A stretch of 64,000 bases of DNA from Granulosicoccus sp. (GTDB lineage Bacteria; Pseudomonadota; Gammaproteobacteria; Granulosicoccales; Granulosicoccaceae), in the NCBI GenBank assembly GCA_020627685.1, contig JAHDGK010000002.1:164629-228628 (forward strand). The letters run 5' to 3'. Below the pieces are notes generated by a model. It saw only the letters and a program-made list of their open reading frames with translations. It was not told the DNA's origin and did no database searches. Positions 1-64,000 of the stretch are shown here, one piece after another; position 1 is the stretch's first letter; every line of letters begins with the position of its first letter. The position numbers and the translations under genes are program-made.

Positions 1-860
1 GTATGGTAACGATACCCACGCAACTCGGCCAGATCCACATGAATCTGCAGCTCGGGATGTGTGACTTGGATCGCATGTATCACTGACTGCAGATTCTCAA
101 GAGCAGCTAACACTCCCTGTCCGGAATTCTTCAGTATTTCAGCGGCTTTGGGTAAAACCTCATCGCTGGTTCCGCTCAGAGATGCCATAGCGCGGATTTG
201 CGCGCTGATCTCATCACCGGCTTTCGAACGACTCAGCAACTCATGAACATCGGGAGCAGAACCTCTTAAAAGACACGTGAAAAGCGCTTCCTGATCATCG
301 GAGTTGAGCCCGGCTTTGGAAATCAAACCCCGGTAAATACCGACATGTCCTACGTCGAGTAACAGCTCAGACGATTGGATTCCTGCCAACATGACGTTAT
401 TGAGCATTAATTGAACAATCTCAATATCGCTCTCCGGCCCTGAGTGACCGAATACTTCCGCCCCGAACTGCACTGGCGTTCTGCTACTGCCGGCACCGTC
501 AGTGCGTGCCCGCAAAACGCTGCCTGTGTAGAACAAACGATTGGGCTGTTCTCGATACAGGGTATGCGCATCAATTCTGGCAACCTGCGGCGTCATATCG
601 GCGCGGATACCCAAGGTGCGACCGTTGTGCTGGTCAATAAATTTGAACGTTTGGAGATCCAGAGTTTCTCCCGTCCCCGTTAGTAGGCTATCAAGGTATT
701 CGATAAGGGGAGGCATGACCAATTCATAACCCCAGCAATAGCAGCTATCCATGATCTGTCGGCGAAGCTTTTCCACTCGCCAAGCATCCTCAGGCATCAA
801 TTCATTGACACCATCGGGCAAAAGCCACCGCTCTGTGCGGTGCTCGTTTACTGTATTCAA
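1..860 (-). CDS. hisZ: ATP phosphoribosyltransferase regulatory subunit HisZ (3' part missing)
   Basis: HisZ is a catalytically inactive histidyl-tRNA-synthetase paralogue that binds and regulates the short form of HisG in the first step of histidine synthesis. I translated the minus strand from a TTG at 858-860. The product has the family N-terminus (RWLLPDGV near residue 11), GYELVMPPLIEYLDSLL, LQTFKFID and the motif-2-like stretch GIRADMTPQVARI, then runs off the window. The first ATG is at codon 22, inside the conserved N-terminus, so the TTG is preferred, although no clear Shine-Dalgarno sequence precedes it. It begins 3 bases after the DUF2065 stop, as in other gammaproteobacteria where hisZ follows hflC. 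Confidence 0.88.
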   Translation of the reverse strand, partial: MNTVNEHRTERWLLPDGVNELMPEDAWRVEKLRRQIMDSCYCWGYELVMPPLIEYLDSLLTGTGETLDLQTFKFIDQHNGRTLGIRADMTPQVARIDAHTLYREQPNRLFYTGSVLRARTDGAGSSRTPVQFGAEVFGHSGPESDIEIVQLMLNNVMLAGIQSSELLLDVGHVGIYRGLISKAGLNSDDQEALFTCLLRGSAPDVHELLSRSKAGDEISAQIRAMASLSGTSDEVLPKAAEILKNSGQGVLAALENLQSVIHAIQVTHPELQIHVDLAELRGYRYH

Positions 861-863
861 AGC

Positions 864-1049
864 TTAACGGATAAGGGTTAGTAGGACGACACCTGCAATC
901 ATACTGCACATGCCGTAAATTCGCAGTCGCTCGTTGTCGACACCCAGTAAAGTGCTAATTGCGCGTTTATAGCCTTGAGGGTTCAAAAAGGGAAGAATGC
1001 CCTCAATAACCAAGACCAGACAGACGCCCGTTAGTATCTCTACAAGCAT
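864..1049 (-). CDS. DUF2065 family small membrane protein (YjeT-like)
   Basis: This 61-residue inner-membrane protein of unknown function has two hydrophobic segments, about residues 3-22 and 45-60. They are joined by a short polar loop with LNPQGYKRAI and LRIYGM, the pattern of the DUF2065/YjeT family. Family members sit between hflC and hisZ or purA in many gammaproteobacteria, as here. The start is the only ATG, on the far side of a 113-base gap from hflC. That gap holds a small hairpin (arms GGTTGT/ACAACC on the minus strand) without a U-tract, so read-through from hflC is likely. Confidence 0.85.
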   Translation of the reverse strand: MLVEILTGVCLVLVIEGILPFLNPQGYKRAISTLLGVDNERLRIYGMCSMIAGVVLLTLIR

Positions 1050-1162
1050 GAAAAACCTCGGTAATCAGCCAGCTGAGCACCCGAACAGTTGTATTGATCG
1101 CTCAGCGTTCTGACCAGCGACACGGTTGTCTCAAACAACCGCGCCGCCAACCACATTCTCAC

Positions 1163-2047
1163 CTAAGGCTTCGCAGTCGAACCCTGTGGGCCATTGAAAT
1201 ATTGAAAAAACTCGGAATCCGGCTTTAACAATAGTACGTCGCTACTACCGCTGAACGCTGAACGATAGGCGCTCAAACTACGGTAGAGGCTGTAGAAATC
1301 AGGGTCCTGAGTGTAAGCTTCCGCATAAATTCTGGCAGACTCCGCGTCACCTGCACCTCGGGTTTTCTCAGCAGTTGAGTAAGCATTGGCGAGGAGCTCT
1401 TCGCGAATTCTGTCAGCCGATGCGCGAATCTTCTTAGCGCTCTCTTCACCCTCTGATCGTATCTCGCGAGCGATTTTCGCACGGTCTTTCTCCATTCTCT
1501 GGTAGACAGACTCACGAACGTCATCTGGCAATTCTACTTTCTTGATTCGTACATCAATGATGTCGATTCCTAGAATTTCCGCCTGCTGATCAACTGATGC
1601 CTTGATTTCCTCACGTAGCGTCGATCGAGCTGAAGACACTACTTCTCTGATAGTTCTTTGACCAAAAGCGTCTTTTACCCCTTCACGAACGAATTGCGTC
1701 AATCGGCTATTCGCTCTGGATTCAACACCACCCAAGCTCGTATAGAAAGTCTCAGTATCTGCGATTTTCCATTTGATAAAAGAATCAACAATGACGTTCT
1801 TTTTCTCGTTTGTTAATACTCGCTCAGGTTTAACGTCGAGAGTAAGAATGCGTCGGTCAAATTTGTAGACAGTCTCGACCAAAGGGATTTTGAAATGCAA
1901 CCCAGGTACGTAGTCCGACTCAGTGATTTTTCCCAACGTTAGTTTGATTGCTCGCTCTCTTTCATCGACAGTAAATACCATTGAGCTAAACAGCAGCAGC
2001 AAGAGTGCACCACCGATGAGAACAATGGGGTTGGTTAATCTATTCAT
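1163..2047 (-). CDS. hflC: HflC, SPFH/prohibitin-family modulator of FtsH
   Basis: HflC pairs with HflK in a large inner-membrane complex that encloses the FtsH protease and controls its access to membrane substrates. The 294-residue product has one N-terminal membrane anchor (about residues 8-26), a band-7/SPFH domain from FTVDERERAIKLTLGKI to about residue 180, and a charged coiled-coil region rich in Glu, Arg and Ala (about 185-245). FYSLYRSLSAYRSAF near the C-terminus is typical of HflC. Its ATG overlaps the hflK stop by four bases (ATGA), so the pair is translationally coupled. Length matches the family. Confidence 0.96.
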   Translation of the reverse strand: MNRLTNPIVLIGGALLLLLFSSMVFTVDERERAIKLTLGKITESDYVPGLHFKIPLVETVYKFDRRILTLDVKPERVLTNEKKNVIVDSFIKWKIADTETFYTSLGGVESRANSRLTQFVREGVKDAFGQRTIREVVSSARSTLREEIKASVDQQAEILGIDIIDVRIKKVELPDDVRESVYQRMEKDRAKIAREIRSEGEESAKKIRASADRIREELLANAYSTAEKTRGAGDAESARIYAEAYTQDPDFYSLYRSLSAYRSAFSGSSDVLLLKPDSEFFQYFNGPQGSTAKP

Positions 2048-3255
2048 CGGAAACTCCCCCTGTCACGCGCCCGCAGATTGTCACGGGCCGGAAGATTGAT
2101 CTCATTTGGCAGATCCGAGAATCTTGGCGAATCGTTGTTCAAACTGTTCAATGGAGAGTCACCGTTTAAGGTGCCGTTCGGTGCACGTGTTTTATTTTGA
2201 TTCACGAGCTGATCGATGGGTAAATACATCAAGCTATTGCCACTATCGTTGTCGATCAGAACTTTACTCGTGTTGCCCAAAACGCTTTCCATAGCTTCTA
2301 GGTAGAGACGTTCACGCGTGACTTTTGGTGCTTTCGAGTATTCTCCTAACAGCGACAGGAAACGCTCGGATTCACCGATGGCAGCCTGCTCGACTCGAGT
2401 TTTGTAAGCCTCTGATTCTTCCAAGGCACGTTGAGCATCACCTCGGGCTCTAGGTAAAACTTCGTTTGAATAGGCTTCTGCCTCGTTAATGAATCGTTCC
2501 TTATCCTCTCGTGCTTTGATTGCATCAGAGAATGCTGCCTGAACCTGTTCTGGAGGCTGAGCACGCTCCAAGTTTACAGCTGTAACGAAGATACCGGACT
2601 CGTAGTCATCTAGCACCTGCTGCAAACTTCCCAGTGTTGTGTTCCACACAACATCACGTCCAGTGGTCAGTACGGATTCTAAGTCTGTTGAACCTACGAC
2701 TTCACGCACAGCGCTTTCGACAACTTCCTCTAGCGTGCGATCAGGCCCGCGCACGTTAAAGAGATACTCTTTGGCGCTCTTAATGTTGTATTGAACCGCC
2801 AAGTCGATATCTACGATGTTTTCATCTTGAGTCAGAATCAGCTGGTTAACCAACTTCGCGCTTCTGATTTCCTCGATGTCAACTTTTTCGACTACCTGAA
2901 ACGGCCAAGGAAGATGCCAATTAGGGCCTGATGTTGTTGTCTTAACATAGGCGCCGAACTGTGTGACCACACCGGCTTGGGCTGGCTGGATAACATAAAA
3001 TCCAGAAAAAACCCATATCCCGCCCAAGACTAATCCCAGCAAAGCAATGCCCTTACCGCCGATGTTGCCACCCGGCAGGCCGCCTCCGCTACCACTCCGG
3101 TTTGCGCCACCGCCGCCTTTTTTTCCTGACAGCGAATCAAACCAATTTTTCAGGTTCTTGAAAACTTCATCTAAATCCGGAGGACCGTCCGCATCTTTCT
3201 TACGGTTGTTGCCCCAAGGATCGTTGTCGTTTCCGCCTGGCTCATTCCAAGCCAT
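2044..3255 (-). CDS. hflK: HflK, SPFH/prohibitin-family modulator of FtsH
   Basis: HflK is the larger partner of HflC in the FtsH-regulating membrane complex. The N-terminus MAWNEPGGNDNDPWG is the family signature. It is followed by a glycine-rich cytoplasmic stretch, one membrane segment (about residues 70-90, GIALLGLVLGGIWVFSGFYV), the SPFH domain and a C-terminal helical region. An in-frame ATG lies three codons upstream, but GGAG stands only 2 bases before it and 11 bases before the MAWN start. With the conserved N-terminus, this favours the start at 3255. The C-terminal tail is rich in Asn, Asp and Ser and probably disordered. Confidence 0.96.
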   Translation of the reverse strand: MAWNEPGGNDNDPWGNNRKKDADGPPDLDEVFKNLKNWFDSLSGKKGGGGANRSGSGGGLPGGNIGGKGIALLGLVLGGIWVFSGFYVIQPAQAGVVTQFGAYVKTTTSGPNWHLPWPFQVVEKVDIEEIRSAKLVNQLILTQDENIVDIDLAVQYNIKSAKEYLFNVRGPDRTLEEVVESAVREVVGSTDLESVLTTGRDVVWNTTLGSLQQVLDDYESGIFVTAVNLERAQPPEQVQAAFSDAIKAREDKERFINEAEAYSNEVLPRARGDAQRALEESEAYKTRVEQAAIGESERFLSLLGEYSKAPKVTRERLYLEAMESVLGNTSKVLIDNDSGNSLMYLPIDQLVNQNKTRAPNGTLNGDSPLNSLNNDSPRFSDLPNEINLPARDNLRARDRGSFR

Positions 3256-3294
3256 AAGGTTCATTGCTCCAAAGCCGGTTAGCCGGCGATTGTA

Positions 3295-4656
3295 TTAACC
3301 CAGACCACCAGCCGCAAGCGCCGGATCGTCTGGAACGATTGATTCTTCTGATAACTCATGCTCTCTAGACAGCTTCGCAAATTCACTGGCATCGATATCG
3401 ACCAGCAATCTGACACTGCCATCATCCTGAGACACTTCTTCCAAAACTGCTGAAGCTGCAAACAACTGGGCCCGCAGCCTGCCCTGATCCGGTGCTACCG
3501 CTAACCAGCCAGTCGTTCTTTGCTGCGACAGGCGATCGCTGATAGCACCCAGTAACTCTTCGACACCCGATCCTGTTGACGCTGACAACCAGACTGCCTG
3601 CGCATCTCCATTCTCGGCCCGCTCCACTCGTACGGAATGGCCAGACAAATCGATCTTATTAAAGACCATTAACTGTGGAACTCGTTCAGCCCCGATGCCA
3701 ACCAGTACTTTGTCGACATCGTCCCGGCGCTGCTCTCTTTCCGGGTCGCTGTCATCTACTATATGTAGCAGAAGATCAGCTTCAAGAGTCTCAGTCAAAG
3801 TAGATCTGAAAGCATCGACCAGCTCATGCGGCAAGTCCCTGATGAATCCTACAGTATCAGCGAGAACCGTACTCACCCCACCAGCCAGATCCATTCTCCG
3901 TAAAGTGGGGTCGAGCGTTGCGAACAGCTGGTCAGCAGCATAAACCGTTTCACTGGTGAGGCGGTTGAATAAGGTAGATTTTCCTGCGTTGGTGTAACCC
4001 ACCAAGGCAACTGTGGCAATACCCGACTTCCCTCGCTTGCTACGCCCCTGTTCACGCTGCTGGCGTACCTTGGCAAGTCGCTTTTTGAGCACTCGCACCC
4101 TCTCATTCAATAAACGCCGGTCGGTTTCGAGCTGTGTTTCACCCGGTCCACGCAAACCGATACCACCTTTTTGCCGCTCCAGGTGAGTCCAGCCGCGAAC
4201 CAATCGCGTTGACAAGTGCACGAGCTGGGCGAGTTCGACCTGAAGCTTGCCTTCAAAGGTTCTGGCCCGTTGCGCGAAGATATCCAAAATCAGGCTATTT
4301 CGGTCTAGAACCCGGACTTTCAGCTCAGCCTCTAGATTTCGTTCCTGACTGGGGGATAAAGTTTGACCAAAGAGGACGACATCTGCCTCTCTCTCTGCCA
4401 AGGCGAGCCGAATCTCTTCTATTTTCCCTTTGCCGATAAAATGGCGGGCTGAAGGCTTCGCCCGGCTTCCGGTGATCGTATCCAGAACTTCCAAACCCGC
4501 GGAAGTCGCCAATTCGACAAATTCAGCGCGTTCGTCATCTAAATCGGTGCTGTGTACCGTGGCTGAGCCAGCTTTACGCAGCAAAGCCGCTTTGTGCTGA
4601 CTAATATCAATGTGTACGAGGAGAGCTTTGTCTCCACTATCTGGACGTTCAAACAA
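3295..4656 (-). CDS. hflX: GTPase HflX
   Basis: HflX is a ribosome-associated GTPase that splits stalled or heat-damaged 70S ribosomes. The 453-residue product has the N-terminal HflX domain with the GSRAKPSARHFIGKGK region, the hallmark RGPGETQLETDRR, and a GTPase domain with G1 GYTNAGKSTLFNRL, G3 DTVGF and G4 NKID. The C-terminal ~90 residues (from about 360) form the usual extra domain. It lies between hfq and hflK in the conserved order, with 92 bases to hfq and about 40 to hflK, so hfq-hflX-hflK-hflC is probably one operon. miaA, often upstream of hfq in relatives, is absent. Confidence 0.97.
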   Translation of the reverse strand: MFERPDSGDKALLVHIDISQHKAALLRKAGSATVHSTDLDDERAEFVELATSAGLEVLDTITGSRAKPSARHFIGKGKIEEIRLALAEREADVVLFGQTLSPSQERNLEAELKVRVLDRNSLILDIFAQRARTFEGKLQVELAQLVHLSTRLVRGWTHLERQKGGIGLRGPGETQLETDRRLLNERVRVLKKRLAKVRQQREQGRSKRGKSGIATVALVGYTNAGKSTLFNRLTSETVYAADQLFATLDPTLRRMDLAGGVSTVLADTVGFIRDLPHELVDAFRSTLTETLEADLLLHIVDDSDPEREQRRDDVDKVLVGIGAERVPQLMVFNKIDLSGHSVRVERAENGDAQAVWLSASTGSGVEELLGAISDRLSQQRTTGWLAVAPDQGRLRAQLFAASAVLEEVSQDDGSVRLLVDIDASEFAKLSREHELSEESIVPDDPALAAGGLG

Positions 4657-4748
4657 TCTGAGAAAAAACTCCTATACGCCCCTAACCAGGCTATTCACAA
4701 TGGCCCCTGCCAACTGGGCTGGGGTTGCAGCCTGGCAAATAGCAACCG

Positions 4749-5250
<502 letters not shown>

Positions 5251-6075
5251 ATGTTCAGTTGTTCAGCACTCGCTAATTCCCCTCTTCTCACAACTCCCCG
5301 CAAAAAGATTACAACCCTGATATGGAGCGCCTGTTTTTTGGCTGTCTCCGCTGCCGCCAACGCGGAGTCTGATGATGTACGTGTTGAAGAAGGCCACACT
5401 AACCCACCACACATGATTGGCTCAGATGCATGGTCTGTTACGGAACGATCAGCAAAGACACTTAATGGACCATCAGATCAGCCCTCTCAACTAGATGACT
5501 TAGCGCCTCGTCACATTTTGTGGTTCGGCAGTGACTTCTGGATTGCTGATATTGGAACACTGCTTTACCGGGACGCAGATCGGGACGGGTACTTTTCTGG
5601 GTTTAGTCTAACGATAGATGCTGACACGCAATATTCGCATGCAGAGGTCTATGCAGCGATCGATATGCAGTTGCCACAAGGTACCCGAGAGCGATTACAC
5701 ACTACCGGCACATTCAACCTGTACGGCAACTCCTTAACAGATGAATACAGAATCGATATAGAGCTGGTACAAAATTACCCGATCGGGCACTACGATCTAT
5801 TTGTGAATTTGGTGGACGCTTACGACCATAGCGTGCTTGACACCGTAGACGCATCCGAGTTTTCTAACTTGTCGGGGCTGCCTTTAGAATCGGAAGACAT
5901 GGATCATCAACCCCAAACAAGCCACCCTGTAACACCCGCTACTACGACACCGAACAATAATACGAACATCCGAGTCACTGAGTACTCCGGAGCGCTGAAT
6001 GTCTGGGCATTACTGGCCCTGGCGTTTTGGATTTTCGCAAGATACCCGTGCCTGAACTGGCGTGCACGGGCTTAA
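5251..6075 (+). CDS. Choice-of-anchor-H-type exported protein with C-terminal sorting-like tail
   Basis: The 274-residue protein has an N-terminal hydrophobic signal segment (about residues 22-38, ending near ANAES). The core includes WIADIGTLLYRDADRDGYFS and YPIGHYDLFVNLVDAYD, which match what I know of the choice-of-anchor H family; the DxDxDG-like stretch could bind calcium. A Thr/Pro/Asn-rich linker (about 225-245) leads to a C-terminal tripartite tail: SGAL, a hydrophobic helix (VWALLALAFWIFA) and an Arg-rich end. This resembles GlyGly-CTERM signals processed by rhombosortase and linked to type II secretion. Function is unknown. The gene is monocistronic and divergent from hfq. Confidence 0.7.
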   Translation: MFSCSALANSPLLTTPRKKITTLIWSACFLAVSAAANAESDDVRVEEGHTNPPHMIGSDAWSVTERSAKTLNGPSDQPSQLDDLAPRHILWFGSDFWIADIGTLLYRDADRDGYFSGFSLTIDADTQYSHAEVYAAIDMQLPQGTRERLHTTGTFNLYGNSLTDEYRIDIELVQNYPIGHYDLFVNLVDAYDHSVLDTVDASEFSNLSGLPLESEDMDHQPQTSHPVTPATTTPNNNTNIRVTEYSGALNVWALLALAFWIFARYPCLNWRARA

Positions 6076-6234
6076 ATTTAAGCCGCCGTTGGTTGAAAAC
6101 GGCTTACAAACAGATTATTCGCAAATTTAATACTCACTATGCCCCCGATTGACCCATAAGTCTTTTGCCTTGCCTACCCTTATAATGCCGCTAAAGACGT
6201 AAAGCCTAAAGCCGGCCAAGGGATTCAATTCGTT

Positions 6235-8136
6235 ATGGGTAAGTACAAAGACCAACATCAACACTCATTAAATGAGCCATCACAATATTGGCTGGAGAAA
6301 TCCAAAGACGTACATTGGTTTAAATCACCCACACAAGGTGTTGATACAACTCATTCCCCGTTCAACACCTGGTTTAAAGATGGAGAAATAAACGCCTGTT
6401 ACAACGCTATCGACATCCACGTTGAAAACGGACGTGGCGATCAAACCGCGTTGATACATGACAGCCCTATCACCGATTCACATACGAGCTACACCTACTC
6501 GGAATTAAAAGACCAGATTTCCCGATTCGCAGGGCTTTTAAAATCTCATGGCGTGGCCGCAGGCGACCGGGTCATGGTTTACATGCCAATGATCCCCGAA
6601 GCCTTAGTCGCCGTTTTAGCATGCGCGCGAATCGGTGCAGTGCACACGGTCGTGTTTGGCGGTTTCGCGGCAAAAGAGCTTGCTGTCCGAATAAACGATT
6701 GCAGCCCAAAGGTCATCGTTACAGCATCCTGCGGTATTGAGCCAGGCAGAATCGTCGAGTATCAACCGTTGGTCGAAGAAGCATTAGATATTTCAAACGC
6801 CTCTGCAACAAGCTGCGTGGTTTTTCAACGCCCACAATCATCGTGGCAGCTAAAAGAAGGACGCGACAAAGATTGGCTGGAATCTATTGCCGCAGCGACA
6901 CCTGCTGACTGTGCGGTCTTAAAAAGTACCGACCCGCTCTACATTCTGTACACATCCGGCACCACCGGCGCACCGAAAGGTGTCGTCAAGGATATCGGTG
7001 GATCTGTGGTGTCATTGAAGTGGACCATGTCTTCTATCTATAACGTGCAACCGGGTGATGTGTACTGGGCAGCTTCTGACATAGGCTGGGTTGTCGGTCA
7101 CTCCTACATTATCTATGGCCCTTTGTTTCACGGCTGCACTACCGTGATGTATGAAGGCAAGCCTGTGGGCACACCCGACGCCGGTGCGTTCTGGCGCGTC
7201 ATAGAACAAAACAAAGTGAATGTCTTATTCACAGCACCGACCGCCTTCCGAGCCATCAAGCGTGAAGACCCCAGCGGGTCACTGGTCAAAGACTACGATC
7301 TGTCGCACTTTCGTACGCTCTATCTTGCGGGAGAGCGATGCGACCCGGACACACTGCAATGGGCTCAGGAAAAACTCCAAGTACCGGTTATTGATCATTG
7401 GTGGCAGACTGAAACAGGCTATTCCATTTGCGCGAATTGTCAGGGCATTGAACCCATGCCCGTTATACCCGGCTCTCCATCCGTAGCCGTACCCGGCTAT
7501 GACGTTACTGTTCTAGACAACGAAGGCTCTCCGGTGGAAGCTGGGGAGATCGGCTCAATTGTGGTTAAGCTGCCTCTACCACCGGGTACTTTTACAACCC
7601 TATGGCAGGCCAAAGAAAGGTACGTCTCTTCGTATTTCGAGCGTTTTCCGGGCTACTACGAAACAGGCGACGCAGGCTATATCGATGAGAACGGCTACGT
7701 ATTCGTCATGGCCAGAACAGATGACGTGATCAACGTTGCCGGCCACAGATTATCAACAGGGGCGATGGAAGAAGTGCTATCAAATCATCCCGATGTTGCT
7801 GAGTGCGCTGTCATGGGCGTAACAGACGAATTAAAAGGCCAACTTCCTGTTGGTCTGGTCATACTCAATTCCGGCGAAACGAAGAGCCATGAGGATATTC
7901 GGGACGAGCTTATCTTGAAAGTTCGTCAGGACATCGGACCGGTCGCGGCGTTCAAGTCCGTGGCTATTGTTGAGAAGTTACCTAAAACCCGATCGGGAAA
8001 AATATTGCGCGGCACAATGCGATCAATCGCTGATTCAAAAGAATGGAATATGCCCGCCACCATTGAAGATCCCAACGTGCTTGAAGATATAACCAAAAGC
8101 CTTAAAGAGCTTGGTTTCGCTAAGGAACAATCATGA
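6235..8136 (+). CDS. prpE: Propionyl-CoA synthetase (propionate-CoA ligase, AMP-forming)
   Basis: PrpE activates propionate with ATP and CoA through an acyl-adenylate. The 633-residue length fits. Motifs include the P-loop-like [15 protein letters not shown], the core [16 protein letters not shown] and [24 protein letters not shown] with the ribose-binding Asp, and the C-terminal [13 protein letters not shown] with the catalytic Lys. [12 protein letters not shown] after the P-loop is more like PrpE than acetyl-CoA synthetase. A perfect TATAAT stands at 6181-6186, but I found no well-spaced -35, so a regulator may activate it. Its stop overlaps the pccB ATG by four bases. Confidence 0.9.
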
Positions 8137-9665
8137 ACTCAATAGACACCCGTCTGGAAGATATGCGTGAAGCTGCACTGGCCGGTGGCGGACAGCGACG
8201 CGTTGATGCTCAGCATGCGAAGGGCAAGCTGACAGCAAGAGAACGATTGGCCGTTTTGTTTGATCCACACACATTCCGCGAATGGGACATGTTTGTTGAG
8301 CATGATTGCCATGATTTCGGCATGCAGGACAATCGTGTACCCGGTGACGGCGTCGTTATTGGGTATGGTCGAATTGACGGTCGGCTCGTCTTTGCTTTCA
8401 GCCAGGACTTTACGGTCTTAGGCGGCTCACTCTCTGCTGCCCACGCAAGAAAAATATGCAAGCTGATGGATCACGCCATGAAAATTCAGGCGCCGGTCAT
8501 TGGCATCAATGATTCAGGTGGAGCACGAATTCAAGAGGGTGTGGCATCACTCGGTGGTTATGCAGATGTTTTCCAGAAAAACATTTTAGCCTCCGGTGTT
8601 ATTCCGCAAATATCGTTGGTGATGGGCCCTTGTGCCGGCGGTGCCGTTTATTCGCCCGCTATGACTGACTTTATTTTTATGGTCCGTGACTCTTCGTATA
8701 TGTTTGTCACAGGCCCGGAAGTGGTCAAAACCGTTACTCACGAAGAAGTCACTCAGGAAGAGTTAGGCGGTGCGAGCACGCATACGACTAAAAGCAGTGT
8801 TGCTGATGGTGCTTTTGATAACGATGTAGAAACCCTAATGCAAGTACGGCGATTTCTCCACTTCCTACCATCGAACAACAGAGAGACAGCACCCAAGCGA
8901 GACACAAGTGACAGTGCAAGCCGCGAGATACCAGCGCTCAATACGCTTATCCCTGACAACCCTAACCTGCCCTACGATATCCGCGAGCTAGTTACCCGCG
9001 TCTGTGACGAAGAGGATTTCTTCGAACTACAAGCCGACTTTGCGGCGAATATCGTAATAGGCTTTGGCCGCATGAATGGTGACACCGTAGGCTTTGTTGC
9101 GAATCAGCCCATGGTATTGGCGGGATGTCTGGACATCAACGCCAGTCGCAAAGCTGCTCGCTTCGTTCGTTTCTGCGATGCGTTTTCTATTCCCATCGTA
9201 ACTTTTGTTGATGTGCCTGGATTCCTTCCTGGAACATCACAGGAATACGGTGGAATCATTAAACACGGTGCAAAGCTACTGTTCGCTTATGGTGAAGCAA
9301 CTGTTCCGAAGATCACCATCATTACACGTAAAGCCTACGGCGGAGCCTATGACGTTATGGCTTCCAAGCATTTACGAGGTGATGTTAACTATGCTTACCC
9401 ATCCGCTGAAATCGCGGTTATGGGGCCAAAAGGTGCGGTTGAAATTATCTTTCGAGCCGATCGTGATGACCCGGAAAGAATTGAAAAACGCACTAACGAG
9501 TACAGAGATAAATTCGCCAATCCGTTTGTTGCCAGCCGCTTGGGTTTTATTGACGATGTCATAAGACCACAAAGTACTCGCGCGCATATTTGCAGAGACT
9601 TAGATATGTTGCGTAGCAAGCAGCTCGACAATCCCTGGAAGAAACACGACAACATCCCACTGTGA
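8133..9665 (+). CDS. pccB: Propionyl-CoA carboxylase beta subunit (carboxyltransferase)
   Basis: This subunit transfers the carboxyl group from carboxybiotin to propionyl-CoA, giving (S)-methylmalonyl-CoA. The 510-residue protein has the two crotonase-like carboxyltransferase domains. Visible signatures are [14 protein letters not shown], the N-domain oxyanion stretch [13 protein letters not shown] with [12 protein letters not shown], and in the C-domain [14 protein letters not shown] and [13 protein letters not shown]. The [17 protein letters not shown] segment is typical of propionyl- and acyl-CoA carboxylases. Overlaps of four bases with prpE before it and pccA after it indicate tight coupling. 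Acetyl-CoA as an additional substrate cannot be excluded. Confidence 0.94.
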
Positions 9666-11686
9666 TTAAAAAAATACTGATCGCCAATCGTGGCGAAATA
9701 GCTTGCCGTGTCATTCGTACTGCAAAACGTTTAGGCATTGCAACCGTCGCCGTCTACTCTGATGCAGACGCTCAGGCATTGCATGTACGCCAAGCTGATG
9801 AAGCTGTCCATATTGGTGGCAATGCATCGGCAGACAGTTACCTTCGGATAGACAATATTCTCGACGCCATAAAACAAACTGGCGCTGATGCTGTGCATCC
9901 AGGCTTCGGCTTCCTATCAGAAAACTCGAAATTTGCTCAAGCGTTGGACGATGCCGGCATTGTTTTCATCGGTCCCGGTATCCGGGCAATGGAGGTGATG
10001 GGTGACAAAATTGAATCTAAAAAGCTAGCAGATTCTGCCGGTGTCAATACGGTTCCAGGGCACCCAGACGCGATGGAAAATGCCGATGAAGCTTATGAGG
10101 TGGCCAAGAAAATCGGTTGCCCTGTCATGCTCAAAGCCTCTGCCGGTGGTGGCGGAAAAGGCATGCGCGTGGCCGCATCACTTGAAGACGTTAAAGACGG
10201 CTTTATTGCTGCGCAAAATGAAGCACGTAACGCGTTTGGTGATGATCGTGTTTTTGTTGAAAAATTTATTGAACAACCGCGGCATATAGAGATTCAGTTA
10301 ATCGCAGACACTCACGGTAACTCCGTCTATTTAGGCGAACGTGAATGTTCAATTCAACGGCGACATCAAAAAGTCATTGAAGAAGCGCCGTCCTCTTTTA
10401 TCAGTGAAGCGACACGTAAAGCCATGGGCGAACAAGCTGTGGCTTTGGGTGCTGCGGTCGACTACAAATCTGCCGGAACTGTCGAATTCATCGTCGATGC
10501 TCAAGAAAATTTTTACTTTCTTGAAATGAACACCCGGCTACAAGTTGAACATCCTGTCACTGAGTGTATTACCGGATACGATCTTGTCGAACTGATGATC
10601 CGTGTTGCTGAAGGACAGAAGCTTCCTATGCAGCAATCTGATGTTTCCATCAACGGTTGGTCGTTTGAAGCACGAGTCTACGCAGAAGATGCCGACCGAG
10701 GGTTTCTACCCTCTACCGGACGCGTTACCCATTATTCACCGCCTACGACCCTGGTGAACGACAACGGCGCGTATACACGTGTCGATACAGGTATTGATGC
10801 GGGTGGTGAAATATCCATGTTCTACGATCCCATGATTGCAAAGCTGGTCACTTGGGCTCCGACTCGCGAAGAAGCCATCGAGCATATGCAAACAGCTATC
10901 GATGCCTACCGAATCCGGGGTGTGCAGAGCAATCTGCCCTTCCTATCGGCGTTATTCGCTCATCCGGCATTAAAGGCCGGTGATTTAACCACGCGATTTA
11001 TCGAAGATCATTTCCCGGACGGCTTCAACAGTGCCGAGTATGAAGGCGAAGCTTTTGAAGCACTACCGCTGGTGGCCGCCTGGATTGAATGGCGCTCTCG
11101 CCTGCGCGATCGAAATGTTGCCGATGTACCAGCAGTCACGACATCGTCTGTCATGGCAGCTGTGGGACACTCACAGGCACAAATTCGGGAAGGCGCGGAC
11201 ACCGACACGATAGAAGAGTCCCTTTTCGTTTTTGAAGGAGACAATCAACTTGAAATAGAGCTGAACGTACTCGTAGGCATGGAGTCGGACTGGGAGCCGG
11301 GAGAATGGTTGTTCAGAGGTAACCTGGACGGTGTTGATATTACTGTCGGAGTTGAACGAATCGGTAACTGGTGGAGACTAAGTCAAGGCGGGTCAGTTAG
11401 GGATTTTCTGGTTGTTGATCCTCATGTGGCCGCGGTGATGCATCACATGCCGGTGAAAGAGTCACAGGATCTATCCAAGTACCTACTCTCTCCTATGCCG
11501 GGACTGCTCATGAAGGTCTTGGTCAACGAAGGTGACAAAGTAACCGCTGGACAGGATTTGGCTGTGATTGAAGCAATGAAAATGGAAAACACATTAACTG
11601 CCAGCGTCGACGGGACTGTTTCAAAGGTTGCTGCGAGTGTTGGTGACAGTCTGGCAGTGGATGCCGTGATCATCGAATTCGAGTAA
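9662..11686 (+). CDS. pccA: Propionyl-CoA carboxylase alpha subunit (biotin carboxylase plus biotin carrier)
   Basis: The alpha subunit carboxylates its own biotin with ATP and bicarbonate. The 674-residue protein has the biotin carboxylase domain ([23 protein letters not shown] at the N-terminus, ATP-grasp loop [27 protein letters not shown]) to about residue 450. A linker domain follows, then a C-terminal biotinyl domain with the modified lysine in VIEAMKMEN. The start is GTG, overlapping the pccB stop (GTGA); any later start would cut the biotin carboxylase N-terminus. Five bases separate it from the epimerase gene, which supports the propionyl-CoA assignment over a methylcrotonyl- or acetyl-CoA carboxylase. 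Confidence 0.94.
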
Positions 11687-11691
11687 ATCCT

Positions 11692-12105
11692 ATGATCGGT
11701 AATCTCAACCACGTAGCTCTAGTCGTAGACGATCTCGATGCTGCTGTGGACAACTGGCAAAACATGTTAGGCGCAACGGTATCAGAGCCTCAGCCCTTGC
11801 CCGAACACGGTGTCACCGTTGTATTTATTGACCTGCCCAACACACGAATAGAACTGCTCGAACCACTAGGCGATGGCTCTCCGGTCAGTCGCTTTTTAGA
11901 AAAACATACCGGCGGTGGTATGCACCATATCTGCCTCGAGGTCACTGACATTATCGCAGCCAGAGATGAGCTCATTGAAAAAGGCGCTCGTATTCTAGGT
12001 AATGGAGAGCCGAAAATCGGCGCGCATGGTAACCCGGTTATTTTCATGCACCCAAGTAACTTTCACGGCACTCTTATTGAACTAGAAGAGGTCCAAGCGT
12101 CGTAA
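11692..12105 (+). CDS. mce: Methylmalonyl-CoA epimerase
   Basis: The enzyme interconverts (S)- and (R)-methylmalonyl-CoA, making the carboxylase product usable by the mutase. The 137-residue protein belongs to the glyoxalase/VOC fold, with two beta-alpha-beta-beta-beta halves. LNHVALVVDDLDAAVDNW carries the first metal-binding His. TGGGMHHICLEVTDI carries the next, and the Glu in GTLIELEEV near the end completes the expected site. It sits directly after pccA in the same operon. A generic glyoxalase is a less likely reading given the neighbours. Confidence 0.9.
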   Translation: MIGNLNHVALVVDDLDAAVDNWQNMLGATVSEPQPLPEHGVTVVFIDLPNTRIELLEPLGDGSPVSRFLEKHTGGGMHHICLEVTDIIAARDELIEKGARILGNGEPKIGAHGNPVIFMHPSNFHGTLIELEEVQAS

Positions 12106-12114
12106 AACCCCTCT

Positions 12115-13410
12115 ATGACTATATTTTTTATATGCGCAGCGTTACTCGTTGTCCTCTGCCTGGTGTGGCTACTACTAGGACTCTTTCGAAAACGCGATGA
12201 CGCAACCGATCAAGAGGCGGTCAATATTACGCTGGCCCGCGAGAGAGGTGAAATTCTCAAAGCCGCGTTGGCCGATGGGTCAATCGATCAAGCCACCTAT
12301 GACTACGAAAGGCAACAACTCGATTACGATCTTGCTGCCGATTTAGTGCCCGATAACAAGCAACGTTCCATCAAAGGCAGCGGGCATGTCAGTGCTGCCG
12401 TTATAGTTGCCATTTTCGTCCCTATTGCATCGGGAGCGCTTTACCTCAAACTAGGTAATCCTGCAGCCATCACGCAGGACGTCAATACAGCCCAACAAGC
12501 TGCTAACTCGGGCAACACAACTTCCGCTGCCGGGTCCAACAATGCCCAACTACCCGGCCCGTTGGCCGATCTACTACCTCAACTTGAACAGCGACTACAA
12601 GACAATCCGGATGATGTTCAAGGGTGGCGACTGTTAGGTCGTAGTTATTTATCGCTGCAAAACTACCCCAAAGCTCGAGAAGCACTGGAAAAAGCGCGGG
12701 CATTAGATGAGACAAACGTAGACACGCTTACGCAGCTTGCTGAATCGATTGCAATGTCTAAGGGTGGAGACCTTTCCGGTGAAGCTATGGATCTGTTAGA
12801 CCAATCCATATCGTTAAACCCGCAACACGAACATACGCTGTGGCTGCGTTCGATTGGCAAACAACAGGCTGGAGATCATCAAGAAGCATTGCTAGGTTTC
12901 AATTTCCTGATGGGACTTGCCCAAGGTAACGATGACGCTATTGCTACCATCGATCAAATGCGCAGCCGCTCTATTCAAGCCTTGGGAGCTAACTCAGTTC
13001 GACAAGCAAACCAAAGTCAAATGGACTCAAGCGAAGAGACACCGGCGTCAACCGATACACCGGCACCTGGTATTTCTGTCACGGTATCGTTAAGTGAGGA
13101 AGCTGCGGACGCGGCCAGTGCCAACCAAGCGGTGTTTATCTACGCAACCGCGACTAACGGGCCACCGATGCCTCTCGCGGTCAGTCGACGCACTGTGGGT
13201 GAACTTCCGTTGTCAGTTGTGCTGGATGATTCGATGGCAATGATTCCCAACATGAAACTGTCTTCATTTGATGAGGTGACAATCGGTGCCAGAATATCTA
13301 TGTCAGGCAACCCTATCGCTCAAAGCGGAGACTGGTTCGTCGAATCAGATAGCATCAATATCGAAGATACTGACACGATCTCACTGACAATAGATCAAGT
13401 CACTCCGTGA
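12115..13410 (+). CDS. ccmI: CcmI-like c-type cytochrome biogenesis protein
   Basis: CcmI presents apocytochrome c to the heme-ligating complex in System I maturation. The 431-residue product has two membrane segments (about residues 2-22 and 88-108) with a cytoplasmic loop between them containing a leucine/charged helix. A periplasmic TPR region follows (LLGRSYLSLQNYPKAREALEKA and similar repeats, about 160-290). The C-terminal beta-rich domain (GISVTVSLSEEAADAA to the end) is characteristic of CcmI in proteobacteria. No other ccm gene is in the window. It starts 9 bases after the epimerase and is probably co-transcribed, which is an odd context. Confidence 0.8.
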   Translation: MTIFFICAALLVVLCLVWLLLGLFRKRDDATDQEAVNITLARERGEILKAALADGSIDQATYDYERQQLDYDLAADLVPDNKQRSIKGSGHVSAAVIVAIFVPIASGALYLKLGNPAAITQDVNTAQQAANSGNTTSAAGSNNAQLPGPLADLLPQLEQRLQDNPDDVQGWRLLGRSYLSLQNYPKAREALEKARALDETNVDTLTQLAESIAMSKGGDLSGEAMDLLDQSISLNPQHEHTLWLRSIGKQQAGDHQEALLGFNFLMGLAQGNDDAIATIDQMRSRSIQALGANSVRQANQSQMDSSEETPASTDTPAPGISVTVSLSEEAADAASANQAVFIYATATNGPPMPLAVSRRTVGELPLSVVLDDSMAMIPNMKLSSFDEVTIGARISMSGNPIAQSGDWFVESDSINIEDTDTISLTIDQVTP

Positions 13411-13446
13411 GGCAGACAACGCACCTGCTAGAAAACAGCTGACACT

Positions 13447-14313
13447 ATGCGCGGCATCCTTTTCATGTTGGTTGCCATACTGTTGCTAAGTTGTATGGAT
13501 GCGCTGGCCAAGTGGTTAATGACCACCCACGATGTGTCTGCAATTCAAATATTGGCCATCAGAAGCATCATTATCGTGCCTCTGATGTTGGTCATTTTTA
13601 GTGTGCGCAACGAAGCCTCCGTTTTAAAACCAAAGCGCTTAAATCTCCATATCTGGCGAGGTTGCATCGGGTTCATCTCGCCTTTGGCTTTCTTTCTGGG
13701 TATAAAACACATACCGCTAACAGACGCCATTGTCTTATTCTTCTCATCGATTTTTATCGTCACCATTCTCTCCGTATTCGTTTTAAAGGAGAAAGTGGGT
13801 GTACACCGCTGGGCATCAATCTGTGTAGGCTTTATCGGTGTGTTGATTGTCGCAACGCCAGAAGGTGGGGGTCAGCTGAAGGGATATCTGCTTGTTCTTC
13901 TGGGTAGCGCCACCTACTCCGTGCTGTTTGTCAGCAGCCGCTATTTGTCATCCACGGAAAGTGTTGCGTCGATGGTATTTAGCTATAACGCCTGTGTTGG
14001 TGTCATAGCAATGATGTTGCTTCCGTGGTTTTGGCAGAACGTAAACCTGACTCAGTCGCTGTGGTTAGTCGCTTTATCGTTGTTAGCGGTTGCAGGACAC
14101 TATTGCATCACAATGGCATTCGCATCGTCAGAAGCATCATTGGTGGCACCGTTCGAATATTCCGGGATTCTCTGGGGAATTGCGTTCGACTACTACGTTT
14201 GGCACACGCTACCCGCCTACTCCACCCTGGGTGGGGCCACTATTATCATTGCCAGTGGCCTCTATATCGTTCATAGAGAACGAGTGCGAGGTCAAGCTGT
14301 CAACACCAGCTGA
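13447..14313 (+). CDS. EamA/DMT-family transporter
   Basis: This 288-residue inner-membrane protein has about ten predicted hydrophobic helices in two EamA repeats. The first starts at GILFMLVAILLLSCMDALAKWL and the second near GYLLVLLGSATYSVLFVSSRYL. DMT transporters move small metabolites out of or into the cell by proton coupling; the substrate cannot be read from the sequence. It is 36 bases after ccmI on the same strand and is the last gene of the propionate block. Its stop codon lies within the hairpin at 14286-14319. Confidence 0.85.
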   Translation: MRGILFMLVAILLLSCMDALAKWLMTTHDVSAIQILAIRSIIIVPLMLVIFSVRNEASVLKPKRLNLHIWRGCIGFISPLAFFLGIKHIPLTDAIVLFFSSIFIVTILSVFVLKEKVGVHRWASICVGFIGVLIVATPEGGGQLKGYLLVLLGSATYSVLFVSSRYLSSTESVASMVFSYNACVGVIAMMLLPWFWQNVNLTQSLWLVALSLLAVAGHYCITMAFASSEASLVAPFEYSGILWGIAFDYYVWHTLPAYSTLGGATIIIASGLYIVHRERVRGQAVNTS

Positions 14314-14319
14314 CCTCGC
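14286..14319. terminator. Stem-loop at the convergent end of the EamA gene and dnaJ
   Basis: Arms GCGAGGTCAAGCTG (14286-14299) and CAGCTGACCTCGC (14307-14319) pair with one bulged A around a 7-base loop. The transporter stop codon (14311-14313) lies in the right arm. No strong T-run follows on either strand. It may be a weak bidirectional terminator or a 3'-end stabiliser between converging genes. Confidence 0.45.
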
Positions 14320-14339
14320 CTATTCATCTCAAGTAAGAA

Positions 14340-15476
14340 TCAACCCCGAAGGTCGTCAAAAAACTTTTTAACGCCGCCTAACCAGCTGTGCGCTTGGGGA
14401 CTGTGCTTTTTCGCATTGTCGCCACTGATAGTTTCATGAAACTGCATTAAGAGATCGCGTTGCGAACTGCTCAAATTAACCGGTGTTTCTATTCGTACCT
14501 TGGCCATTAAGTCACCCACCGACCCGCCGCGCACAGGCTTTACACCCTTGCCACGTAAACGGAAAGTTTTTTCAGTTTGCGTACCTGCCGGAATTTTAAG
14601 CTTCACACGTCCATCGAGGGTGGGAACTTCCAACTCACCACCGACAGCTGCTGTCGCGAAATTGATGGGCACTGTACACAGTAAATCTGCACCATCCCTT
14701 TGGAAAATAGGATGTGACTTAACCACAATAGCGACATAGAGATCACCTGCTGGACCACCACTATCGCTCGCTTCACCCTCGCCAGACAAACGGATCTTGT
14801 CCCCGGTATCAACACCCGCAGGGATTTTTACGGACAGAGTTTTCTCTTTTTGCGTTCGACCCTGACCACGGCAATTAGGACATGGGTCAGTAATTACCTT
14901 ACCTTTGCCGCGACACGCAGGACACGTTTGTTGGACAGAGAAGAAGCCTTGCTGCATACGTACTTGGCCCACGCCATGACACGTTGAACAGGTTGATGGA
15001 GTCGTACCACGCTTGGCACCACTGCCATCACACACTTCACAGCTGACTGTATTGGGAATTTTTATTTCAGTTGATGTTCCGGCAACGGCCTCTTCAAGAC
15101 TGACTTCAAGGTTGTATTGCAAGTCGTCACCGCGGTAGACACGAGGACCACCGCCGCCTCTACGACCACCACCAAAGATGTCGCCAAAGACATCACCGAA
15201 AATATCATTGATATCAGCGCCGCCGCCAAATCCGCCACCACCAGGCTGATTATTTACTCCGGCATGACCAAATTGATCGTATGCAGCGCGCTTCTCTTTG
15301 CTTTTGAGAATTTCGAACGCCTCTTTGGCTTCCTTAAATTTCTCTTCAGCTTCTTTGTCATCCGGATTTCTGTCGGGATGATATTTCATGGCAAGGCGTC
15401 GATAGGCCTTTTTCAGCTCTGCTTCGGATACGTCCTTCGACACACCCAGTACTTCGTAATAATCTCTTTGCGACAT
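14340..15476 (-). CDS. dnaJ: Chaperone protein DnaJ
   Basis: DnaJ is the Hsp40 co-chaperone that delivers clients to DnaK and stimulates its ATPase. The 378-residue protein has the J-domain with HPD (YHPDRNPDD), a Gly/Phe-rich linker (about residues 73-105), and the zinc domain with four CxxCxGxG repeats ([32 protein letters not shown]). Substrate-binding domains complete it, so it is a full type I DnaJ. It lies 173 bases downstream of dnaK on the same strand. That gap has a weak hairpin and a palindrome, so dnaJ may be partly uncoupled from dnaK. Confidence 0.98.
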
Positions 15477-15509
15477 GCTCTATCGACCTGATGTGCTTAC
15501 ACACTAGAA

Positions 15510-15523
15510 GTTGTTCGAACAAC
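15510..15523. promoter_or_regulatory. 14-bp perfect palindrome upstream of dnaJ
   Basis: GTTGTTCGAACAAC is a perfect 14-base palindrome 34 bases upstream of the dnaJ start. It could be an operator or an RNA element in the dnaK-dnaJ spacer. It does not match the CIRCE element bound by HrcA. Confidence 0.35.
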
Positions 15524-15624
15524 CCTGAATACAATTTAAACGTAAAAAAGCCGAAGAGCTTAACCTCGATAAAACAGACTAAAACCCGCTCTACCAAAAG
15601 CCAAACTCTCCGACCTTCCCTAAA

Positions 15625-15644
15625 CCATCTGTTTACTTAGATGG
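15625..15644 (-). terminator. Weak hairpin just after dnaK
   Basis: On the minus strand, CCATCT (from 15644) and AGATGG (to 15625) form a 6-bp stem with an 8-base loop, 5 bases past the dnaK stop, followed by TTTAG. The short T-run suggests partial termination or an mRNA-processing boundary between dnaK and dnaJ rather than a full stop. Confidence 0.3.
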
Positions 15645-15649
15645 TGAAA

Positions 15650-17584
15650 CTAAGATGCTTTATCTTGTTTATCGTCTTTGACTTCTTCGAACTCTGCGTC
15701 GACGGCATCGTCTACTGATGCATCGCCACCGGGCCCTTCACCTTCAGGACCTCCTTCCGCAGCATTCTGAGCTGCATAAGCACGCTCAGCAAGTTTGCCA
15801 GCGACTTCTCCCAGGGCTGCCAACTTCTCGTCGATCGCAGATTCGTCTTCGCCAGGCAATACTTCGCGTAGTTCTGCAATCTTCGCTTCGATATCTTCCT
15901 TCTCACCATCACCTAGCTGGTCGGCCAGATCAGTGATAGATTTTTCAGCGGCATGTATTAACTGCTCACCTTGGTTACGCTTGTCAATTAGGCCACGTAG
16001 TTTGGCATCTTCAGCAGCGTGCTCTTCAGCATCACGAACCATCTTTTGAATTTCTTCATCGGATAGTCCACTAGATGCTTTGATAACAACCGACTGCTGT
16101 TTACCCGTTGCTTTATCTTGCGCAGATACATTCATGATGCCGTTCGCATCGATATCAAAGATAACTTCGATCTGTGGCACTCCACGTGGTGCTGGTGGAA
16201 TATCAGCCAAATCGAAACGACCCAGTGATTTGTTCGTGCTGGCAATTTCACGCTCACCTTGCAATACGTGAACAGTCACTGCAGTCTGATTATCGTCAGC
16301 GGTTGAGAACACTTGCTGCGCCTTTGTAGGAACGGTTGTGTTCTTGTCTATAAGCTTAGTCATGACGCCGCCCAGAGTTTCAATACCCAGAGACAGTGGC
16401 GTGACGTCTAACAACAGAACATCCTTAACCTGACCACCCAATACACCACCCTGGATAGCAGCACCGACTGCAACTGCCTCATCAGGGTTGACGTCTTTGC
16501 GAGGTTCTTTGCCGAAGAAGTCCTTAACAACTTCTTGTACTTTAGGCATACGAGTCTGGCCACCAACCATGATGACATCTTGAATTTCTGACGCGCTTAA
16601 ACCTGCATCTTTCAAGGCAATTTTGCAAGGCTCTACAGTACGCTGAACCAGATCTTCTACTAAGGATTCGAGCTTGGCACGAGTCACTTTAATGTTCAGG
16701 TGCTTAGGGCCTGTTGAATCAGCCGTGATGTATGGCAGGTTCACATCTGTTTGCTGTGTGCTGGACAATTCAATCTTTGCCTTTTCTGCCGCTTCTTTTA
16801 GACGCTGCAGAGCAAGGGGATCGCTCGCTAGATCGATACCGGATTCTTTCTTGAATTCTTCCGAGAGGTATTCGATGAGACGGTTGTCAAAATCTTCACC
16901 ACCCAGGAATGTATCGCCGTTCGTCGACAACACTTCAAACTGGTGCTCGCCGTCTACTTCAGCAATTTCGATGATTGAGATATCAAACGTACCACCGCCC
17001 AAGTCATAGACCGCAACTGTTTTGTTACCACGTTGCTTGTCCATGCCGTAAGCCAGTGCTGCAGCGGTCGGCTCGTTGATGATTCGCTTAACTTCCAAAC
17101 CTGCAATTCGTCCAGCGTCTTTCGTTGCTTGGCGTTGTGAATCGTTGAAGTAGGCAGGAACAGTGATAACCGCTTCGGTTACCGTGTCGCCAAGATACTC
17201 TTCAGCAGTCTGCTTCATTTTCATAAGAATACGTGCAGCTACCTCAGGAGGCGCCATCCCTTTACCCGCACCTTCAACCCATGCGTCGCCGTTGTCAGCG
17301 CGAATGATTTTGTATGGAACGAGTTCGATGTCCTTCTGGACGGCCTCTTCTTCAAAGCGACGACCGATAAGGCGCTTTACAGCGTACAGGGTGTTTTTAG
17401 GGTTTGTGACAGCTTGGCGCTTCGCAGGCTGGCCTACGATAACTTCGCCGTCGTCAGCAAATGCAACGATGGAGGGCGTCGTACGATCGCCTTCTGCATT
17501 TTCGATAACGCGGGGCTTGCCCCCTTCCATAACCGCGACACACGAATTCGTCGTGCCGAGATCGATTCCGATAATGGTACCCAT
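15650..17584 (-). CDS. dnaK: Chaperone protein DnaK (Hsp70)
   Basis: DnaK is the ATP-dependent Hsp70 that binds exposed hydrophobic stretches of client proteins. The 644-residue protein has [18 protein letters not shown] at the N-terminus, [14 protein letters not shown], the linker [19 protein letters not shown], the substrate-binding domain and a helical lid. It ends in an acidic tail ([15 protein letters not shown]), the usual co-chaperone-binding end. The start is the only plausible ATG. A sigma-32-type promoter lies 76-103 bases upstream, overlapping the end of the grpE-dnaK spacer. Confidence 0.99.
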
Positions 17585-17659
17585 GATAGAAAATCCTTAA
17601 CCTAATTTATTAAATGAAATCCAGAACCCTCTTAAGAGGCATTCCGTTCGTTGCATAGA

Positions 17660-17687
17660 TGATGTGGTGGTCACTTGAACTTTCAAG
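17660..17687 (-). promoter_or_regulatory. Sigma-32 (RpoH) type heat-shock promoter for dnaK
   Basis: On the minus strand, CTTGAAA (17687-17681) matches the sigma-32 -35 consensus exactly. Thirteen bases later comes CCACATCA (17667-17660), matching six of the eight positions of CCCCATNT. Transcription would start near 17652, about 68 bases before the dnaK ATG. The -35 is also half of an inverted repeat, CTTGAA-2-TTCAAG. Confidence 0.6.
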
Positions 17688-17690
17688 GGG

Positions 17691-18392
17691 TTACTTAGCG
17701 ACCATGACCAGTGCCGGACGGACCAAGCGTTCATTGAGTGTGTAACCTTTCTGCATAACACCTGTCACCGTGTTTGCCGGAACACCCTCGACCTCCTGCA
17801 TGGACATCGCCTGATGGAACTCAGGGTCGAATTTCTCGTCTACAGGATTTACTTCAAGAATATTATTTTTTTCAAACACTTGAGTGAGCATTTTAACGGT
17901 CAAATCTGCTCCCTCAATAATCGATTTTGAGTCAGCTTCTGGGGCTTGCGCCGCTGCTAGACCCATCTCAAGGCTGTCTTTAACCGGAAGCAAGTCGCCG
18001 ACAATACCTTCTAATGCAAACTTTCGTGCCTTAGATACATCGTTTTGTGCACGTTTGCGCTGATTTTCCATCTCCGCCTGCAATCTCAACAAGCGATCCC
18101 AGTGTTCAGCGGCTTTTGCCTCGGCTTCAGCCAACTGGCTACGCAGTTGCTCAAGCTCATCGGGGGCTTCAGCCTCGTCACCCATGCGCTTGTCACCGAA
18201 ATCGAGAGGATCTGCGTCGTCGCCCTGCGCCTTCGCTCTGGCAGCGGCAAGCTGATCTTCGGGTAGTTCATCAGCAACAGGCTCCGCAGCATCTGCTGAT
18301 TCTGCATTGGCTGCTTCAACACCCTCTGCCTGTGTGTCTTCAACGGCATCCTCGGCCGCTTTGTCAGACGCTTCTTTATTGTCTGGCATCAT
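17691..18392 (-). CDS. grpE: Nucleotide exchange factor GrpE
   Basis: GrpE releases ADP from DnaK and acts as its thermosensor. The 233-residue protein begins with an unusually long, acidic and Ala-rich disordered region (about residues 1-75). A long coiled coil follows (AEHWDRLLRLQAEMENQRKRAQNDVSKARKFA, read in parts) and then the beta domain with HQAMSMQEVEGVPANTV and a final RPALVMVAK. It lies between hrcA and dnaK on the same strand, in the usual order. It is longer than the ~197-residue Escherichia protein because of the acidic N-terminus. Confidence 0.97.
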   Translation of the reverse strand: MMPDNKEASDKAAEDAVEDTQAEGVEAANAESADAAEPVADELPEDQLAAARAKAQGDDADPLDFGDKRMGDEAEAPDELEQLRSQLAEAEAKAAEHWDRLLRLQAEMENQRKRAQNDVSKARKFALEGIVGDLLPVKDSLEMGLAAAQAPEADSKSIIEGADLTVKMLTQVFEKNNILEVNPVDEKFDPEFHQAMSMQEVEGVPANTVTGVMQKGYTLNERLVRPALVMVAK

Positions 18393-18496
18393 CAGTAAAA
18401 ACTCGCTTAGGAAAAATGGAAATCGGTTGGCCGGAATATAAGCAAAATCGACTTACAAACGCCAAGTTACGGTGCTAAAAACGTGCCGCCGCGCGA

Positions 18497-18524
18497 ATAT
18501 GGGATCTAACTACGAAGATTCAAG
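18497..18524 (-). promoter_or_regulatory. Sigma-32 (RpoH) type promoter for grpE, inside the end of hrcA
   Basis: On the minus strand, CTTGAAT (18524-18518) is one base from the sigma-32 -35 consensus. Thirteen bases later TCCCATAT (18504-18497) is one base from CCCCATNT. The site overlaps the last codons of hrcA and would start transcription near 18490, about 100 bases before grpE. Both halves and the spacing fit, so this is the better of the two heat-shock sites. Confidence 0.65.
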
Positions 18525-19564
18525 GCCGCACTCAATAATTTTGAAGTGACATCGACAACAGGAATGACCTGAGCGTATGACATGCGCTTTGGACCCACTA
18601 CACCAAGCACTCCGAGGAGCTTGCCGTTGATCTCGTAGGGCGCTGTAACCACGCTACATTCACCCAGCGCGTCATAGCCAGACTCCCGCCCAATGAAGAT
18701 CTGAACGCCCTCTGCAGAGACGGATCGCTCAAGCAAATGAAATATATCTCTTTTTTGAGAAAACGCATCAAAGAGGTCTCTCAGCTTGCTGACATCACCC
18801 AAATCGGCGTGGTCCATGAGGTTAGTTTCACCCGCTAGTACCATACTGTCAGCCGCTTCGTCGGCTTCATCCGGCCCGAAGGCCTGCCCCGCAACATCAA
18901 TCATGCGTTGCATGGAATTCCCCATATCTTCGCGAGTTCGCTCTAAGTCTTTGCGCAATCGATCCCGGACTTCGACCAGCGGCCGACCCAGGTATTCAGC
19001 GTTCAGCTCACGGGCGAATTCTGAGAGTTCCTCTTTGGTGTAATCGCGCTCGACGTGAATAATGCGGTTTTGCACCTCACTGTCACTGATAATTAGAATG
19101 ACCAACACCCGCCTGTCAGAAAGAGGCAGAAACTCTACTTGCTGGAGCGGTTTCTCCTCGCGGCGAGGTACCGTAACCATGCCAGCCATCTTGGTAAATC
19201 CTGACAGGTAGTTGGATGCAACTTTGACCAGCGCCTGGTCGTTTAAGGATGGATCGAGTAAGGCGCGAATGTGATCGACGGTGTTCTCGTCAGGCTGACG
19301 AACTTCTAGAAGGTTATCCACAAATACTCTGAAGGCGGCCGAAGTCGGCACCCTGCCAGCTGAAGTATGCGGCGACTTAAGCAAGCCCATGTGTTCCAGA
19401 TCACCCATGACATTGCGGACCGATGCGGCGCTAATGTCAATGCCCGGCAAACGCGACAGGGTCCTTGAACCGACAGGGGTACCTTCTTCTATGTAGTGAT
19501 CAACAAGCAGCTTTAGAATGTGCTGCTCGCGCTCGGTGAACTCGTACACCGGATTATTTGTCAT
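18506..19564 (-). CDS. hrcA: Heat-inducible transcriptional repressor HrcA
   Basis: HrcA represses chaperone operons by binding CIRCE elements and needs GroE to fold. The protein has the winged-helix N-terminus (EREQHILKLLVDHYIEEGTPVGSRTLSR, AASVRNVMGDLEHMGLL, PHTSAGRVPT, read in parts) and the C-terminal GAF-like domain ending IPVVDVTSKLLSAALN. An upstream in-frame ATG would add 11 residues. The chosen ATG (19564) has AAGAGA about 8 bases upstream and fits the family N-terminus. I found no CIRCE repeat upstream of hrcA, grpE, dnaK or dnaJ, so its targets (perhaps groESL) should be elsewhere. Confidence 0.95.
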   Translation of the reverse strand: MTNNPVYEFTEREQHILKLLVDHYIEEGTPVGSRTLSRLPGIDISAASVRNVMGDLEHMGLLKSPHTSAGRVPTSAAFRVFVDNLLEVRQPDENTVDHIRALLDPSLNDQALVKVASNYLSGFTKMAGMVTVPRREEKPLQQVEFLPLSDRRVLVILIISDSEVQNRIIHVERDYTKEELSEFARELNAEYLGRPLVEVRDRLRKDLERTREDMGNSMQRMIDVAGQAFGPDEADEAADSMVLAGETNLMDHADLGDVSKLRDLFDAFSQKRDIFHLLERSVSAEGVQIFIGRESGYDALGECSVVTAPYEINGKLLGVLGVVGPKRMSYAQVIPVVDVTSKLLSAALNLRS

Positions 19565-19706
19565 TGAATTCGTCTCTTTTGACAAACCTATTGGCACGTT
19601 ACGCGAAGTTCGTTGGCGATTGGTAACTACTATTATTCATCAAAAATCGGCCGACAAGGATAAACTAAGGCCCTTCTAGCTTTCGATCAAGCGTTTAATA
19701 CAAACA

Positions 19707-20915
19707 ATGCCTCGCAAAACGACAAGATCAGTTCAAATCGGCTCAGTCACTATTGGTGGAGCCGCGCCTATTGTGGTCCAGTCGATGACTAACACCGACA
19801 CAGAGGATGCCATACGAACGGCAGCTCAGGTTGCGGATTTGGCAAGAGCCGGCTCAGAATTGGTACGGATCACTGTCAACACGGAAGCTGCAGCCAATGC
19901 GGTTCCAGAAATCCGGGATCGACTGCTCAGCATGGGAGTCGACGTCCCTTTGGTTGGGGATTTTCATTTTAACGGGCACAAGCTTTTAGCCGCAGTACCC
20001 GACTGCGCGACTGCACTGGCAAAGTATCGGATAAATCCGGGCAACGTTGGTCGAGGTGCCAAACGGGATGAGCAATTTGCGCAGATGATCGAGATTGCTG
20101 CAAAGAACGACAAGCCGGTTCGGATCGGAGCAAATTGGGGCAGCCTTGATCAAGAATTATTGGCCAAACTGCTCGACGACAACGCGGCACTAGCAAACCC
20201 GAAGCCTTTGGAGCAAATTAACCGCGAGGCAGTCATTAAGTCCGCGCTCGATAGCGCTGAACGCGCTGTCGAACTAGGCCTTCCACGAGACAAAATTATC
20301 TTGTCCTGCAAAATGAGTCGGGTCCAAGATTTGATCGATGTTTACCAGACACTTGCATCACGTACCGACTTCGCTTTGCATCTGGGTTTAACTGAAGCGG
20401 GTATGGGGTCAAAAGGCATTGTTGCGTCCACCGCCGCACTGTCTGTGCTGATGCAGCAAGGCATTGGCGACACCATCCGAATCTCATTAACGCCGGAACC
20501 CGGTGGCGACCGAACAAACGAGGTTGTGGTGGCCCAAGAAATCCTACAAACCATGGGGCTGCGTTCATTCACCCCGATGGTGACAGCATGCCCGGGCTGT
20601 GGCCGGACCAGCAGCACATACTTTCAGGAGCTTGCGAGTCGCATCCAAACTTACCTACGCGACAGCATGCCGGCTTGGAAAGACAAACACCCAGGCGTTG
20701 AGGATATGTCTGTCGCAGTCATGGGTTGTGTGGTCAATGGACCCGGTGAGAGCAAGCATGCCAACATTGGCATCAGTTTGCCCGGCACTGGCGAGCGTCC
20801 TATTGCTCCTGTCTATATCGATGGTGAAAAAGCCATGACACTAAAAGGCGATCATATTGCCGAGGAGTTTCAGAGCATCGTTCATCAGTACGTCGAGTCA
20901 CATTACAGCGCATAA
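19707..20915 (+). CDS. ispG: 4-hydroxy-3-methylbut-2-en-1-yl diphosphate synthase IspG (flavodoxin)
   Basis: IspG makes HMBPP from the cyclic diphosphate intermediate of the non-mevalonate isoprenoid pathway, using a [4Fe-4S] cluster. The 402-residue protein starts with [12 protein letters not shown] and [14 protein letters not shown]. It shows [18 protein letters not shown] and the C-terminal cluster-binding part with [14 protein letters not shown] and [11 protein letters not shown], giving three cysteines (two in CPGC, one in MGC) plus a conserved Glu. It is divergent from hrcA across about 140 bases and is followed by the MnmC-like gene at a 36-base gap, with a small hairpin in between. 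Confidence 0.97.
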
Positions 20916-20951
20916 CAACGACCGCAGCTTAAAAAAAGCGGTGAAACACTA

Positions 20952-22259
20952 ATGCACAAACCGTGGGATCAATTTCCTACTGTGCAAGACCCACTGCTGC
21001 GCAATAAGTCTGCCCCGCATCGCGACGTATTATCCGCCCAGCAGACAACAGCTGTTCCACTATCCATTGTGGGTGCCGGTCTGGCGGGTTGTTGGCTGGC
21101 TCGAATTCTCGCCGAAAAAGGCGTGCGGGTGTGCCTCTACGAGAAGAATAAACAGGTCGCTTTAGAGGCATCTGGGAATCCTGCTGGAATCGTTAAACCT
21201 TTTGTTACGCGTAGCCCCAGCAGCGGTATGGCATTCCACTGTCTGGCTCATGAATTTCTGCTAGACCGGCTTGCAAAATTTGACCTTGAATCTGCATGCG
21301 GATTTAGACGCTGCGGAGTACTGCAACTAGTGCACTCGAAGTATCCGCACAGTCAGTATTATTCGTGCCTTACAGAAGAAGCTAGCACGCGTTTCGCCGG
21401 TATCAGCACCAACAGCTCGTCTCTACTATTTGAAAACGGAGGGTGGTTGAACCCGAATGCACTGTGCAATGCCTTAGTACAGCATCCTCTGATAACACTA
21501 CAAATCGGCTTTGAATTGACAGGCATTGAGGGCTCATCGGATGAGAAAAATCACCGACTTTTATTTGCCGATAAAGATAGCGTTTGTTCATATCACACTG
21601 TTTTCACTGTCGGTTCTGCCATTCAGTTTTTACCAGGCATTGAAAATATTCCCTTAACGCCTGCTAGAGGACAACTTAGCTATTTCGAATTTAAAGATAG
21701 TTCCAACCCACTGAACTGCGTTGTCAATGGGAAGCACTATGCGATACCCACAGAGGAAGGTGTTTATGTAGGCGCAACGTTTGATCGCGAGCATACCCAT
21801 ACAGACGTCACCGAACAGGATCACCTGTCAAATTTGAACGGACTAAAACATCTGCTACCCGATTTAAAAATCCGCGAACCGGCCGTTAAAGGATACGCTG
21901 CGCTTAGAGCCACGACACCCGATAGGTTACCGTTGCTAGGCCCAGTGCCTGATTTCACACTCGCACGTGAAATTTATGGTGATATCAGGCATGGCAGGTC
22001 ACTTGATAATTACGCACCGCTGCCCTGTCAAAACGGGTTATACATGCTTGGCGGGCTGGGTTCTCGTGGAATTGTGACAGCGCCCCTTTGCGCCCACTTG
22101 TTATCGAATTATCTCTTGGGCACTATTGAGGAAATACCTGACTCAGATGGGCTTAACCTGGGAAAAGCGACCCGTGAAAATTTCGGTCTTAACGATTGGG
22201 CTCCTTTACTGAACCCAGCCCGCTTTCTCATTCGACAGCTGAAACGCAGTCAGCCTTAG
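20952..22259 (+). CDS. mnmC: MnmC-type FAD-dependent cmnm5s2U34 tRNA oxidoreductase, stand-alone domain
   Basis: The protein resembles the C-terminal half of bifunctional MnmC, which removes the carboxymethyl group from cmnm5s2U34 at the tRNA wobble position. The 435 residues begin with a DAO-type dinucleotide fold (LSIVGAGLAGCWLARILAEKG), then EASGNPAGIVKPFVTR, GARGQLSYF-like TPARGQLSYF, and the C-terminal DRLPLLGPVPD and GGLGSRGIVTAPLCAHLL. These are diagnostic for MnmC. The N-terminal SAM-dependent methyltransferase half is missing and is not encoded nearby. The start ATG may be early, since about 35 residues precede the dinucleotide fold. Confidence 0.85.
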   Translation: MHKPWDQFPTVQDPLLRNKSAPHRDVLSAQQTTAVPLSIVGAGLAGCWLARILAEKGVRVCLYEKNKQVALEASGNPAGIVKPFVTRSPSSGMAFHCLAHEFLLDRLAKFDLESACGFRRCGVLQLVHSKYPHSQYYSCLTEEASTRFAGISTNSSSLLFENGGWLNPNALCNALVQHPLITLQIGFELTGIEGSSDEKNHRLLFADKDSVCSYHTVFTVGSAIQFLPGIENIPLTPARGQLSYFEFKDSSNPLNCVVNGKHYAIPTEEGVYVGATFDREHTHTDVTEQDHLSNLNGLKHLLPDLKIREPAVKGYAALRATTPDRLPLLGPVPDFTLAREIYGDIRHGRSLDNYAPLPCQNGLYMLGGLGSRGIVTAPLCAHLLSNYLLGTIEEIPDSDGLNLGKATRENFGLNDWAPLLNPARFLIRQLKRSQP

Positions 22260-22282
22260 ATTTGAGCGCTGAATGTTAAGTA

Positions 22283-22314
22283 TTGGCCATCGCTGATGGT
22301 GTCCCCGCTATAAT
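22283..22314 (+). promoter_or_regulatory. Candidate sigma-70 promoter for the mutase operon
   Basis: A perfect -10 TATAAT at 22309-22314 stands 33 bases before the mutA start. The best -35, TTGGCC at 22283-22288, is 20 bases upstream, longer than ideal. A promoter here would separate the mutase genes from ispG and mnmC. Confidence 0.4.
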
Positions 22315-22346
22315 AGATTCCAACACTTTTTGCTTGTGATATCACT

Positions 22347-23825
22347 ATGAGTGCAGCATCGTCAGGGACCACAGACGCTTCTTCGACCGGCTCTACGCAA
22401 AAAAACGTCGACCTTGACCATGTATTCAGCCCACCCACCAGAGACGAGTGGTTAACACAAGCTCTAGCCGGTCTTCCCAATCACGACACGCTAGATTCCC
22501 TTTCACGTAAAACCCTCGACGATCTCAGCATTGCCGTCTTATATGACACGGCACCTGAAAACGCCTATGTGCATCTTGGCCAACATTCAGGGACAGCAGG
22601 CTCGTGGGATAACCGTCTTCGAATAGCCGGCTTGGACGACTCCACCGCAAACAAAAAAATGCTGGGGGGCTTGGAAAAAGGTAATTCTTCCGTCGAGTTG
22701 CACGTTGATCAAAACACTAAACTAACTAACATACTCAGCGGGGTCAGACTTGATATATTGCCGCTAAGTTTGCGTTGCGGCAATCACTACCAATCAATTG
22801 CAGAGCAACTTCACAGTTACATCAACGATGAATCTATCAACACAGAGACTCTAACCCTCTCGTTAAACGTTGATCCTATCGGAGATTGGTTGAACGGCAC
22901 GTCTGATGTAGAACCTGCTCAGGGCCCACTGAGTGAAATGGCGAGCTTTGCGGTAGAACAACGTCAAATACTGCCACAGGTTCAGTCGGTTCTAGTGGAC
23001 ACAACCGTACACCACAATGCCGGGGCCACCACTAAACAAGAACTGATTGCAGCCCTGATGAGTGCAACACTCTATCTTGAGGCTTTATTAAATGAAGGCA
23101 TGAGCCTTGATCAGGCAAGTCAAACGATAAGCTTCCAGTTTGCCTGCGACGCGGATGTACTCATGGGCATTGTCAAAATAAGATGCTTTTGTAATTTGTG
23201 GCGTCATTTACTCACAGAGTTTTCCAAAGCTCATAACACCACTATTTCTAACAACAATCTGCAACCACGCATTGTGGTCGAGACCTCCCAACGCTACTTA
23301 TCAACCGTTGACCACTGGAATAATCACCTAAGAAACATCGCCGCCTGTTCAGCTGCCGCCTTAAGCAGCGTTCAAACTGTTCTGGTTCATCCTCACGATC
23401 AAGTCGGTGCTTGGCAGGCAGAGTCTGATACCAGTTTGGGCGAACGCATAGCGCGTAATTTACCGATTATTTTAGATAGAGAGTGCGGCCTCACTCAAGT
23501 CACAGACCCTATGGCTGGCTCATATGCCATCGATACATTAACCGAACAACTCAGTCACTCGACATGGGATGCTTTGAAAGAATTCGACAGTGCCGAACAT
23601 TGGGTAAAAGCCCTGATGGATGGACAGTGGCAACAGTGGCTCACTGAAAGTCATGAAAACCGTACAGCCCGATTGAAAAGCAATGACGAGATAATGGTCG
23701 GAATAAATCGATATCAGCCCAGCGAAAATAATTCTTGCGCAGACAATACTGTTTTATCGACTCACTCAACTGCACGCTTACAGCCCGTGCGTGATGCTGA
23801 AGTATTTGAAGGAGCCGCACAATGA
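22347..23825 (+). CDS. mutA: Methylmalonyl-CoA mutase small (beta) subunit
   Basis: This is the non-catalytic partner of the heterodimeric B12-dependent mutase. The 492 residues cover the TIM-barrel-like region, with [34 protein letters not shown] and the sequence [16 protein letters not shown], the counterpart of [16 protein letters not shown] in the large subunit. It ends at [11 protein letters not shown], so the C-terminal cobalamin-like domain of long MutA proteins is absent. The last four bases overlap the mutB start (ATGA). The sequence is clearly more diverged than mutB, as expected for a subunit without the active site. Confidence 0.88.
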
Positions 23826-25993
23826 GCCAGTCAACCTTCAGATTTTCCAACACCAGCCACCCTGCCAACTCTGCAACAAGACAGGCAGATACTGAAGGCG
23901 GTCTATTCAGAACACCTGAAGGCATTGGGCTTAAACGTCATTACACAGCGAACGATAGAACATCGTCCGGCTATGAGAAAGACTTTCCGGGTTTCGCGCC
24001 GTATACACGCGGCCCCTACCCGACCATGTACGTTTCACGGCCTTGGACGGTAAGGCAATACGCAGGCTTCTCAACGGCTGAAGACAGTAATGCATTTTAT
24101 AAGCGCAATTTAGCAGCGGGACAAAAAGGGCTTTCGATTGCGTTCGATTTACCCACGCACCGCGGTTATGACTCAGACCACCCTCGGGTAACCAGCGATG
24201 TGGGCATGGCAGGTGTCGCCATTGACTCCATACTGGATATGGAAATTTTGTTCGATCAAATACCGTTGGACAAAATGAGCGTTTCTATGACGATGAACGG
24301 TGCAGTACTTCCGATATTGTCGCTCTATATTCTTGCTGCTGAAGAGCAAGGGGTCTCTCCGGAGAAACTAACCGGAACTATTCAAAACGACATTTTGAAA
24401 GAGTTCATGGTTCGCAATACGTACATCTATCCCCCTGCCCCTTCAATGAAAATTATCGCTGATATTTTTGCATTTACGTCCAAGCAAATGCCTAAATTTA
24501 ATAGCATTAGTATTTCGGGGTACCACATGCAGGAAGCCGGTGCGACTGCCGATCTTGAACTGGCGTATACACTGGCCGATGGCGTTGAATATTTACGTAC
24601 TGGTATTGCTGCAGGAATGGATGTTGATAGTTTCGCCCCTCGTTTATCGTTCTTCTGGGCGATTGGCATGAATCACTACATGGAAGTAGCAAAGCTGCGT
24701 GCAGCTAGGTTGTTGTGGGCCAAACTGGTTAAACAGTTCAATCCTAAAAACCCGCGCTCTCTGAGTTTACGAACGCATTGCCAAACCTCCGGATGGAGTT
24801 TGACCGCACAAGATGTTTATAACAACGTCACTAGAACCGGCATAGAGGCGATGGCAGCAGTGGCGGGTCATACACAATCACTGCACACAAATGCATTCGA
24901 TGAAGCTCTTGCACTGCCCACTGATTTTTCAGCACGCATAGCAAGAAATACTCAACTATTCATGCAACATGAAAGCGGCCTATGCAATACCGTCGACCCG
25001 TGGGGTGGTAGCCACTTCATGGAAACACTCACCCGAGAGCTTGCGCAAAAAGCGTGGGCTCACATTCAGGAAGTCGAAGACAAAGGCGGGATGGCTAAAG
25101 CGATTGAAGCGGGTATCCCGAAACTTCGTATCGAGGAAGCTGCTGCTCGCACACAGGCAAAGATTGATGCCGGTCAACAAACAGTGGTCGGTGTTAACGA
25201 GCTGATACTTGAAGACGAAACTCCTGTTGATGTACTGAAAGTCGACAACGCAAAAGTTCGTGAACAGCAACTCGAACGTCTGCATCGTGTACGTCGGGAT
25301 AGAGATCCAAAAGCCCATGAAAAAGCGATCAACGCGCTATCCCGGGCGGCTAAGGAAGATTCAGGGAATTTGTTAGCGTTAGCAGTCGATGCGGCTCGCG
25401 CACGCGCAACGGTTGGCGAGATCTCCGATGCGATGGAGAGCGCCTTTGGCAGGCATACTGCAAGAATTCAGTCCATTCAAGGAGTCTACCTTCACGCCAT
25501 GTCTGAAAGCGATCAACTCCCTCTTATCGAGAAACGCGTTAATCACTTCATGCAATGTGAAGGACGCAGACCCCGAATCCTCATTGCTAAGATGGGCCAA
25601 GATGGTCACGATCGAGGCCAAAAAGTGATTGCAACAGCCTTTGCCGACCTTGGCTTTGATGTCGACATAGGACCGCTGTTTCAAACACCTGAGGAAGTTG
25701 CGCGACAGGCTGTCGACAATGATGTTCACATCGTTGGTGCGAGTTCCCTGGCCGCAGGCCATTTAACACTGGTGCCGGAACTCAAAGCAGCTCTGGCTAA
25801 AATCGGCGGCGGAGATATTCAAATTGTCGTGGGTGGTGTCATTCCGCCGCAAGACGTCCCTGCTCTGCTTGACGCAGGAGCCGCTGCGGTGTTTCCCCCG
25901 GGCACGGTCATCGCCGATGCAGCGACACAACTGCTGGATACACTCATTACGCTCTTGGGTCATGATTCGACGCAGTCTTCGGACCAGGCATAA
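23822..25993 (+). CDS. mutB: Methylmalonyl-CoA mutase large (alpha) subunit, B12-dependent
   Basis: The catalytic subunit rearranges (R)-methylmalonyl-CoA to succinyl-CoA with adenosylcobalamin. The 723-residue protein has the TIM barrel with [18 protein letters not shown] (holding the conserved active-site Tyr), [31 protein letters not shown] and [12 protein letters not shown]. The C-terminal B12 domain carries the lower-axial-ligand motif [18 protein letters not shown], then [10 protein letters not shown] and [10 protein letters not shown]. Length fits. It overlaps mutA and is two bases from meaB, so the three form one unit. Confidence 0.97.
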
Positions 25994-25995
25994 TC

Positions 25996-27021
25996 ATGGC
26001 TCGACAGCAGCTTAGTAGTGAAGAGCTCGCCTACGGCGTGTTAGCGCGTGAGCGCAGCATGCTGTCGCGTGCCATTACATTCACTGAATCAACGCTGCCC
26101 GCTCATAAAAAGCTGGCGCAGGAAACATTGCAACAGCTACTACCGCGCACCGGCAAAGCCATTAGAGTGGGTATCAGCGGAGTTCCCGGCGTCGGCAAAA
26201 GTACTTTCATAGAAAACCTGGGCTTACGCTTAATTGAACAAGGCCACCGTGTTGCTGTACTTGCCATAGACCCTAGCAGCCAGCGCAGCGGTGGCAGCAT
26301 TTTAGGCGATAAGACTCGAATGGCCGCGTTGTCATTGAACGAGAACGCCTATATTCGCCCGTCCCCTACCAGTGGACATTTAGGCGGTGTTACCCGCGTT
26401 ACGCGCGAATCATTATTGCTCTGTGAGGCTGCAGGTTTTGACGTCATCCTTGTGGAAACAGTCGGTGTCGGTCAATCCGAGACAGTCGTGTCCGAGATGG
26501 TCGATTGCTACTTGGTTTTGATGCTGCCGGGTGCCGGCGACGAGCTTCAAGGTATTAAAAAAGGGGTTTTAGAGCTTGCCGATATTATTGCGGTTAACAA
26601 GGCTGATGGTGCCGGTAAAACAGAAGCTCAACATGCGAAGGCCGCGTACCAAAGAGCCTTATCGATTCTTCAGCACGGTAGCAGCTGGAAACCCATAGCG
26701 TTAAGTTGTAGTGCTATGACCGGGGACGGTTTGGACGAACTATGGCAGCAGGTTCGAAACCATCGTCGCCAAATGATTGATACCGGCGAACTTGTCGCTC
26801 GCCGCGAAAATCAAAGACTCAGCTGGATGTGGTCGATGGTGGAACAGCAAATTCTTGCATCACTCAGAGACAACAGCGACATGAAGGCTCTTCTTAAGCA
26901 AACCGAGAGCGCTGTAAGAGAACAGACACTGACTGCACCGCAAGGTGCTAATGCACTGTTGGAGGCGTGGATTCAGTTGCGCCTTCAGGACGTTCCTGAA
27001 CAAGCACCCAAGGCGCTGTAA
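25996..27021 (+). CDS. meaB: MeaB-type GTPase chaperone of methylmalonyl-CoA mutase
   Basis: MeaB (also called ArgK) is a G-protein that loads and protects the cobalamin cofactor of the mutase. The 341-residue protein has Walker A GISGVPGVGKSTF, LAIDPSSQRSGGSILGDKTRM, the switch region TRVTRESLLLCEAAGFD with VETVGVGQSE, and the NKADG G4 motif. The C-terminal helical arm is the dimerisation region. It starts two bases after mutB. Its last 74 bases overlap the convergent DUF2288 gene on the minus strand. Confidence 0.95.
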   Translation: MARQQLSSEELAYGVLARERSMLSRAITFTESTLPAHKKLAQETLQQLLPRTGKAIRVGISGVPGVGKSTFIENLGLRLIEQGHRVAVLAIDPSSQRSGGSILGDKTRMAALSLNENAYIRPSPTSGHLGGVTRVTRESLLLCEAAGFDVILVETVGVGQSETVVSEMVDCYLVLMLPGAGDELQGIKKGVLELADIIAVNKADGAGKTEAQHAKAAYQRALSILQHGSSWKPIALSCSAMTGDGLDELWQQVRNHRRQMIDTGELVARRENQRLSWMWSMVEQQILASLRDNSDMKALLKQTESAVREQTLTAPQGANALLEAWIQLRLQDVPEQAPKAL

Positions 27022-27298
27022 CAACACACCAGAAGTCTGGCTCCCGTGCGGTCCAGTCACGGGCGTTATCATCGCTGGCTCTGCTAACCGTGCCCTGATC
27101 AATCCACGCCTGTAGAGAGACTGTGTCATCTTCAGCCAACACGGCAGCCGCGTCGATTAAATCAACCTCCGGGCCAACTCGTATAACAACACCACGAGCA
27201 AAATGCTTAACCAGCTCTGCCCAACTAATTACCGCGGTTTCATGATTCAGGCGTGTGTGAAGATCCACGCCATCGTCGTTTTCGTTATCTGCTGTCAT
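26948..27298 (-). CDS. DUF2288 family protein
   Basis: This 116-residue cytoplasmic protein has the DUF2288 pattern: LNHETAVISWAELVKHFARGVVIRVGPEVDLIDAAA, DARDW-like DNARDW and the C-terminal WCVVTAPWVLVQER (segments read in parts). The function of this family is unknown. Its ATG overlaps the stop of the DUF2959 gene (TAATG), which suggests coupling. Its 3' end runs 74 bases into the end of meaB on the other strand. The last ~12 residues, past the VLVQE motif, are outside the conserved domain. Confidence 0.82.
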   Translation of the reverse strand: MTADNENDDGVDLHTRLNHETAVISWAELVKHFARGVVIRVGPEVDLIDAAAVLAEDDTVSLQAWIDQGTVSRASDDNARDWTAREPDFWCVVTAPWVLVQERPEGATESTPPTVH

Positions 27299-27939
27299 TA
27301 ATTCATTTGCGCTATGAATTCATTCGAGCGCGCAATAGATTGATTCATACGCTCGACTAAAATGCTGATATCACCTTCTAGCTCATCGAAGGTTGTTCGC
27401 AACGAACCCACTGCCTGTGCATTTAAGTTGTGCTTTAAGTACAGCACATTGTCGTAAAGAGATGCCAGAACTGGCTGCATGCTCGCTTCGGAATCTTTCA
27501 TGCTTTTGAGCATTTCCGTGTATCGGGCCCGTGTATCACGCAGCTTTGATTCACTGTTACGCCGAAGCACAGCATCGCTATACGATTGATTTTCTTCGGC
27601 CCATTCTTCGAAAAGATCTTCGGCGACTTCTTCAACGTCGTCTATTTGTTCAGAGACCTCTTCTGCAGCATCTTTACTGTCTTCGTACTCGTCTTTGAGC
27701 TGCTCGTAGGCCTTTTTCAAATCGGTATTTTCGATGGTAACGATATTGCCAAAACGCTCTAGCGCATCTTGAAATTCTTCTTGTGCATCTTCTTGCGCAT
27801 CGCGCGTTTGCTTGACGTTACTCACCAGAATATCGCGCTTGTGAATACCCACTTTTTCTAAAGTGTTGTATTTGACTGTGCTGCAGCCCGCAGACAGTAT
27901 GAGTGAAGTAAACAGCACTATTTTCGAATTAAGACGCAT
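27298..27939 (-). CDS. DUF2959 family putative lipoprotein
   Basis: The 213-residue product begins with a lipoprotein signal (MRLNSKIVLFTSLILSAGCS), with LSAGC as the lipobox. The mature part is almost wholly helical and acidic, with long heptad-like runs of Glu, Asp and Ala (about residues 55-130), suggesting a periplasmic coiled coil as in the DUF2959 family. A longer reading frame extends 40 codons upstream, but the ATG before the signal peptide is the sensible start. It is divergent from apt across 135 bases and coupled to the DUF2288 gene. Its role is unknown. Confidence 0.82.
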   Translation of the reverse strand: MRLNSKIVLFTSLILSAGCSTVKYNTLEKVGIHKRDILVSNVKQTRDAQEDAQEEFQDALERFGNIVTIENTDLKKAYEQLKDEYEDSKDAAEEVSEQIDDVEEVAEDLFEEWAEENQSYSDAVLRRNSESKLRDTRARYTEMLKSMKDSEASMQPVLASLYDNVLYLKHNLNAQAVGSLRTTFDELEGDISILVERMNQSIARSNEFIAQMN

Positions 27940-28074
27940 TGCCTTTTTCAGCCAGTGATGGAATTGCGCTGATAATATCATGCACGGCGTGCAGTTCCCG
28001 CCTTCGATTTCGCGATGCACAGGTGTTACTCTATTGGCACCCCATTTAAGATTCGCCACCGCATCCTTTGGCCT

Positions 28075-28602
28075 ATGAATATTCGCGATTCAATCCGGAC
28101 GATCCCCGATTTCCCCAAACCCGGCATCCAGTTCAGAGATGTCACAACGCTGTTTGGCGATGCGCAGGCATTCCGTATAGCCATTGACCAACTGCTGCAT
28201 CCGTATGCCGGCGCCAGAATTGACAAGGTTGCGGCTTTAGAGGCGCGTGGCTTCATTATGGGCGGTGCAATTGCCCACCAGCTGTCGGTTGGCTTTGTGC
28301 CTATTCGTAAGGCCGGTAAGTTGCCCGGGCCTCGTACCAGCGAGTCTTACACCTTAGAATACGGAGAAGCCACCATGGAATTGCATGACGGTGCATTGCA
28401 ACCGGGTGAGCGGGTTCTTTTGGTCGATGATTTAATTGCCACAGGTGGCACGTGTGAAGCCGGTATCAAACTCATTCGGCGCAGTGGTGCAACGGTTATC
28501 GGTAGCTCTTTTATCATTGATTTGCCCGCATTAGGCGGGCGGCAGCGGATAGAAAAGCTGGACGTCCCTGTCCATGTGCTTTGCGAATTTGAAGGCGATT
28601 AA
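28075..28602 (+). CDS. apt: Adenine phosphoribosyltransferase
   Basis: APT salvages adenine with PRPP to give AMP. The 175-residue protein starts [29 protein letters not shown], the family N-terminus. It has [27 protein letters not shown] and the PRPP-binding loop [13 protein letters not shown]. The reading frame is open for 20 codons upstream, but those residues are not part of the family. Its stop overlaps the convergent comEA-like stop. Confidence 0.97.
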
Positions 28603-29069
28603 CGCGGCAACGGCAGACCTTCCGAATTCACTAAACCCAATGCAACACGCCGGTCGTGATTTGCCTGCTCAATAATTTCTTTGAGCACCCATCGATCGGA
28701 CGTGCCACCGGGCGTTGTGCTGCCAAGATTCAGCGCCTCATCGCCCAGATGATACAAGCCCTCAATTTTCTCGAGAGTTTTAGGCCCGATCCCTTTGATA
28801 TCCAGGAGCTGCTCGCGATATTGAAACAGCCCGTGTGTGTTTCGCCAATCGACAATTCGCTGTGCTTTCTGCGGGCCTATCCCCGGTAAGGCGCGAGCAA
28901 TTTCAGCCACTGAGGCCGAGTTAATGTTGATGAGGTTCTCAGCGGCTGGTATCACTCTGTTGGCAGACGCTGTACTGCACGTAAGGATAATTAGGCAGGC
29001 GAAAACACACCTAAAAATTCGTGCTGCGACGGAATTGTTAAGACTCTGCGTCCTTGCAGAATGTTTCAT
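28599..29069 (-). CDS. ComEA-like helix-hairpin-helix protein, exported
   Basis: The 156-residue protein has a signal peptide ([20 protein letters not shown]) and a tandem helix-hairpin-helix domain: [30 protein letters not shown] then [17 protein letters not shown] (segments in parts). Such proteins bind DNA non-specifically in the periplasm during uptake, although many short ComEA-like proteins have no known role. AAGGAG five bases before the ATG at 29069 fixes the start. The C-terminal ~45 residues after the HhH domain are not typical and might be a small extra domain. Confidence 0.82.
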
Positions 29070-29083
29070 ATCTACTCCTTGGA

Positions 29084-29106
29084 TTGACACCTTGTGAATG
29101 TGTCAA
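29084..29106. promoter_or_regulatory. Inverted repeat upstream of the comEA-like gene
   Basis: TTGACAC (29084-29090) and GTGTCAA (29100-29106) are 7-base perfect inverted arms around 9 bases, 15-37 bases upstream of the comEA-like start. The spacing suits a dimeric regulator. Confidence 0.3.
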
Positions 29107-29146
29107 CAACCATGAGTAATATTCAAAATCTAATCAACGCAAAAGG

Positions 29147-29174
29147 CTAAAACCACTGACACTAAACACAGTGG
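29147..29174 (-). terminator. Probable intrinsic terminator after heme A synthase
   Basis: Reading the minus strand, CCACTG and CAGTGG form a 6-bp stem with a 10-base loop, followed directly by TTTTAG. It begins 6 bases past the ctaA stop. Short stem and short U-tract make it moderate. Confidence 0.45.
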
Positions 29175-29180
29175 CTACCT

Positions 29181-30188
29181 CTAGCTTACAGCGACCCCGC
29201 CACCGATAACGGAACTGGAAGCCTCGCTCTTTTTGGCGTGCTGAATAATGAGCATTAGCGCAAGCTGGACGCCAAAGATTAACGAGGCCAACCACAGATG
29301 CAATGGCTGCGCGAACATGGGCAAGTGCAGCTTATCCATGCTCATACCGATAGCAATGGTACCGAGTATAAAGACGGCTAAAGTGACACTAAGGCGCCTT
29401 AGGATGGCTGAACGCGAATGGTTAAGGACAGCTAATATCAACCAACCATTGATTAACACCAAGGGTATCGCCAGGTACTTGTGAATGTTGAAAATGATGG
29501 GCAATCTCTCAATCCACAAATGCCTGTCAGTAAATTCACTGCTTCTCGCGATGAGATCGACAGCCTCTCGCACTTGAGTGCCTAATACCAATTGAGCCAG
29601 TCCGGCGATCATCGCAACGACCATCATCGGATAAAAAAGCCGCGGAAGGTGATCGATGCGCACCTCGTCATAACTGGCTTTTGAGGCTCTCACGAGTGCC
29701 GCAATTAAAATACCCACAATGACCTGAGCCAACAGCATATGCAACGTGATCATGCCTGTGTGCAGGTTTGTAGCAACAACGACAGAACCCAGCCAGCCTT
29801 GCACACCGACCAATATGAAACTGGCAAATGCAAACCAGAATATTTTAGGCTCACTACGTCGGTAAGGCGCAGAAAAAATCAGCGTTGCTAATATGGTCAG
29901 ACCAGTAAACGCCCCCAAGAGGCGGTTTAAATATTCTGTCCAGGTTTTACGCACATTGAACGTGGTCTCGGCGTATCCCCTATCAGCGTAGATTTCCTGA
30001 TAATTGGACGGCAACTGAGACTCGCTGGTGGGCGGGATCCATTGTCCAAAGCACGTGGGCCAGTCCGGGCACCCCATGCCCGCACCGGTCGCGCGCACAA
30101 TCCCCCCGACCAGAATTAAGGCATATATGGTAGCTATGGTGCCAAAGGCACACCACCAAAAACGGCGTTGTGTGGTCAGACTGGGCAT
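29181..30188 (-). CDS. ctaA: Heme A synthase, COX15/CtaA family
   Basis: This membrane enzyme oxidises the C8 methyl group of heme O to a formyl group, giving heme A for aa3-type cytochrome oxidase. The 335-residue protein has about eight hydrophobic helices. ILVGGIVRATGAGMGCPDWPTCFGQWIPP carries the conserved extracytoplasmic Cys pair region, then NRLLGAFTGL, HMLLAQVIVG and NIHKYLAIPLV with the heme-ligand histidines (segments in parts). The frame is open 86 codons further upstream, but MPSLTTQRRFWW is the natural start just before helix 1. Its cytochrome oxidase partners are not in the window. Confidence 0.93.
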   Translation of the reverse strand: MPSLTTQRRFWWCAFGTIATIYALILVGGIVRATGAGMGCPDWPTCFGQWIPPTSESQLPSNYQEIYADRGYAETTFNVRKTWTEYLNRLLGAFTGLTILATLIFSAPYRRSEPKIFWFAFASFILVGVQGWLGSVVVATNLHTGMITLHMLLAQVIVGILIAALVRASKASYDEVRIDHLPRLFYPMMVVAMIAGLAQLVLGTQVREAVDLIARSSEFTDRHLWIERLPIIFNIHKYLAIPLVLINGWLILAVLNHSRSAILRRLSVTLAVFILGTIAIGMSMDKLHLPMFAQPLHLWLASLIFGVQLALMLIIQHAKKSEASSSVIGGGVAVS

Positions 30189-30324
30189 GGGCGTTTTAGA
30201 AACAGCAAAGAGCTTTAAATGATCGGGAATACTACGCGATACGGGCTCATTGGCGTACTGGTTCTTGTTCTGATCACATGGATTTAACCTTTTTCCCGTT
30301 TCAGCCGTATGAAGCAGTAGACAT

Positions 30325-31038
30325 TTGACATTTGTATCGATGAGAAACCTGAAAACACCCTCAGTGCCGGGTCTCGCCCAGTACCTTCTGAACGTGGGTC
30401 TAGCGCTGGGCATAATATTGCTGCCCCTGCCGACTGCCTGGGCCACCGATCAGTCAACCGCTGAGCCTACAGCGCCATTTAATGATCGAACACTTAAGTC
30501 CTGGCAGGAAAAGAGTTTTTCCGGCAATACCCACTACGAAATCGTGGAGCTGGATGGTACCCGAGTCTTGAAAGGCTCAACCGAAGGTGCTGCGTCCATT
30601 CTCTACAAAGAACAACCCGTCGATCTCAGCAAAAAGCCCATTATCAGCTGGTCTTGGAAAATCGATGGTGTGTATGACGATATCGATGAGAAAACTCGCG
30701 CGGGTGATGATTTTCCCGCCAGACTTTATGTGGTCAGTAAGACCGGAATTCTGCCATGGCAAACACTGGCGATAAACTACGTGTGGTCCTCCGAACAGGA
30801 TGTCGGCGATTCATGGTCGAACCCATTCACAGAGAAAGCCAAAATGATTGTGGTTCAATCCGGGAACTCGAACGCCGGTCAGTGGGTCTCACAAACTAGA
30901 AACGTCGCCGAAGACTTCAAAAAACACTTCGGAAAAGACATTAAAAAAATTGATGGATATGCTGTCATGGTTGACGGTGACAACGCCAACAAAACGGGAA
31001 CAGCCTGGTACGCAGACATTAGTTTTAGCGAAGAGTAA
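30325..31038 (+). CDS. DUF3047 domain protein, exported
   Basis: The 237-residue protein has an N-terminal signal (GLALGIILLPLPTAWA, cleavage near AWA-TD; the start could also be the ATG at 30340). The rest is a DUF3047 domain, with ISWSWKIDGVYDDIDEKTRAGDDFPARLYV, NYVWSS, a Lys/Asn-rich stretch and IDGYAVMVDGDN (segments in parts). The fold is expected to be a beta sandwich; the function is unknown. It is divergent from ctaA across about 137 bases and stands 158 bases before the Rieske-like gene. Confidence 0.82.
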   Translation: MTFVSMRNLKTPSVPGLAQYLLNVGLALGIILLPLPTAWATDQSTAEPTAPFNDRTLKSWQEKSFSGNTHYEIVELDGTRVLKGSTEGAASILYKEQPVDLSKKPIISWSWKIDGVYDDIDEKTRAGDDFPARLYVVSKTGILPWQTLAINYVWSSEQDVGDSWSNPFTEKAKMIVVQSGNSNAGQWVSQTRNVAEDFKKHFGKDIKKIDGYAVMVDGDNANKTGTAWYADISFSEE

Positions 31039-31196
31039 ACGCAAAGCCGAGGAGCAACAGACAAACGCAGCAACCGTTGGGTGGATTGACCATTACGGGT
31101 GAGTCTATACTGATATCAAACAACGCGCGAAAGCCGGATTATCCAATCCGCAGTTTTCACCAGGTGATGAGCGAATTGTCGCTAGGGAGGCATGAG

Positions 31197-31883
31197 ATGG
31201 ATCGAAGACGTTTTAACTCATTGTGCACAGGCCTGATTGCAGGCGCTGTTTCCGCTCATACAAACGTGCTTGCTTCAACAACTCCCTACCCCAAGTCTCA
31301 ACTGGTCTACGCTGATGGCAGCGCCGTAACGCTCAGCTCGCTGGCCGTCGGAGAGTCCTTTATTTTCAGTTACCCCTACGTCACGACACCGTGTTTCTTA
31401 GTCAGGCTACCCCAAGCCGCTCCAGCTAAAGGTGCTTGGACGGGAGGGCTCGATACCGATAAAACTGTGGTCGCATTCTCGGCCATCTGTAGCCATAAAA
31501 TGTCTCACCCGGCCAAGCCGATAAGCCATATTTCCTACCGACCGAATCCTGTGACATTTTATGATTCGACAGGTCAGAAACAAACCCGGGAAGGCATCAT
31601 CAGTTGCTGCTCAGAACGCAGTGTTTACGACCCCGGTAATGCCGCAACGGTCCTATCTGGTCCAGCACCAGCCCCGCTCGCAGCGATTGCACTGGAATCA
31701 GATGCCGATGGAAACGTCTTTGCCGTAGGTAGTGTAGGCGCCGATCAATACGAACGCTTTTTAAACAAGTTCGGTTTCCGCTTGGCTATGGAATACGGTG
31801 TAACCGATGTTCGAGCACGCAGCAAAGATCAAGTTGAAATCACGCTGGCAACCGAGTTTTCACATCAGCAAGTTTTATGTTGA
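31197..31883 (+). CDS. Rieske-like 2Fe-2S protein with an altered second ligand box
   Basis: The 228-residue protein begins MDRRRFNSL with a hydrophobic stretch, like a Tat or Sec signal. The ATG at 31197 has GGGAGG six bases upstream; an open frame reaches 40 codons further but lacks such a signal. The Rieske-type core has box 1 AICSHKMSHP (C98, H100) and box 2 ISCCSERSVYDP (C137 or C138), followed by GPAPAPLAAI as in true Rieske proteins. The expected second His of CxxH is Glu140. A cluster, if formed, would need another ligand. Its stop overlaps the next gene by seven bases. Confidence 0.75.
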   Translation: MDRRRFNSLCTGLIAGAVSAHTNVLASTTPYPKSQLVYADGSAVTLSSLAVGESFIFSYPYVTTPCFLVRLPQAAPAKGAWTGGLDTDKTVVAFSAICSHKMSHPAKPISHISYRPNPVTFYDSTGQKQTREGIISCCSERSVYDPGNAATVLSGPAPAPLAAIALESDADGNVFAVGSVGADQYERFLNKFGFRLAMEYGVTDVRARSKDQVEITLATEFSHQQVLC

Positions 31884-34192
31884 AAGAAAACCGCGCTATC
31901 AAGCAGCTTAAAAAGCTGCCACTGCTTCAAGGCATCACAGCAGAGCTTTGGGATAAACTGACGCCTCTCATAACCTTTGACGAGGTTGCAGAAGGATGCA
32001 CACTGTTTGACGCAGGCAAGCAAAGCAAAAACTTGTATGTCGTCGTTGACGGTGAACTGGGCTTGTACATGCCCTGCGCCAAATCAGGTGAAACGTTTTA
32101 CCTACAGTCCCGAAAGAAAGGTGACACTGCCGGAGACTTTGCGGTTTTAAATGCCGGCGAGCACTTAGTGTCAGCGGTCGCCGTTAAAAAAACACGTGTT
32201 GCACAATTTCCAAGACAAGCGTTTGATCAACTCACGGAAATCGATTCTGACATCCTGGCTCACGTCTATGATGTAGCAGCAGACTTGTCGCGTCGGGTAA
32301 CACTTGCGGGTGCGTACCTTCGCTTGTTCGGCGATGTAAGCCACACCACGATGAACAGCTTGTTAGACCAAACCTCGATACATCATTACAGAAGCGGTCA
32401 GGTATTATTCGAACAAGGGGACCCACCCGACGGACTTTACGTCGCAATATCAGGAAAGCTTGCTGTTGAGACAACAAACTCTGACGGCGTTAGACACCGC
32501 ATGGGAGAAGTACAGGCACCCGAAACCGTCGGTGAACTTGCGCTTTTAGCAGACTCAAACCGCAGTGCGACCGTCACAGCTGCACGTGAATCTACCATGG
32601 CCTTTTTGAGCCGGGAAGCGTTTGACGAACTTATCGTGCCGAGAGCTGAGCTACTAATGCAGTTGTCGAAGCTTGTCGTGACACGTCACATTGCCAATGC
32701 GCGAGAAGAGACGCTTAATTCATCAGACGATAATTTTGTGGTCATCCCTTTGGATGAGAAGTTGCCGCTACGTCGATTCGTCCATCAGCTGAAAGGCAGC
32801 ATGCGCGAGCTGGGCTCAACCATGTCCATCGATTCACGTAGTTTCGATACGCTTTACGGTCGCACAGGTGCCTCTCAGACCACTTTTGAAAACGCGTTTA
32901 ATCCGGCTATTGCAGAATGGCTGGACGATAAAGAAAATCGCTTTGAATCGCTCGTATATGTTGCGGACAAAGACTGGAGTGCGTGGACTCAGCGCTGTGT
33001 CAATCGTGCAGATCGTATTGTGCTTGTTGCCAATGCGGGACCTGGGAACGACACCAGCGTTCGCGATATGGAGCAAAAGCTCAATGCTCTATTCGGGCAA
33101 TCAAAAGTGCGGCCTCGGATAGACCTGGTCCTTTTACACTCTGCGGATACAAATCATCCCTCAGGCACCGCGCAGTGGTTAGATGTACGTCAGCTGGATG
33201 CGTACTACCACGTCAGAATGAACGATAAGATTCATTTCAATAGACTTGCACGACGCCTTCGTAACTGTGCACGCGGCTTAGTATTCAGCGGCGGCGGTGC
33301 GCGCGGCTATGTCCACTTAGGCGTACAAAAACTCATTGAAGAGCAAGCTATTGAGATTGATTACATTGGCGGCTCGAGCATGGGCGGCTTGCTGGGTGCT
33401 GCAATGGCAATGGGCCATGAATATGAAGATATCAAAGCGTTATCTTCAACGTTTGCCAGCAAGAAAGCGCTTTACGACTACACATTGCCGCTGGCATCTC
33501 TGATGGAATCTTCAAAGCTGACAAACTTTTGTAAAAGTGTTTACAAGTCTGCCCGTATCGAAGATCTGTGGATACCCTACTTCTGTATCTCGTCAAACTT
33601 GGCTGATGGTCGTGAAGTCATTCATGATCGCGGCCCCTTATGGAAAATAGTAAGAAGCACAATCTCGTTGCCCGGTATTTTCTCACCTGTACCCATGGCC
33701 AATGGCGACCTACTCATCGATGGCGCTGTACTCAATACGTTTCCTGTCGATGTGATGCTTAAACGCCTGGGCGGAAAAGGCAATATGATTGGCGTTAATG
33801 TCAGCCATATACCTGAGCAGTTTAATTACTACGATTTTGGCACTAGCCTATCGGGTTGGCAGGTTTTACTGTCACGTCTAAATCCCTTCGTTGAAAGTAT
33901 TCGCATTCCCCGCATGGTAGAAACTCTATTGCGTGCAACCGATATTAAAAGTATTGAACGAATAAACGAGGCGCGTAGCTCACTTCAAATTCTGGTTGAA
34001 CCTAATGTTCGTTCAATCTCGCTGATGGATTTTAAATCGTATGAAAAAATCAGTGAGCTGGGGTATGAAGAAGCCAAAGAAGTTTTTGCGCGACACGGAC
34101 TTTGTGGTGCAGCCGGATGCTCTGTACCCATTCGGGTACCAGAGAAAGAAAACATCACTGTAGAGGTTGGAATACCGATTCCAGGTCACTAA
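31877..34192 (+). CDS. Cyclic-nucleotide-binding patatin-like phospholipase (NTE family)
   Basis: The 771-residue protein has two cNMP-binding domains (about residues 15-125 and 145-265). The second includes GQVLFEQGDPPDGLYVAISG and VGELALLADSNRSATVTA. A linker (about 290-465) leads to a patatin domain with the oxyanion motif FSGGGARG from F470, nucleophile Ser501 in GSSMG, and Asp615 in DGA. This is the bacterial neuropathy-target-esterase layout, predicted to hydrolyse phospholipids or lysophospholipids under nucleotide control. No signal peptide or membrane segment is seen. It overlaps the Rieske-like gene by seven bases and the convergent ankyrin gene by 38. Confidence 0.9.
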   Translation: MLKENRAIKQLKKLPLLQGITAELWDKLTPLITFDEVAEGCTLFDAGKQSKNLYVVVDGELGLYMPCAKSGETFYLQSRKKGDTAGDFAVLNAGEHLVSAVAVKKTRVAQFPRQAFDQLTEIDSDILAHVYDVAADLSRRVTLAGAYLRLFGDVSHTTMNSLLDQTSIHHYRSGQVLFEQGDPPDGLYVAISGKLAVETTNSDGVRHRMGEVQAPETVGELALLADSNRSATVTAARESTMAFLSREAFDELIVPRAELLMQLSKLVVTRHIANAREETLNSSDDNFVVIPLDEKLPLRRFVHQLKGSMRELGSTMSIDSRSFDTLYGRTGASQTTFENAFNPAIAEWLDDKENRFESLVYVADKDWSAWTQRCVNRADRIVLVANAGPGNDTSVRDMEQKLNALFGQSKVRPRIDLVLLHSADTNHPSGTAQWLDVRQLDAYYHVRMNDKIHFNRLARRLRNCARGLVFSGGGARGYVHLGVQKLIEEQAIEIDYIGGSSMGGLLGAAMAMGHEYEDIKALSSTFASKKALYDYTLPLASLMESSKLTNFCKSVYKSARIEDLWIPYFCISSNLADGREVIHDRGPLWKIVRSTISLPGIFSPVPMANGDLLIDGAVLNTFPVDVMLKRLGGKGNMIGVNVSHIPEQFNYYDFGTSLSGWQVLLSRLNPFVESIRIPRMVETLLRATDIKSIERINEARSSLQILVEPNVRSISLMDFKSYEKISELGYEEAKEVFARHGLCGAAGCSVPIRVPEKENITVEVGIPIPGH

Positions 34193-34958
34193 GGCCTTCA
34201 GCTAATTCACGCGCACTCACAGCTTGCCGGTTTTTGATATCCGGGTTCGCCCCCTTGCTCAGCAGTAGCGCCACCATATCCCGGTTTCCTGCAGAAACGG
34301 CGTGATGGAGCGCAGTGTTGTCATATTCATCTTGTGCATTTACGTCGGTATCGGGTAACGCGAGAAGAATACCAGCCGTATTGAGATACCCGTTGTCTAC
34401 CGCTCGTAACATGGGGGTATAGCGATAGACGTCTCTAATTTGAGCATCTGCACCACGCGCGAGTAACCATTGCAACAACTCTGCATTGCCTTTGGCTGCT
34501 GCAATAGTCAACGCTGTCCAACCATTGGAGCCAATCACGTTGATATCTGCACCCTCATCATACAGCCACTCAACAAGTGGTCGTTGATCACCCAGTATGG
34601 CAAACATAAAAGCGGTGCCTTGCGTGATGGTCAAATCATGAATACTGGCGCCGTCTTTCACCAAACTTTTCGCAAGCGCAAGGTCACCTTTTTTACTGGC
34701 AACCATCAGCGCAGACTTTCCATTGGACGCAGTAATTTTTAGTAGCTCAGATACATTGTGTTGGTTGCGTAGGGCCGTTAGCTGATCCACGCGATCGTTG
34801 CCGATAGCACTTATCCACTCGTTTTTTATAGCGTCAGAAAGATGCGAGCTACTTTCTTCATCAGCTAGTGTTGTTGAAGCTTCAACGTTCGAAACATTAA
34901 TACTTTGAATCGATACAAGTAGAGCGAAAGCGTAGAGAGACAAGCGAAGCATGAACAA
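34155..34958 (-). CDS. Ankyrin-repeat protein, exported
   Basis: The 267-residue protein has a signal peptide (LRLSLYAFALLVSIQSINVSNVEA) and about six ankyrin repeats from residue 70 on. Examples are NGKSALMVASKKGDLALAKSLVKDGA, NGWTALTIAAAKGNAELLQWLLARGAD and YDNTALHHAVSAGNRDMVALLLSKGAN (parts). It is likely a periplasmic protein-binding scaffold; a partner is unknown. It lies six bases after the unknown gene at 34965-35510 and is probably co-transcribed with it. The last 38 bases overlap the end of the patatin gene. Confidence 0.88.
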   Translation of the reverse strand: MFMLRLSLYAFALLVSIQSINVSNVEASTTLADEESSSHLSDAIKNEWISAIGNDRVDQLTALRNQHNVSELLKITASNGKSALMVASKKGDLALAKSLVKDGASIHDLTITQGTAFMFAILGDQRPLVEWLYDEGADINVIGSNGWTALTIAAAKGNAELLQWLLARGADAQIRDVYRYTPMLRAVDNGYLNTAGILLALPDTDVNAQDEYDNTALHHAVSAGNRDMVALLLSKGANPDIKNRQAVSARELAEGLSDLESVFQPLQ

Positions 34959-34964
34959 AGAAAC

Positions 34965-35510
34965 TCAATGCAACTGCAAAGATTCAATGGTATCGGTAAA
35001 CACTTTGTCCGGGTCGTAGTGTCCGGTCATGCGAATAACCGCATCGCGTCCGACGGCCTCATCCAGCAGTTGTTTAAACCCTGAGCGCATGACATCAGAC
35101 AATGGGATGCGTTGCTTGTACAACACCTCGCAGTATTCATTACCGATGAAAAGGGTTAATTCGGGCTGCTCGGTCAGTAGCTTAATGGCATCGAAATGTG
35201 ATGAGCTATGTCCTGTTAAAAAGAACATCGTACCTCTGCTCGGTTCAATGGGTGTAACGATATCAATACCAATCTCTATGAGAGTACCCTTTTCATGCTC
35301 GTGCAAATCGGCATCGAATTCAACAGCGTAAGGCCCTCCCCTGAGTTGTCCTTTATCCAGACAAGGCGCATCTTTCGGGAGAACAAAAAAGATGGCTGCT
35401 TGCCACTCTTGATTGTCCATTTGTATGGGCACACAGCTGACTGTTACTTGTGCGTTGTGCAGAAGTACGATGACATCATCTGGAAATTTTTCGACTGTGG
35501 ACACGCACAT
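34965..35510 (-). CDS. Protein of unknown function
   Basis: I do not recognise this 181-residue protein. It has no signal peptide or membrane helix and looks like a soluble alpha/beta protein. It has many acidic residues, two early cysteines, and alternating hydrophobic stretches such as WQAAIFFVLPKDA and LTLFIGNEYCEVLYK. It is six bases upstream of the exported ankyrin protein, so the two may act together. An inverted repeat (CACCGAT/ATCGGTG, 35543-35564) about 33 bases upstream of the start could be an operator. Confidence 0.65.
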   Translation of the reverse strand: MCVSTVEKFPDDVIVLLHNAQVTVSCVPIQMDNQEWQAAIFFVLPKDAPCLDKGQLRGGPYAVEFDADLHEHEKGTLIEIGIDIVTPIEPSRGTMFFLTGHSSSHFDAIKLLTEQPELTLFIGNEYCEVLYKQRIPLSDVMRSGFKQLLDEAVGRDAVIRMTGHYDPDKVFTDTIESLQLH

Positions 35511-35542
35511 AACCTGCGTTTAAACAAGAATAAGAACCATAC

Positions 35543-35564
35543 CACCGATGCTAAGTAATCGGTG
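35543..35564. promoter_or_regulatory. Inverted repeat upstream of the unknown gene
   Basis: CACCGAT (35543-35549) and ATCGGTG (35558-35564) are 7-base perfect arms around 8 bases, 33 bases upstream of the unknown-function gene start on the minus strand. It may be a regulatory site or a leader hairpin. Confidence 0.3.
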
Positions 35565-35643
35565 AGCCCTAGGTTCATGCAATGCTGATTATTTAATATG
35601 TCCCCAATTTATTCGCAGGCCGAATGGGACACCTATAAACCAA

Positions 35644-35677
35644 AATGCCTGCCACGACGATTGTCGTGGCAGGCATT
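35644..35677 (-). terminator. Strong intrinsic terminator of the formate dehydrogenase operon
   Basis: A perfect 15-bp stem (35644-35658 with 35663-35677, sequence AATGCCTGCCACGAC) encloses a 4-base loop. On the minus strand it is followed by TTGGTTT after the stem's own TT. It lies 30 bases past the fdhC stop and is the clearest terminator in the window. Confidence 0.8.
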
Positions 35678-35706
35678 GGCAAGCTTACTTATTTTATCTG
35701 TCGGCG

Positions 35707-36840
35707 CTAACTCGTAGCCGACACTCCAGTCGCCGCCGCTTTCGCCGCGCTGACTTCTGGCTCTATTACTTTGCCCTTAGCAACAGCATCGTCATACCAC
35801 TGATCATGATGCTGTTTCGCCCATTCTGCTGACACGTAGCCAGTAGACATGCCTTCGAAAGCCCCTTCTGTACCGGCAGTACCGATATAGATGTGACCCA
35901 ATGCGACCGCTGTCCAGCCTAACGACAAAACCGCGTGCACTAGATTCGCTTGCTGCATGTCAGGACGAGTGCCATCGACCCATGGCAGAAAACCAGCCCA
36001 TTCGGGAATGGTAAAACCGTAGACTGGTGCGACCATCACTATTCCACTGATGCACACCGCCAGACCAACGACAGTCACAAGCCAGAACCAGACTTTCTCA
36101 CCACCGTTCATACGTCCCGCAGGTGGATGGTTTTTACCGATTAGACCGCCGCCTTGCTTGAACCATTGGATATCGGTTGCGTTGGGAAAGTTGTGCCAGA
36201 TCCACATGACAATCATAAGCACAATGCCAACCGAAAATACCGGTCCCATAACATTGTGCACGGTAATGGAGGCTTGAGCCCACATCGCAAAACCCGCTTT
36301 ACCGAGCAATGGAATAAGCAAGGTCTTACCGATCAGCATGCTGATACCGGTAATAGCCAACGCAATAAATGAAATTGCTGTTATCCAATGCGTCAGTCTG
36401 TCAAACCAATTCCAACGCTTGATTTTGCGCCCTGAAGGACGATGATCAAGCTTGTTCTTGCCATGAATCAGGTGATACAGCAGCAAGATAGCGAAAACAC
36501 CCACGATGCCCCAAGGCATGTACTTGGCAATGGTGTTGTCCCTGAGTTGCTGCCATTCAGTGCCGCCCGGTGCAATCAGGACACCGGTTTCAGCACCTTG
36601 TACAGCACTGTAACCACCCACGCCCTCTTTCACGGCACGCCAGTAATTAGAACGCGGGTTAGTTACGCTACCCGCATCCTGAGCAACGGCTTCGGCACCG
36701 AAGAAATGAATAGAGTAACTGGCCAACGGCAATGCCAAAGCCAGCCCCAATATTCCCAGCATGCTGTAAAACGCTATTTTGCGTTTCTTGGCAGGGCTCA
36801 TCTTCTGACGCCGCGCACTATCTATTTGCTCTGTTTGCAT
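35707..36840 (-). CDS. fdhC: Formate dehydrogenase gamma subunit, cytochrome b
   Basis: The membrane anchor passes electrons from the FeS subunit to quinone through heme b. The 377-residue protein has an N-terminal membrane segment (IAFYSMLGILGLALALPLA), a periplasmic part and a second membrane segment near MPWGIVGVFAILLLYHLIHG. The cytochrome-b core with NWFDRLTHWITAISFIALAITG follows, with histidines at HNVMGP and HAVLSLGW as likely heme ligands (segments in parts). A 13-codon extension upstream overlaps fdhB and is not needed; the start is the ATG at 36840. The Ala-rich C-terminus after the last helix is about 40 residues. Confidence 0.92.
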   Translation of the reverse strand: MQTEQIDSARRQKMSPAKKRKIAFYSMLGILGLALALPLASYSIHFFGAEAVAQDAGSVTNPRSNYWRAVKEGVGGYSAVQGAETGVLIAPGGTEWQQLRDNTIAKYMPWGIVGVFAILLLYHLIHGKNKLDHRPSGRKIKRWNWFDRLTHWITAISFIALAITGISMLIGKTLLIPLLGKAGFAMWAQASITVHNVMGPVFSVGIVLMIVMWIWHNFPNATDIQWFKQGGGLIGKNHPPAGRMNGGEKVWFWLVTVVGLAVCISGIVMVAPVYGFTIPEWAGFLPWVDGTRPDMQQANLVHAVLSLGWTAVALGHIYIGTAGTEGAFEGMSTGYVSAEWAKQHHDQWYDDAVAKGKVIEPEVSAAKAAATGVSATS

Positions 36841-36845
36841 CAGCT

Positions 36846-37436
36846 CTAGCCCTCTGTGTAGGCAGTTTCCCAACCCCAAGTCTGAGGACGGCCACCGCGT
36901 CGAAGAACACGTTCTCTGTAGATGTCAGCGATTTCATCTCCATCGCCAGCAATCAGAGCGCGTGTGGAGCACATCTCAGCACAGAGAGGAAGCTTGCCTT
37001 CAGCGATACGATTACGGCCATACTTTTCGTATTCAGCATCGGACAGATCTTCTTCATCAGGGCCACCTGCACAGAACGTACATTTGTCCATTTTCCCGCG
37101 TGCGCCGAACGAAGTTTGCTGAGGGTATTGCGGCGCTCCAAACGGGCAAGCATAGAAGCAGTAACCACAACCAATACACAAACTCTTGTCATGCAATACG
37201 ATGCCGTCGTCTGTGGTGTTGAAACAATCCACCGGGCATACCGCCTGACACGGCGCATCTGTACAGTGCATGCACGCAACGGAGATAGACTTTTCTCCAG
37301 GCTTTCCATCGTCCAGTGTCACCACTCGACGACGATTAACACCCCAAGGCACTTCATGCTCATTCTTGCATGCCGTGACACAGCCGTTACATTCGATACA
37401 ACGCTCGGCGTCGCATAAAAATTTCATTCTTGCCAT
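36846..37436 (-). CDS. fdhB: Formate dehydrogenase beta subunit, four 4Fe-4S clusters
   Basis: FdhB carries electrons between the molybdenum subunit and the cytochrome b. The 196-residue protein has four cysteine groups: CIECNGCVTAC, CMHCTDAPCQAVCP, CIGCGYCFYACP and CTFCAGG with CAEMC. It has no membrane helix at the C-terminus, unlike the beta subunit of the nitrate-inducible Escherichia enzyme, and so matches the short type found with FdhC. It lies 15 bases after fdhA and 5 bases before fdhC. Confidence 0.95.
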   Translation of the reverse strand: MARMKFLCDAERCIECNGCVTACKNEHEVPWGVNRRRVVTLDDGKPGEKSISVACMHCTDAPCQAVCPVDCFNTTDDGIVLHDKSLCIGCGYCFYACPFGAPQYPQQTSFGARGKMDKCTFCAGGPDEEDLSDAEYEKYGRNRIAEGKLPLCAEMCSTRALIAGDGDEIADIYRERVLRRGGRPQTWGWETAYTEG

Positions 37437-37451
37437 TGCTATACCCTCCCC

Positions 37452-40358
37452 TTAGGCCGCTGTGATTTTGCAGAGCGAACACTTCGACTCTTGCATTTGT
37501 GTTACAGAGTCGTATCCGTACGTCATGGTGGTGTTATCTGATTCACCACGAACGTATGGGGCAGACCCTTCCGGGTATTTATCGAGTAAGTCCTCACCCT
37601 GGTACCTGCCACCGAAGTGGAAAGGAGTGAACACTACGCCGCGCGCGACACGATCAGTCACCATCGCTTTGACATGAATCTTGCCGCCTTCAGGGCCTTC
37701 CAGCCAAACCATCTGACCATCCTTAACGCTGATGTCGTTCGCATCGGCCTGGTTAATCTCTACAAACATATCCTGTTGTAGTTCAGCCAGCCATGGATTT
37801 GATCGAGTCTCCTCGCCACCACCTTCATATTCAACGAGACGTCCACTGGTATGAATCAATGGGAAATCTTTGGAATAGTCGGTCGCCTGAATTGAGCCGT
37901 AACGAGTAGGTAGACGATAGTGCGACTTGCGATCTTCGTAAGTCGGATAGTCTTCTACCAAGTCTCGTCGAGACGTGTATAGCGGCTCTCTGTGAACAGG
38001 AATCGGATCAGGGAAAGTCCAAACATTCACACGGGCTTTCGCATTACCAAACGGTGCGCAACCATGTTCGATAGCGACTCGCTGAATACCACCAGAGACA
38101 TCTGTTTTCCAGTTCTTACCTTCCGCAGCCACTTTCTCTTCGTCGGTAAGATCGTCCCACCAGCCCAGCGTTTTGAGCATATCAGCGGTGAATTCAGGGT
38201 AACCATCTTCAATTTCAGCACCGACTGACCAGGAGTCTTCGGCAAGAAGATTGACACCATCTCGCTCTACACCAAAACGTGCGCGGAAGTTAAGACCACC
38301 TTCAGCAACCGGCTTACTCGGATCGTAAAGATTCGGCGTACCCGGATGCTTCATGTCTGCATCACCCCAACATGGCCATGGCATACCGTAGTACTCACCA
38401 TCTAATGGACCACCTTTAGCCTGCAATGTACCTTCATCAAAGGTATTGCGATGCTTCATGTGCTCTTTAATACGCTCTGGACTTTGTCCGGTATAGCCGA
38501 TTGTCCACATGCCGCGATTAAATTCACGAGTGATGTCTTCAATCAATGGCTCGTCGTTAGTCACCTCAATGTTTTTAGTGAGCTCTTCACCAAAGCCTAA
38601 CTTGGTGGCTAACTTGTACATGATGGTGTGATCCGGCAATGCCTCAAACAGAGGCTCAATGACCTTATCTCGCCATTGCAACGATCGGTTAGAAGCGGTT
38701 ACAGAACCATAGGTTTCAAACTGCGTACATGCCGGTAACAAATACATACCGTCTTTTCTATCCGGAAGCACGGCTGTGTGAGTCGGGTATGGATCGATAA
38801 CAACCAGCAACTCCAGTTTTTCCATCGCCGCTTTCATTTCAGGGCCACGTGTTTGTGAGTTGGGTGCATGACCCCATAACACCATGGCTCGGATGTTGTC
38901 TTTCTGAGCAATGTTCTCTTTGTCTTCCAGAACACCATCGATCCAACGAGACACCGGCATACCCGCCGTGTTCATTGGCTGAAGGTCTTTATCACCTTTC
39001 TTCTCGTACGATCCTTGGTCGAAACGATTCTTGACCCAGTCGTACTCTAAGTCCCAAACGCCTGCCCAATGTTTCCAGGAGCCTGCAGACAATCCGTAGT
39101 AGCCAGGTAAGGTGTGTGAAAGAACACCCATGTCCGTTGCACCCTGTACATTGTCGTGACCACGGAAGATGTTGGCACCACCACCGGAAACACCAATATT
39201 GCCCAGTGCTAACTGCAAGGTGCAGTAAGCACGCGTGTTGTTGTTACCGATAGTATGCTGCGTACCACCCATGCACCAGACGATGGTGCCCGGACGATTT
39301 TCAGCCATCGTTTGCGCGGCTTGCTTAATCTGAGCTTCAGGAATGCCAGAGACTCTTTCAACTTCGTCCGGCGTCCACTTAGCGACTTCTGTGCGGATAT
39401 CATCCATGCCGTAAACACGCTGACGAATGTATTCCTTGTCTTCCCAACCGTTTTCAAAGATGTGCCACAAAATACCCCAAATAACCGGTACGTCTGTACC
39501 CGGACGCATTTGCAGGAATTGATCAGAGTGCGCCGCTGTGCGCGTAAATCGCGGATCAACAACAATAAGTTTTGACCCGTTTTCCTTAGCTTTAAGGATG
39601 TGCTGCATGGCAACTGGGTGAGCTTCCGCCGCATTCGAGCCAATGAAAAACATGGCTTTGGACTTCTGCATGTCGTTATAGGAGTTGGTCATCGCACCAT
39701 AACCCCAGGTATTCGCAACACCGGCTACTGTGGTGGAGTGACAAATACGGGCTTGGTGATCGACGTTGTTAGAACCCCAGAGCGCTGCAAACTTTCTGAA
39801 CAAGTAGGCTTGTTCATTATTGTGCTTCGCTGAACCGAGCCAATAAACCGAGTCGGAAGAAGATTCTTCCCGAATTTTCAGCATCTGATCGCCGATATCG
39901 TTGACGGCCTGATCCCAGGAGACCTGAGTCCATTTCCCATCGACGAGTTTCATCGGATACTTCAGGCGACGCTCACCATGCCCATGCTCACGAACAGCTG
40001 CACCCTTCGCACAGTGCGCTCCCATGTTGATGGGTGAATCATAGTCAGGCTCCTGCCCTGTCCAAACACCATTTTGAACCTCGGCGATAACCCCGCAGCC
40101 TACTGAGCAGTGAGTACATATAGAGTGCTTCAGTTCAGTTTCCACGCCGGCTTTCGGGTAGTTTTCAGCCGCCTGCGCTTTACGCATCATGCTGGGCCCT
40201 GCAGATACTGCAAGAGCAGCCCCACCAGCGGTTAACCCGGAATTCTTGAGAAACGTTCGCCGGTTTACCGAAACACCCAGTAAACCCTGCGAAGTACTTG
40301 CCAGCGATTCACCGTTACGAGGTGATAGTTTCGCGGGTGACTTGCGCTTTAATTTCAT
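37452..40358 (-). CDS. fdhA: Formate dehydrogenase alpha subunit, molybdopterin enzyme, Tat-exported
   Basis: This catalytic subunit oxidises formate to CO2 at a bis-molybdopterin-guanine-dinucleotide centre (Mo or W). The 968-residue protein has a long N-terminus with the Tat motif RRTFLK (residues 33-38). Cys81, Cys84, Cys88 and Cys116 bind a 4Fe-4S cluster. The catalytic residue is Cys206 in ARICHSTTVAG, where several relatives have selenocysteine; no in-frame TGA occurs. The C-terminal pterin-binding part includes SGRLVEYEGGG and FTPFHFGG. It is exported folded to the periplasmic face with FdhB. The gene is large and central in the operon. Confidence 0.96.
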   Translation of the reverse strand: MKLKRKSPAKLSPRNGESLASTSQGLLGVSVNRRTFLKNSGLTAGGAALAVSAGPSMMRKAQAAENYPKAGVETELKHSICTHCSVGCGVIAEVQNGVWTGQEPDYDSPINMGAHCAKGAAVREHGHGERRLKYPMKLVDGKWTQVSWDQAVNDIGDQMLKIREESSSDSVYWLGSAKHNNEQAYLFRKFAALWGSNNVDHQARICHSTTVAGVANTWGYGAMTNSYNDMQKSKAMFFIGSNAAEAHPVAMQHILKAKENGSKLIVVDPRFTRTAAHSDQFLQMRPGTDVPVIWGILWHIFENGWEDKEYIRQRVYGMDDIRTEVAKWTPDEVERVSGIPEAQIKQAAQTMAENRPGTIVWCMGGTQHTIGNNNTRAYCTLQLALGNIGVSGGGANIFRGHDNVQGATDMGVLSHTLPGYYGLSAGSWKHWAGVWDLEYDWVKNRFDQGSYEKKGDKDLQPMNTAGMPVSRWIDGVLEDKENIAQKDNIRAMVLWGHAPNSQTRGPEMKAAMEKLELLVVIDPYPTHTAVLPDRKDGMYLLPACTQFETYGSVTASNRSLQWRDKVIEPLFEALPDHTIMYKLATKLGFGEELTKNIEVTNDEPLIEDITREFNRGMWTIGYTGQSPERIKEHMKHRNTFDEGTLQAKGGPLDGEYYGMPWPCWGDADMKHPGTPNLYDPSKPVAEGGLNFRARFGVERDGVNLLAEDSWSVGAEIEDGYPEFTADMLKTLGWWDDLTDEEKVAAEGKNWKTDVSGGIQRVAIEHGCAPFGNAKARVNVWTFPDPIPVHREPLYTSRRDLVEDYPTYEDRKSHYRLPTRYGSIQATDYSKDFPLIHTSGRLVEYEGGGEETRSNPWLAELQQDMFVEINQADANDISVKDGQMVWLEGPEGGKIHVKAMVTDRVARGVVFTPFHFGGRYQGEDLLDKYPEGSAPYVRGESDNTTMTYGYDSVTQMQESKCSLCKITAA

Positions 40359-40435
40359 GGCTTTCTCCTGCTATTTGTGTTGATCATGGCCGAGGGCCAC
40401 AATCACTCTTTGTTTGTTGACGTCAGTGCTGCTTG

Positions 40436-40648
40436 CTAGAAGCGGGCACGTGCGTAGTAGCGCTTGACGTACTCATTGCGCTCATAACCTTTGTTGCCTT
40501 TTGCAGGCTCAACCGTTTCAACCGGAGACTCGAGCACGTCGCTACTTAGCGCAGCCCCACTTGCAACCGTTCCGCCGGCCACTGCAGCTCCTTGGAGGAA
40601 GCCACGTCGTTTGGCATTGATAAACGCTGGTGTTTTCTTTTCTGTCAT
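40436..40648 (-). CDS. Small Tat-signal protein of the formate dehydrogenase region
   Basis: The 70-residue protein carries a Tat-like motif (KRRGFLQGAAVAGG) and a short polar tail ending YERNEYVKRYYARARF. It matches the small 'formate dehydrogenase region TAT target' family (TIGR02811) that often precedes fdhA. The role is unknown; it might help export or assembly of the enzyme. An open frame extends 39 codons upstream into torD but the ATG at 40648 gives the expected N-terminus. It is 77 bases before fdhA. Confidence 0.85.
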   Translation of the reverse strand: MTEKKTPAFINAKRRGFLQGAAVAGGTVASGAALSSDVLESPVETVEPAKGNKGYERNEYVKRYYARARF

Positions 40649-40703
40649 TCCCGTTTCCTCACAAAGATCAGGTTTGGTGTGGTGATCTAATACTGGTTTC
40701 ACA

Positions 40704-41345
40704 TCAACTCTGCATATCAAGCAGCTGACGTTCAAAATCAAAAAAGCTTTCTCCGAAGAATCCAACGGAGCGGTAAAAATGTGCAGCCTTGGCGTTTTGC
40801 ATATCGTTAAAGAAACGCCCTACCCAAGGCTCCAGGTGATCATTAAAAAACTGTTGCTGAGTGGCGAGCGGAATTTCATCGCTGCTACGAATGATGATTG
40901 CCATGGACTCGCACAAGGCGGCAATGTGATCCTCTGATTCGACAATACCTTCCTGACGCTCGATACCTAGGGCGGCCAACTCACCGCGTAAGACGGCAAC
41001 CGGCTTTTCCATCAGGAAGCCCGTCATGTACCACGATCCAAACGGCACCAATTCTCCACGCCCTAGTCCAATGAAAAGCGCAAAGTACTCCTCGTGGACT
41101 GATTCGAGCTGCGTTTTGCGGCTGGCTTGCTTCATGAGCTCCCAGCCCATGGCGATTTGACCCTCGCTGGCATCGACTTCCCCGATGCCGCGTAAGCGCT
41201 CAAGCGTTTCTTCTTCAGGGCGTCGTGCCAGAAGGCTGGCCAACAGATCGTAGACGGCAGCACGCATGGCTTGCGCCTGATCTTGAAGAAATTCGTGCTC
41301 GCTTTTGACGCTTAGCACTGGCTGATCTGTGGTCATTACATTCAT
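40704..41345 (-). CDS. TorD/DmsD-family chaperone for a molybdoenzyme
   Basis: TorD-like proteins bind the Tat signal of a molybdoenzyme and hold it for cofactor insertion. The roughly 213-residue helical protein includes the family pattern YDLLASLLARRPEEETL, LESVHEEYFALFIGLGRGELVPFGSWYMTGFLMEKPV and EDHIAALCESMA (segments in parts). FdhA is its obvious client from position. Two in-frame ATGs, three codons apart, could serve as the start; the longer frame begins 12 codons earlier. It sits between the ferredoxin-like gene and the Tat peptide gene. Confidence 0.9.
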   Translation of the reverse strand: MNVMTTDQPVLSVKSEHEFLQDQAQAMRAAVYDLLASLLARRPEEETLERLRGIGEVDASEGQIAMGWELMKQASRKTQLESVHEEYFALFIGLGRGELVPFGSWYMTGFLMEKPVAVLRGELAALGIERQEGIVESEDHIAALCESMAIIIRSSDEIPLATQQQFFNDHLEPWVGRFFNDMQNAKAAHFYRSVGFFGESFFDFERQLLDMQS

Positions 41346-41479
41346 TACCCCAAGTTTTAAACAGACGGAATCAAGCCTCAAGCCCTTTCGCTATACCGAA
41401 ACCGGATCCCAACCGGTCAGAGCAATTCATCCATTTTTGTGTGGAATTTCCTGACCGGTCCAAAATGTCGCACCCTGCC

Positions 41480-43180
41480 CTAGGATGGTGGACGGTGCAC
41501 CTCTATGCCGCCAGCTTCGTCCTCGAACATGTCTTTCACACGGCAATCGCCACAAAGTTTCAGGCGTCTCTGCGCCTTTGCATCCTGAAACATCCAGTGA
41601 CCCGCCAGCTTGGTTGTCATGGTGTCAATCATGGCCTGAGTGGTGAAGGCGGTATGACACTTAATGCAGTGGAACGGCACCTCGTCGTGCAAGGTTTCCG
41701 TTTTTCGAGCGTCTATGCTGTCCCAGGTGTACTGAGCAGTCAGTGAAATGGCAGATTCAGGGCAAGCTTGCTCACAAAGCCCACACTGAAGACAATTCGC
41801 CTCCACGAACCGAAGCGCCGGTGTGTCTTGCCCGTCAAGCAGTGCCTTCGCAGGACATGTAGACACACAGGCCATGCACAGCGTGCAAGCAGAGGTATCC
41901 ACATTTATTCGGCCAAATGGCGCGTGAGCCGGTAATTGAACAGCCTTAGCAACGGGCTTGAGTTGTTCCGATAAAGCATCCAATGCCATGCGCAGCGTCT
42001 GGCGCTTATCCCCATGGGTGGCGAAATCGCGGGGTACCAGATTTTCCAGTAAAGACTTTAAACCCGGTTCCCGGCCTGAAGCGTTGTCCAGACTCCGAGT
42101 TTGCTTAATACCACCCAACGTATCACTCAGAGTTGTCGATGTGCACAGGGTGACGGGAGAATTCTCGACCCCAAGACCTGCGAGTAACGGATCTATCCAC
42201 TCCAGTTGAGACACCATTGCCAGCCGGTTCGGATCGTCCTCATCGGCATCATGCACAACCACAATATGATTTGCCGAACCTGCCAGTAGAGACAGCCAGT
42301 AATCCGCACCAAAGGCTGACACTTCCTCCACGAGCATAGGTAAAACGTCATCAGGGAGGTGCGCGTTGTCGACTGCACTCTGTTGGCTTTCCGTATGCAA
42401 CACGACTATGTCAGCAGTGTGATCTGCCATCGCCTTGCGCGTTCTATCGATTGCGTCAGCCGGTCTTGGGTAGGCGTAGGTCATGGCACCGCTTGGGCAT
42501 ACTGTCGCACAGCTACCACAGCCTTGACATAAAAACGGATCTACACTGACACCTTCTCCGTCAGAACTGATAGCCCCTGTGGTGCACACATCAATGCATC
42601 GGTGACACCCGTCCAACTCGCTACGGCTATGCGCACATACTTTGCTGTTGTAACTGAAATAGCGGGGTTTTTCGAACTCGCCTGTCATGTCGACAAGTGC
42701 TTCGACCGCCTCGGCGATGCTCTCATCTGATGCCGCATGGTAGTAACCAAATGGCGCAAGACGCATTGGCATATGAGGCGTGCTTGATAAGTCCAACACC
42801 AAGTCAAAGAATCCTGTCTCTCGATAAACGGATACAGCCAGATCATGGTCGGTTTTGCCGGCAATACTCTGCGCAGGCACCAATGCTTTGTAAGCACCTA
42901 AATAACCACTGAGAGACAACTGAGGAACTGTGAATACTGCAACCCCGTCATCCGTGAGTTGTTTTTCTACACGTTCGCATTCCGGGTCGACGTTAACCAC
43001 AGTAATTCTGGAATGCCCTAACGGTGCGGCAGCTGCCAGAGCGCTTAACGGATCGCCGATAACCAGGCAGTGTCCCTGAGAGACATACTGAATTTGAGAC
43101 GTCGCCTGACCCAGTTGCTGATTTTGTATATAGCTATTTGCATCGCGTACAAAGGTTACCGGTTGCTGCGGGTCACTCAT
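41480..43180 (-). CDS. Multi-cluster 4Fe-4S ferredoxin-like protein of the formate dehydrogenase operon
   Basis: The roughly 566-residue soluble protein has an N-terminal domain with a nucleotide-binding look (GHCLVIGDPLSALAAAAPLG). Two ferredoxin-type sites follow (CHRCIDVCTTGA, CQGCGSCATVCPSGA), then a middle domain (about 240-400) with HIVVVHDADEDDP. Another pair comes after it (CTLCMACVSTCPAKA, CLQCGLCEQACPESA) and a final cysteine group CIKCHT and CGDCR. It may be an electron-transfer partner or an assembly factor of the dehydrogenase. The start at 43180 is preferred over an ATG 22 codons upstream because DUF3306 would otherwise overlap by 44 bases. Confidence 0.85.
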   Translation of the reverse strand: MSDPQQPVTFVRDANSYIQNQQLGQATSQIQYVSQGHCLVIGDPLSALAAAAPLGHSRITVVNVDPECERVEKQLTDDGVAVFTVPQLSLSGYLGAYKALVPAQSIAGKTDHDLAVSVYRETGFFDLVLDLSSTPHMPMRLAPFGYYHAASDESIAEAVEALVDMTGEFEKPRYFSYNSKVCAHSRSELDGCHRCIDVCTTGAISSDGEGVSVDPFLCQGCGSCATVCPSGAMTYAYPRPADAIDRTRKAMADHTADIVVLHTESQQSAVDNAHLPDDVLPMLVEEVSAFGADYWLSLLAGSANHIVVVHDADEDDPNRLAMVSQLEWIDPLLAGLGVENSPVTLCTSTTLSDTLGGIKQTRSLDNASGREPGLKSLLENLVPRDFATHGDKRQTLRMALDALSEQLKPVAKAVQLPAHAPFGRINVDTSACTLCMACVSTCPAKALLDGQDTPALRFVEANCLQCGLCEQACPESAISLTAQYTWDSIDARKTETLHDEVPFHCIKCHTAFTTQAMIDTMTTKLAGHWMFQDAKAQRRLKLCGDCRVKDMFEDEAGGIEVHRPPS

Positions 43181-43202
43181 GTTTTTATCCTTGAAATACA
43201 AC

Positions 43203-43994
43203 TCATACTGATTCGGGTACATCTTTTTTAACGGTGCCGAAAACATCCGATGCTAGTGACTCATCATCCATTTCAGCTAACTGCAATGCTGGATCCTCAA
43301 GATCGGACTCATCGATTGCATCAGACGGCTCTTGCTGCTCGTCGTGCGTATCATGTTTTGGTGATTCTTCGCTTCGCTCCGTTGTCACTTGTCCATCGGA
43401 GTCGCTGTGCTCAGCCGCTTCCTGCTGCATGCGTTCTTGTTCCATTTTTTCCTGCTGCATTTGCAATTCTTCTTCAGCCTTTTTAGCTTCTGCCTCGGCT
43501 TCCAAGCGGGCTTTTTCTTTACGGGCAGCATGGAATTTCATGTCTGAGGTTATGGTGTCACCCAAGGGCTCGAAAACCGTGTAATCACCGTCGTAGTCAT
43601 TAAGTCCATCTCGTACATTAAACTCAGGTTGCTGAAAGACATACCGTAGGGCTGCCTTTCGTAGCGCAGCACTGACTCCTTTATTGAAAAATGCGCTGAC
43701 ATCACTGGAGGCAGTTAGGCTTTCAATCGGCGGCATATCCGCATCTGTAAGTAGCGGCTCTACATCAGCATCAACCTCACGGTCAAGATCTGCCGGTGCT
43801 TGTTCTGGGTCTTGATAAGTTTCTTCAACCGGCGTGAGCGGGCTAGCGTCGGCGTCAGCATCGATATCTGGAAACGGAGGCAGGACAGGCGTATTTTTGT
43901 TGGGCCAGTCCTCGATAGTCGGAGAGTTTGCTGCCTCTCGTTTACGGGTTGACCATCGCTTTAAAAATCCGGGGTCTTGGGTTTGATCTGTCAT
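43203..43994 (-). CDS. DUF3306 domain protein
   Basis: The 263-residue protein starts FLKRWSTRKREA and has the family core VSAALRKAALRYVFQQPEFNVRDGLNDYDGDYTVFEPLGDT (read in parts, about residues 105-150). The rest is low complexity and very acidic, with a Glu/Gln/Met-rich helix (about 165-210). The function of DUF3306 is unknown; it occurs beside DUF3305 in formate dehydrogenase clusters. Its ATG overlaps the DUF3305 stop by four bases. Confidence 0.88.
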   Translation of the reverse strand: MTDQTQDPGFLKRWSTRKREAANSPTIEDWPNKNTPVLPPFPDIDADADASPLTPVEETYQDPEQAPADLDREVDADVEPLLTDADMPPIESLTASSDVSAFFNKGVSAALRKAALRYVFQQPEFNVRDGLNDYDGDYTVFEPLGDTITSDMKFHAARKEKARLEAEAEAKKAEEELQMQQEKMEQERMQQEAAEHSDSDGQVTTERSEESPKHDTHDEQQEPSDAIDESDLEDPALQLAEMDDESLASDVFGTVKKDVPESV

Positions 43995-44548
43995 GAACGA
44001 TTAATCCCCTTGCCAGTCTTGAGGGAACCGTTACCCGGCTCCTCCGACCAATTGCGCCTTTTGCGCTTCTTAAAAGGAGCAGGCTTGTAGTGTTCAAGTA
44101 CAAAGGCTTCCATGTAGCGGTAAAGCTCCGGAGGGATGGGAGCACTAAGCACCAGTGAATCTGTCTCGGCGCAAGCGGTCGCTTCGTCATAATCGATGGT
44201 GACAATGACCGGACTGATCGTCACTCCGGATTCATCCGGGTCGTCTGCATCATCACGGCAGACGACGTAAACCAAAGGCTTATCTCCAATTAGGGCGTGC
44301 CAGTAACGTTCGCAGGCATCTTTGTAGAGAGTAACTTTGAAGCCGGTCCAGGCAAATAAGTCGCCCTTATCCGTGCTACCGGTTTTTACCGATGAATCAG
44401 ATTGGGAGGCGTTGGCGGCTACACTGTCGCCGACGGCCACTGCGTGCAGGTACCAAGATGGCAATGACCAGAATGAACGCGTGATTATTCTGCGCTCTAA
44501 CAGAACGGTCACAGGCAAATGCAATCGAATTTTAGAATCAGCAGACAT
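43991..44548 (-). CDS. DUF3305 domain protein
   Basis: The 185-residue protein has the DUF3305 signature: LPVTVLLERRIITRSFWSLPSW near the start, KVTLYKDACERYWHALIGDKP, VYVVCR, and VTIDYDEATA with PELYRYMEAFVLEHYKP (segments in parts). Its C-terminus is Lys/Arg-rich. It is the first gene of the formate dehydrogenase operon, divergent from fdhD across about 247 bases. A longer frame begins 50 codons upstream, but the ATG at 44548 gives the expected start. The family's role is unknown. Confidence 0.85.
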   Translation of the reverse strand: MSADSKIRLHLPVTVLLERRIITRSFWSLPSWYLHAVAVGDSVAANASQSDSSVKTGSTDKGDLFAWTGFKVTLYKDACERYWHALIGDKPLVYVVCRDDADDPDESGVTISPVIVTIDYDEATACAETDSLVLSAPIPPELYRYMEAFVLEHYKPAPFKKRKRRNWSEEPGNGSLKTGKGINRS

Positions 44549-44795
44549 GGCAACAGTTCGAACGGCCAACACACAAGCTCTACTATTGCATGCGTGGAAC
44601 AGCTGTTGAAGCCCTTCTTCACCTACGAATGCCCCGAAACGGCCCTCTTGATCGAGAAAAGTGCAGAGCACCGAAAAAATCGGGACAATTTGTCTCAAAA
44701 AATCACTTGCACGCGAAATCTCCGTCGGCGTTAGACTTCACTTGCGCCGCTCAGACTCTTAAAGTCAATAAACAGATTAGTACCGAGACCCGTCC
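44549..44795. other. Divergent promoter region between DUF3305 and fdhD
   Basis: These 247 bases separate the minus-strand formate dehydrogenase operon from plus-strand fdhD and its regulator. Both promoters are expected here. I looked for a sigma-54 site (TGGCAC-N5-TTGCA) and saw none. No clear sigma-70 pair stands out. Confidence 0.4.
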
Positions 44796-45683
44796 ATGCC
44801 GAATGCCTCCATGCCCTACCAACCCGTCCTGAGCAACGAGGGGCTGATGCCGGCTCATGGGGTTGTGGCTGTTAATGAATTTGGTGATTCAGTTGATGCT
44901 CACATTCCCGGTGAATTACCGCTAACCATCCGTGTCGACGGCATGGAAGTCGTGACCCTCATGACACTCGGGACTCAGCCGGAAGCGCTGACACTTGGCT
45001 ACATCAGAAATCAGAAACTCATTGAAGACATTAGCCTGATTAAATCGGTAGAAGTGGACTGGGATAGAGAACTTGTGGATGTCACCACCCACGAGGGGCA
45101 AGGGATTTCTGACTGGCAAGAGAAGATGAAGCGCCGAATCATCACCAGCGGTTGCGGCCAAGGCACTATTTTCAGCTGCACTGTCGATAAGCTTTATGAA
45201 GTCACTCTAACTAAGCCTTCTCTTAAGCAATCCGAGCTCTACGCGCTTATCAAAAACGTCAGTCAGCTTAACGATGTTTATCGCGTTTCTGGAGCGGTGC
45301 ATGGTTGCGGCCTTTGCACATCAACGGAATCGCTGATGCATATTGAAGATGTAGGCAGGCACAACGCAGCCGATGCCATCGCTGGAAAGATGTGGCTTCA
45401 GGGCCTGACAGGCGATGACAAAATTTTCTACACCACCGGACGCCTGACCTCTGAAATCGTTATGAAAACGGCCTTTATGGGCATTCCAACTCTGCTTTCC
45501 CGATCGGGTGTGACACAAATGGGTTTGGAACTCGCTCAGGAAATCGGCATGACGATGATTGCTCGCGCCAAAGGGCGACATTTCATGATTTACAACGGAC
45601 GGGAGAACATGGAGTTTGATGCCATTCCCCCTGAACGAAGGACACCGCCTCCGACCAAAGGCATGCGTGATCTGGCCTCGTAG
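44796..45683 (+). CDS. fdhD: FdhD sulfurtransferase for formate dehydrogenase
   Basis: FdhD transfers sulfur from IscS to the molybdenum cofactor so that formate dehydrogenase can work. The 295-residue protein has GELPLTIRVDGMEVVTLMTL, the catalytic-loop region TSGCGQGTIFSC, VHGCGLCTSTESLMHIEDVGRHNAADAIAG and TTGRLTSEIVMK (segments in parts). At the catalytic loop there is one cysteine (C120) followed by GQG, where the Escherichia protein has CxxC. The start could also be the ATG five codons later. It is divergent from the operon it serves. Confidence 0.93.
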   Translation: MPNASMPYQPVLSNEGLMPAHGVVAVNEFGDSVDAHIPGELPLTIRVDGMEVVTLMTLGTQPEALTLGYIRNQKLIEDISLIKSVEVDWDRELVDVTTHEGQGISDWQEKMKRRIITSGCGQGTIFSCTVDKLYEVTLTKPSLKQSELYALIKNVSQLNDVYRVSGAVHGCGLCTSTESLMHIEDVGRHNAADAIAGKMWLQGLTGDDKIFYTTGRLTSEIVMKTAFMGIPTLLSRSGVTQMGLELAQEIGMTMIARAKGRHFMIYNGRENMEFDAIPPERRTPPPTKGMRDLAS

Positions 45684-45689
45684 ACGACA

Positions 45690-46631
45690 ATGAGCGCCAC
45701 CCCTGACAAGCGCTTGAACAATCCGGCGAGTGCGAACCCGTCCTTCTTAACGGTTCCGCAGCTGGCTGAGCTACTTCACGTCAATGAAAAGAAGATTTAT
45801 CAGATGGCCGGGTGCGGAGAAATCCCGGGTACCAAAGTCACCGGTAAGTGGATATTTCATCGCCAGCTAATCGATGACTGGTTATTGGAAAATAGTCATG
45901 GCGGAGTGATGCATGATCGGCTGCTGATTGGTGGCAGCGATGATCGACTCATTCACTACCTGTGTAATAACGCCGCTATTGAGTGGCAACAAAATGCGCT
46001 CGTAAGCTACAGCCCTTCCGGCACCCGTCATGGTTTGAGAATGCTCGACTGTGGGCGTATCGATGCGTGTTTTATTAATTGGGGAGCCAGTGAGGAAAAT
46101 GCCAGGCGGCATTTGGGTTTACTGCGCTGTTATCGAAATCATCACAGTTGGGTCATCGTGAGATGCTTACAACGAAGCCAGGGCTTGGTGCTAAACCGAT
46201 CAGTTGATTTTACAAGCACGCCGCCGCAAGTAGCGCAGGTGATTAACGACGACTCGCTTCGCTGGGCAATGCGGCAAAATGATTCGGGAACAGAACGCTT
46301 GTTGGAAGATTTATGCTCAACACACGGCCAGAGCCTGGCCTCGCTAAAAGTCTCTACAGAATGCAACAGTGAGCGCAGCGCAGTCGCAGCGGTTCACAGT
46401 GGTGCGGCCGATGTCAGTTGTGGCGTACAGAGCACAGCCGAGGAATTCCAGCTTCCCTATTTACCGGTCGCCGATGTTTCTCTGGATCTTGTCATGACCC
46501 GCAAAACCTACTTTCGAACACTCGTGCAGGACTTTATTGCGCGTTTTCAGGATGCGAATACTCATGCCATGGCCACAAGCCTCAGTGGCTATCAACTGAT
46601 GCCTCACGCTCAGTTAGTCACCATCGACTGA
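45690..46631 (+). CDS. HTH regulator with C-terminal substrate-binding-like domain
   Basis: The 313-residue protein starts with an excisionase-type HTH (FLTVPQLAELLHVNEKKIYQMAGCGEIPGTKVTGKWIF read in parts, about residues 19-60). A domain like the PBP-type substrate-binding proteins follows (about 75-300), with LLIGGSDDRLIHYL, YSPSGTRHGLRML and SERSAVAAVHSGAADVSCG (segments). Related regulators sense molybdate or tungstate. It starts six bases after fdhD, so it probably controls this locus, but the ligand is an inference. Confidence 0.82.
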   Translation: MSATPDKRLNNPASANPSFLTVPQLAELLHVNEKKIYQMAGCGEIPGTKVTGKWIFHRQLIDDWLLENSHGGVMHDRLLIGGSDDRLIHYLCNNAAIEWQQNALVSYSPSGTRHGLRMLDCGRIDACFINWGASEENARRHLGLLRCYRNHHSWVIVRCLQRSQGLVLNRSVDFTSTPPQVAQVINDDSLRWAMRQNDSGTERLLEDLCSTHGQSLASLKVSTECNSERSAVAAVHSGAADVSCGVQSTAEEFQLPYLPVADVSLDLVMTRKTYFRTLVQDFIARFQDANTHAMATSLSGYQLMPHAQLVTID

Positions 46632-46640
46632 TCGTTAAAC

Positions 46641-48815
46641 TTAGCTTCCGGTTGCAGCTAAGGTTTCGCCGTGCGGCTGATCATTCAGACGTGCATGCAA
46701 CAAAGAACGGTCAAAAACTCTAAGCACCTGCTCTTGACGCAAGGCAAGGCCCGTCAATTTTTCCGGCGTGTCTATTCCCAACTCGCGACGAATTTCCTGA
46801 CGACGTAACGCACTGGCACGGTATTCGAGAAAAGTGTCTTCACTGCGTGGGGAATCGCCAGTTGCATCTTTGGCATAAAGCGTTGTGTATCCCAGTCGCG
46901 GCAATCGGCCGGAAGCCAGACTATCGATAAGCTGGCTATCATCCAGAAGCGTATCCAGAACTCGCGCTGAAAATTGTTCTCTGTTGACGTTACTGTCATA
47001 GAAAAGATCGATGAGTAATTCGCGCTGATTTTCATCCAAGCCATATTCGTGGGCAAGTATGGCCAAATTTTGAGTGACGTACATGTCTTCATAAGCCAGT
47101 ACCGTATCGACAATAGCGGACCCGGCTTTTAAACGTACGGTATTGACGTGATGCGGTCGAGTCGCATATTGAGGGTCTGCTTGGCTGTCTTTCAATTCAA
47201 TCAGCAGGCGCTCTACAAGAGGTCTGACAATAGCCCCACGATCGCGTTCTGCCCAGTAAATTCGTGCACCGCTGTGTCGCCAGTGGCCTGTCATGAGTTC
47301 AGGGTCTCTTATGCCTTCTTCCAGCGAGACAACGGTATCAAGCAATTTGATAACGATACCCGCCAGGGTGTAAGGGACGCCTGCTTCCGTGGCCTTTACC
47401 GTCATGTCTGTAAATCGGCCCACGTTGTACTGCGCCTGTGGGGAGAGCAAATGCGGCTGCTGTAGTGTCAACTTGGCTTTGCTAGCACCTGCTGAATCAA
47501 CAGAAGAATCAGTCAGCTCAGAGACCATGGCGGCAATCGGCCCACCAAATCGGAACTGAATTTTTCTCAAGGAGTGGCCGTAACCTGTGACCCGCTCTGA
47601 GCCATCTTCGACTACATCATGGAGCATGGCTAAGGTGACAACCAGGGGTTCCAGCGCCCGGCCCAAAACACGTTCTGCAATGGCGGCGATACGAAAGGCA
47701 TGAGCCGCCATGGTACTTAATGACTTTCGGCGACCTTTCTCAAGAGAGCGCATCATCTCCAAACTGGCAATATGAACAGATTCGATACTGTTCGGTGCCT
47801 CGGCTGCGACGTAGTATTCCATGACGGGTAAATTGATATGAACCTCGTGAACCGCCTTGCCTCGCCTGCCCGATAAACGTTCGAGCTTTTCAGGATCGTC
47901 GAGCGCGTCTCTGACCGCCATCAGCAACGTGTTTCTTAAGGGCTCTCGCAATGCGTAGTGATCTACCCCGGTGAGCTTAAAGGCCGCGGCAGTTAATTCA
48001 TAATGCTTTTTAAGTAGTGGCTTTTCAGGAAATTGGCAGGAGCAATCCACTCCTGCTTCACCAAGCTCCATCCGCATCTCAGCGTCCATAAAGCTGATGA
48101 CTTTATCTCCAGCCGCACGGGCAACCAATCGAAGCCGACTGGCCTGAATGGCTGCGATAGCTGTCGCGATTTCCGCTGATGGGGGTTGCGGTATTTCAGT
48201 GCCGCTCTCAACAGCTTGGTTAAATTCGACAAGGTACTCGTTGATTGCAAGGACCAGTTTCGCCACGGAATCACCAAACCAACTGAATAGGTACGTGCTA
48301 TCGACCAGTTCGTTATCCTCAGTCGAGAATGCACCGTAACGGTGTGCCTTGCCGTAGGAGTCCTGCAGCATTGTCGCGACAATCATGTCGTGAGACATAG
48401 ACGTCATGCCTTTGCCGTGAGCACCGTACAGTCGAACGCCCAACAGCATGTTCGCTGCCAGAACAGCCTGATGGATAATCGGCTCGAGTTTAGGCAGGCG
48501 ATTGGTGTTGATTAGATGCTCGCGACCGGCCCCTCTGATATCGAGTTTTTCCGGGCAGATGGTTTCAGGGTCTATGTCCTGATCGGAGAAAAACTCCGTG
48601 GCTAAGATGTCCCGTCCGCGCTGGGTATGGAACAAAGGCTCAGGCAAGGAGGAAAGAGGAACAAAGTGCTCCACCTCTTTTGCTATCCACTTGCGCGACA
48701 GAGTACCTGCAACGACACGTTCCATATCAGAAGTTCCAGCGAGAACTCCGTAGGCTCTGACGAGCTTGACTAGATCAGTGAGCGGATATGCGCGCGCCAC
48801 AATGGCTGTTTCCAA
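46641..48815 (-). CDS. Large protein with a SpoT/RelA-type HD domain, function unknown
   Basis: The 724-residue protein is not one I can name. Its centre (about residues 365-500) has the HD-hydrolase signature of RelA/SpoT proteins: His372, then His399-Asp400 in AMLHDVVEDG with Glu403-Asp404, and KLLD (490-493) in IVIKLLDTVVSLEEG. These correspond to the metal and catalytic residues of (p)ppGpp hydrolases. No synthetase, TGS or ACT domain is present. The N-terminal ~350 residues are mostly helical with no obvious family, and the C-terminal ~200 are likewise unassigned. It lies downstream of the histidine kinase on the same strand, across a 130-base gap. Confidence 0.6.
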   Translation of the reverse strand: METAIVARAYPLTDLVKLVRAYGVLAGTSDMERVVAGTLSRKWIAKEVEHFVPLSSLPEPLFHTQRGRDILATEFFSDQDIDPETICPEKLDIRGAGREHLINTNRLPKLEPIIHQAVLAANMLLGVRLYGAHGKGMTSMSHDMIVATMLQDSYGKAHRYGAFSTEDNELVDSTYLFSWFGDSVAKLVLAINEYLVEFNQAVESGTEIPQPPSAEIATAIAAIQASRLRLVARAAGDKVISFMDAEMRMELGEAGVDCSCQFPEKPLLKKHYELTAAAFKLTGVDHYALREPLRNTLLMAVRDALDDPEKLERLSGRRGKAVHEVHINLPVMEYYVAAEAPNSIESVHIASLEMMRSLEKGRRKSLSTMAAHAFRIAAIAERVLGRALEPLVVTLAMLHDVVEDGSERVTGYGHSLRKIQFRFGGPIAAMVSELTDSSVDSAGASKAKLTLQQPHLLSPQAQYNVGRFTDMTVKATEAGVPYTLAGIVIKLLDTVVSLEEGIRDPELMTGHWRHSGARIYWAERDRGAIVRPLVERLLIELKDSQADPQYATRPHHVNTVRLKAGSAIVDTVLAYEDMYVTQNLAILAHEYGLDENQRELLIDLFYDSNVNREQFSARVLDTLLDDSQLIDSLASGRLPRLGYTTLYAKDATGDSPRSEDTFLEYRASALRRQEIRRELGIDTPEKLTGLALRQEQVLRVFDRSLLHARLNDQPHGETLAATGS

Positions 48816-48945
48816 AATATGAACCTAACTTGTCCTAGAGGATAGCAACACATCGACGGAATGAAATGTAACTTAGCGTGACCAGCCACACCGTAATGTT
48901 TCATGGAGGTTTCAAAACGTAAAACGCTCGACCTCGTCACCCTTT

Positions 48946-51105
48946 TCAGGAAGTTCGAACGGCCGGTATGTAAACCTCAAAGGTACTTCCCTGCATGTTG
49001 TCGGACTGCACACGAATATCACCACCGGAGCGTCTGATAATTCCATAGCTCACCGATAAGCCCAGGCCTGTCCCTTGCGCTTTGCCGCTGGTGAAGAACG
49101 GGTCAAATACTCTTGGCAAATCTTGGGGCTCGATTCCACATCCAGAATCCTCCACGCGAATCAGGACCTGCTGATTATCCAGATCGGAGGTGCTGATGGT
49201 TATAGATTGCTGCTCAACTACTCCCACCTCTGTATTGGACATTTTCTGCCGGATCGCTTCAGCCGCATTGGTAATGAGATTAACCAACACTTGCTGGAGC
49301 TCCTGACGATCAACCAGGGCAAGCTGGCTGGCAGAATGCGACTGTTTGACTTCGATCGCCTGACCTTCGAACTCGTGCAAGAGCATTTTCAACGTGCCCT
49401 CAATGACGGATTCTAGATTGACCGGCTCAACCGGAGATTGCTCGTACTCCGATCTGGACGGGCTAATATCCGAGCGAATACTTTCACTGGAAAGCCGCGG
49501 ATCTCCACTCTGAATTTCCGAGCGAGAGTACTGCAGCAGCCGATCGGTGATTGATCGGATTCGATAAACTTGTTCGATAATCAAATCGATTTCTGTTTGC
49601 ACGTTCTCCCGTAAAGGCCCAAGGTCGGCAACCAGAACATCCATATTGCCCAGAATGACGGCTGTGGGATTATTGATTTCGTGCGCTACACCAGCGGTAA
49701 GCTCACCTAAGGCTGCAAGCTTTTCCGCATTTGCCAGTTGTCGGCGGGTTTTATGTAGTAGGTCGATCGAGTCATGCAGCCGTTGGTTTTGGGTTTCCAG
49801 TTCGGCCGTCCTGTGCTGCACTTTGTCCTCTAATACGGCGGCATCGTGTTCGATGCGATCACGATGGGACTCAAGCGTATCCAGCATGGCATCGAACTGT
49901 GAGGCGAGCTCGCCAATTTCGTTACCGGTAGACATTGGTCCGATACGCCGATGCTCACCAGCGGCTGTAGCGCGTACCACTGATGTCATCGTTTCTATCG
50001 GTGTGAATATCGCTCGAGCACCGAGTATTGCCGCGCCTACCGCCAATAAGCTACCTCCCAATACCAGGGCCGAAAGTACTGCGATAGCTTTGTACAGCTG
50101 AGCCCGGAATGGCGCTTCCAGATAGCCTGCGTACAACATACCAACACGCATCCCCGCAACATCGAGAATCGGTTCGTATGCCGATATATACCAATCATTA
50201 ACAACGAACGCTCTGTCAATCCAAGATTCACCTCTGGATAAAACGGCATCACGAACTTCAACAGATACGCGGGTACCAAGCGCACGAGTGTCATCGCTCT
50301 TAGGCACATTGGTGGTTATACGGACATCTTCCAGGAAGACCGTAACGGTTCCTCGACTACCCGGTGCGAGACTTCCCGGACCGTATACCAAATCTCGAAT
50401 TTCATCGACAAAATCGAAATTTCGATTCAGTAGCAACCCGCCTTCTAATATGGCAACCCTTTCGCCAAGGGCGTTAAGTACCGGTTGCAACGTTCTGATG
50501 ATCATGGCTCGATCTTCTGCGGATCGGTCACTGGGTGCGGCGCGCGCGGTAGCCAACAGAGGCAACACAACCATCTCCGCAAGAATTCGCTCTTCACGCC
50601 CCCATTCATCGGCAGAATAAATTTCAATACCGGTCATACCCAAGTTGTTATCGGCGTTATTCAACGCAAGCAACTGTTCGGTTAACGGGGACTCACGAAG
50701 ATGATGACTGACCCAACCGTTCGAACTGAGCTGTTGCTTACCATCAACAGACAGAAGTTTTAAAAAATCAAAGTTATAGTCAGAACGGTACGCTTCGAGT
50801 AACTGGATTAGCTGATTGGAATCTTGCTTTGTATAAAGATCCGACATTCTCGAACTAGCAGCCAATGCTGAGAGCGTCTTCTGACCATCTTTTTGTATGC
50901 GTTGAAAACTCTCACCCGCTACACGTAAATCTGTATTTACTTTGGTAAACAGTTGTTCATAGGTGTAATCGGTAGACCACCTAGATGCCAACAGAACCAC
51001 CGTACCTGTCAATAACAACAACGGCACCAGCACCAATGCCAACAAACGGTAACGTAAATTAGAGAAACGTTTTAGAAAACGACTAGATGATGTTTTTTGG
51101 ATCAC
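48946..51105 (-). CDS. Membrane sensor histidine kinase
   Basis: The 719-residue kinase starts with GTG, with helix 1 at about residues 21-41. A large periplasmic sensor (about 42-335) shows a Cache-like region, and helix 2 follows (about 340-362). HAMP comes next (363-415), then a coiled coil. HisKA has the phosphoacceptor His475 in TAGVAHEINNPTAVILGN, and the ATPase domain has LVNLITNAAEAI, VEDSGCGI and GKAQGTGLGLSVSYGI. It starts 16 bases after the response regulator and is its likely partner. The signal sensed cannot be read. The internal N-box is complete, so the kinase looks active, unlike its partner's ATPase. Confidence 0.92.
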   Translation of the reverse strand: MIQKTSSSRFLKRFSNLRYRLLALVLVPLLLLTGTVVLLASRWSTDYTYEQLFTKVNTDLRVAGESFQRIQKDGQKTLSALAASSRMSDLYTKQDSNQLIQLLEAYRSDYNFDFLKLLSVDGKQQLSSNGWVSHHLRESPLTEQLLALNNADNNLGMTGIEIYSADEWGREERILAEMVVLPLLATARAAPSDRSAEDRAMIIRTLQPVLNALGERVAILEGGLLLNRNFDFVDEIRDLVYGPGSLAPGSRGTVTVFLEDVRITTNVPKSDDTRALGTRVSVEVRDAVLSRGESWIDRAFVVNDWYISAYEPILDVAGMRVGMLYAGYLEAPFRAQLYKAIAVLSALVLGGSLLAVGAAILGARAIFTPIETMTSVVRATAAGEHRRIGPMSTGNEIGELASQFDAMLDTLESHRDRIEHDAAVLEDKVQHRTAELETQNQRLHDSIDLLHKTRRQLANAEKLAALGELTAGVAHEINNPTAVILGNMDVLVADLGPLRENVQTEIDLIIEQVYRIRSITDRLLQYSRSEIQSGDPRLSSESIRSDISPSRSEYEQSPVEPVNLESVIEGTLKMLLHEFEGQAIEVKQSHSASQLALVDRQELQQVLVNLITNAAEAIRQKMSNTEVGVVEQQSITISTSDLDNQQVLIRVEDSGCGIEPQDLPRVFDPFFTSGKAQGTGLGLSVSYGIIRRSGGDIRVQSDNMQGSTFEVYIPAVRTS

Positions 51106-51121
51106 TGAGAGCCGCTAACCG

Positions 51122-52573
51122 TTATTGCGAAGTATCAGCGCTTTGCCAAAGCGTTTGTTTACGTTCGAGCGTTTTTCGAGATACGCCTAACAAACGTGCA
51201 GCAGCCGACTTATTGTTATTGACCGATTCAAGTACCGATTCAATATGAGCACGCTCAACGGCATCCATAGACCAATCTAAAGGATATCCTGGTTCAGACC
51301 ATTGCAAGCTTTGCGGTTCTGAACTCAAGCTATCAAGCGGCAAGGCTCCCAGCAGCAAAGTTCGTTCTATAACATTACGAAGCTCGCGCACATTACCCGG
51401 CCAAGAGTAGTTTTCTAAAATCTGCCAGTCTTTGTGTAATAGCTCTACGCGCTCTTGCCTCATTTCTGAAGACAAACGATCCATAAAATAATTGACCAGC
51501 AGTTCCAAGTCAGAACCTCTTTCTCGTAACGGAGGTACAACAATAGAAAGTACATTTAAGCGGTAGAACAAATCATCACGTAAAGCTGCCGAATGATGTA
51601 ACTGCTCGATATCTTGCGTCGAAGCAGAAATGATTCTTACATCCACTGAAATATCGCGTACACCACCCACAGGTCTTATGCGACCTGTCTCCAGCACTTC
51701 AGCAAGTTTTGATTGGATCAGTTCAGGAAGACATCCCACTTCATTTAAAAACAAGGTGCCCTTGTCTGCATGTACAAAAAGTCCGTCAGACAAATGAGGT
51801 TTTGATGTAGTGGATGCATCGGTCGCCCCAAACAATTCCTGTTCAAACATCTCTTCGTCTATTGATGCGCAATTGAGAGACACAAAGGAACCGCTACGTC
51901 GGCTCATGGAATGTATTGCCCGAGCGATGATCCCCATACCGGTTCCGGTCTCACCTTGAATAAGCACGGGAGATTGACTGGGGGCCGCACGTTGAGCCAA
52001 AGACAGCATCTCTTTCATAGCCGAGCTATTTGCAACCAGACCACTGTCATCCTGAATTTGTTGAAGCTGTAAACGCAGCAAAGAATTCTCACGCAGTATT
52101 TGACGACGCATGAGTGTTCGTTGCATGGATAAAAACATCTGCTCCGTTCGGAACGGCTTCATAATGAAATCATCTGCGCCATTTCGCAGTGCCGATATCG
52201 CCATCTCTAAGTCAGCGTATGCGGTCATGTAAATAACGTGAGTTTGTACGCCACGCTCTCTTAACTTACCCATCCAATCCAAACCGGACAATCCAGGGAG
52301 GCGTATATCAACCAAAAGTAAGTCGAAGTGATAACGCAATCGCAATGCTTCTGCTTCTTCAGCACTGCCCGCCACTTCGAGTAACGCGCAACGATCTTCC
52401 AGCGCGCGCTTTAAAAAATTGAGCATCCCCGGCTCGTCATCAACGACCAAGATGGCTGCAGATCTGAGCAGTCGATTAAATTCCAGCTCATCGTCTACTT
52501 CATTTTTGTAAGAGTGTTGCGACTGCAAAATCGTATACCGGTTAATTAGGACGCATTGTGTAAGGCTCGACAA
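51122..52573 (-). CDS. NtrC-like response regulator with degenerate AAA+ domain
   Basis: The 483-residue protein has an intact receiver (acidic Asp45/Asp46, phosphoacceptor Asp89, Lys139) and an NtrC-type AAA+ domain (about 180-400). A Fis-type HTH closes it (about 440-471, NNNKSAAARLLGVSRKTLERK). In the AAA+ domain Walker A is GETGTGMG, with Met213 for Lys. Walker B is GTLFLNE, with Asn277 for Asp. The GAFTGA sigma-54 contact loop is missing after ELFG. The arginines in ALRDDLFYRLN remain. ATPase-driven sigma-54 activation is therefore unlikely. No ATG precedes the receiver; the start is an upstream TTG and is uncertain. Confidence 0.88.
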   Translation of the reverse strand: MSSLTQCVLINRYTILQSQHSYKNEVDDELEFNRLLRSAAILVVDDEPGMLNFLKRALEDRCALLEVAGSAEEAEALRLRYHFDLLLVDIRLPGLSGLDWMGKLRERGVQTHVIYMTAYADLEMAISALRNGADDFIMKPFRTEQMFLSMQRTLMRRQILRENSLLRLQLQQIQDDSGLVANSSAMKEMLSLAQRAAPSQSPVLIQGETGTGMGIIARAIHSMSRRSGSFVSLNCASIDEEMFEQELFGATDASTTSKPHLSDGLFVHADKGTLFLNEVGCLPELIQSKLAEVLETGRIRPVGGVRDISVDVRIISASTQDIEQLHHSAALRDDLFYRLNVLSIVVPPLRERGSDLELLVNYFMDRLSSEMRQERVELLHKDWQILENYSWPGNVRELRNVIERTLLLGALPLDSLSSEPQSLQWSEPGYPLDWSMDAVERAHIESVLESVNNNKSAAARLLGVSRKTLERKQTLWQSADTSQ

Positions 52574-52673
52574 ACTCGCCTATGACATTCTACGGCCAGT
52601 CGCTGCGCGATGCCAGATTTCCGTCACATCTACCTTATGATTCTGACAGCTTGCTCTAAGGAAGCAGGTGAAT

Positions 52674-53507
52674 TCAGGAGCGTTTTTTAAAGACAGCCTT
52701 GGCGACAGCTTTTTTCTTAGTCGCTTTCTTAGCCAATAGCTTCGTTTTCTTCTTTTTAGTGTTTGATGCCGTTTTCTTAGCGCTGCTTTTTTTACGACCT
52801 TCCGTCGATCGTTTTTTCGTTGTGCGGGCGGCAAGCTTTGCAGGACCACTTGAACCCACTGGCTTTTTTACTTTTGCCGCCGTTTTCGGTTTGAAATCGC
52901 AAAGATCACTTATGGAGCATTCCGGACATTTTGGTGTTCGTGCCAAGCAGACGTACCTGCCATGCAATATCAACCAATGGTGGGCATCTAATAGATAGTC
53001 CTTAGGAACGAATTTAAGAAGCTGCTTTTCGACCTGCAATACATTTTTCCCAGGTGCCAGACCGGTACGATTGGAGACTCGAAAGATGTGCGTATCTACC
53101 GCCATAGCAATCTGTCGGAACGCAGTATTTAAAACAACGTTGGCGGTCTTGCGACCTACTCCGGGAAGAGCTTCAAGCTTCTCGCGATCTTGCGGCACTT
53201 GTCCATCGTGCAATTCACACAGCATGCGACAAGCCTCAATGACATTCTTAGCTTTAGTGTTGAAAAGACCAATAGTACGAATGTAAGGAGTTAAACCCTT
53301 AACTCCCAGTTTATAAATGGCCTCGGGTGTATTGGCGACGGGATACAAACGCTGGGTGGCTTTGTTAACACTAACGTCTGTCGCTTGCGCCGATAAAATG
53401 ACGGCAATCAATAATTCAAATGCGTTGTTGTATTCCAGCTCTGTTTTAGGTTCAGGGTTCGCAGCTTTAAGGCGCCGGAACATCTCTTCACGCTTTTCAT
53501 TATTCAT
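52674..53507 (-). CDS. nth: Endonuclease III with a lysine-rich C-terminal tail
   Basis: Nth is a DNA glycosylase/AP lyase that removes oxidised pyrimidines. Residues 1-205 are a normal Nth: LLIAVILSAQATD, LPGVGRKTANVVLN with catalytic Lys120, VDTHIFRVSNR with Asp138, and the cluster cysteines 187, 194, 197 and 203 (CLARTPKCPECSISDLC). From about residue 206 to 277 comes a tail built of Lys, Ala, Thr and Ser, like histone-H1 or AlgP tails. The Escherichia enzyme stops near 211. It lies upstream of the regulator on the same strand with a 100-base gap. Confidence 0.95.
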   Translation of the reverse strand: MNNEKREEMFRRLKAANPEPKTELEYNNAFELLIAVILSAQATDVSVNKATQRLYPVANTPEAIYKLGVKGLTPYIRTIGLFNTKAKNVIEACRMLCELHDGQVPQDREKLEALPGVGRKTANVVLNTAFRQIAMAVDTHIFRVSNRTGLAPGKNVLQVEKQLLKFVPKDYLLDAHHWLILHGRYVCLARTPKCPECSISDLCDFKPKTAAKVKKPVGSSGPAKLAARTTKKRSTEGRKKSSAKKTASNTKKKKTKLLAKKATKKKAVAKAVFKKRS

Positions 53508-53863
53508 AACGTTGGATTATTAGTGAGTACTTCAGGTAACCTGTTCGAGTTGGGCAAAACATAGCGGTAACGTTGCTGATACTTTTACAATAACGTGGCA
53601 ATAAGCGTTACTCATAAAACGTTACAGCGTCAGAAAACCATCACTTGAATAATGGGCTTAAAACAAGGTAAATACGTTGATGCAATTGGATGTAATTCTT
53701 CGTTATCATGTTACATCGTCATGGCCAGTAAGTAATTATGCAAATTCAAAGGCCCGTGTCCTAAGTTAGTGCGCAGGAAAAACCAGGGAGTAACTCCCTT
53801 GCCCTTTAATACAACTGATACACCACATGGCTTTGCAGCCAACGTTTAGGTAATCCGCAAGAG
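53508..53863. other. 356-base gap between nth and the membrane regulator-like gene
   Basis: This is the longest gene-free stretch of the window. It holds the divergent promoters of nth (minus) and the gene at 53864 (plus). It contains several AACGTT/AACGTTA repeats (around 53505, 53568, 53622) and the palindrome at 53785-53799. No open frame of note is seen. A structured leader RNA in the last 120 bases is possible but does not match a riboswitch I know. Confidence 0.4.
53785..53799. promoter_or_regulatory. 15-bp palindrome upstream of the gene at 53864
   Basis: AGGGAGT and ACTCCCT are 7-base perfect arms around a central A, 65 bases upstream of the start at 53864. It could be an operator or a leader hairpin. 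Confidence 0.35.
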
Positions 53864-55045
53864 ATGCAAAAACCGCCACAAACTGAAGGGCAAACACAGC
53901 CGGATCAGCGTCAAATTATTGATGCTTTGAACGCGGTGCTTGAATCAGACAAGTTCACAGCCGCCCCTCAGATGTCCGCATTCTTAAAGTATGTTGTGGA
54001 GCAAGCGGCATCGGGCAACATGACCCGCATCAAAGCCTATACCGTGGCTATTGACGCATTAGGAAAACCAGATTCTTTTGATCCCCAAAATGATCCGGTA
54101 GTGCGCGTTCTTGCTGGAAGACTCAGGGCTGCCCTTGCGTCCTACTATGAGTCCAATCCCGACACTGAACTTCGCATCACCATGCGACCCGGCTCTTATG
54201 TTCCCTCTTTCGTACATCGTTCATCGCTCAATTTAACAGACAGGCAACAAAGCTCGCTGAGCACAAACGGTGAATCTGATTCCCCTAAAGGTGCTTTATC
54301 TGCAGCAAAACCGCAGTCCAATCCACAAGCGAATGCGCTACGGACTAAGGCTGTTAACGATCTGAAGCCTACGCCATCAAGCGACAGCGCTGCACGTTCA
54401 AATTCACCCGGAGCTGCAGACAGCCAGCCTGAATCAACCGATTCGCATCCTACGAATAATAAGCGTGATTACGGAGCCTACGTGCGGTGGATGTTCAAGC
54501 TACCTGCGGTGGGTATTGCCTTGGCTGCGCTTGGTTTTTTTGTTGGAATGCAACTCACGGGTTATCAATCTCAGACGAATGAAGCACCTGCAGCGGCTGC
54601 CGCTACAGCCGCTTTTACACCCACCCCTACAACCCGCAGCAGACCCGAAAAAGTATCTCTGTTCGTTAGCGCGCTTGATCGGGGAAATTCGTTGAATAAT
54701 CAATTGAACACGATGATGAGTGGTGTTTTCTCAGAGTCTCAATCGGTCAGGGTTTATCGAATCCTTGAAACGGCTACTGCTCAACAGCATTGGCCAGAGG
54801 ACTATCTTGTTTCTGTCAATGTGCTTCCACTGCCAGATGAAACAAGGGTTAGTGTTCAATTGGTAGAAGCGCAAACCGGCAGAATCAGTCACTCTGAAAA
54901 TCTTTCACTCAGCAAGTCAGCCAGCGATGGTTTAAATGCTGATGAACTTGACACTATCACCGTGTTTGCAAGAGATCTTGTCAGTGAACAAGGCCCTTTG
55001 TTTGAAGACTACAACAGCAAACAAGCCGCTGACAGCGCACAGTAA
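53864..55045 (+). CDS. Membrane protein with N-terminal domain typical of cyclase/TPR regulators
   Basis: The 393-residue protein has an N-terminal domain (about residues 15-116) with SAFLKYVVEQAASGNMTRIKAYTVAIDALGKPDSFDPQNDPVVRVLAGRLRAAL and PGSYVP (read in parts). I know this pattern from the start of many adenylate cyclase- or TPR-type proteins. A low-complexity linker (about 120-205) leads to one membrane helix (211-231) and a C-terminal periplasmic part (about 255-385) with no named family. The layout resembles a ToxR-like signalling protein, which is an inference. The catalytic domain usually attached is missing. Confidence 0.65.
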   Translation: MQKPPQTEGQTQPDQRQIIDALNAVLESDKFTAAPQMSAFLKYVVEQAASGNMTRIKAYTVAIDALGKPDSFDPQNDPVVRVLAGRLRAALASYYESNPDTELRITMRPGSYVPSFVHRSSLNLTDRQQSSLSTNGESDSPKGALSAAKPQSNPQANALRTKAVNDLKPTPSSDSAARSNSPGAADSQPESTDSHPTNNKRDYGAYVRWMFKLPAVGIALAALGFFVGMQLTGYQSQTNEAPAAAAATAAFTPTPTTRSRPEKVSLFVSALDRGNSLNNQLNTMMSGVFSESQSVRVYRILETATAQQHWPEDYLVSVNVLPLPDETRVSVQLVEAQTGRISHSENLSLSKSASDGLNADELDTITVFARDLVSEQGPLFEDYNSKQAADSAQ

Positions 55046-55171
55046 CGTTAAGCCAATTTTTTGACTTAAAAATTCACTACAACATCTTGCAGTATTAATT
55101 ACCCGTTACGGGCGAATCGGCACAACAATAAATCATAGACTGGTCTACGGCTTTGAGCTGGAGTTCAGGAC

Positions 55172-56128
55172 ATGAGCATATTTCCGGAATCCCAAACTGG
55201 GATCTGGCTAAATACGCCGATAAAATTTATAGATACGAGAACTGAAAAAAAAGCACGCGTTGCTAAAAATGATGCCGATTGGAATTTGTCGTCTGATGAT
55301 GGCCTCCAACAACTCAATGCAACGGACACAGAACTAAACGCTTTTTTTCAAAATCGTGCGGTGCCATTGCGGAGGAGCTTACCGGGCGACTATGCCCGGT
55401 TTCACCACAACCCGTCCAGAACTCTATACGCTCACGTTAAATTCAATGTTGTCACCGAGGCCGTAGGCTCACTGTACTTCAACTCGCATGTTACAGAGCC
55501 TGCCTTCAAGCTCGTCGCCTTGGATCTTGGGTGCTCGCAGCAACTACTGCGTCGGTACCTAAAAAAAGAGATTGCCGAGTTCGACTATGCCGGGTTAGAT
55601 CGCACACCGCTTTTGTACCCGGATTTAATTAGTGACTTAACAGACAAGGAAAGCGCTGAAGCCTTTGAAGCCGTTACGCCCAACACTGTCTTTGCATTGG
55701 ACGTTCTGCCGGAGTTACATTCATCCGAAGCCGATTTGAGTCAGACGCTAGCGCGCTGGGGCGAGGCATGTAGACAGAGCGATCCAATGTTCTTTTTTAC
55801 GGTTCCACAATGTGCTGTCTCAGAATCAGACAAACTCGAGTTGGAATTTGAACAATGGACAGCCTTGCTTGAGCAGCACTTTGTCATTGAGGGAACCCGC
55901 AGCCTTGGTTTTTTGTCAGCGCTGCCTTTTTGGGCGTCCAACAAACGCAAGGTTAACAACCGAGGCTTCATCGGGCGAGTCTTACAATTATTGAAAGAAC
56001 CGATGTACGAGTCTTACCTGCTAAAGACCGTTGATCTGGGCCTCAGTCGCGTACTGGGTAATATTAAATGTCTGCGTAAATACTCCCATAGCGTGCTTAT
56101 CACCGCTCGCGTCCGGCAAAGCACCTAA
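55172..56128 (+). CDS. Methyltransferase-like protein of unknown substrate
   Basis: The 318-residue protein has a Rossmann-like region (about residues 105-200). LVALDLGCSQQLL looks like SAM-binding motif I, FDYAGLDR like the second strand, and NTVFALDVLPEL like motif IV. The C-terminal part (about 235-318) is helical and basic. GGAG eight bases before the ATG supports the start. It is divergent in function from its neighbours and has 126 bases upstream. A methyltransferase reading is tentative: the glycine loop is short (LGCS). Confidence 0.55.
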   Translation: MSIFPESQTGIWLNTPIKFIDTRTEKKARVAKNDADWNLSSDDGLQQLNATDTELNAFFQNRAVPLRRSLPGDYARFHHNPSRTLYAHVKFNVVTEAVGSLYFNSHVTEPAFKLVALDLGCSQQLLRRYLKKEIAEFDYAGLDRTPLLYPDLISDLTDKESAEAFEAVTPNTVFALDVLPELHSSEADLSQTLARWGEACRQSDPMFFFTVPQCAVSESDKLELEFEQWTALLEQHFVIEGTRSLGFLSALPFWASNKRKVNNRGFIGRVLQLLKEPMYESYLLKTVDLGLSRVLGNIKCLRKYSHSVLITARVRQST

Positions 56129-56139
56129 CAACCGATGTG

Positions 56140-56358
56140 TTAGTACGAAGAATTATTCGCCAGATCGGGGTGAATCTCATCGGCGACTTCGTCAGGGTCG
56201 ACATCATTGATGAGTAAGACTTCTTTGACAGTGTCTATGTCCTGCAGAATTTGCTCTACTCTGCCGGGAAAATCGAATTCATTCACGTCATTGCTTTTGG
56301 GCATATAGCAAAAAGCCGTTTTTAGTGCGTGTAATGTTTGTTCGTCTAGCTGGCTCAT
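56140..56358 (-). CDS. Small acidic protein downstream of lexA
   Basis: I do not recognise this 72-residue acidic protein (many Asp and Glu, one Cys, no membrane helix). It lies 69 bases after lexA on the same strand, so it may be co-transcribed and SOS-regulated. The gap shows no obvious promoter or second copy of the lexA dyad. Its stop lies 11 bases from the end of the convergent methyltransferase-like gene. Confidence 0.6.
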   Translation of the reverse strand: MSQLDEQTLHALKTAFCYMPKSNDVNEFDFPGRVEQILQDIDTVKEVLLINDVDPDEVADEIHPDLANNSSY

Positions 56359-56427
56359 AGAAACTCTTATGTGTATGCCCTGTTTGTCGGTTTTACAAAT
56401 TTACCGGAACTTGCAGCAGCTGTCCCT

Positions 56428-57165
56428 CTAATAACTGCGCAGCTGCCCCACAAGCACCCCTTGGAAACTGACCCGACCAGCGTCATATCGCATGGTGGGC
56501 ATAGACTGATTTTCCGGGATGAGTTCAACCACTCCATCGATCGTATCGCCCAACCGCTTTAAGGTGGCCTCCTGACCATCAATTAAGGCGACAACAATGT
56601 CCCCGGTATTGGCAGTATTTTGTTTTCTCAAAATGACCGTGTCACCGTCCAGGATGCCCACATCGATCATGGATTCGCCGGTGACTCTTAGTGCGTAGCG
56701 ATCTGGACCGATGAAAAAAGCGGCTAAATCGAGGTAATTGGCATCTTCGATAGCTTCAATGGGCTGCCCTGCTGCAATTCGACCGAGCAAAGGAATACGG
56801 AAATCGCCGGTTGTCTCTTTACTGACCTCTGCAGGAACCGTCATGGGTTGTTCAACATTTGAATCTGCAGAGATGCGACTTAACGAGGCAGAATTTTGCG
56901 GTGTTGGCAGATGTTGGATATTGGAGGTGGGCTCTGGCATAGCCAATCCGACAATTCGCAAACCCCGCCACCCATTGCCGTGGCGCTCGAGCCTGCCCTT
57001 AGCAATAAGAGACTGCACATAGCGATGAACCGTGCCTTTGGATTTCAGGCGCAGGTTACCTGCAAGCTCTGATATGGTGGGGGCGACACCTTCGGCACGA
57101 ATATGGCGTTCAATAGCCGCAAGAACACGCGCCTCGAGGTGAGTGAGAGGGTTTAACGACTCCAT
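56428..57165 (-). CDS. lexA: LexA-type SOS repressor, long form
   Basis: LexA represses DNA-damage genes until RecA triggers self-cleavage. The 245-residue protein has an N-terminal HTH (residues 8-65) and the C-terminal S24 peptidase domain with cleavage site Ala132-Gly133 (RIAAGQP), Ser165 (TGESMID) and Lys203 (ATLKRL). A linker of about 50 residues (75-120) makes it longer than the ~202-residue standard form. The HTH is only distantly like that of Escherichia, so the operator may differ. GGAGAA five bases before the ATG sets the start, inside the dyad at 57165-57207. Confidence 0.9.
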   Translation of the reverse strand: MESLNPLTHLEARVLAAIERHIRAEGVAPTISELAGNLRLKSKGTVHRYVQSLIAKGRLERHGNGWRGLRIVGLAMPEPTSNIQHLPTPQNSASLSRISADSNVEQPMTVPAEVSKETTGDFRIPLLGRIAAGQPIEAIEDANYLDLAAFFIGPDRYALRVTGESMIDVGILDGDTVILRKQNTANTGDIVVALIDGQEATLKRLGDTIDGVVELIPENQSMPTMRYDAGRVSFQGVLVGQLRSY

Positions 57166-57207
57166 AAACGTTCTCCAAATATTCTCCTTAAGAATAGAGA
57201 ACGTTTA
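57165..57207 (-). promoter_or_regulatory. Nested inverted repeat over the lexA ribosome site (candidate LexA operator)
   Basis: Perfect 11-base arms TAAACGTTCTC (57165-57175) and GAGAACGTTTA (57197-57207) flank 21 bases. A second dyad (TATTCT/AGAATA, 57180-57196) lies inside. It covers the ribosome site and the first base of the lexA start codon. It does not contain CTGT-N8-ACAG. Confidence 0.5.
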
Positions 57208-57283
57208 GAGAAATTTCAATATATTATTCTGATTTTGTTTCCTAACTTGTTAAAAATTTAGGAAAACTTACGCGCAGTAGCTA

Positions 57284-58090
57284 ATGACAGGACCCGATAA
57301 ACATAGCCACGCTATCAAAGCCGGATTAGAGCTACCCTGGTGGCTCTCCGCTGCTATGAATCCTGTGAACGAGGATTTTTCCGAACGCGTTGTCAGTCTT
57401 CCCCAATATTCTCTGTGGAGAGCAACGGAAGTCGACGGGATCCACCTTCGGGTACTCGAATACATACCCGGCACAAAACCGCGCCTAACCGCCCAATTAC
57501 GACTGGACCCCGAATACTCACCAGCGATGCTGGGCGACAATCCCGATCTGGAAATTTTGATGCAACGCGGAGAACTCGAATCTGACGCTGGCGTATACCC
57601 TGCAGGTTTATATCTGCGACTCCCACTAACCGGTGATGAACATCTGCAAACGCTTAATCTGCGATGCCTGCCAGGTAAGTCCGGGACATCTGCCTCTAAT
57701 GACAACGCTAAAGAACCCGCTCTTTTGTATTTAGCTGCCGGGCAAATGTTGATCAGCGATGCGGAACAAAGGCGTATGAACACTTACGACGAATCGCGTT
57801 GGTTACCCGGTCCAGCTGACGGTACAGAGGTCATGCCGCTACATGGTCATGGCACGGGTAACGTCATGCTCATTCGCTGGACACAAAGAGCATCGTTTCG
57901 ACCAGGTCTAGATCCCATGGGCGATGAGGTTCTAGTATTAAACGGCGTTCTCTATGACGACGATGGCGACTACCCTGCGGGCAGTTGGATAAGAAATCCC
58001 GTTGAGGCATGGCAATCATGGAGCGCAGAGGCAGGCACAGTCGTTTACTATAAGAACGGCCACTTCCCCACTCAAAACGACTTTTTGTGA
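57284..58090 (+). CDS. ChrR-like bicupin protein lacking the usual metal-binding histidines
   Basis: The 268-residue protein has two cupin halves of the ChrR anti-sigma-factor type: GVYPAGLYLRLPLTGDEH in the first, and MGDEVLVLNGVLYDDDGDYPAGSWIRNP in the second (about residues 195-255). In both, the HxH motif that holds zinc is missing: residues before the second DEVLVL are FRPGLDPMG. The N-terminal zinc-binding anti-sigma domain of ChrR is absent too. It may be a structural or small-molecule-binding relic. Its stop overlaps the queG GTG start, so the two are coupled. Confidence 0.75.
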   Translation: MTGPDKHSHAIKAGLELPWWLSAAMNPVNEDFSERVVSLPQYSLWRATEVDGIHLRVLEYIPGTKPRLTAQLRLDPEYSPAMLGDNPDLEILMQRGELESDAGVYPAGLYLRLPLTGDEHLQTLNLRCLPGKSGTSASNDNAKEPALLYLAAGQMLISDAEQRRMNTYDESRWLPGPADGTEVMPLHGHGTGNVMLIRWTQRASFRPGLDPMGDEVLVLNGVLYDDDGDYPAGSWIRNPVEAWQSWSAEAGTVVYYKNGHFPTQNDFL

Positions 58091-59154
58091 CCACCGCTAT
58101 TGTTCAGCCCGCTGAGGTTTCTCAGTTTATAAAAGACACTGCGGCTCAATTGGGACTATCGCGTTGCGCCATTACCGATACTGACTTAGGCGAACATGAA
58201 TCGCACTTACTCAACTGGCTAAAAGATGGATTTCACGGTGAAATGGGATATATGGAGCGCCACGGCACTCTGCGTAGCCGACCTGCCGATTTAGTTGAGG
58301 GGACCATTCGCGTCATTTCAGTCAGGCTCGACTACTTCCCTCCTGATGCCGCTGACGCTACCGAAATTCTTAACTCACCAGACTTGGCTTATGTATCCCG
58401 CTATGCACTGGGTCGCGACTATCACAAGGTGTTAAGAAATAGGTTGCAAACCTTAGCCCGGAAAATTTCAGAGAAGTACGGAGACTTCGGCTATCGCGCG
58501 TTTGTTGACAGCGCACCTGTTTTAGAAAAAGCATTGGCTGAGAAAGCCGGTCTCGGATGGATTGGCAAACACAGCAATCTACTATCAACAGAGGCAGGAA
58601 GTTGGTTTTTTCTGGGTGAGCTGTATACCGACTTACCGTTGGAAACTGATCCACCTTTAGAGAAAGCTCATTGTGGAAGCTGTACTGCCTGCATACAAGC
58701 TTGTCCCACAGATGCCATCGTTGCGCCCTATAAAGTCGATGCACGACGATGTATTTCGTACCACACGATAGAACTAAAAGGCTCAATACCCACTGAATTT
58801 CGCAAAGCTATGGGTAACAGAATTTATGGCTGCGATGATTGCCAGCTGGTCTGTCCTTTTAATAAATTTTCCAACGATACTCAAGAGTCCGATTTTGACG
58901 TAAGACACAAGCTGGATGCTGAAAGTTTAGTCAACCTATTTTCCTGGACTGAAGCGGAATTTAAAGATCGCATGGCAGGTAGCCCTATCTATCGAATCGG
59001 CCATGAACGCTGGCTTCGAAATATAGCGGTCGCTCTTGGGAACGCACCGACTGACAGCTTTGTCTTAGATGCACTTACCTTACGAAAAAACGATTCTTCG
59101 GCATTAGTTCGGGAACATGTAGAATGGGCTTTGGCTGAGCATTCCACACGTTAG
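58087..59154 (+). CDS. queG: Epoxyqueuosine reductase QueG
   Basis: QueG reduces epoxyqueuosine to queuosine in the wobble position of tRNAs with GUN anticodons, using cobalamin. The 355-residue protein has HGEMGYMERH near the N-terminus, FVDSAPVLEKALAEKAGLGWIGKHSNLL, and two 4Fe-4S sites CGSCTACIQACPTDAI and YGCDDCQLVCPFNKF. A C-terminal HEAT-like region follows. GTG at 58087 overlaps the stop of the bicupin gene (GTGA). The cobalamin need links it to the B12-dependent mutase elsewhere in the window. Confidence 0.95.
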   Translation: MTTAIVQPAEVSQFIKDTAAQLGLSRCAITDTDLGEHESHLLNWLKDGFHGEMGYMERHGTLRSRPADLVEGTIRVISVRLDYFPPDAADATEILNSPDLAYVSRYALGRDYHKVLRNRLQTLARKISEKYGDFGYRAFVDSAPVLEKALAEKAGLGWIGKHSNLLSTEAGSWFFLGELYTDLPLETDPPLEKAHCGSCTACIQACPTDAIVAPYKVDARRCISYHTIELKGSIPTEFRKAMGNRIYGCDDCQLVCPFNKFSNDTQESDFDVRHKLDAESLVNLFSWTEAEFKDRMAGSPIYRIGHERWLRNIAVALGNAPTDSFVLDALTLRKNDSSALVREHVEWALAEHSTR

Positions 59155-59193
59155 TGGTGTCGCGACGCCACACGCCAAAGGCTGCCCTATTCA

Positions 59194-60090
59194 ATGACAT
59201 CTGATGTGCAGAGCACCACAACTCGCGCTGTGCTATTCATGCTTGGCGCAACCGTTATGCTTGCCTCTATGCATGGTCTTGTCCGCCTGTTAAGTTCAGA
59301 CTTACACCCTTTCATTATTGTCTTCTTTAGAAATCTGTTCGGGCTGATAACCGTTTTACCGCTGCTACTAAAAGCCGGATTGGGCTCACTTAAAACACAG
59401 CACCCCCGGCTGCATATGATTCGTGCTGGGGTTGGAATTGTTGCCATGTTGGGCTGGTTTTACGCACTGTCTAAGGTGCCCATTGCCAATGCCACGGCAT
59501 TAAGTTTTAGTACCACCATCTTTGCCACGGTTTGTGCCTGGTTGTTTTTAGGAGAGGTATTGCGATGGCGACGCACGGCTGCAATATTTTTAGGACTTGT
59601 AGGCGTATTCGTCGTACTCAGGCCTGCCGCAGAAGGCTTCAACGCATTCGCGATACTGGTGCTGCTAACCTCTATAGCCTGGGGGCTGTCGTTAACGATA
59701 GTCAAGCATCTTTCCAAAACAGAAACGACCACAAGTATCGTCAGCTGGATGGGCATTACCTTGGTGGTATTGTCTATATGGCCTGCGCTATTCGTTTGGC
59801 AAACACCAACACTAGAACAATTTCTCTGGTTATTCTTAGTAGGAGCATTGGCAACTGCCGGCCATCTGTTAATGACATCGGCAATTAAAATGGCAGACAC
59901 ATCGATAGTGATGTCAGTAGATTTTGCACGCCTCATCTGGACTGCTTTAATTGGTGCTTACTTCTTTAATGAAGTACTCGACATCTGGACGTTTGTCGGA
60001 GCCAGTATCATTTTCCTGGCTGGTTGGTACATTGTTTTTCGCGAATCGCGCATCAGCAATGACCCCCACCCGAGAGAAATTAGTCGCTAA
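59194..60090 (+). CDS. EamA/DMT-family transporter (second copy)
   Basis: This 298-residue membrane protein has about ten hydrophobic helices in two EamA repeats, beginning at AVLFMLGATVMLASMHGLVRLL. The substrate is unknown. It resembles the transporter at 13447-14313 in layout (similar motifs such as ALSKVPIANATALSFSTTIFAT) but differs in sequence. It lies 39 bases after queG and 90 bases before uraD on the same strand. Confidence 0.86.
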   Translation: MTSDVQSTTTRAVLFMLGATVMLASMHGLVRLLSSDLHPFIIVFFRNLFGLITVLPLLLKAGLGSLKTQHPRLHMIRAGVGIVAMLGWFYALSKVPIANATALSFSTTIFATVCAWLFLGEVLRWRRTAAIFLGLVGVFVVLRPAAEGFNAFAILVLLTSIAWGLSLTIVKHLSKTETTTSIVSWMGITLVVLSIWPALFVWQTPTLEQFLWLFLVGALATAGHLLMTSAIKMADTSIVMSVDFARLIWTALIGAYFFNEVLDIWTFVGASIIFLAGWYIVFRESRISNDPHPREISR

Positions 60091-60180
60091 CGTTCAAAGT
60101 TCTTTTCGCGGCTTAGCGTTACACTATTATTCAGTTGGGTAGTAATCAGACTCTAAAACTTCGGTGTGACACTAAACACT

Positions 60181-60705
60181 ATGGCGCAAAAATTCAAAGA
60201 ATCTCTAGCCACTTTGACCAAAGAGGCATTCGTCGATCAATACGGCAGCATCTACGAACATTCTCCTTGGGTGGCTGAACGCTGTTGGGATGCAGGCCTT
60301 GATGAACAACATGATGATGTGCAGGTGCTTGCAGTATCAATGGCCGCTGTTCTTGCGAAAGCGACAGATGACGAAAAACTACAATTAATTAGGGCCCACC
60401 CCGACCTTGCAGGAAAAGCGGCGAAACAAGGCACGTTGACGTCCGAGTCTACCGATGAGCAAGCAAGTGCAGGTTTAGATCAGTGCACCGAGTCTGAGCT
60501 GGAGCGATTCCAAACGCTAAACGATGCCTACAAAGCCAAGTTCGACTTCCCGTTCATAATGGCTGTCAGAGGGAGCAATAGACATAAGATACTGGCGGGG
60601 TTTGAAGAGCGTCTACCGAATGATTACGACACTGAAGTTGCTAGGGCGTTAGCTGAGATTAATAAGATTGCGTTACTGAGGCTTGAGGCATTGGCGGATC
60701 ACTAG
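60181..60705 (+). CDS. uraD: OHCU decarboxylase (uric acid degradation), orphan
   Basis: This enzyme decarboxylates 2-oxo-4-hydroxy-4-carboxy-5-ureidoimidazoline to (S)-allantoin, the last step after uricase and HIU hydrolase. The roughly 174-residue helical protein has the family motif EHSPWVAERCWDAGL, IRAHPDLAGKAAKQGTL and FPFIMAVRGSNRHKILAGFEERL (segments in parts), with the catalytic His in RAHPDLA. A GTG five codons upstream of the chosen ATG is possible too. No other purine-degradation gene is in the window. Confidence 0.88.
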   Translation: MAQKFKESLATLTKEAFVDQYGSIYEHSPWVAERCWDAGLDEQHDDVQVLAVSMAAVLAKATDDEKLQLIRAHPDLAGKAAKQGTLTSESTDEQASAGLDQCTESELERFQTLNDAYKAKFDFPFIMAVRGSNRHKILAGFEERLPNDYDTEVARALAEINKIALLRLEALADH

Positions 60706-60720
60706 TGCGATTCATGGGGG

Positions 60721-61500
60721 TTATAGGGAATTGAACTGTTCTCGAAATTTCTTAGGCGTGATTCCTGATTCAATTTTAAATGCTTTGTTGAAGGCACTCT
60801 GACTGCTGTATCCGACAGCGTTTGCAACACCGGTTATCTGTAACTCAGAATTAGCAAGCAACTCTCGTGCAGCGAGAATTCGAATTCGACGCAACAACTC
60901 GCTCCATCGCATACTGGTTTCCTCGACAATACGCCGAGACAGAGTCCGTTCACTTGAAGCTAATTCGGAAGCTATCTCCACAAGTTCAATGTGTCTCATG
61001 TGTCGTTCAATGGTTAAATCAACCGCTCGAGCAACAAGCTTCGATTGACCTCGTGGAATCCAGTCAGTGGTCGGAGCATCCATCCTCTCAATAATGATAG
61101 ATGCAAGTGCCTTGAAGAATGAATCTGCGGTTTTATCAGGCATACAACCCTCAACTGCCCATCGTCTGCAATGCAAAATCATGTGCCTCGCTAGAGGAGT
61201 CAGATCAATCGTCTTAACATTCTGATTATGCTCGGGGAATTGAGCCGTGTTAAACAAAATTGAACAACACGTAATCGAGTTGGGAATTTGAGTAGTAACT
61301 TGTTTACCTGCAGGTATCCAAACTGCTTTCGTGGGCTGTAGAAAGAAATAGCGCGAATCGATTTCTAGTCGCATCGAACCAGATGCGCAATATGCTAGGT
61401 AATGATCCGCAAAGCACAGTGTTGCTGAGTCAGTTTTTGCGAACTCACGATAAACACAGGTACCGAACGGCGATTCACCAGACAAACACATTGTAGCCAC
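60721..61500 (-). CDS. AraC-family transcriptional regulator
   Basis: The 259-residue protein has an N-terminal cupin-like sensing domain (about residues 15-90) with LEIDSRYFFLQPTKAVWIPAGKQV. The C-terminal AraC DNA-binding domain has two HTH motifs (about 160-255): LVEIASELASSERTLSRRIVEET and ITGVANAVGYSSQSAFNKAFKIESGITPKKFRE (parts). It is convergent with uraD and divergent from the gene at 61671 across 170 bases. The target is unknown; the small secreted protein next to it is one candidate. Confidence 0.9.
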   Translation of the reverse strand: MATMCLSGESPFGTCVYREFAKTDSATLCFADHYLAYCASGSMRLEIDSRYFFLQPTKAVWIPAGKQVTTQIPNSITCCSILFNTAQFPEHNQNVKTIDLTPLARHMILHCRRWAVEGCMPDKTADSFFKALASIIIERMDAPTTDWIPRGQSKLVARAVDLTIERHMRHIELVEIASELASSERTLSRRIVEETSMRWSELLRRIRILAARELLANSELQITGVANAVGYSSQSAFNKAFKIESGITPKKFREQFNSL

Positions 61501-61670
61501 TGCTTAGTTTCATAGATTCGACCCCGTATTGCCGTTAATAGCAGTTTATAACTGAATTCCGCCGCAGGTAAGTAGTCTGGCATTTTGGAGCTGATAATAA
61601 TGCGATGGTGCAAAGACTGAATTAGAAGAAATCCTTAGCATGAAATACACAATTTCACCCGAGTCGCAGA

Positions 61671-62063
61671 ATGAAAAGGATCTTAGTTATGACAGCTTTA
61701 ATTGCCACAGGAACTCTACATGCCTCAACAATGAACGAGATGCAACTAGATGGCCTACTGTCCGGCAACACACTCTATTTGAATATTCCTGCAGGAGGGC
61801 CAGCCCTTCCAGAGGGCGGAATAGTACCGTTTAAGTATGGTGCGGATGGATCCTCATCGGCCCGTTTGTCAGAGGAGCTAACTCTTGTTGGCAAGTGGAA
61901 GCTTGAACATGATCATTATTGTGTTGATTGGACAAATGGGCCGAAGAATAGCTGCACGAAAATTGTTAAAACAGACGATGGTATTTCCTTAATCGATTAT
62001 AAAAGTGATGAGATACGCGGAAAAGTTGAAAAGATAGTTCCGGGAAATCCGGAGGGAATTTGA
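61671..62063 (+). CDS. Small secreted protein, unknown function
   Basis: The 130-residue protein has a signal peptide (KRILVMTALIATGTLHA) and a compact mature part with a single pair of cysteines (CVDW and CTKIV), likely disulfide-bonded. The beginning LDGLLSGNTLYLN and the pattern WKLEHDHYCVDW recall DUF995-like periplasmic proteins, but I am not sure. It is divergent from the AraC regulator. Confidence 0.6.
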   Translation: MKRILVMTALIATGTLHASTMNEMQLDGLLSGNTLYLNIPAGGPALPEGGIVPFKYGADGSSSARLSEELTLVGKWKLEHDHYCVDWTNGPKNSCTKIVKTDDGISLIDYKSDEIRGKVEKIVPGNPEGI

Positions 62064-62145
62064 CCTGGTCACTTAGGTAGTTCGATTCCATCAAAGCGAT
62101 AACTGACGTTTAGCAACTTGGCAAACAGGGAAAAAGAGTGCTGGC

Positions 62146-62646
62146 TCAAATACCCTTCTGCAAAAACAAAGCATGCCCAGTAGTATCGTCTAGAGTATAA
62201 GCCTCAAACCCAAAATGCTCGTAGGAACGTCTTGCCCGGTCGTTTCCAGTTAACACTTCAAGTGTGATTTTGCAGGCGCCAATCGCTTTGGCTTCTGACT
62301 CGACAAACGCAAGCATTTGTTGACCGGCTCTTCGCCCTCTGGCATCTGGTAATACCGCTAAATCGTGGATATTTACAATGGGTTTGCAGGCAAATGTAGA
62401 CAAGGTCGTAAAACAGTTTGCTAAAGCGACAGGTTGACCATCTAAATAACCGATGGCTGAGAATGCGCCGGGTGTGGAAGCCATCGCAGCCGGTAAGTTT
62501 GCGCGAGCATAGTCTGACAACGGGCTCTCTCCGCCCATCGGGTCTTCTGCGTAGGCGTTTAAGAGCATGACAACAGCTTCACCGTCTTTTGGATTGCTCC
62601 AATCAGCACAGCGTATTTCAAGTTTTAATTCACTGTCGGTGTTCAA
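62146..62646 (-). CDS. GNAT-family N-acetyltransferase
   Basis: The 166-residue protein has the GNAT fold with acetyl-CoA motif VLPDARGRRAGQQMLAFVESEA and the later strand KITLEVLTGNDRARRSYEHFGF. The substrate is unknown. The start is TTG at 62646, with AAGGAG six bases upstream, which I prefer to the later ATGs inside the domain. It is just downstream of rarA on the same strand with a 26-base gap. Confidence 0.88.
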   Translation of the reverse strand: MNTDSELKLEIRCADWSNPKDGEAVVMLLNAYAEDPMGGESPLSDYARANLPAAMASTPGAFSAIGYLDGQPVALANCFTTLSTFACKPIVNIHDLAVLPDARGRRAGQQMLAFVESEAKAIGACKITLEVLTGNDRARRSYEHFGFEAYTLDDTTGHALFLQKGI

Positions 62647-62672
62647 CTGACACTCCTTGGGTTTATCGCGTA

Positions 62673-64000
62673 TTACGATTTATTAGCATCATTGAGGCGG
62701 CGTAATTCTAATAGCCGCTCTCTTATCCGTATTTCAAGGCCTCGCTCGACAGGCTCGTAAAATTGAACTGCTTCAAGCGTATCGGGGAAATAATGGGCAC
62801 CTGCGGCAAAACCATCTATTTCATCGTGAGCGTAGCGGTAGCCATCACCATGCCCTAGTTCTTTCATGAGTTTCGTTGGCGCGTTTCTAAGGCTCATGGG
62901 TACCGGTTGATTACCGGATTCTTTAACAAACGCCATGGCAGTTTTATAAGCGCTGTACACCGCATTACTTTTTGGCGCGCAGCTCATAAAAATGATGGCA
63001 TGGGCAATAGCCAGTTCACCCTCTGGACTTCCCAGCCTAGAGTAAGCATCCCAGGCGTATAGAGCATGCTGGGCGGCCCTAGGGTCTGCATTACCTATGT
63101 CTTCGGAGGCGAAGCGCAACACCCTGCGCGCAATATACAAAGGATCACAACCACCGTCTATCATGCGGCAAAACCAGTAAAGCGCTGCATCAGGATCTGA
63201 ACCGCGCATGGATTTATGCAGCGCTGATATCTGATCGTAAAAATTATCTCCGCCCTTATCAAACTGACGAAAAGAATCGCGTGTGACTTCTGAGATAACT
63301 CGCTCGTCGATAACCTTACGATCCCCTTCGATACGCGCACAATCGGCCGCGAGCTCCAGCAAGACCAAGGCATGCCTGCCGTCACCATCGGCGGTGGCGG
63401 CGAGTAAATCCCTGTGGGATTCGTGCATGTCGATATTGCTACTGCCAAGACCGAACTCTTCGTCGCTTAGCGCTCTATCGATAATGCCTCGGATGTCTGC
63501 TTTTTCCAAGTGTTTAAGCACGTAAACACGCACACGTGACAAAAGAGCATTGTTAAGTTCGAATGAAGGGTTCTCGGTGGTTGCCCCCACAAAGAACAAC
63601 GTACCGTCTTCAATATGCGGTAAGAATGCATCCTGTTGAGATTTATTAAAACGATGGACTTCATCGACAAACAACACACTGCGTTGCCCGGTAGTATCCA
63701 ACCGGTCGCGTGCCTCTGCCACTTTTTCGCGAATGTCTTTTACACCCGCTAAGACCGCAGAGATGCTCATAAAATGAGCGTCACAGTGCTTAGCAATCAT
63801 GCGTGCCAGTGTTGTCTTACCCGTACCGGGCGGGCCCCAGAAAATCATGGAGTGCAATCGGTTACGTTCCAACGCTTGTCGCAACGTACTGTCAGGACCC
63901 AACAGGTGTTGTTGCCCCGAAAACTCCGTTAAATCTTTCGGTCGTAATCGGTCTGCCAGTGGGCGTACCGAATCGTCCGCAGCAAAGAGTTGCCCACTAC
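62673..64000 (-). CDS. rarA: Replication-associated recombination protein RarA/MgsA (5' part missing)
   Basis: RarA is an AAA+ ATPase that acts at stalled replication forks. I translated past the first start-like codon to the window edge; the frame stays open and gives RPLADRLRPKDLTEFSGQQHLLG, the family N-terminus, so the true start lies beyond 64000. It has Walker A WGPPGTGKTTLAR, Walker B VLFVDEVHRFNK, sensor 1 GATTENPSFE and the C-terminal tetramerisation region with RMIDGGCDPLYIARRVLRFASEDIG (segments in parts). Confidence 0.96.
   Translation of the reverse strand, partial: SGQLFAADDSVRPLADRLRPKDLTEFSGQQHLLGPDSTLRQALERNRLHSMIFWGPPGTGKTTLARMIAKHCDAHFMSISAVLAGVKDIREKVAEARDRLDTTGQRSVLFVDEVHRFNKSQQDAFLPHIEDGTLFFVGATTENPSFELNNALLSRVRVYVLKHLEKADIRGIIDRALSDEEFGLGSSNIDMHESHRDLLAATADGDGRHALVLLELAADCARIEGDRKVIDERVISEVTRDSFRQFDKGGDNFYDQISALHKSMRGSDPDAALYWFCRMIDGGCDPLYIARRVLRFASEDIGNADPRAAQHALYAWDAYSRLGSPEGELAIAHAIIFMSCAPKSNAVYSAYKTAMAFVKESGNQPVPMSLRNAPTKLMKELGHGDGYRYAHDEIDGFAAGAHYFPDTLEAVQFYEPVERGLEIRIRERLLELRRLNDANKS

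Follow-up and report, generated by a model that had tools for sequence, protein, structure and literature searches.

On the usual view, an obligatory ATPase motor ties sigma-54 activators to their promoters, and the family members that lack the GAFTGA loop have so far been described singly, as finished states. NtrC-family proteins without this loop include R. capsulatus NtrC, HupR, TyrR, DhaR, VpsR, YplP and the NtrC and NtrX proteins of Caulobacter (PMC10274813, PMC3162934). R. capsulatus NtrC requires ATP binding, the growth of Caulobacter on ammonium depends on both Walker residues of its GAFTGA-less NtrC, and for VpsR independence of ATP is reported (PMC10274813). HTH mutants of Caulobacter NtrC raise sigma-54 transcripts without a GAFTGA motif (PMC12421884), so loss of the loop is by itself no proof of sigma-54 independence.

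The window analysed here, a stretch of 64,000 nucleotides from Granulosicoccus sp. whose closest named relatives are uncultured Granulosicoccus, carries on its minus strand a further variant of this already known kind, a 483-aa NtrC-type response regulator with a degenerate AAA+ domain (51122..52573). Our literature search found no paper on this regulator in Granulosicoccus. Judged from sequence, there is roughly a two-in-three chance that it is a motor-less, phosphorylation-controlled, local DNA-binding regulator of the nearby formate-dehydrogenase (fdh) cluster, independent of sigma-54 and derived from a former sigma-54 enhancer-binding regulator. Closely related species carry graded states of this one gene at one genomic site, together with a candidate operator, and the conversion of a sigma-54 activator would thus be exposed within a single genus, the marine Granulosicoccus.

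The open reading frame runs from 52573 to 51122 (483 codons, listed start TTG), and the plus strand of the same interval has many stops. Translation may in fact begin downstream of the TTG, as residues 1-24 are unconserved and poorly modelled. Pfam finds Response_reg at residues 41-147, Sigma54_activat at 180-344, the lid at 350-408 and HTH_8 at 436-472, all well over cut-offs; receiver, Sigma54_activat-type AAA+ domain and HTH_8 thus follow one another in the order of the NtrC family, to which the orthologues and the tree also assign the protein. A first-pass annotation had read GETGTGMG, GTLFLNE and no GAFTGA, together with an intact receiver and Fis-type HTH and an intact kinase 16 bases further on. 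Translation and alignment of the minus-strand frame bear out the three motor readings, and the Pfam domains, the pocket residues and the kinase motifs confirm the rest.

Within the AAA+ domain and lid (residues 180-408, 51350..52036), the motor motifs are lost and the predicted fold is intact. The Walker A remnant GETGTGMG (residues 207-214, 51932..51955) has Met213 for Lys and Gly214 for the Glu that follows it, and the Walker B remnant GTLFLNE (residues 272-278, 51740..51760) has Asn277 for Asp but keeps Glu278. In the L1 loop (residues 250-263, 51785..51826), ATDASTTSKPHLSD replaces the GAFTGA region, so that ATDASTTSK follows ELFG. Gly214 and Thr319, the latter in place of the sensor I Asn, are two losses beyond those first described, whereas both putative Arg fingers, the sensor II Arg and the switch Asn234 are retained. 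The protein therefore has neither the GAFTGA L1 loop with its Thr or Ser nor the Walker A Lys and Walker B Asp of a sigma-54 enhancer-binding protein; the combined loop and Walker losses make catalysis unlikely on alignment grounds, and the annotation ‘sigma-54-dependent regulator’ is wrong for this gene. Sequencing error is excluded as the source of Met213 and Asn277, since G006, an independent genome, has both residues in the corresponding places.

The features of a response regulator, by comparison, are all there. The receiver (residues 41-147, 52133..52453) has its acidic pocket and Asp89 intact (D45, D46, D89, T117 and K139 are present in the alignment), and the Fis-type HTH (residues 436-472, 51158..51268) is conserved across the genus. 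The sensor histidine kinase (48946..51105, minus strand) has the layout sCache_3_3-HAMP-HisKA-HATPase_c, with H, N, G1 and G2 boxes intact, and begins at 51105, 16 bases after the end of the regulator gene.

TyrR and DhaR are not known to be kinase-paired response regulators. Like these two and HupR, the window protein is a homologue of sigma-54 activators with GAFTGA substituted or deleted, and those three are sigma-70 dependent (PMC3162934); HupR controls hydrogenase, whereas the window regulator lies by formate-dehydrogenase genes, and no graded within-genus series for HupR, TyrR or DhaR was found in the literature searched. With R. capsulatus and Caulobacter NtrC, which are reported at sigma-70 promoters (PMC10274813), it shares the arrangement REC-AAA+-Fis HTH without a sigma-54 loop, but those proteins keep the Walker residues, whereas it has lost the Walker A Lys and Walker B Asp and differs from them in operon and in orthologous group. 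Vibrio cholerae VpsR is likewise an NtrC-family protein without GAFTGA, reported at sigma-70 promoters with no need for ATP (PMC10274813, PMC3162934); it responds to c-di-GMP and is reported to be independent of phosphorylation, in contrast to the window protein with its linked kinase and intact receiver. Brucella NtrX (5m7n/5m7o/5m7p) has the same REC-AAA+-HTH layout, but was crystallised with ATP and ADP and belongs to an NtrY-NtrX system whose NtrX-like copy is separate in the window genome.

Searching 57 genomes gave about 25 orthologues in the genus and family. Six of them (G015, G020, G011, G002, G025 and G028) have GAFTGA or GAYTGA in the loop and retain the Lys and next Glu of Walker A, the Asp-Glu of Walker B and the sensor I Asn; the loop of G017 is GAFSGA, and the Thr position is Asn in G010, G013 and G005 and Val in G022, the other motor residues being intact. 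The window falls in a clade of 12 genomes (support 100/100 in the regulator tree), recovered with an SH-aLRT of 99 in a tree built from nine neighbouring genes, and all 12 have lost the Thr of GAFTGA. Their loops read GAFAGA, GAFADA, GAFAEA, GAFEGA or DACAGA, are shortened by a deletion of 12 residues (G026 and G008/G019) or, in the window and G006, are unrelated to GAFTGA. The Glu after Walker A is absent from 11 of 11 full-length clade members and the sensor I Asn from 10 of 11, whereas the sister genomes of the clade retain Lys, Glu, Asp-Glu and Asn. Walker B of G008 has Ser for Asp and Asp for Glu, and the switch Asn is also lost. Only the window and G006 combine Lys to Met in Walker A with Asp to Asn in Walker B; several clade members with an altered loop still have both the Walker Lys and Asp. 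The first-pass reading of a converted regulator thus passes the orthologue check proposed for it, with one qualification: the loop Thr is gone throughout the clade and G006 has all three changes, but the joint loss of Lys and Asp is limited to that pair. On this alignment the window, in losing Lys and Asp, represents the far end of a trend that runs through the clade, and the distribution across genomes suggests an order of motor losses in which the contact loop went first and the catalytic residues later. Class-wide, orthologues were found in 29 of 369 genomes, representing 26 genera, and all alignable ones outside Granulosicoccus keep the Lys, GAF[TS]GA or GAYTGA, and the Asp-Glu.

Beyond the kinase lies a gene for a 724-aa protein without Pfam match (46641-48815, minus), conserved and syntenic across much of the genus. 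It is followed by an HTH_17-PBP_like regulator gene (45690..46631, plus) downstream of fdhD (44796..45683, plus), and by a divergent operon on the opposite strand that begins with a DUF3305 gene (43991..44698, minus) and continues with DUF3306, a 4Fe-4S protein, a delta-subunit-like chaperone, fdhA, fdhB and fdhG (35707..43994, minus). The order fdh-fdhD-PBP-(724-aa gene)-kinase-regulator recurs across the genus and is conserved in many orthologue-bearing genomes. Both fdhD and the DUF3305 gene are proposed targets of the regulator.

When intergenic regions were searched for palindromes held in common, GGACAATTTGTCT (44683..44695, no strand), the proposed operator, emerged between these two genes. 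As the listed DUF3305 start overlaps it, the real start of that gene is probably 44549. Of the 20 Granulosicoccus-group genomes, 14 carry an exact GACAWWWTGTC in the fdhD/DUF3305 region (shuffle mean 0.006), in most of them about 85-125 bp before fdhD. Genome-wide, exact sites number 14 in the window genome (G000), 7 in G006 and 22 in G023, against 11, 8 and 7 for the reversed control, near chance in the first two, and the fdh site is the only one common to all three. Two further sites are common to the window genome and G006, one within engB and one between sdhB and pdxJ. A second conserved element, GACTCTTAAAGTC, lies at 44754-44766 between the palindrome and fdhD and is nearly identical in several species.

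The link between palindrome and regulator comes from other gammaproteobacterial genera. Among the 24 orthologue loci there with enough upstream sequence, nine (shuffles 0) have a -24/-12 site directed away from the regulator and, 40-220 bp upstream of that site, a single GGWCANNNTGWCC-like palindrome or a pair of them, usually spaced about 31-34 bp. Such an arrangement is what a sigma-54 enhancer should show, and it links the palindrome to the regulator. In several of the loci (e.g. L044, G044) the divergent gene beyond is tupA-like, for tungstate binding; the literature search found no paper on a tupA-linked sigma-54 two-component system. In Granulosicoccus, the regulator's own upstream region has the palindrome and -24/-12 pair in 0 of 20 genomes, and the tup genes were rejected as a target, their tupA-like members having no such combination upstream.

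That the palindrome belongs instead to the HTH_17-PBP protein encoded next to fdhD, with the response regulator acting elsewhere, we consider rather doubtful. The PBP gene does co-occur with the palindrome, and G016 keeps the palindrome with no regulator detected; against this, the palindromes of the other genera lie directly upstream of the regulator gene, before the divergent -24/-12 promoter, and G031 has two copies beside the kinase-regulator pair, before an oxalate/formate-antiporter-like gene.

Scanned with a sigma-54 matrix based on general consensus frequencies, neither the fdhD nor the DUF3305 promoter of the window gave a -24/-12 site above shuffles, and a 9.5-bit site upstream of fdhA (shuffle 95% level 8.8) is too weak to count. 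Across the genus, sites at fdhA, DUF3305, fdhD, the regulator, kinase and 724-aa genes, torD, ferredoxin and PBP were rejected, none being consistently above shuffles; G023 has an isolated 14.0-bit site upstream of DUF3305. Even where the Granulosicoccus regulator keeps GAFTGA, the fdh promoters have no convincing -24/-12 element, so that loss of the promoter and loss of the motor do not go closely together. By exclusion, the window regulator would act at a sigma-70-type promoter; no convincing sigma-70 element was seen near the window palindrome.

For the sigma-54-independent regulator that we favour, these observations suggest the following as the simplest course. The ancestor would have been a sigma-54 activator of canonical type, under kinase control and associated with tungstate uptake and with formate dehydrogenase. 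Within Granulosicoccus, the fdh target may have lost its sigma-54 promoter first, and the motor would have eroded afterwards, the contact loop before the catalytic residues, while selection held the receiver and HTH. In the present protein, the linked kinase would sense a signal and phosphorylate Asp89, and the phosphorylated regulator would bind the 13-bp palindrome and control fdhD and the DUF3305-fdh genes from a sigma-70-type promoter; our guess is that activation is somewhat likelier than repression. The dead AAA+ domain would be a passive scaffold at most. At the sequence level this account draws on the motor losses and their distribution over the clade, the selection that holds receiver and HTH, the fdh linkage, the conserved palindrome and the ancestral-type palindrome with -24/-12 site elsewhere, and from these we infer palindrome binding, phosphorylation and absence of ATPase activity.

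A more drastic change is seen in G009, where the regulator is a 251-aa receiver-HTH protein (REC and HTH_8) from which the AAA+ domain is absent and in which the phosphoacceptor Asp is Asn. Its gene sits in the fdh cluster beside the DUF3305 gene and a copy of the palindrome. In the neighbour-gene tree, G009 lies outside the 12-genome clade and is sister to G002, whose regulator is intact, so on the assembly of this single genome it is predicted to be at least a second, independent departure from the intact motor. Any scaffold role of the AAA+ domain is not universal, because G009 has deleted it. Compared by layout alone, the protein resembles the two-domain REC-Fis regulators of the ActR/PrrA/RegA type, but it differs from them in having arisen among NtrC-type orthologues and in the loss of its phosphorylatable Asp. 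We tentatively propose, at somewhat less than even odds, that one orthologous regulator in one genus passes through successive states, with motor intact, Thr lost, loop deleted, Walker residues lost and, independently, AAA+ domain removed, the operator being retained throughout, as an ATP-driven sigma-54 activator becomes a receiver-HTH factor. If true, this would be a direct natural record of RegA/ActR-like receiver-Fis regulators arising from NtrC-like ones. The order of loss, sigma-54 contact first and ATPase later, becomes testable through orthologue exchange. The reverse case is found in L044, from a different gammaproteobacterium, with an intact GAYTGA motor and a degenerate receiver; there is no kinase gene between its regulator and PBP genes, and the palindrome and -24/-12 site stand before tupA.

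Rates of change differ sharply along the protein. Between the window and its nearest relative, G006, the proteins are 83% identical (pS 0.82, which is saturated; pN 0.12), with 94% identity in the receiver, 78% in the AAA+ domain and 91% in the HTH. The ratio of AAA+ to receiver-plus-HTH branch length, on a fixed topology, is 3.99 in the clade and 4.88 on its stem, against 1.44 in the rest of the genus, and parsimony changes show the same contrast (Fisher p 6e-7, changes being treated as independent). Because 78% identity persists at saturated synonymous sites, the AAA+ domain of the window appears relaxed yet still constrained. In the AlphaFold2 model its fold is predicted intact with good confidence, the stretch with pLDDT below 50 being the former GAFTGA loop, and Foldseek matches the model to NtrX (top, Brucella 5m7n/5m7o/5m7p), NtrC4, NtrC1, LuxO and VpsR (7v2b). 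The remaining constraint, the fold and the VpsR match would also suit an AAA+ domain repurposed as a sensor of a nucleotide or small ligand that has no need of the Walker Lys and Asp and drives sigma-70 transcription, c-di-GMP having been suggested as such a ligand in VpsR/FleQ-type proteins. This we hold to be improbable, the AAA+ domain being the fastest-evolving part of the protein and one with which G009 has dispensed.

The rpoN gene, whose look-up had been proposed at the outset, is present in the window genome, as in each of the 18 genomes tested that are 90% complete or better, and loss of sigma-54 from the genome is thereby excluded as an explanation. Other NtrC-type proteins with GAFTGA-type loops exist in the window genome; compensation by a close intact paralogue was rejected, the search at E 1e-60 giving none except a 35% identical NtrC-type protein. 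The presence of rpoN and several GAFTGA-bearing activators, with the retained putative Arg fingers and predicted AAA+ fold, would allow the regulator to serve sigma-54 transcription as a non-catalytic subunit, for example within mixed hexamers formed with one of the genome's intact activators, but we regard this as very improbable, given fdhD and DUF3305 promoters without a -24/-12 site and, in the loop deletions (G026, G008/G019) and AAA+ loss (G009), the marks of a drifting domain. Equally remote is a pseudogene in the making, its motor losses the first steps towards loss of the whole gene: G016 has the fdh cluster but no regulator was found (genome 88% complete, contig break), and G014, within the clade, lacks the kinase gene between regulator and 724-aa gene and has VGDE for VDDE and Thr for the conserved Lys in its receiver, but the window frame is open, its receiver and HTH are held at saturated synonymous sites, the losses persist over 12 genomes and the palindrome is conserved. 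Conversion away from sigma-54 rather than decay, as first proposed, is supported by the shared losses of G006 at that divergence, by the clade and by the retention of rpoN.

The label ‘sigma-54-dependent’ is apparently also wrong for at least four other regulators of the window genome. An NtrX-like regulator (G000:C7, L193:2391-3758, plus) between NtrY and trkA has GESGSGR, GTLFLTDV and no GAFTGA, and is thus a further NtrC-type protein without a motor. Tandem NtrC-type regulators (G000:C92, L194:3033-4400 and 4397-5725, minus) have a broken Walker A (GQPGVLK, GDKGVEK) and GTLVLDD/GTLVLDH, again without GAFTGA; G023 (L200) has a pair that looks orthologous, and G017 (L203) a similar protein. 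A further NtrC-type regulator (G000:C17, L195:2946-4259, plus), with HGERGTER, GCLVLRH and no GAFTGA, follows a solute-symporter-type histidine kinase and precedes an acetyl-CoA-synthetase-like gene.
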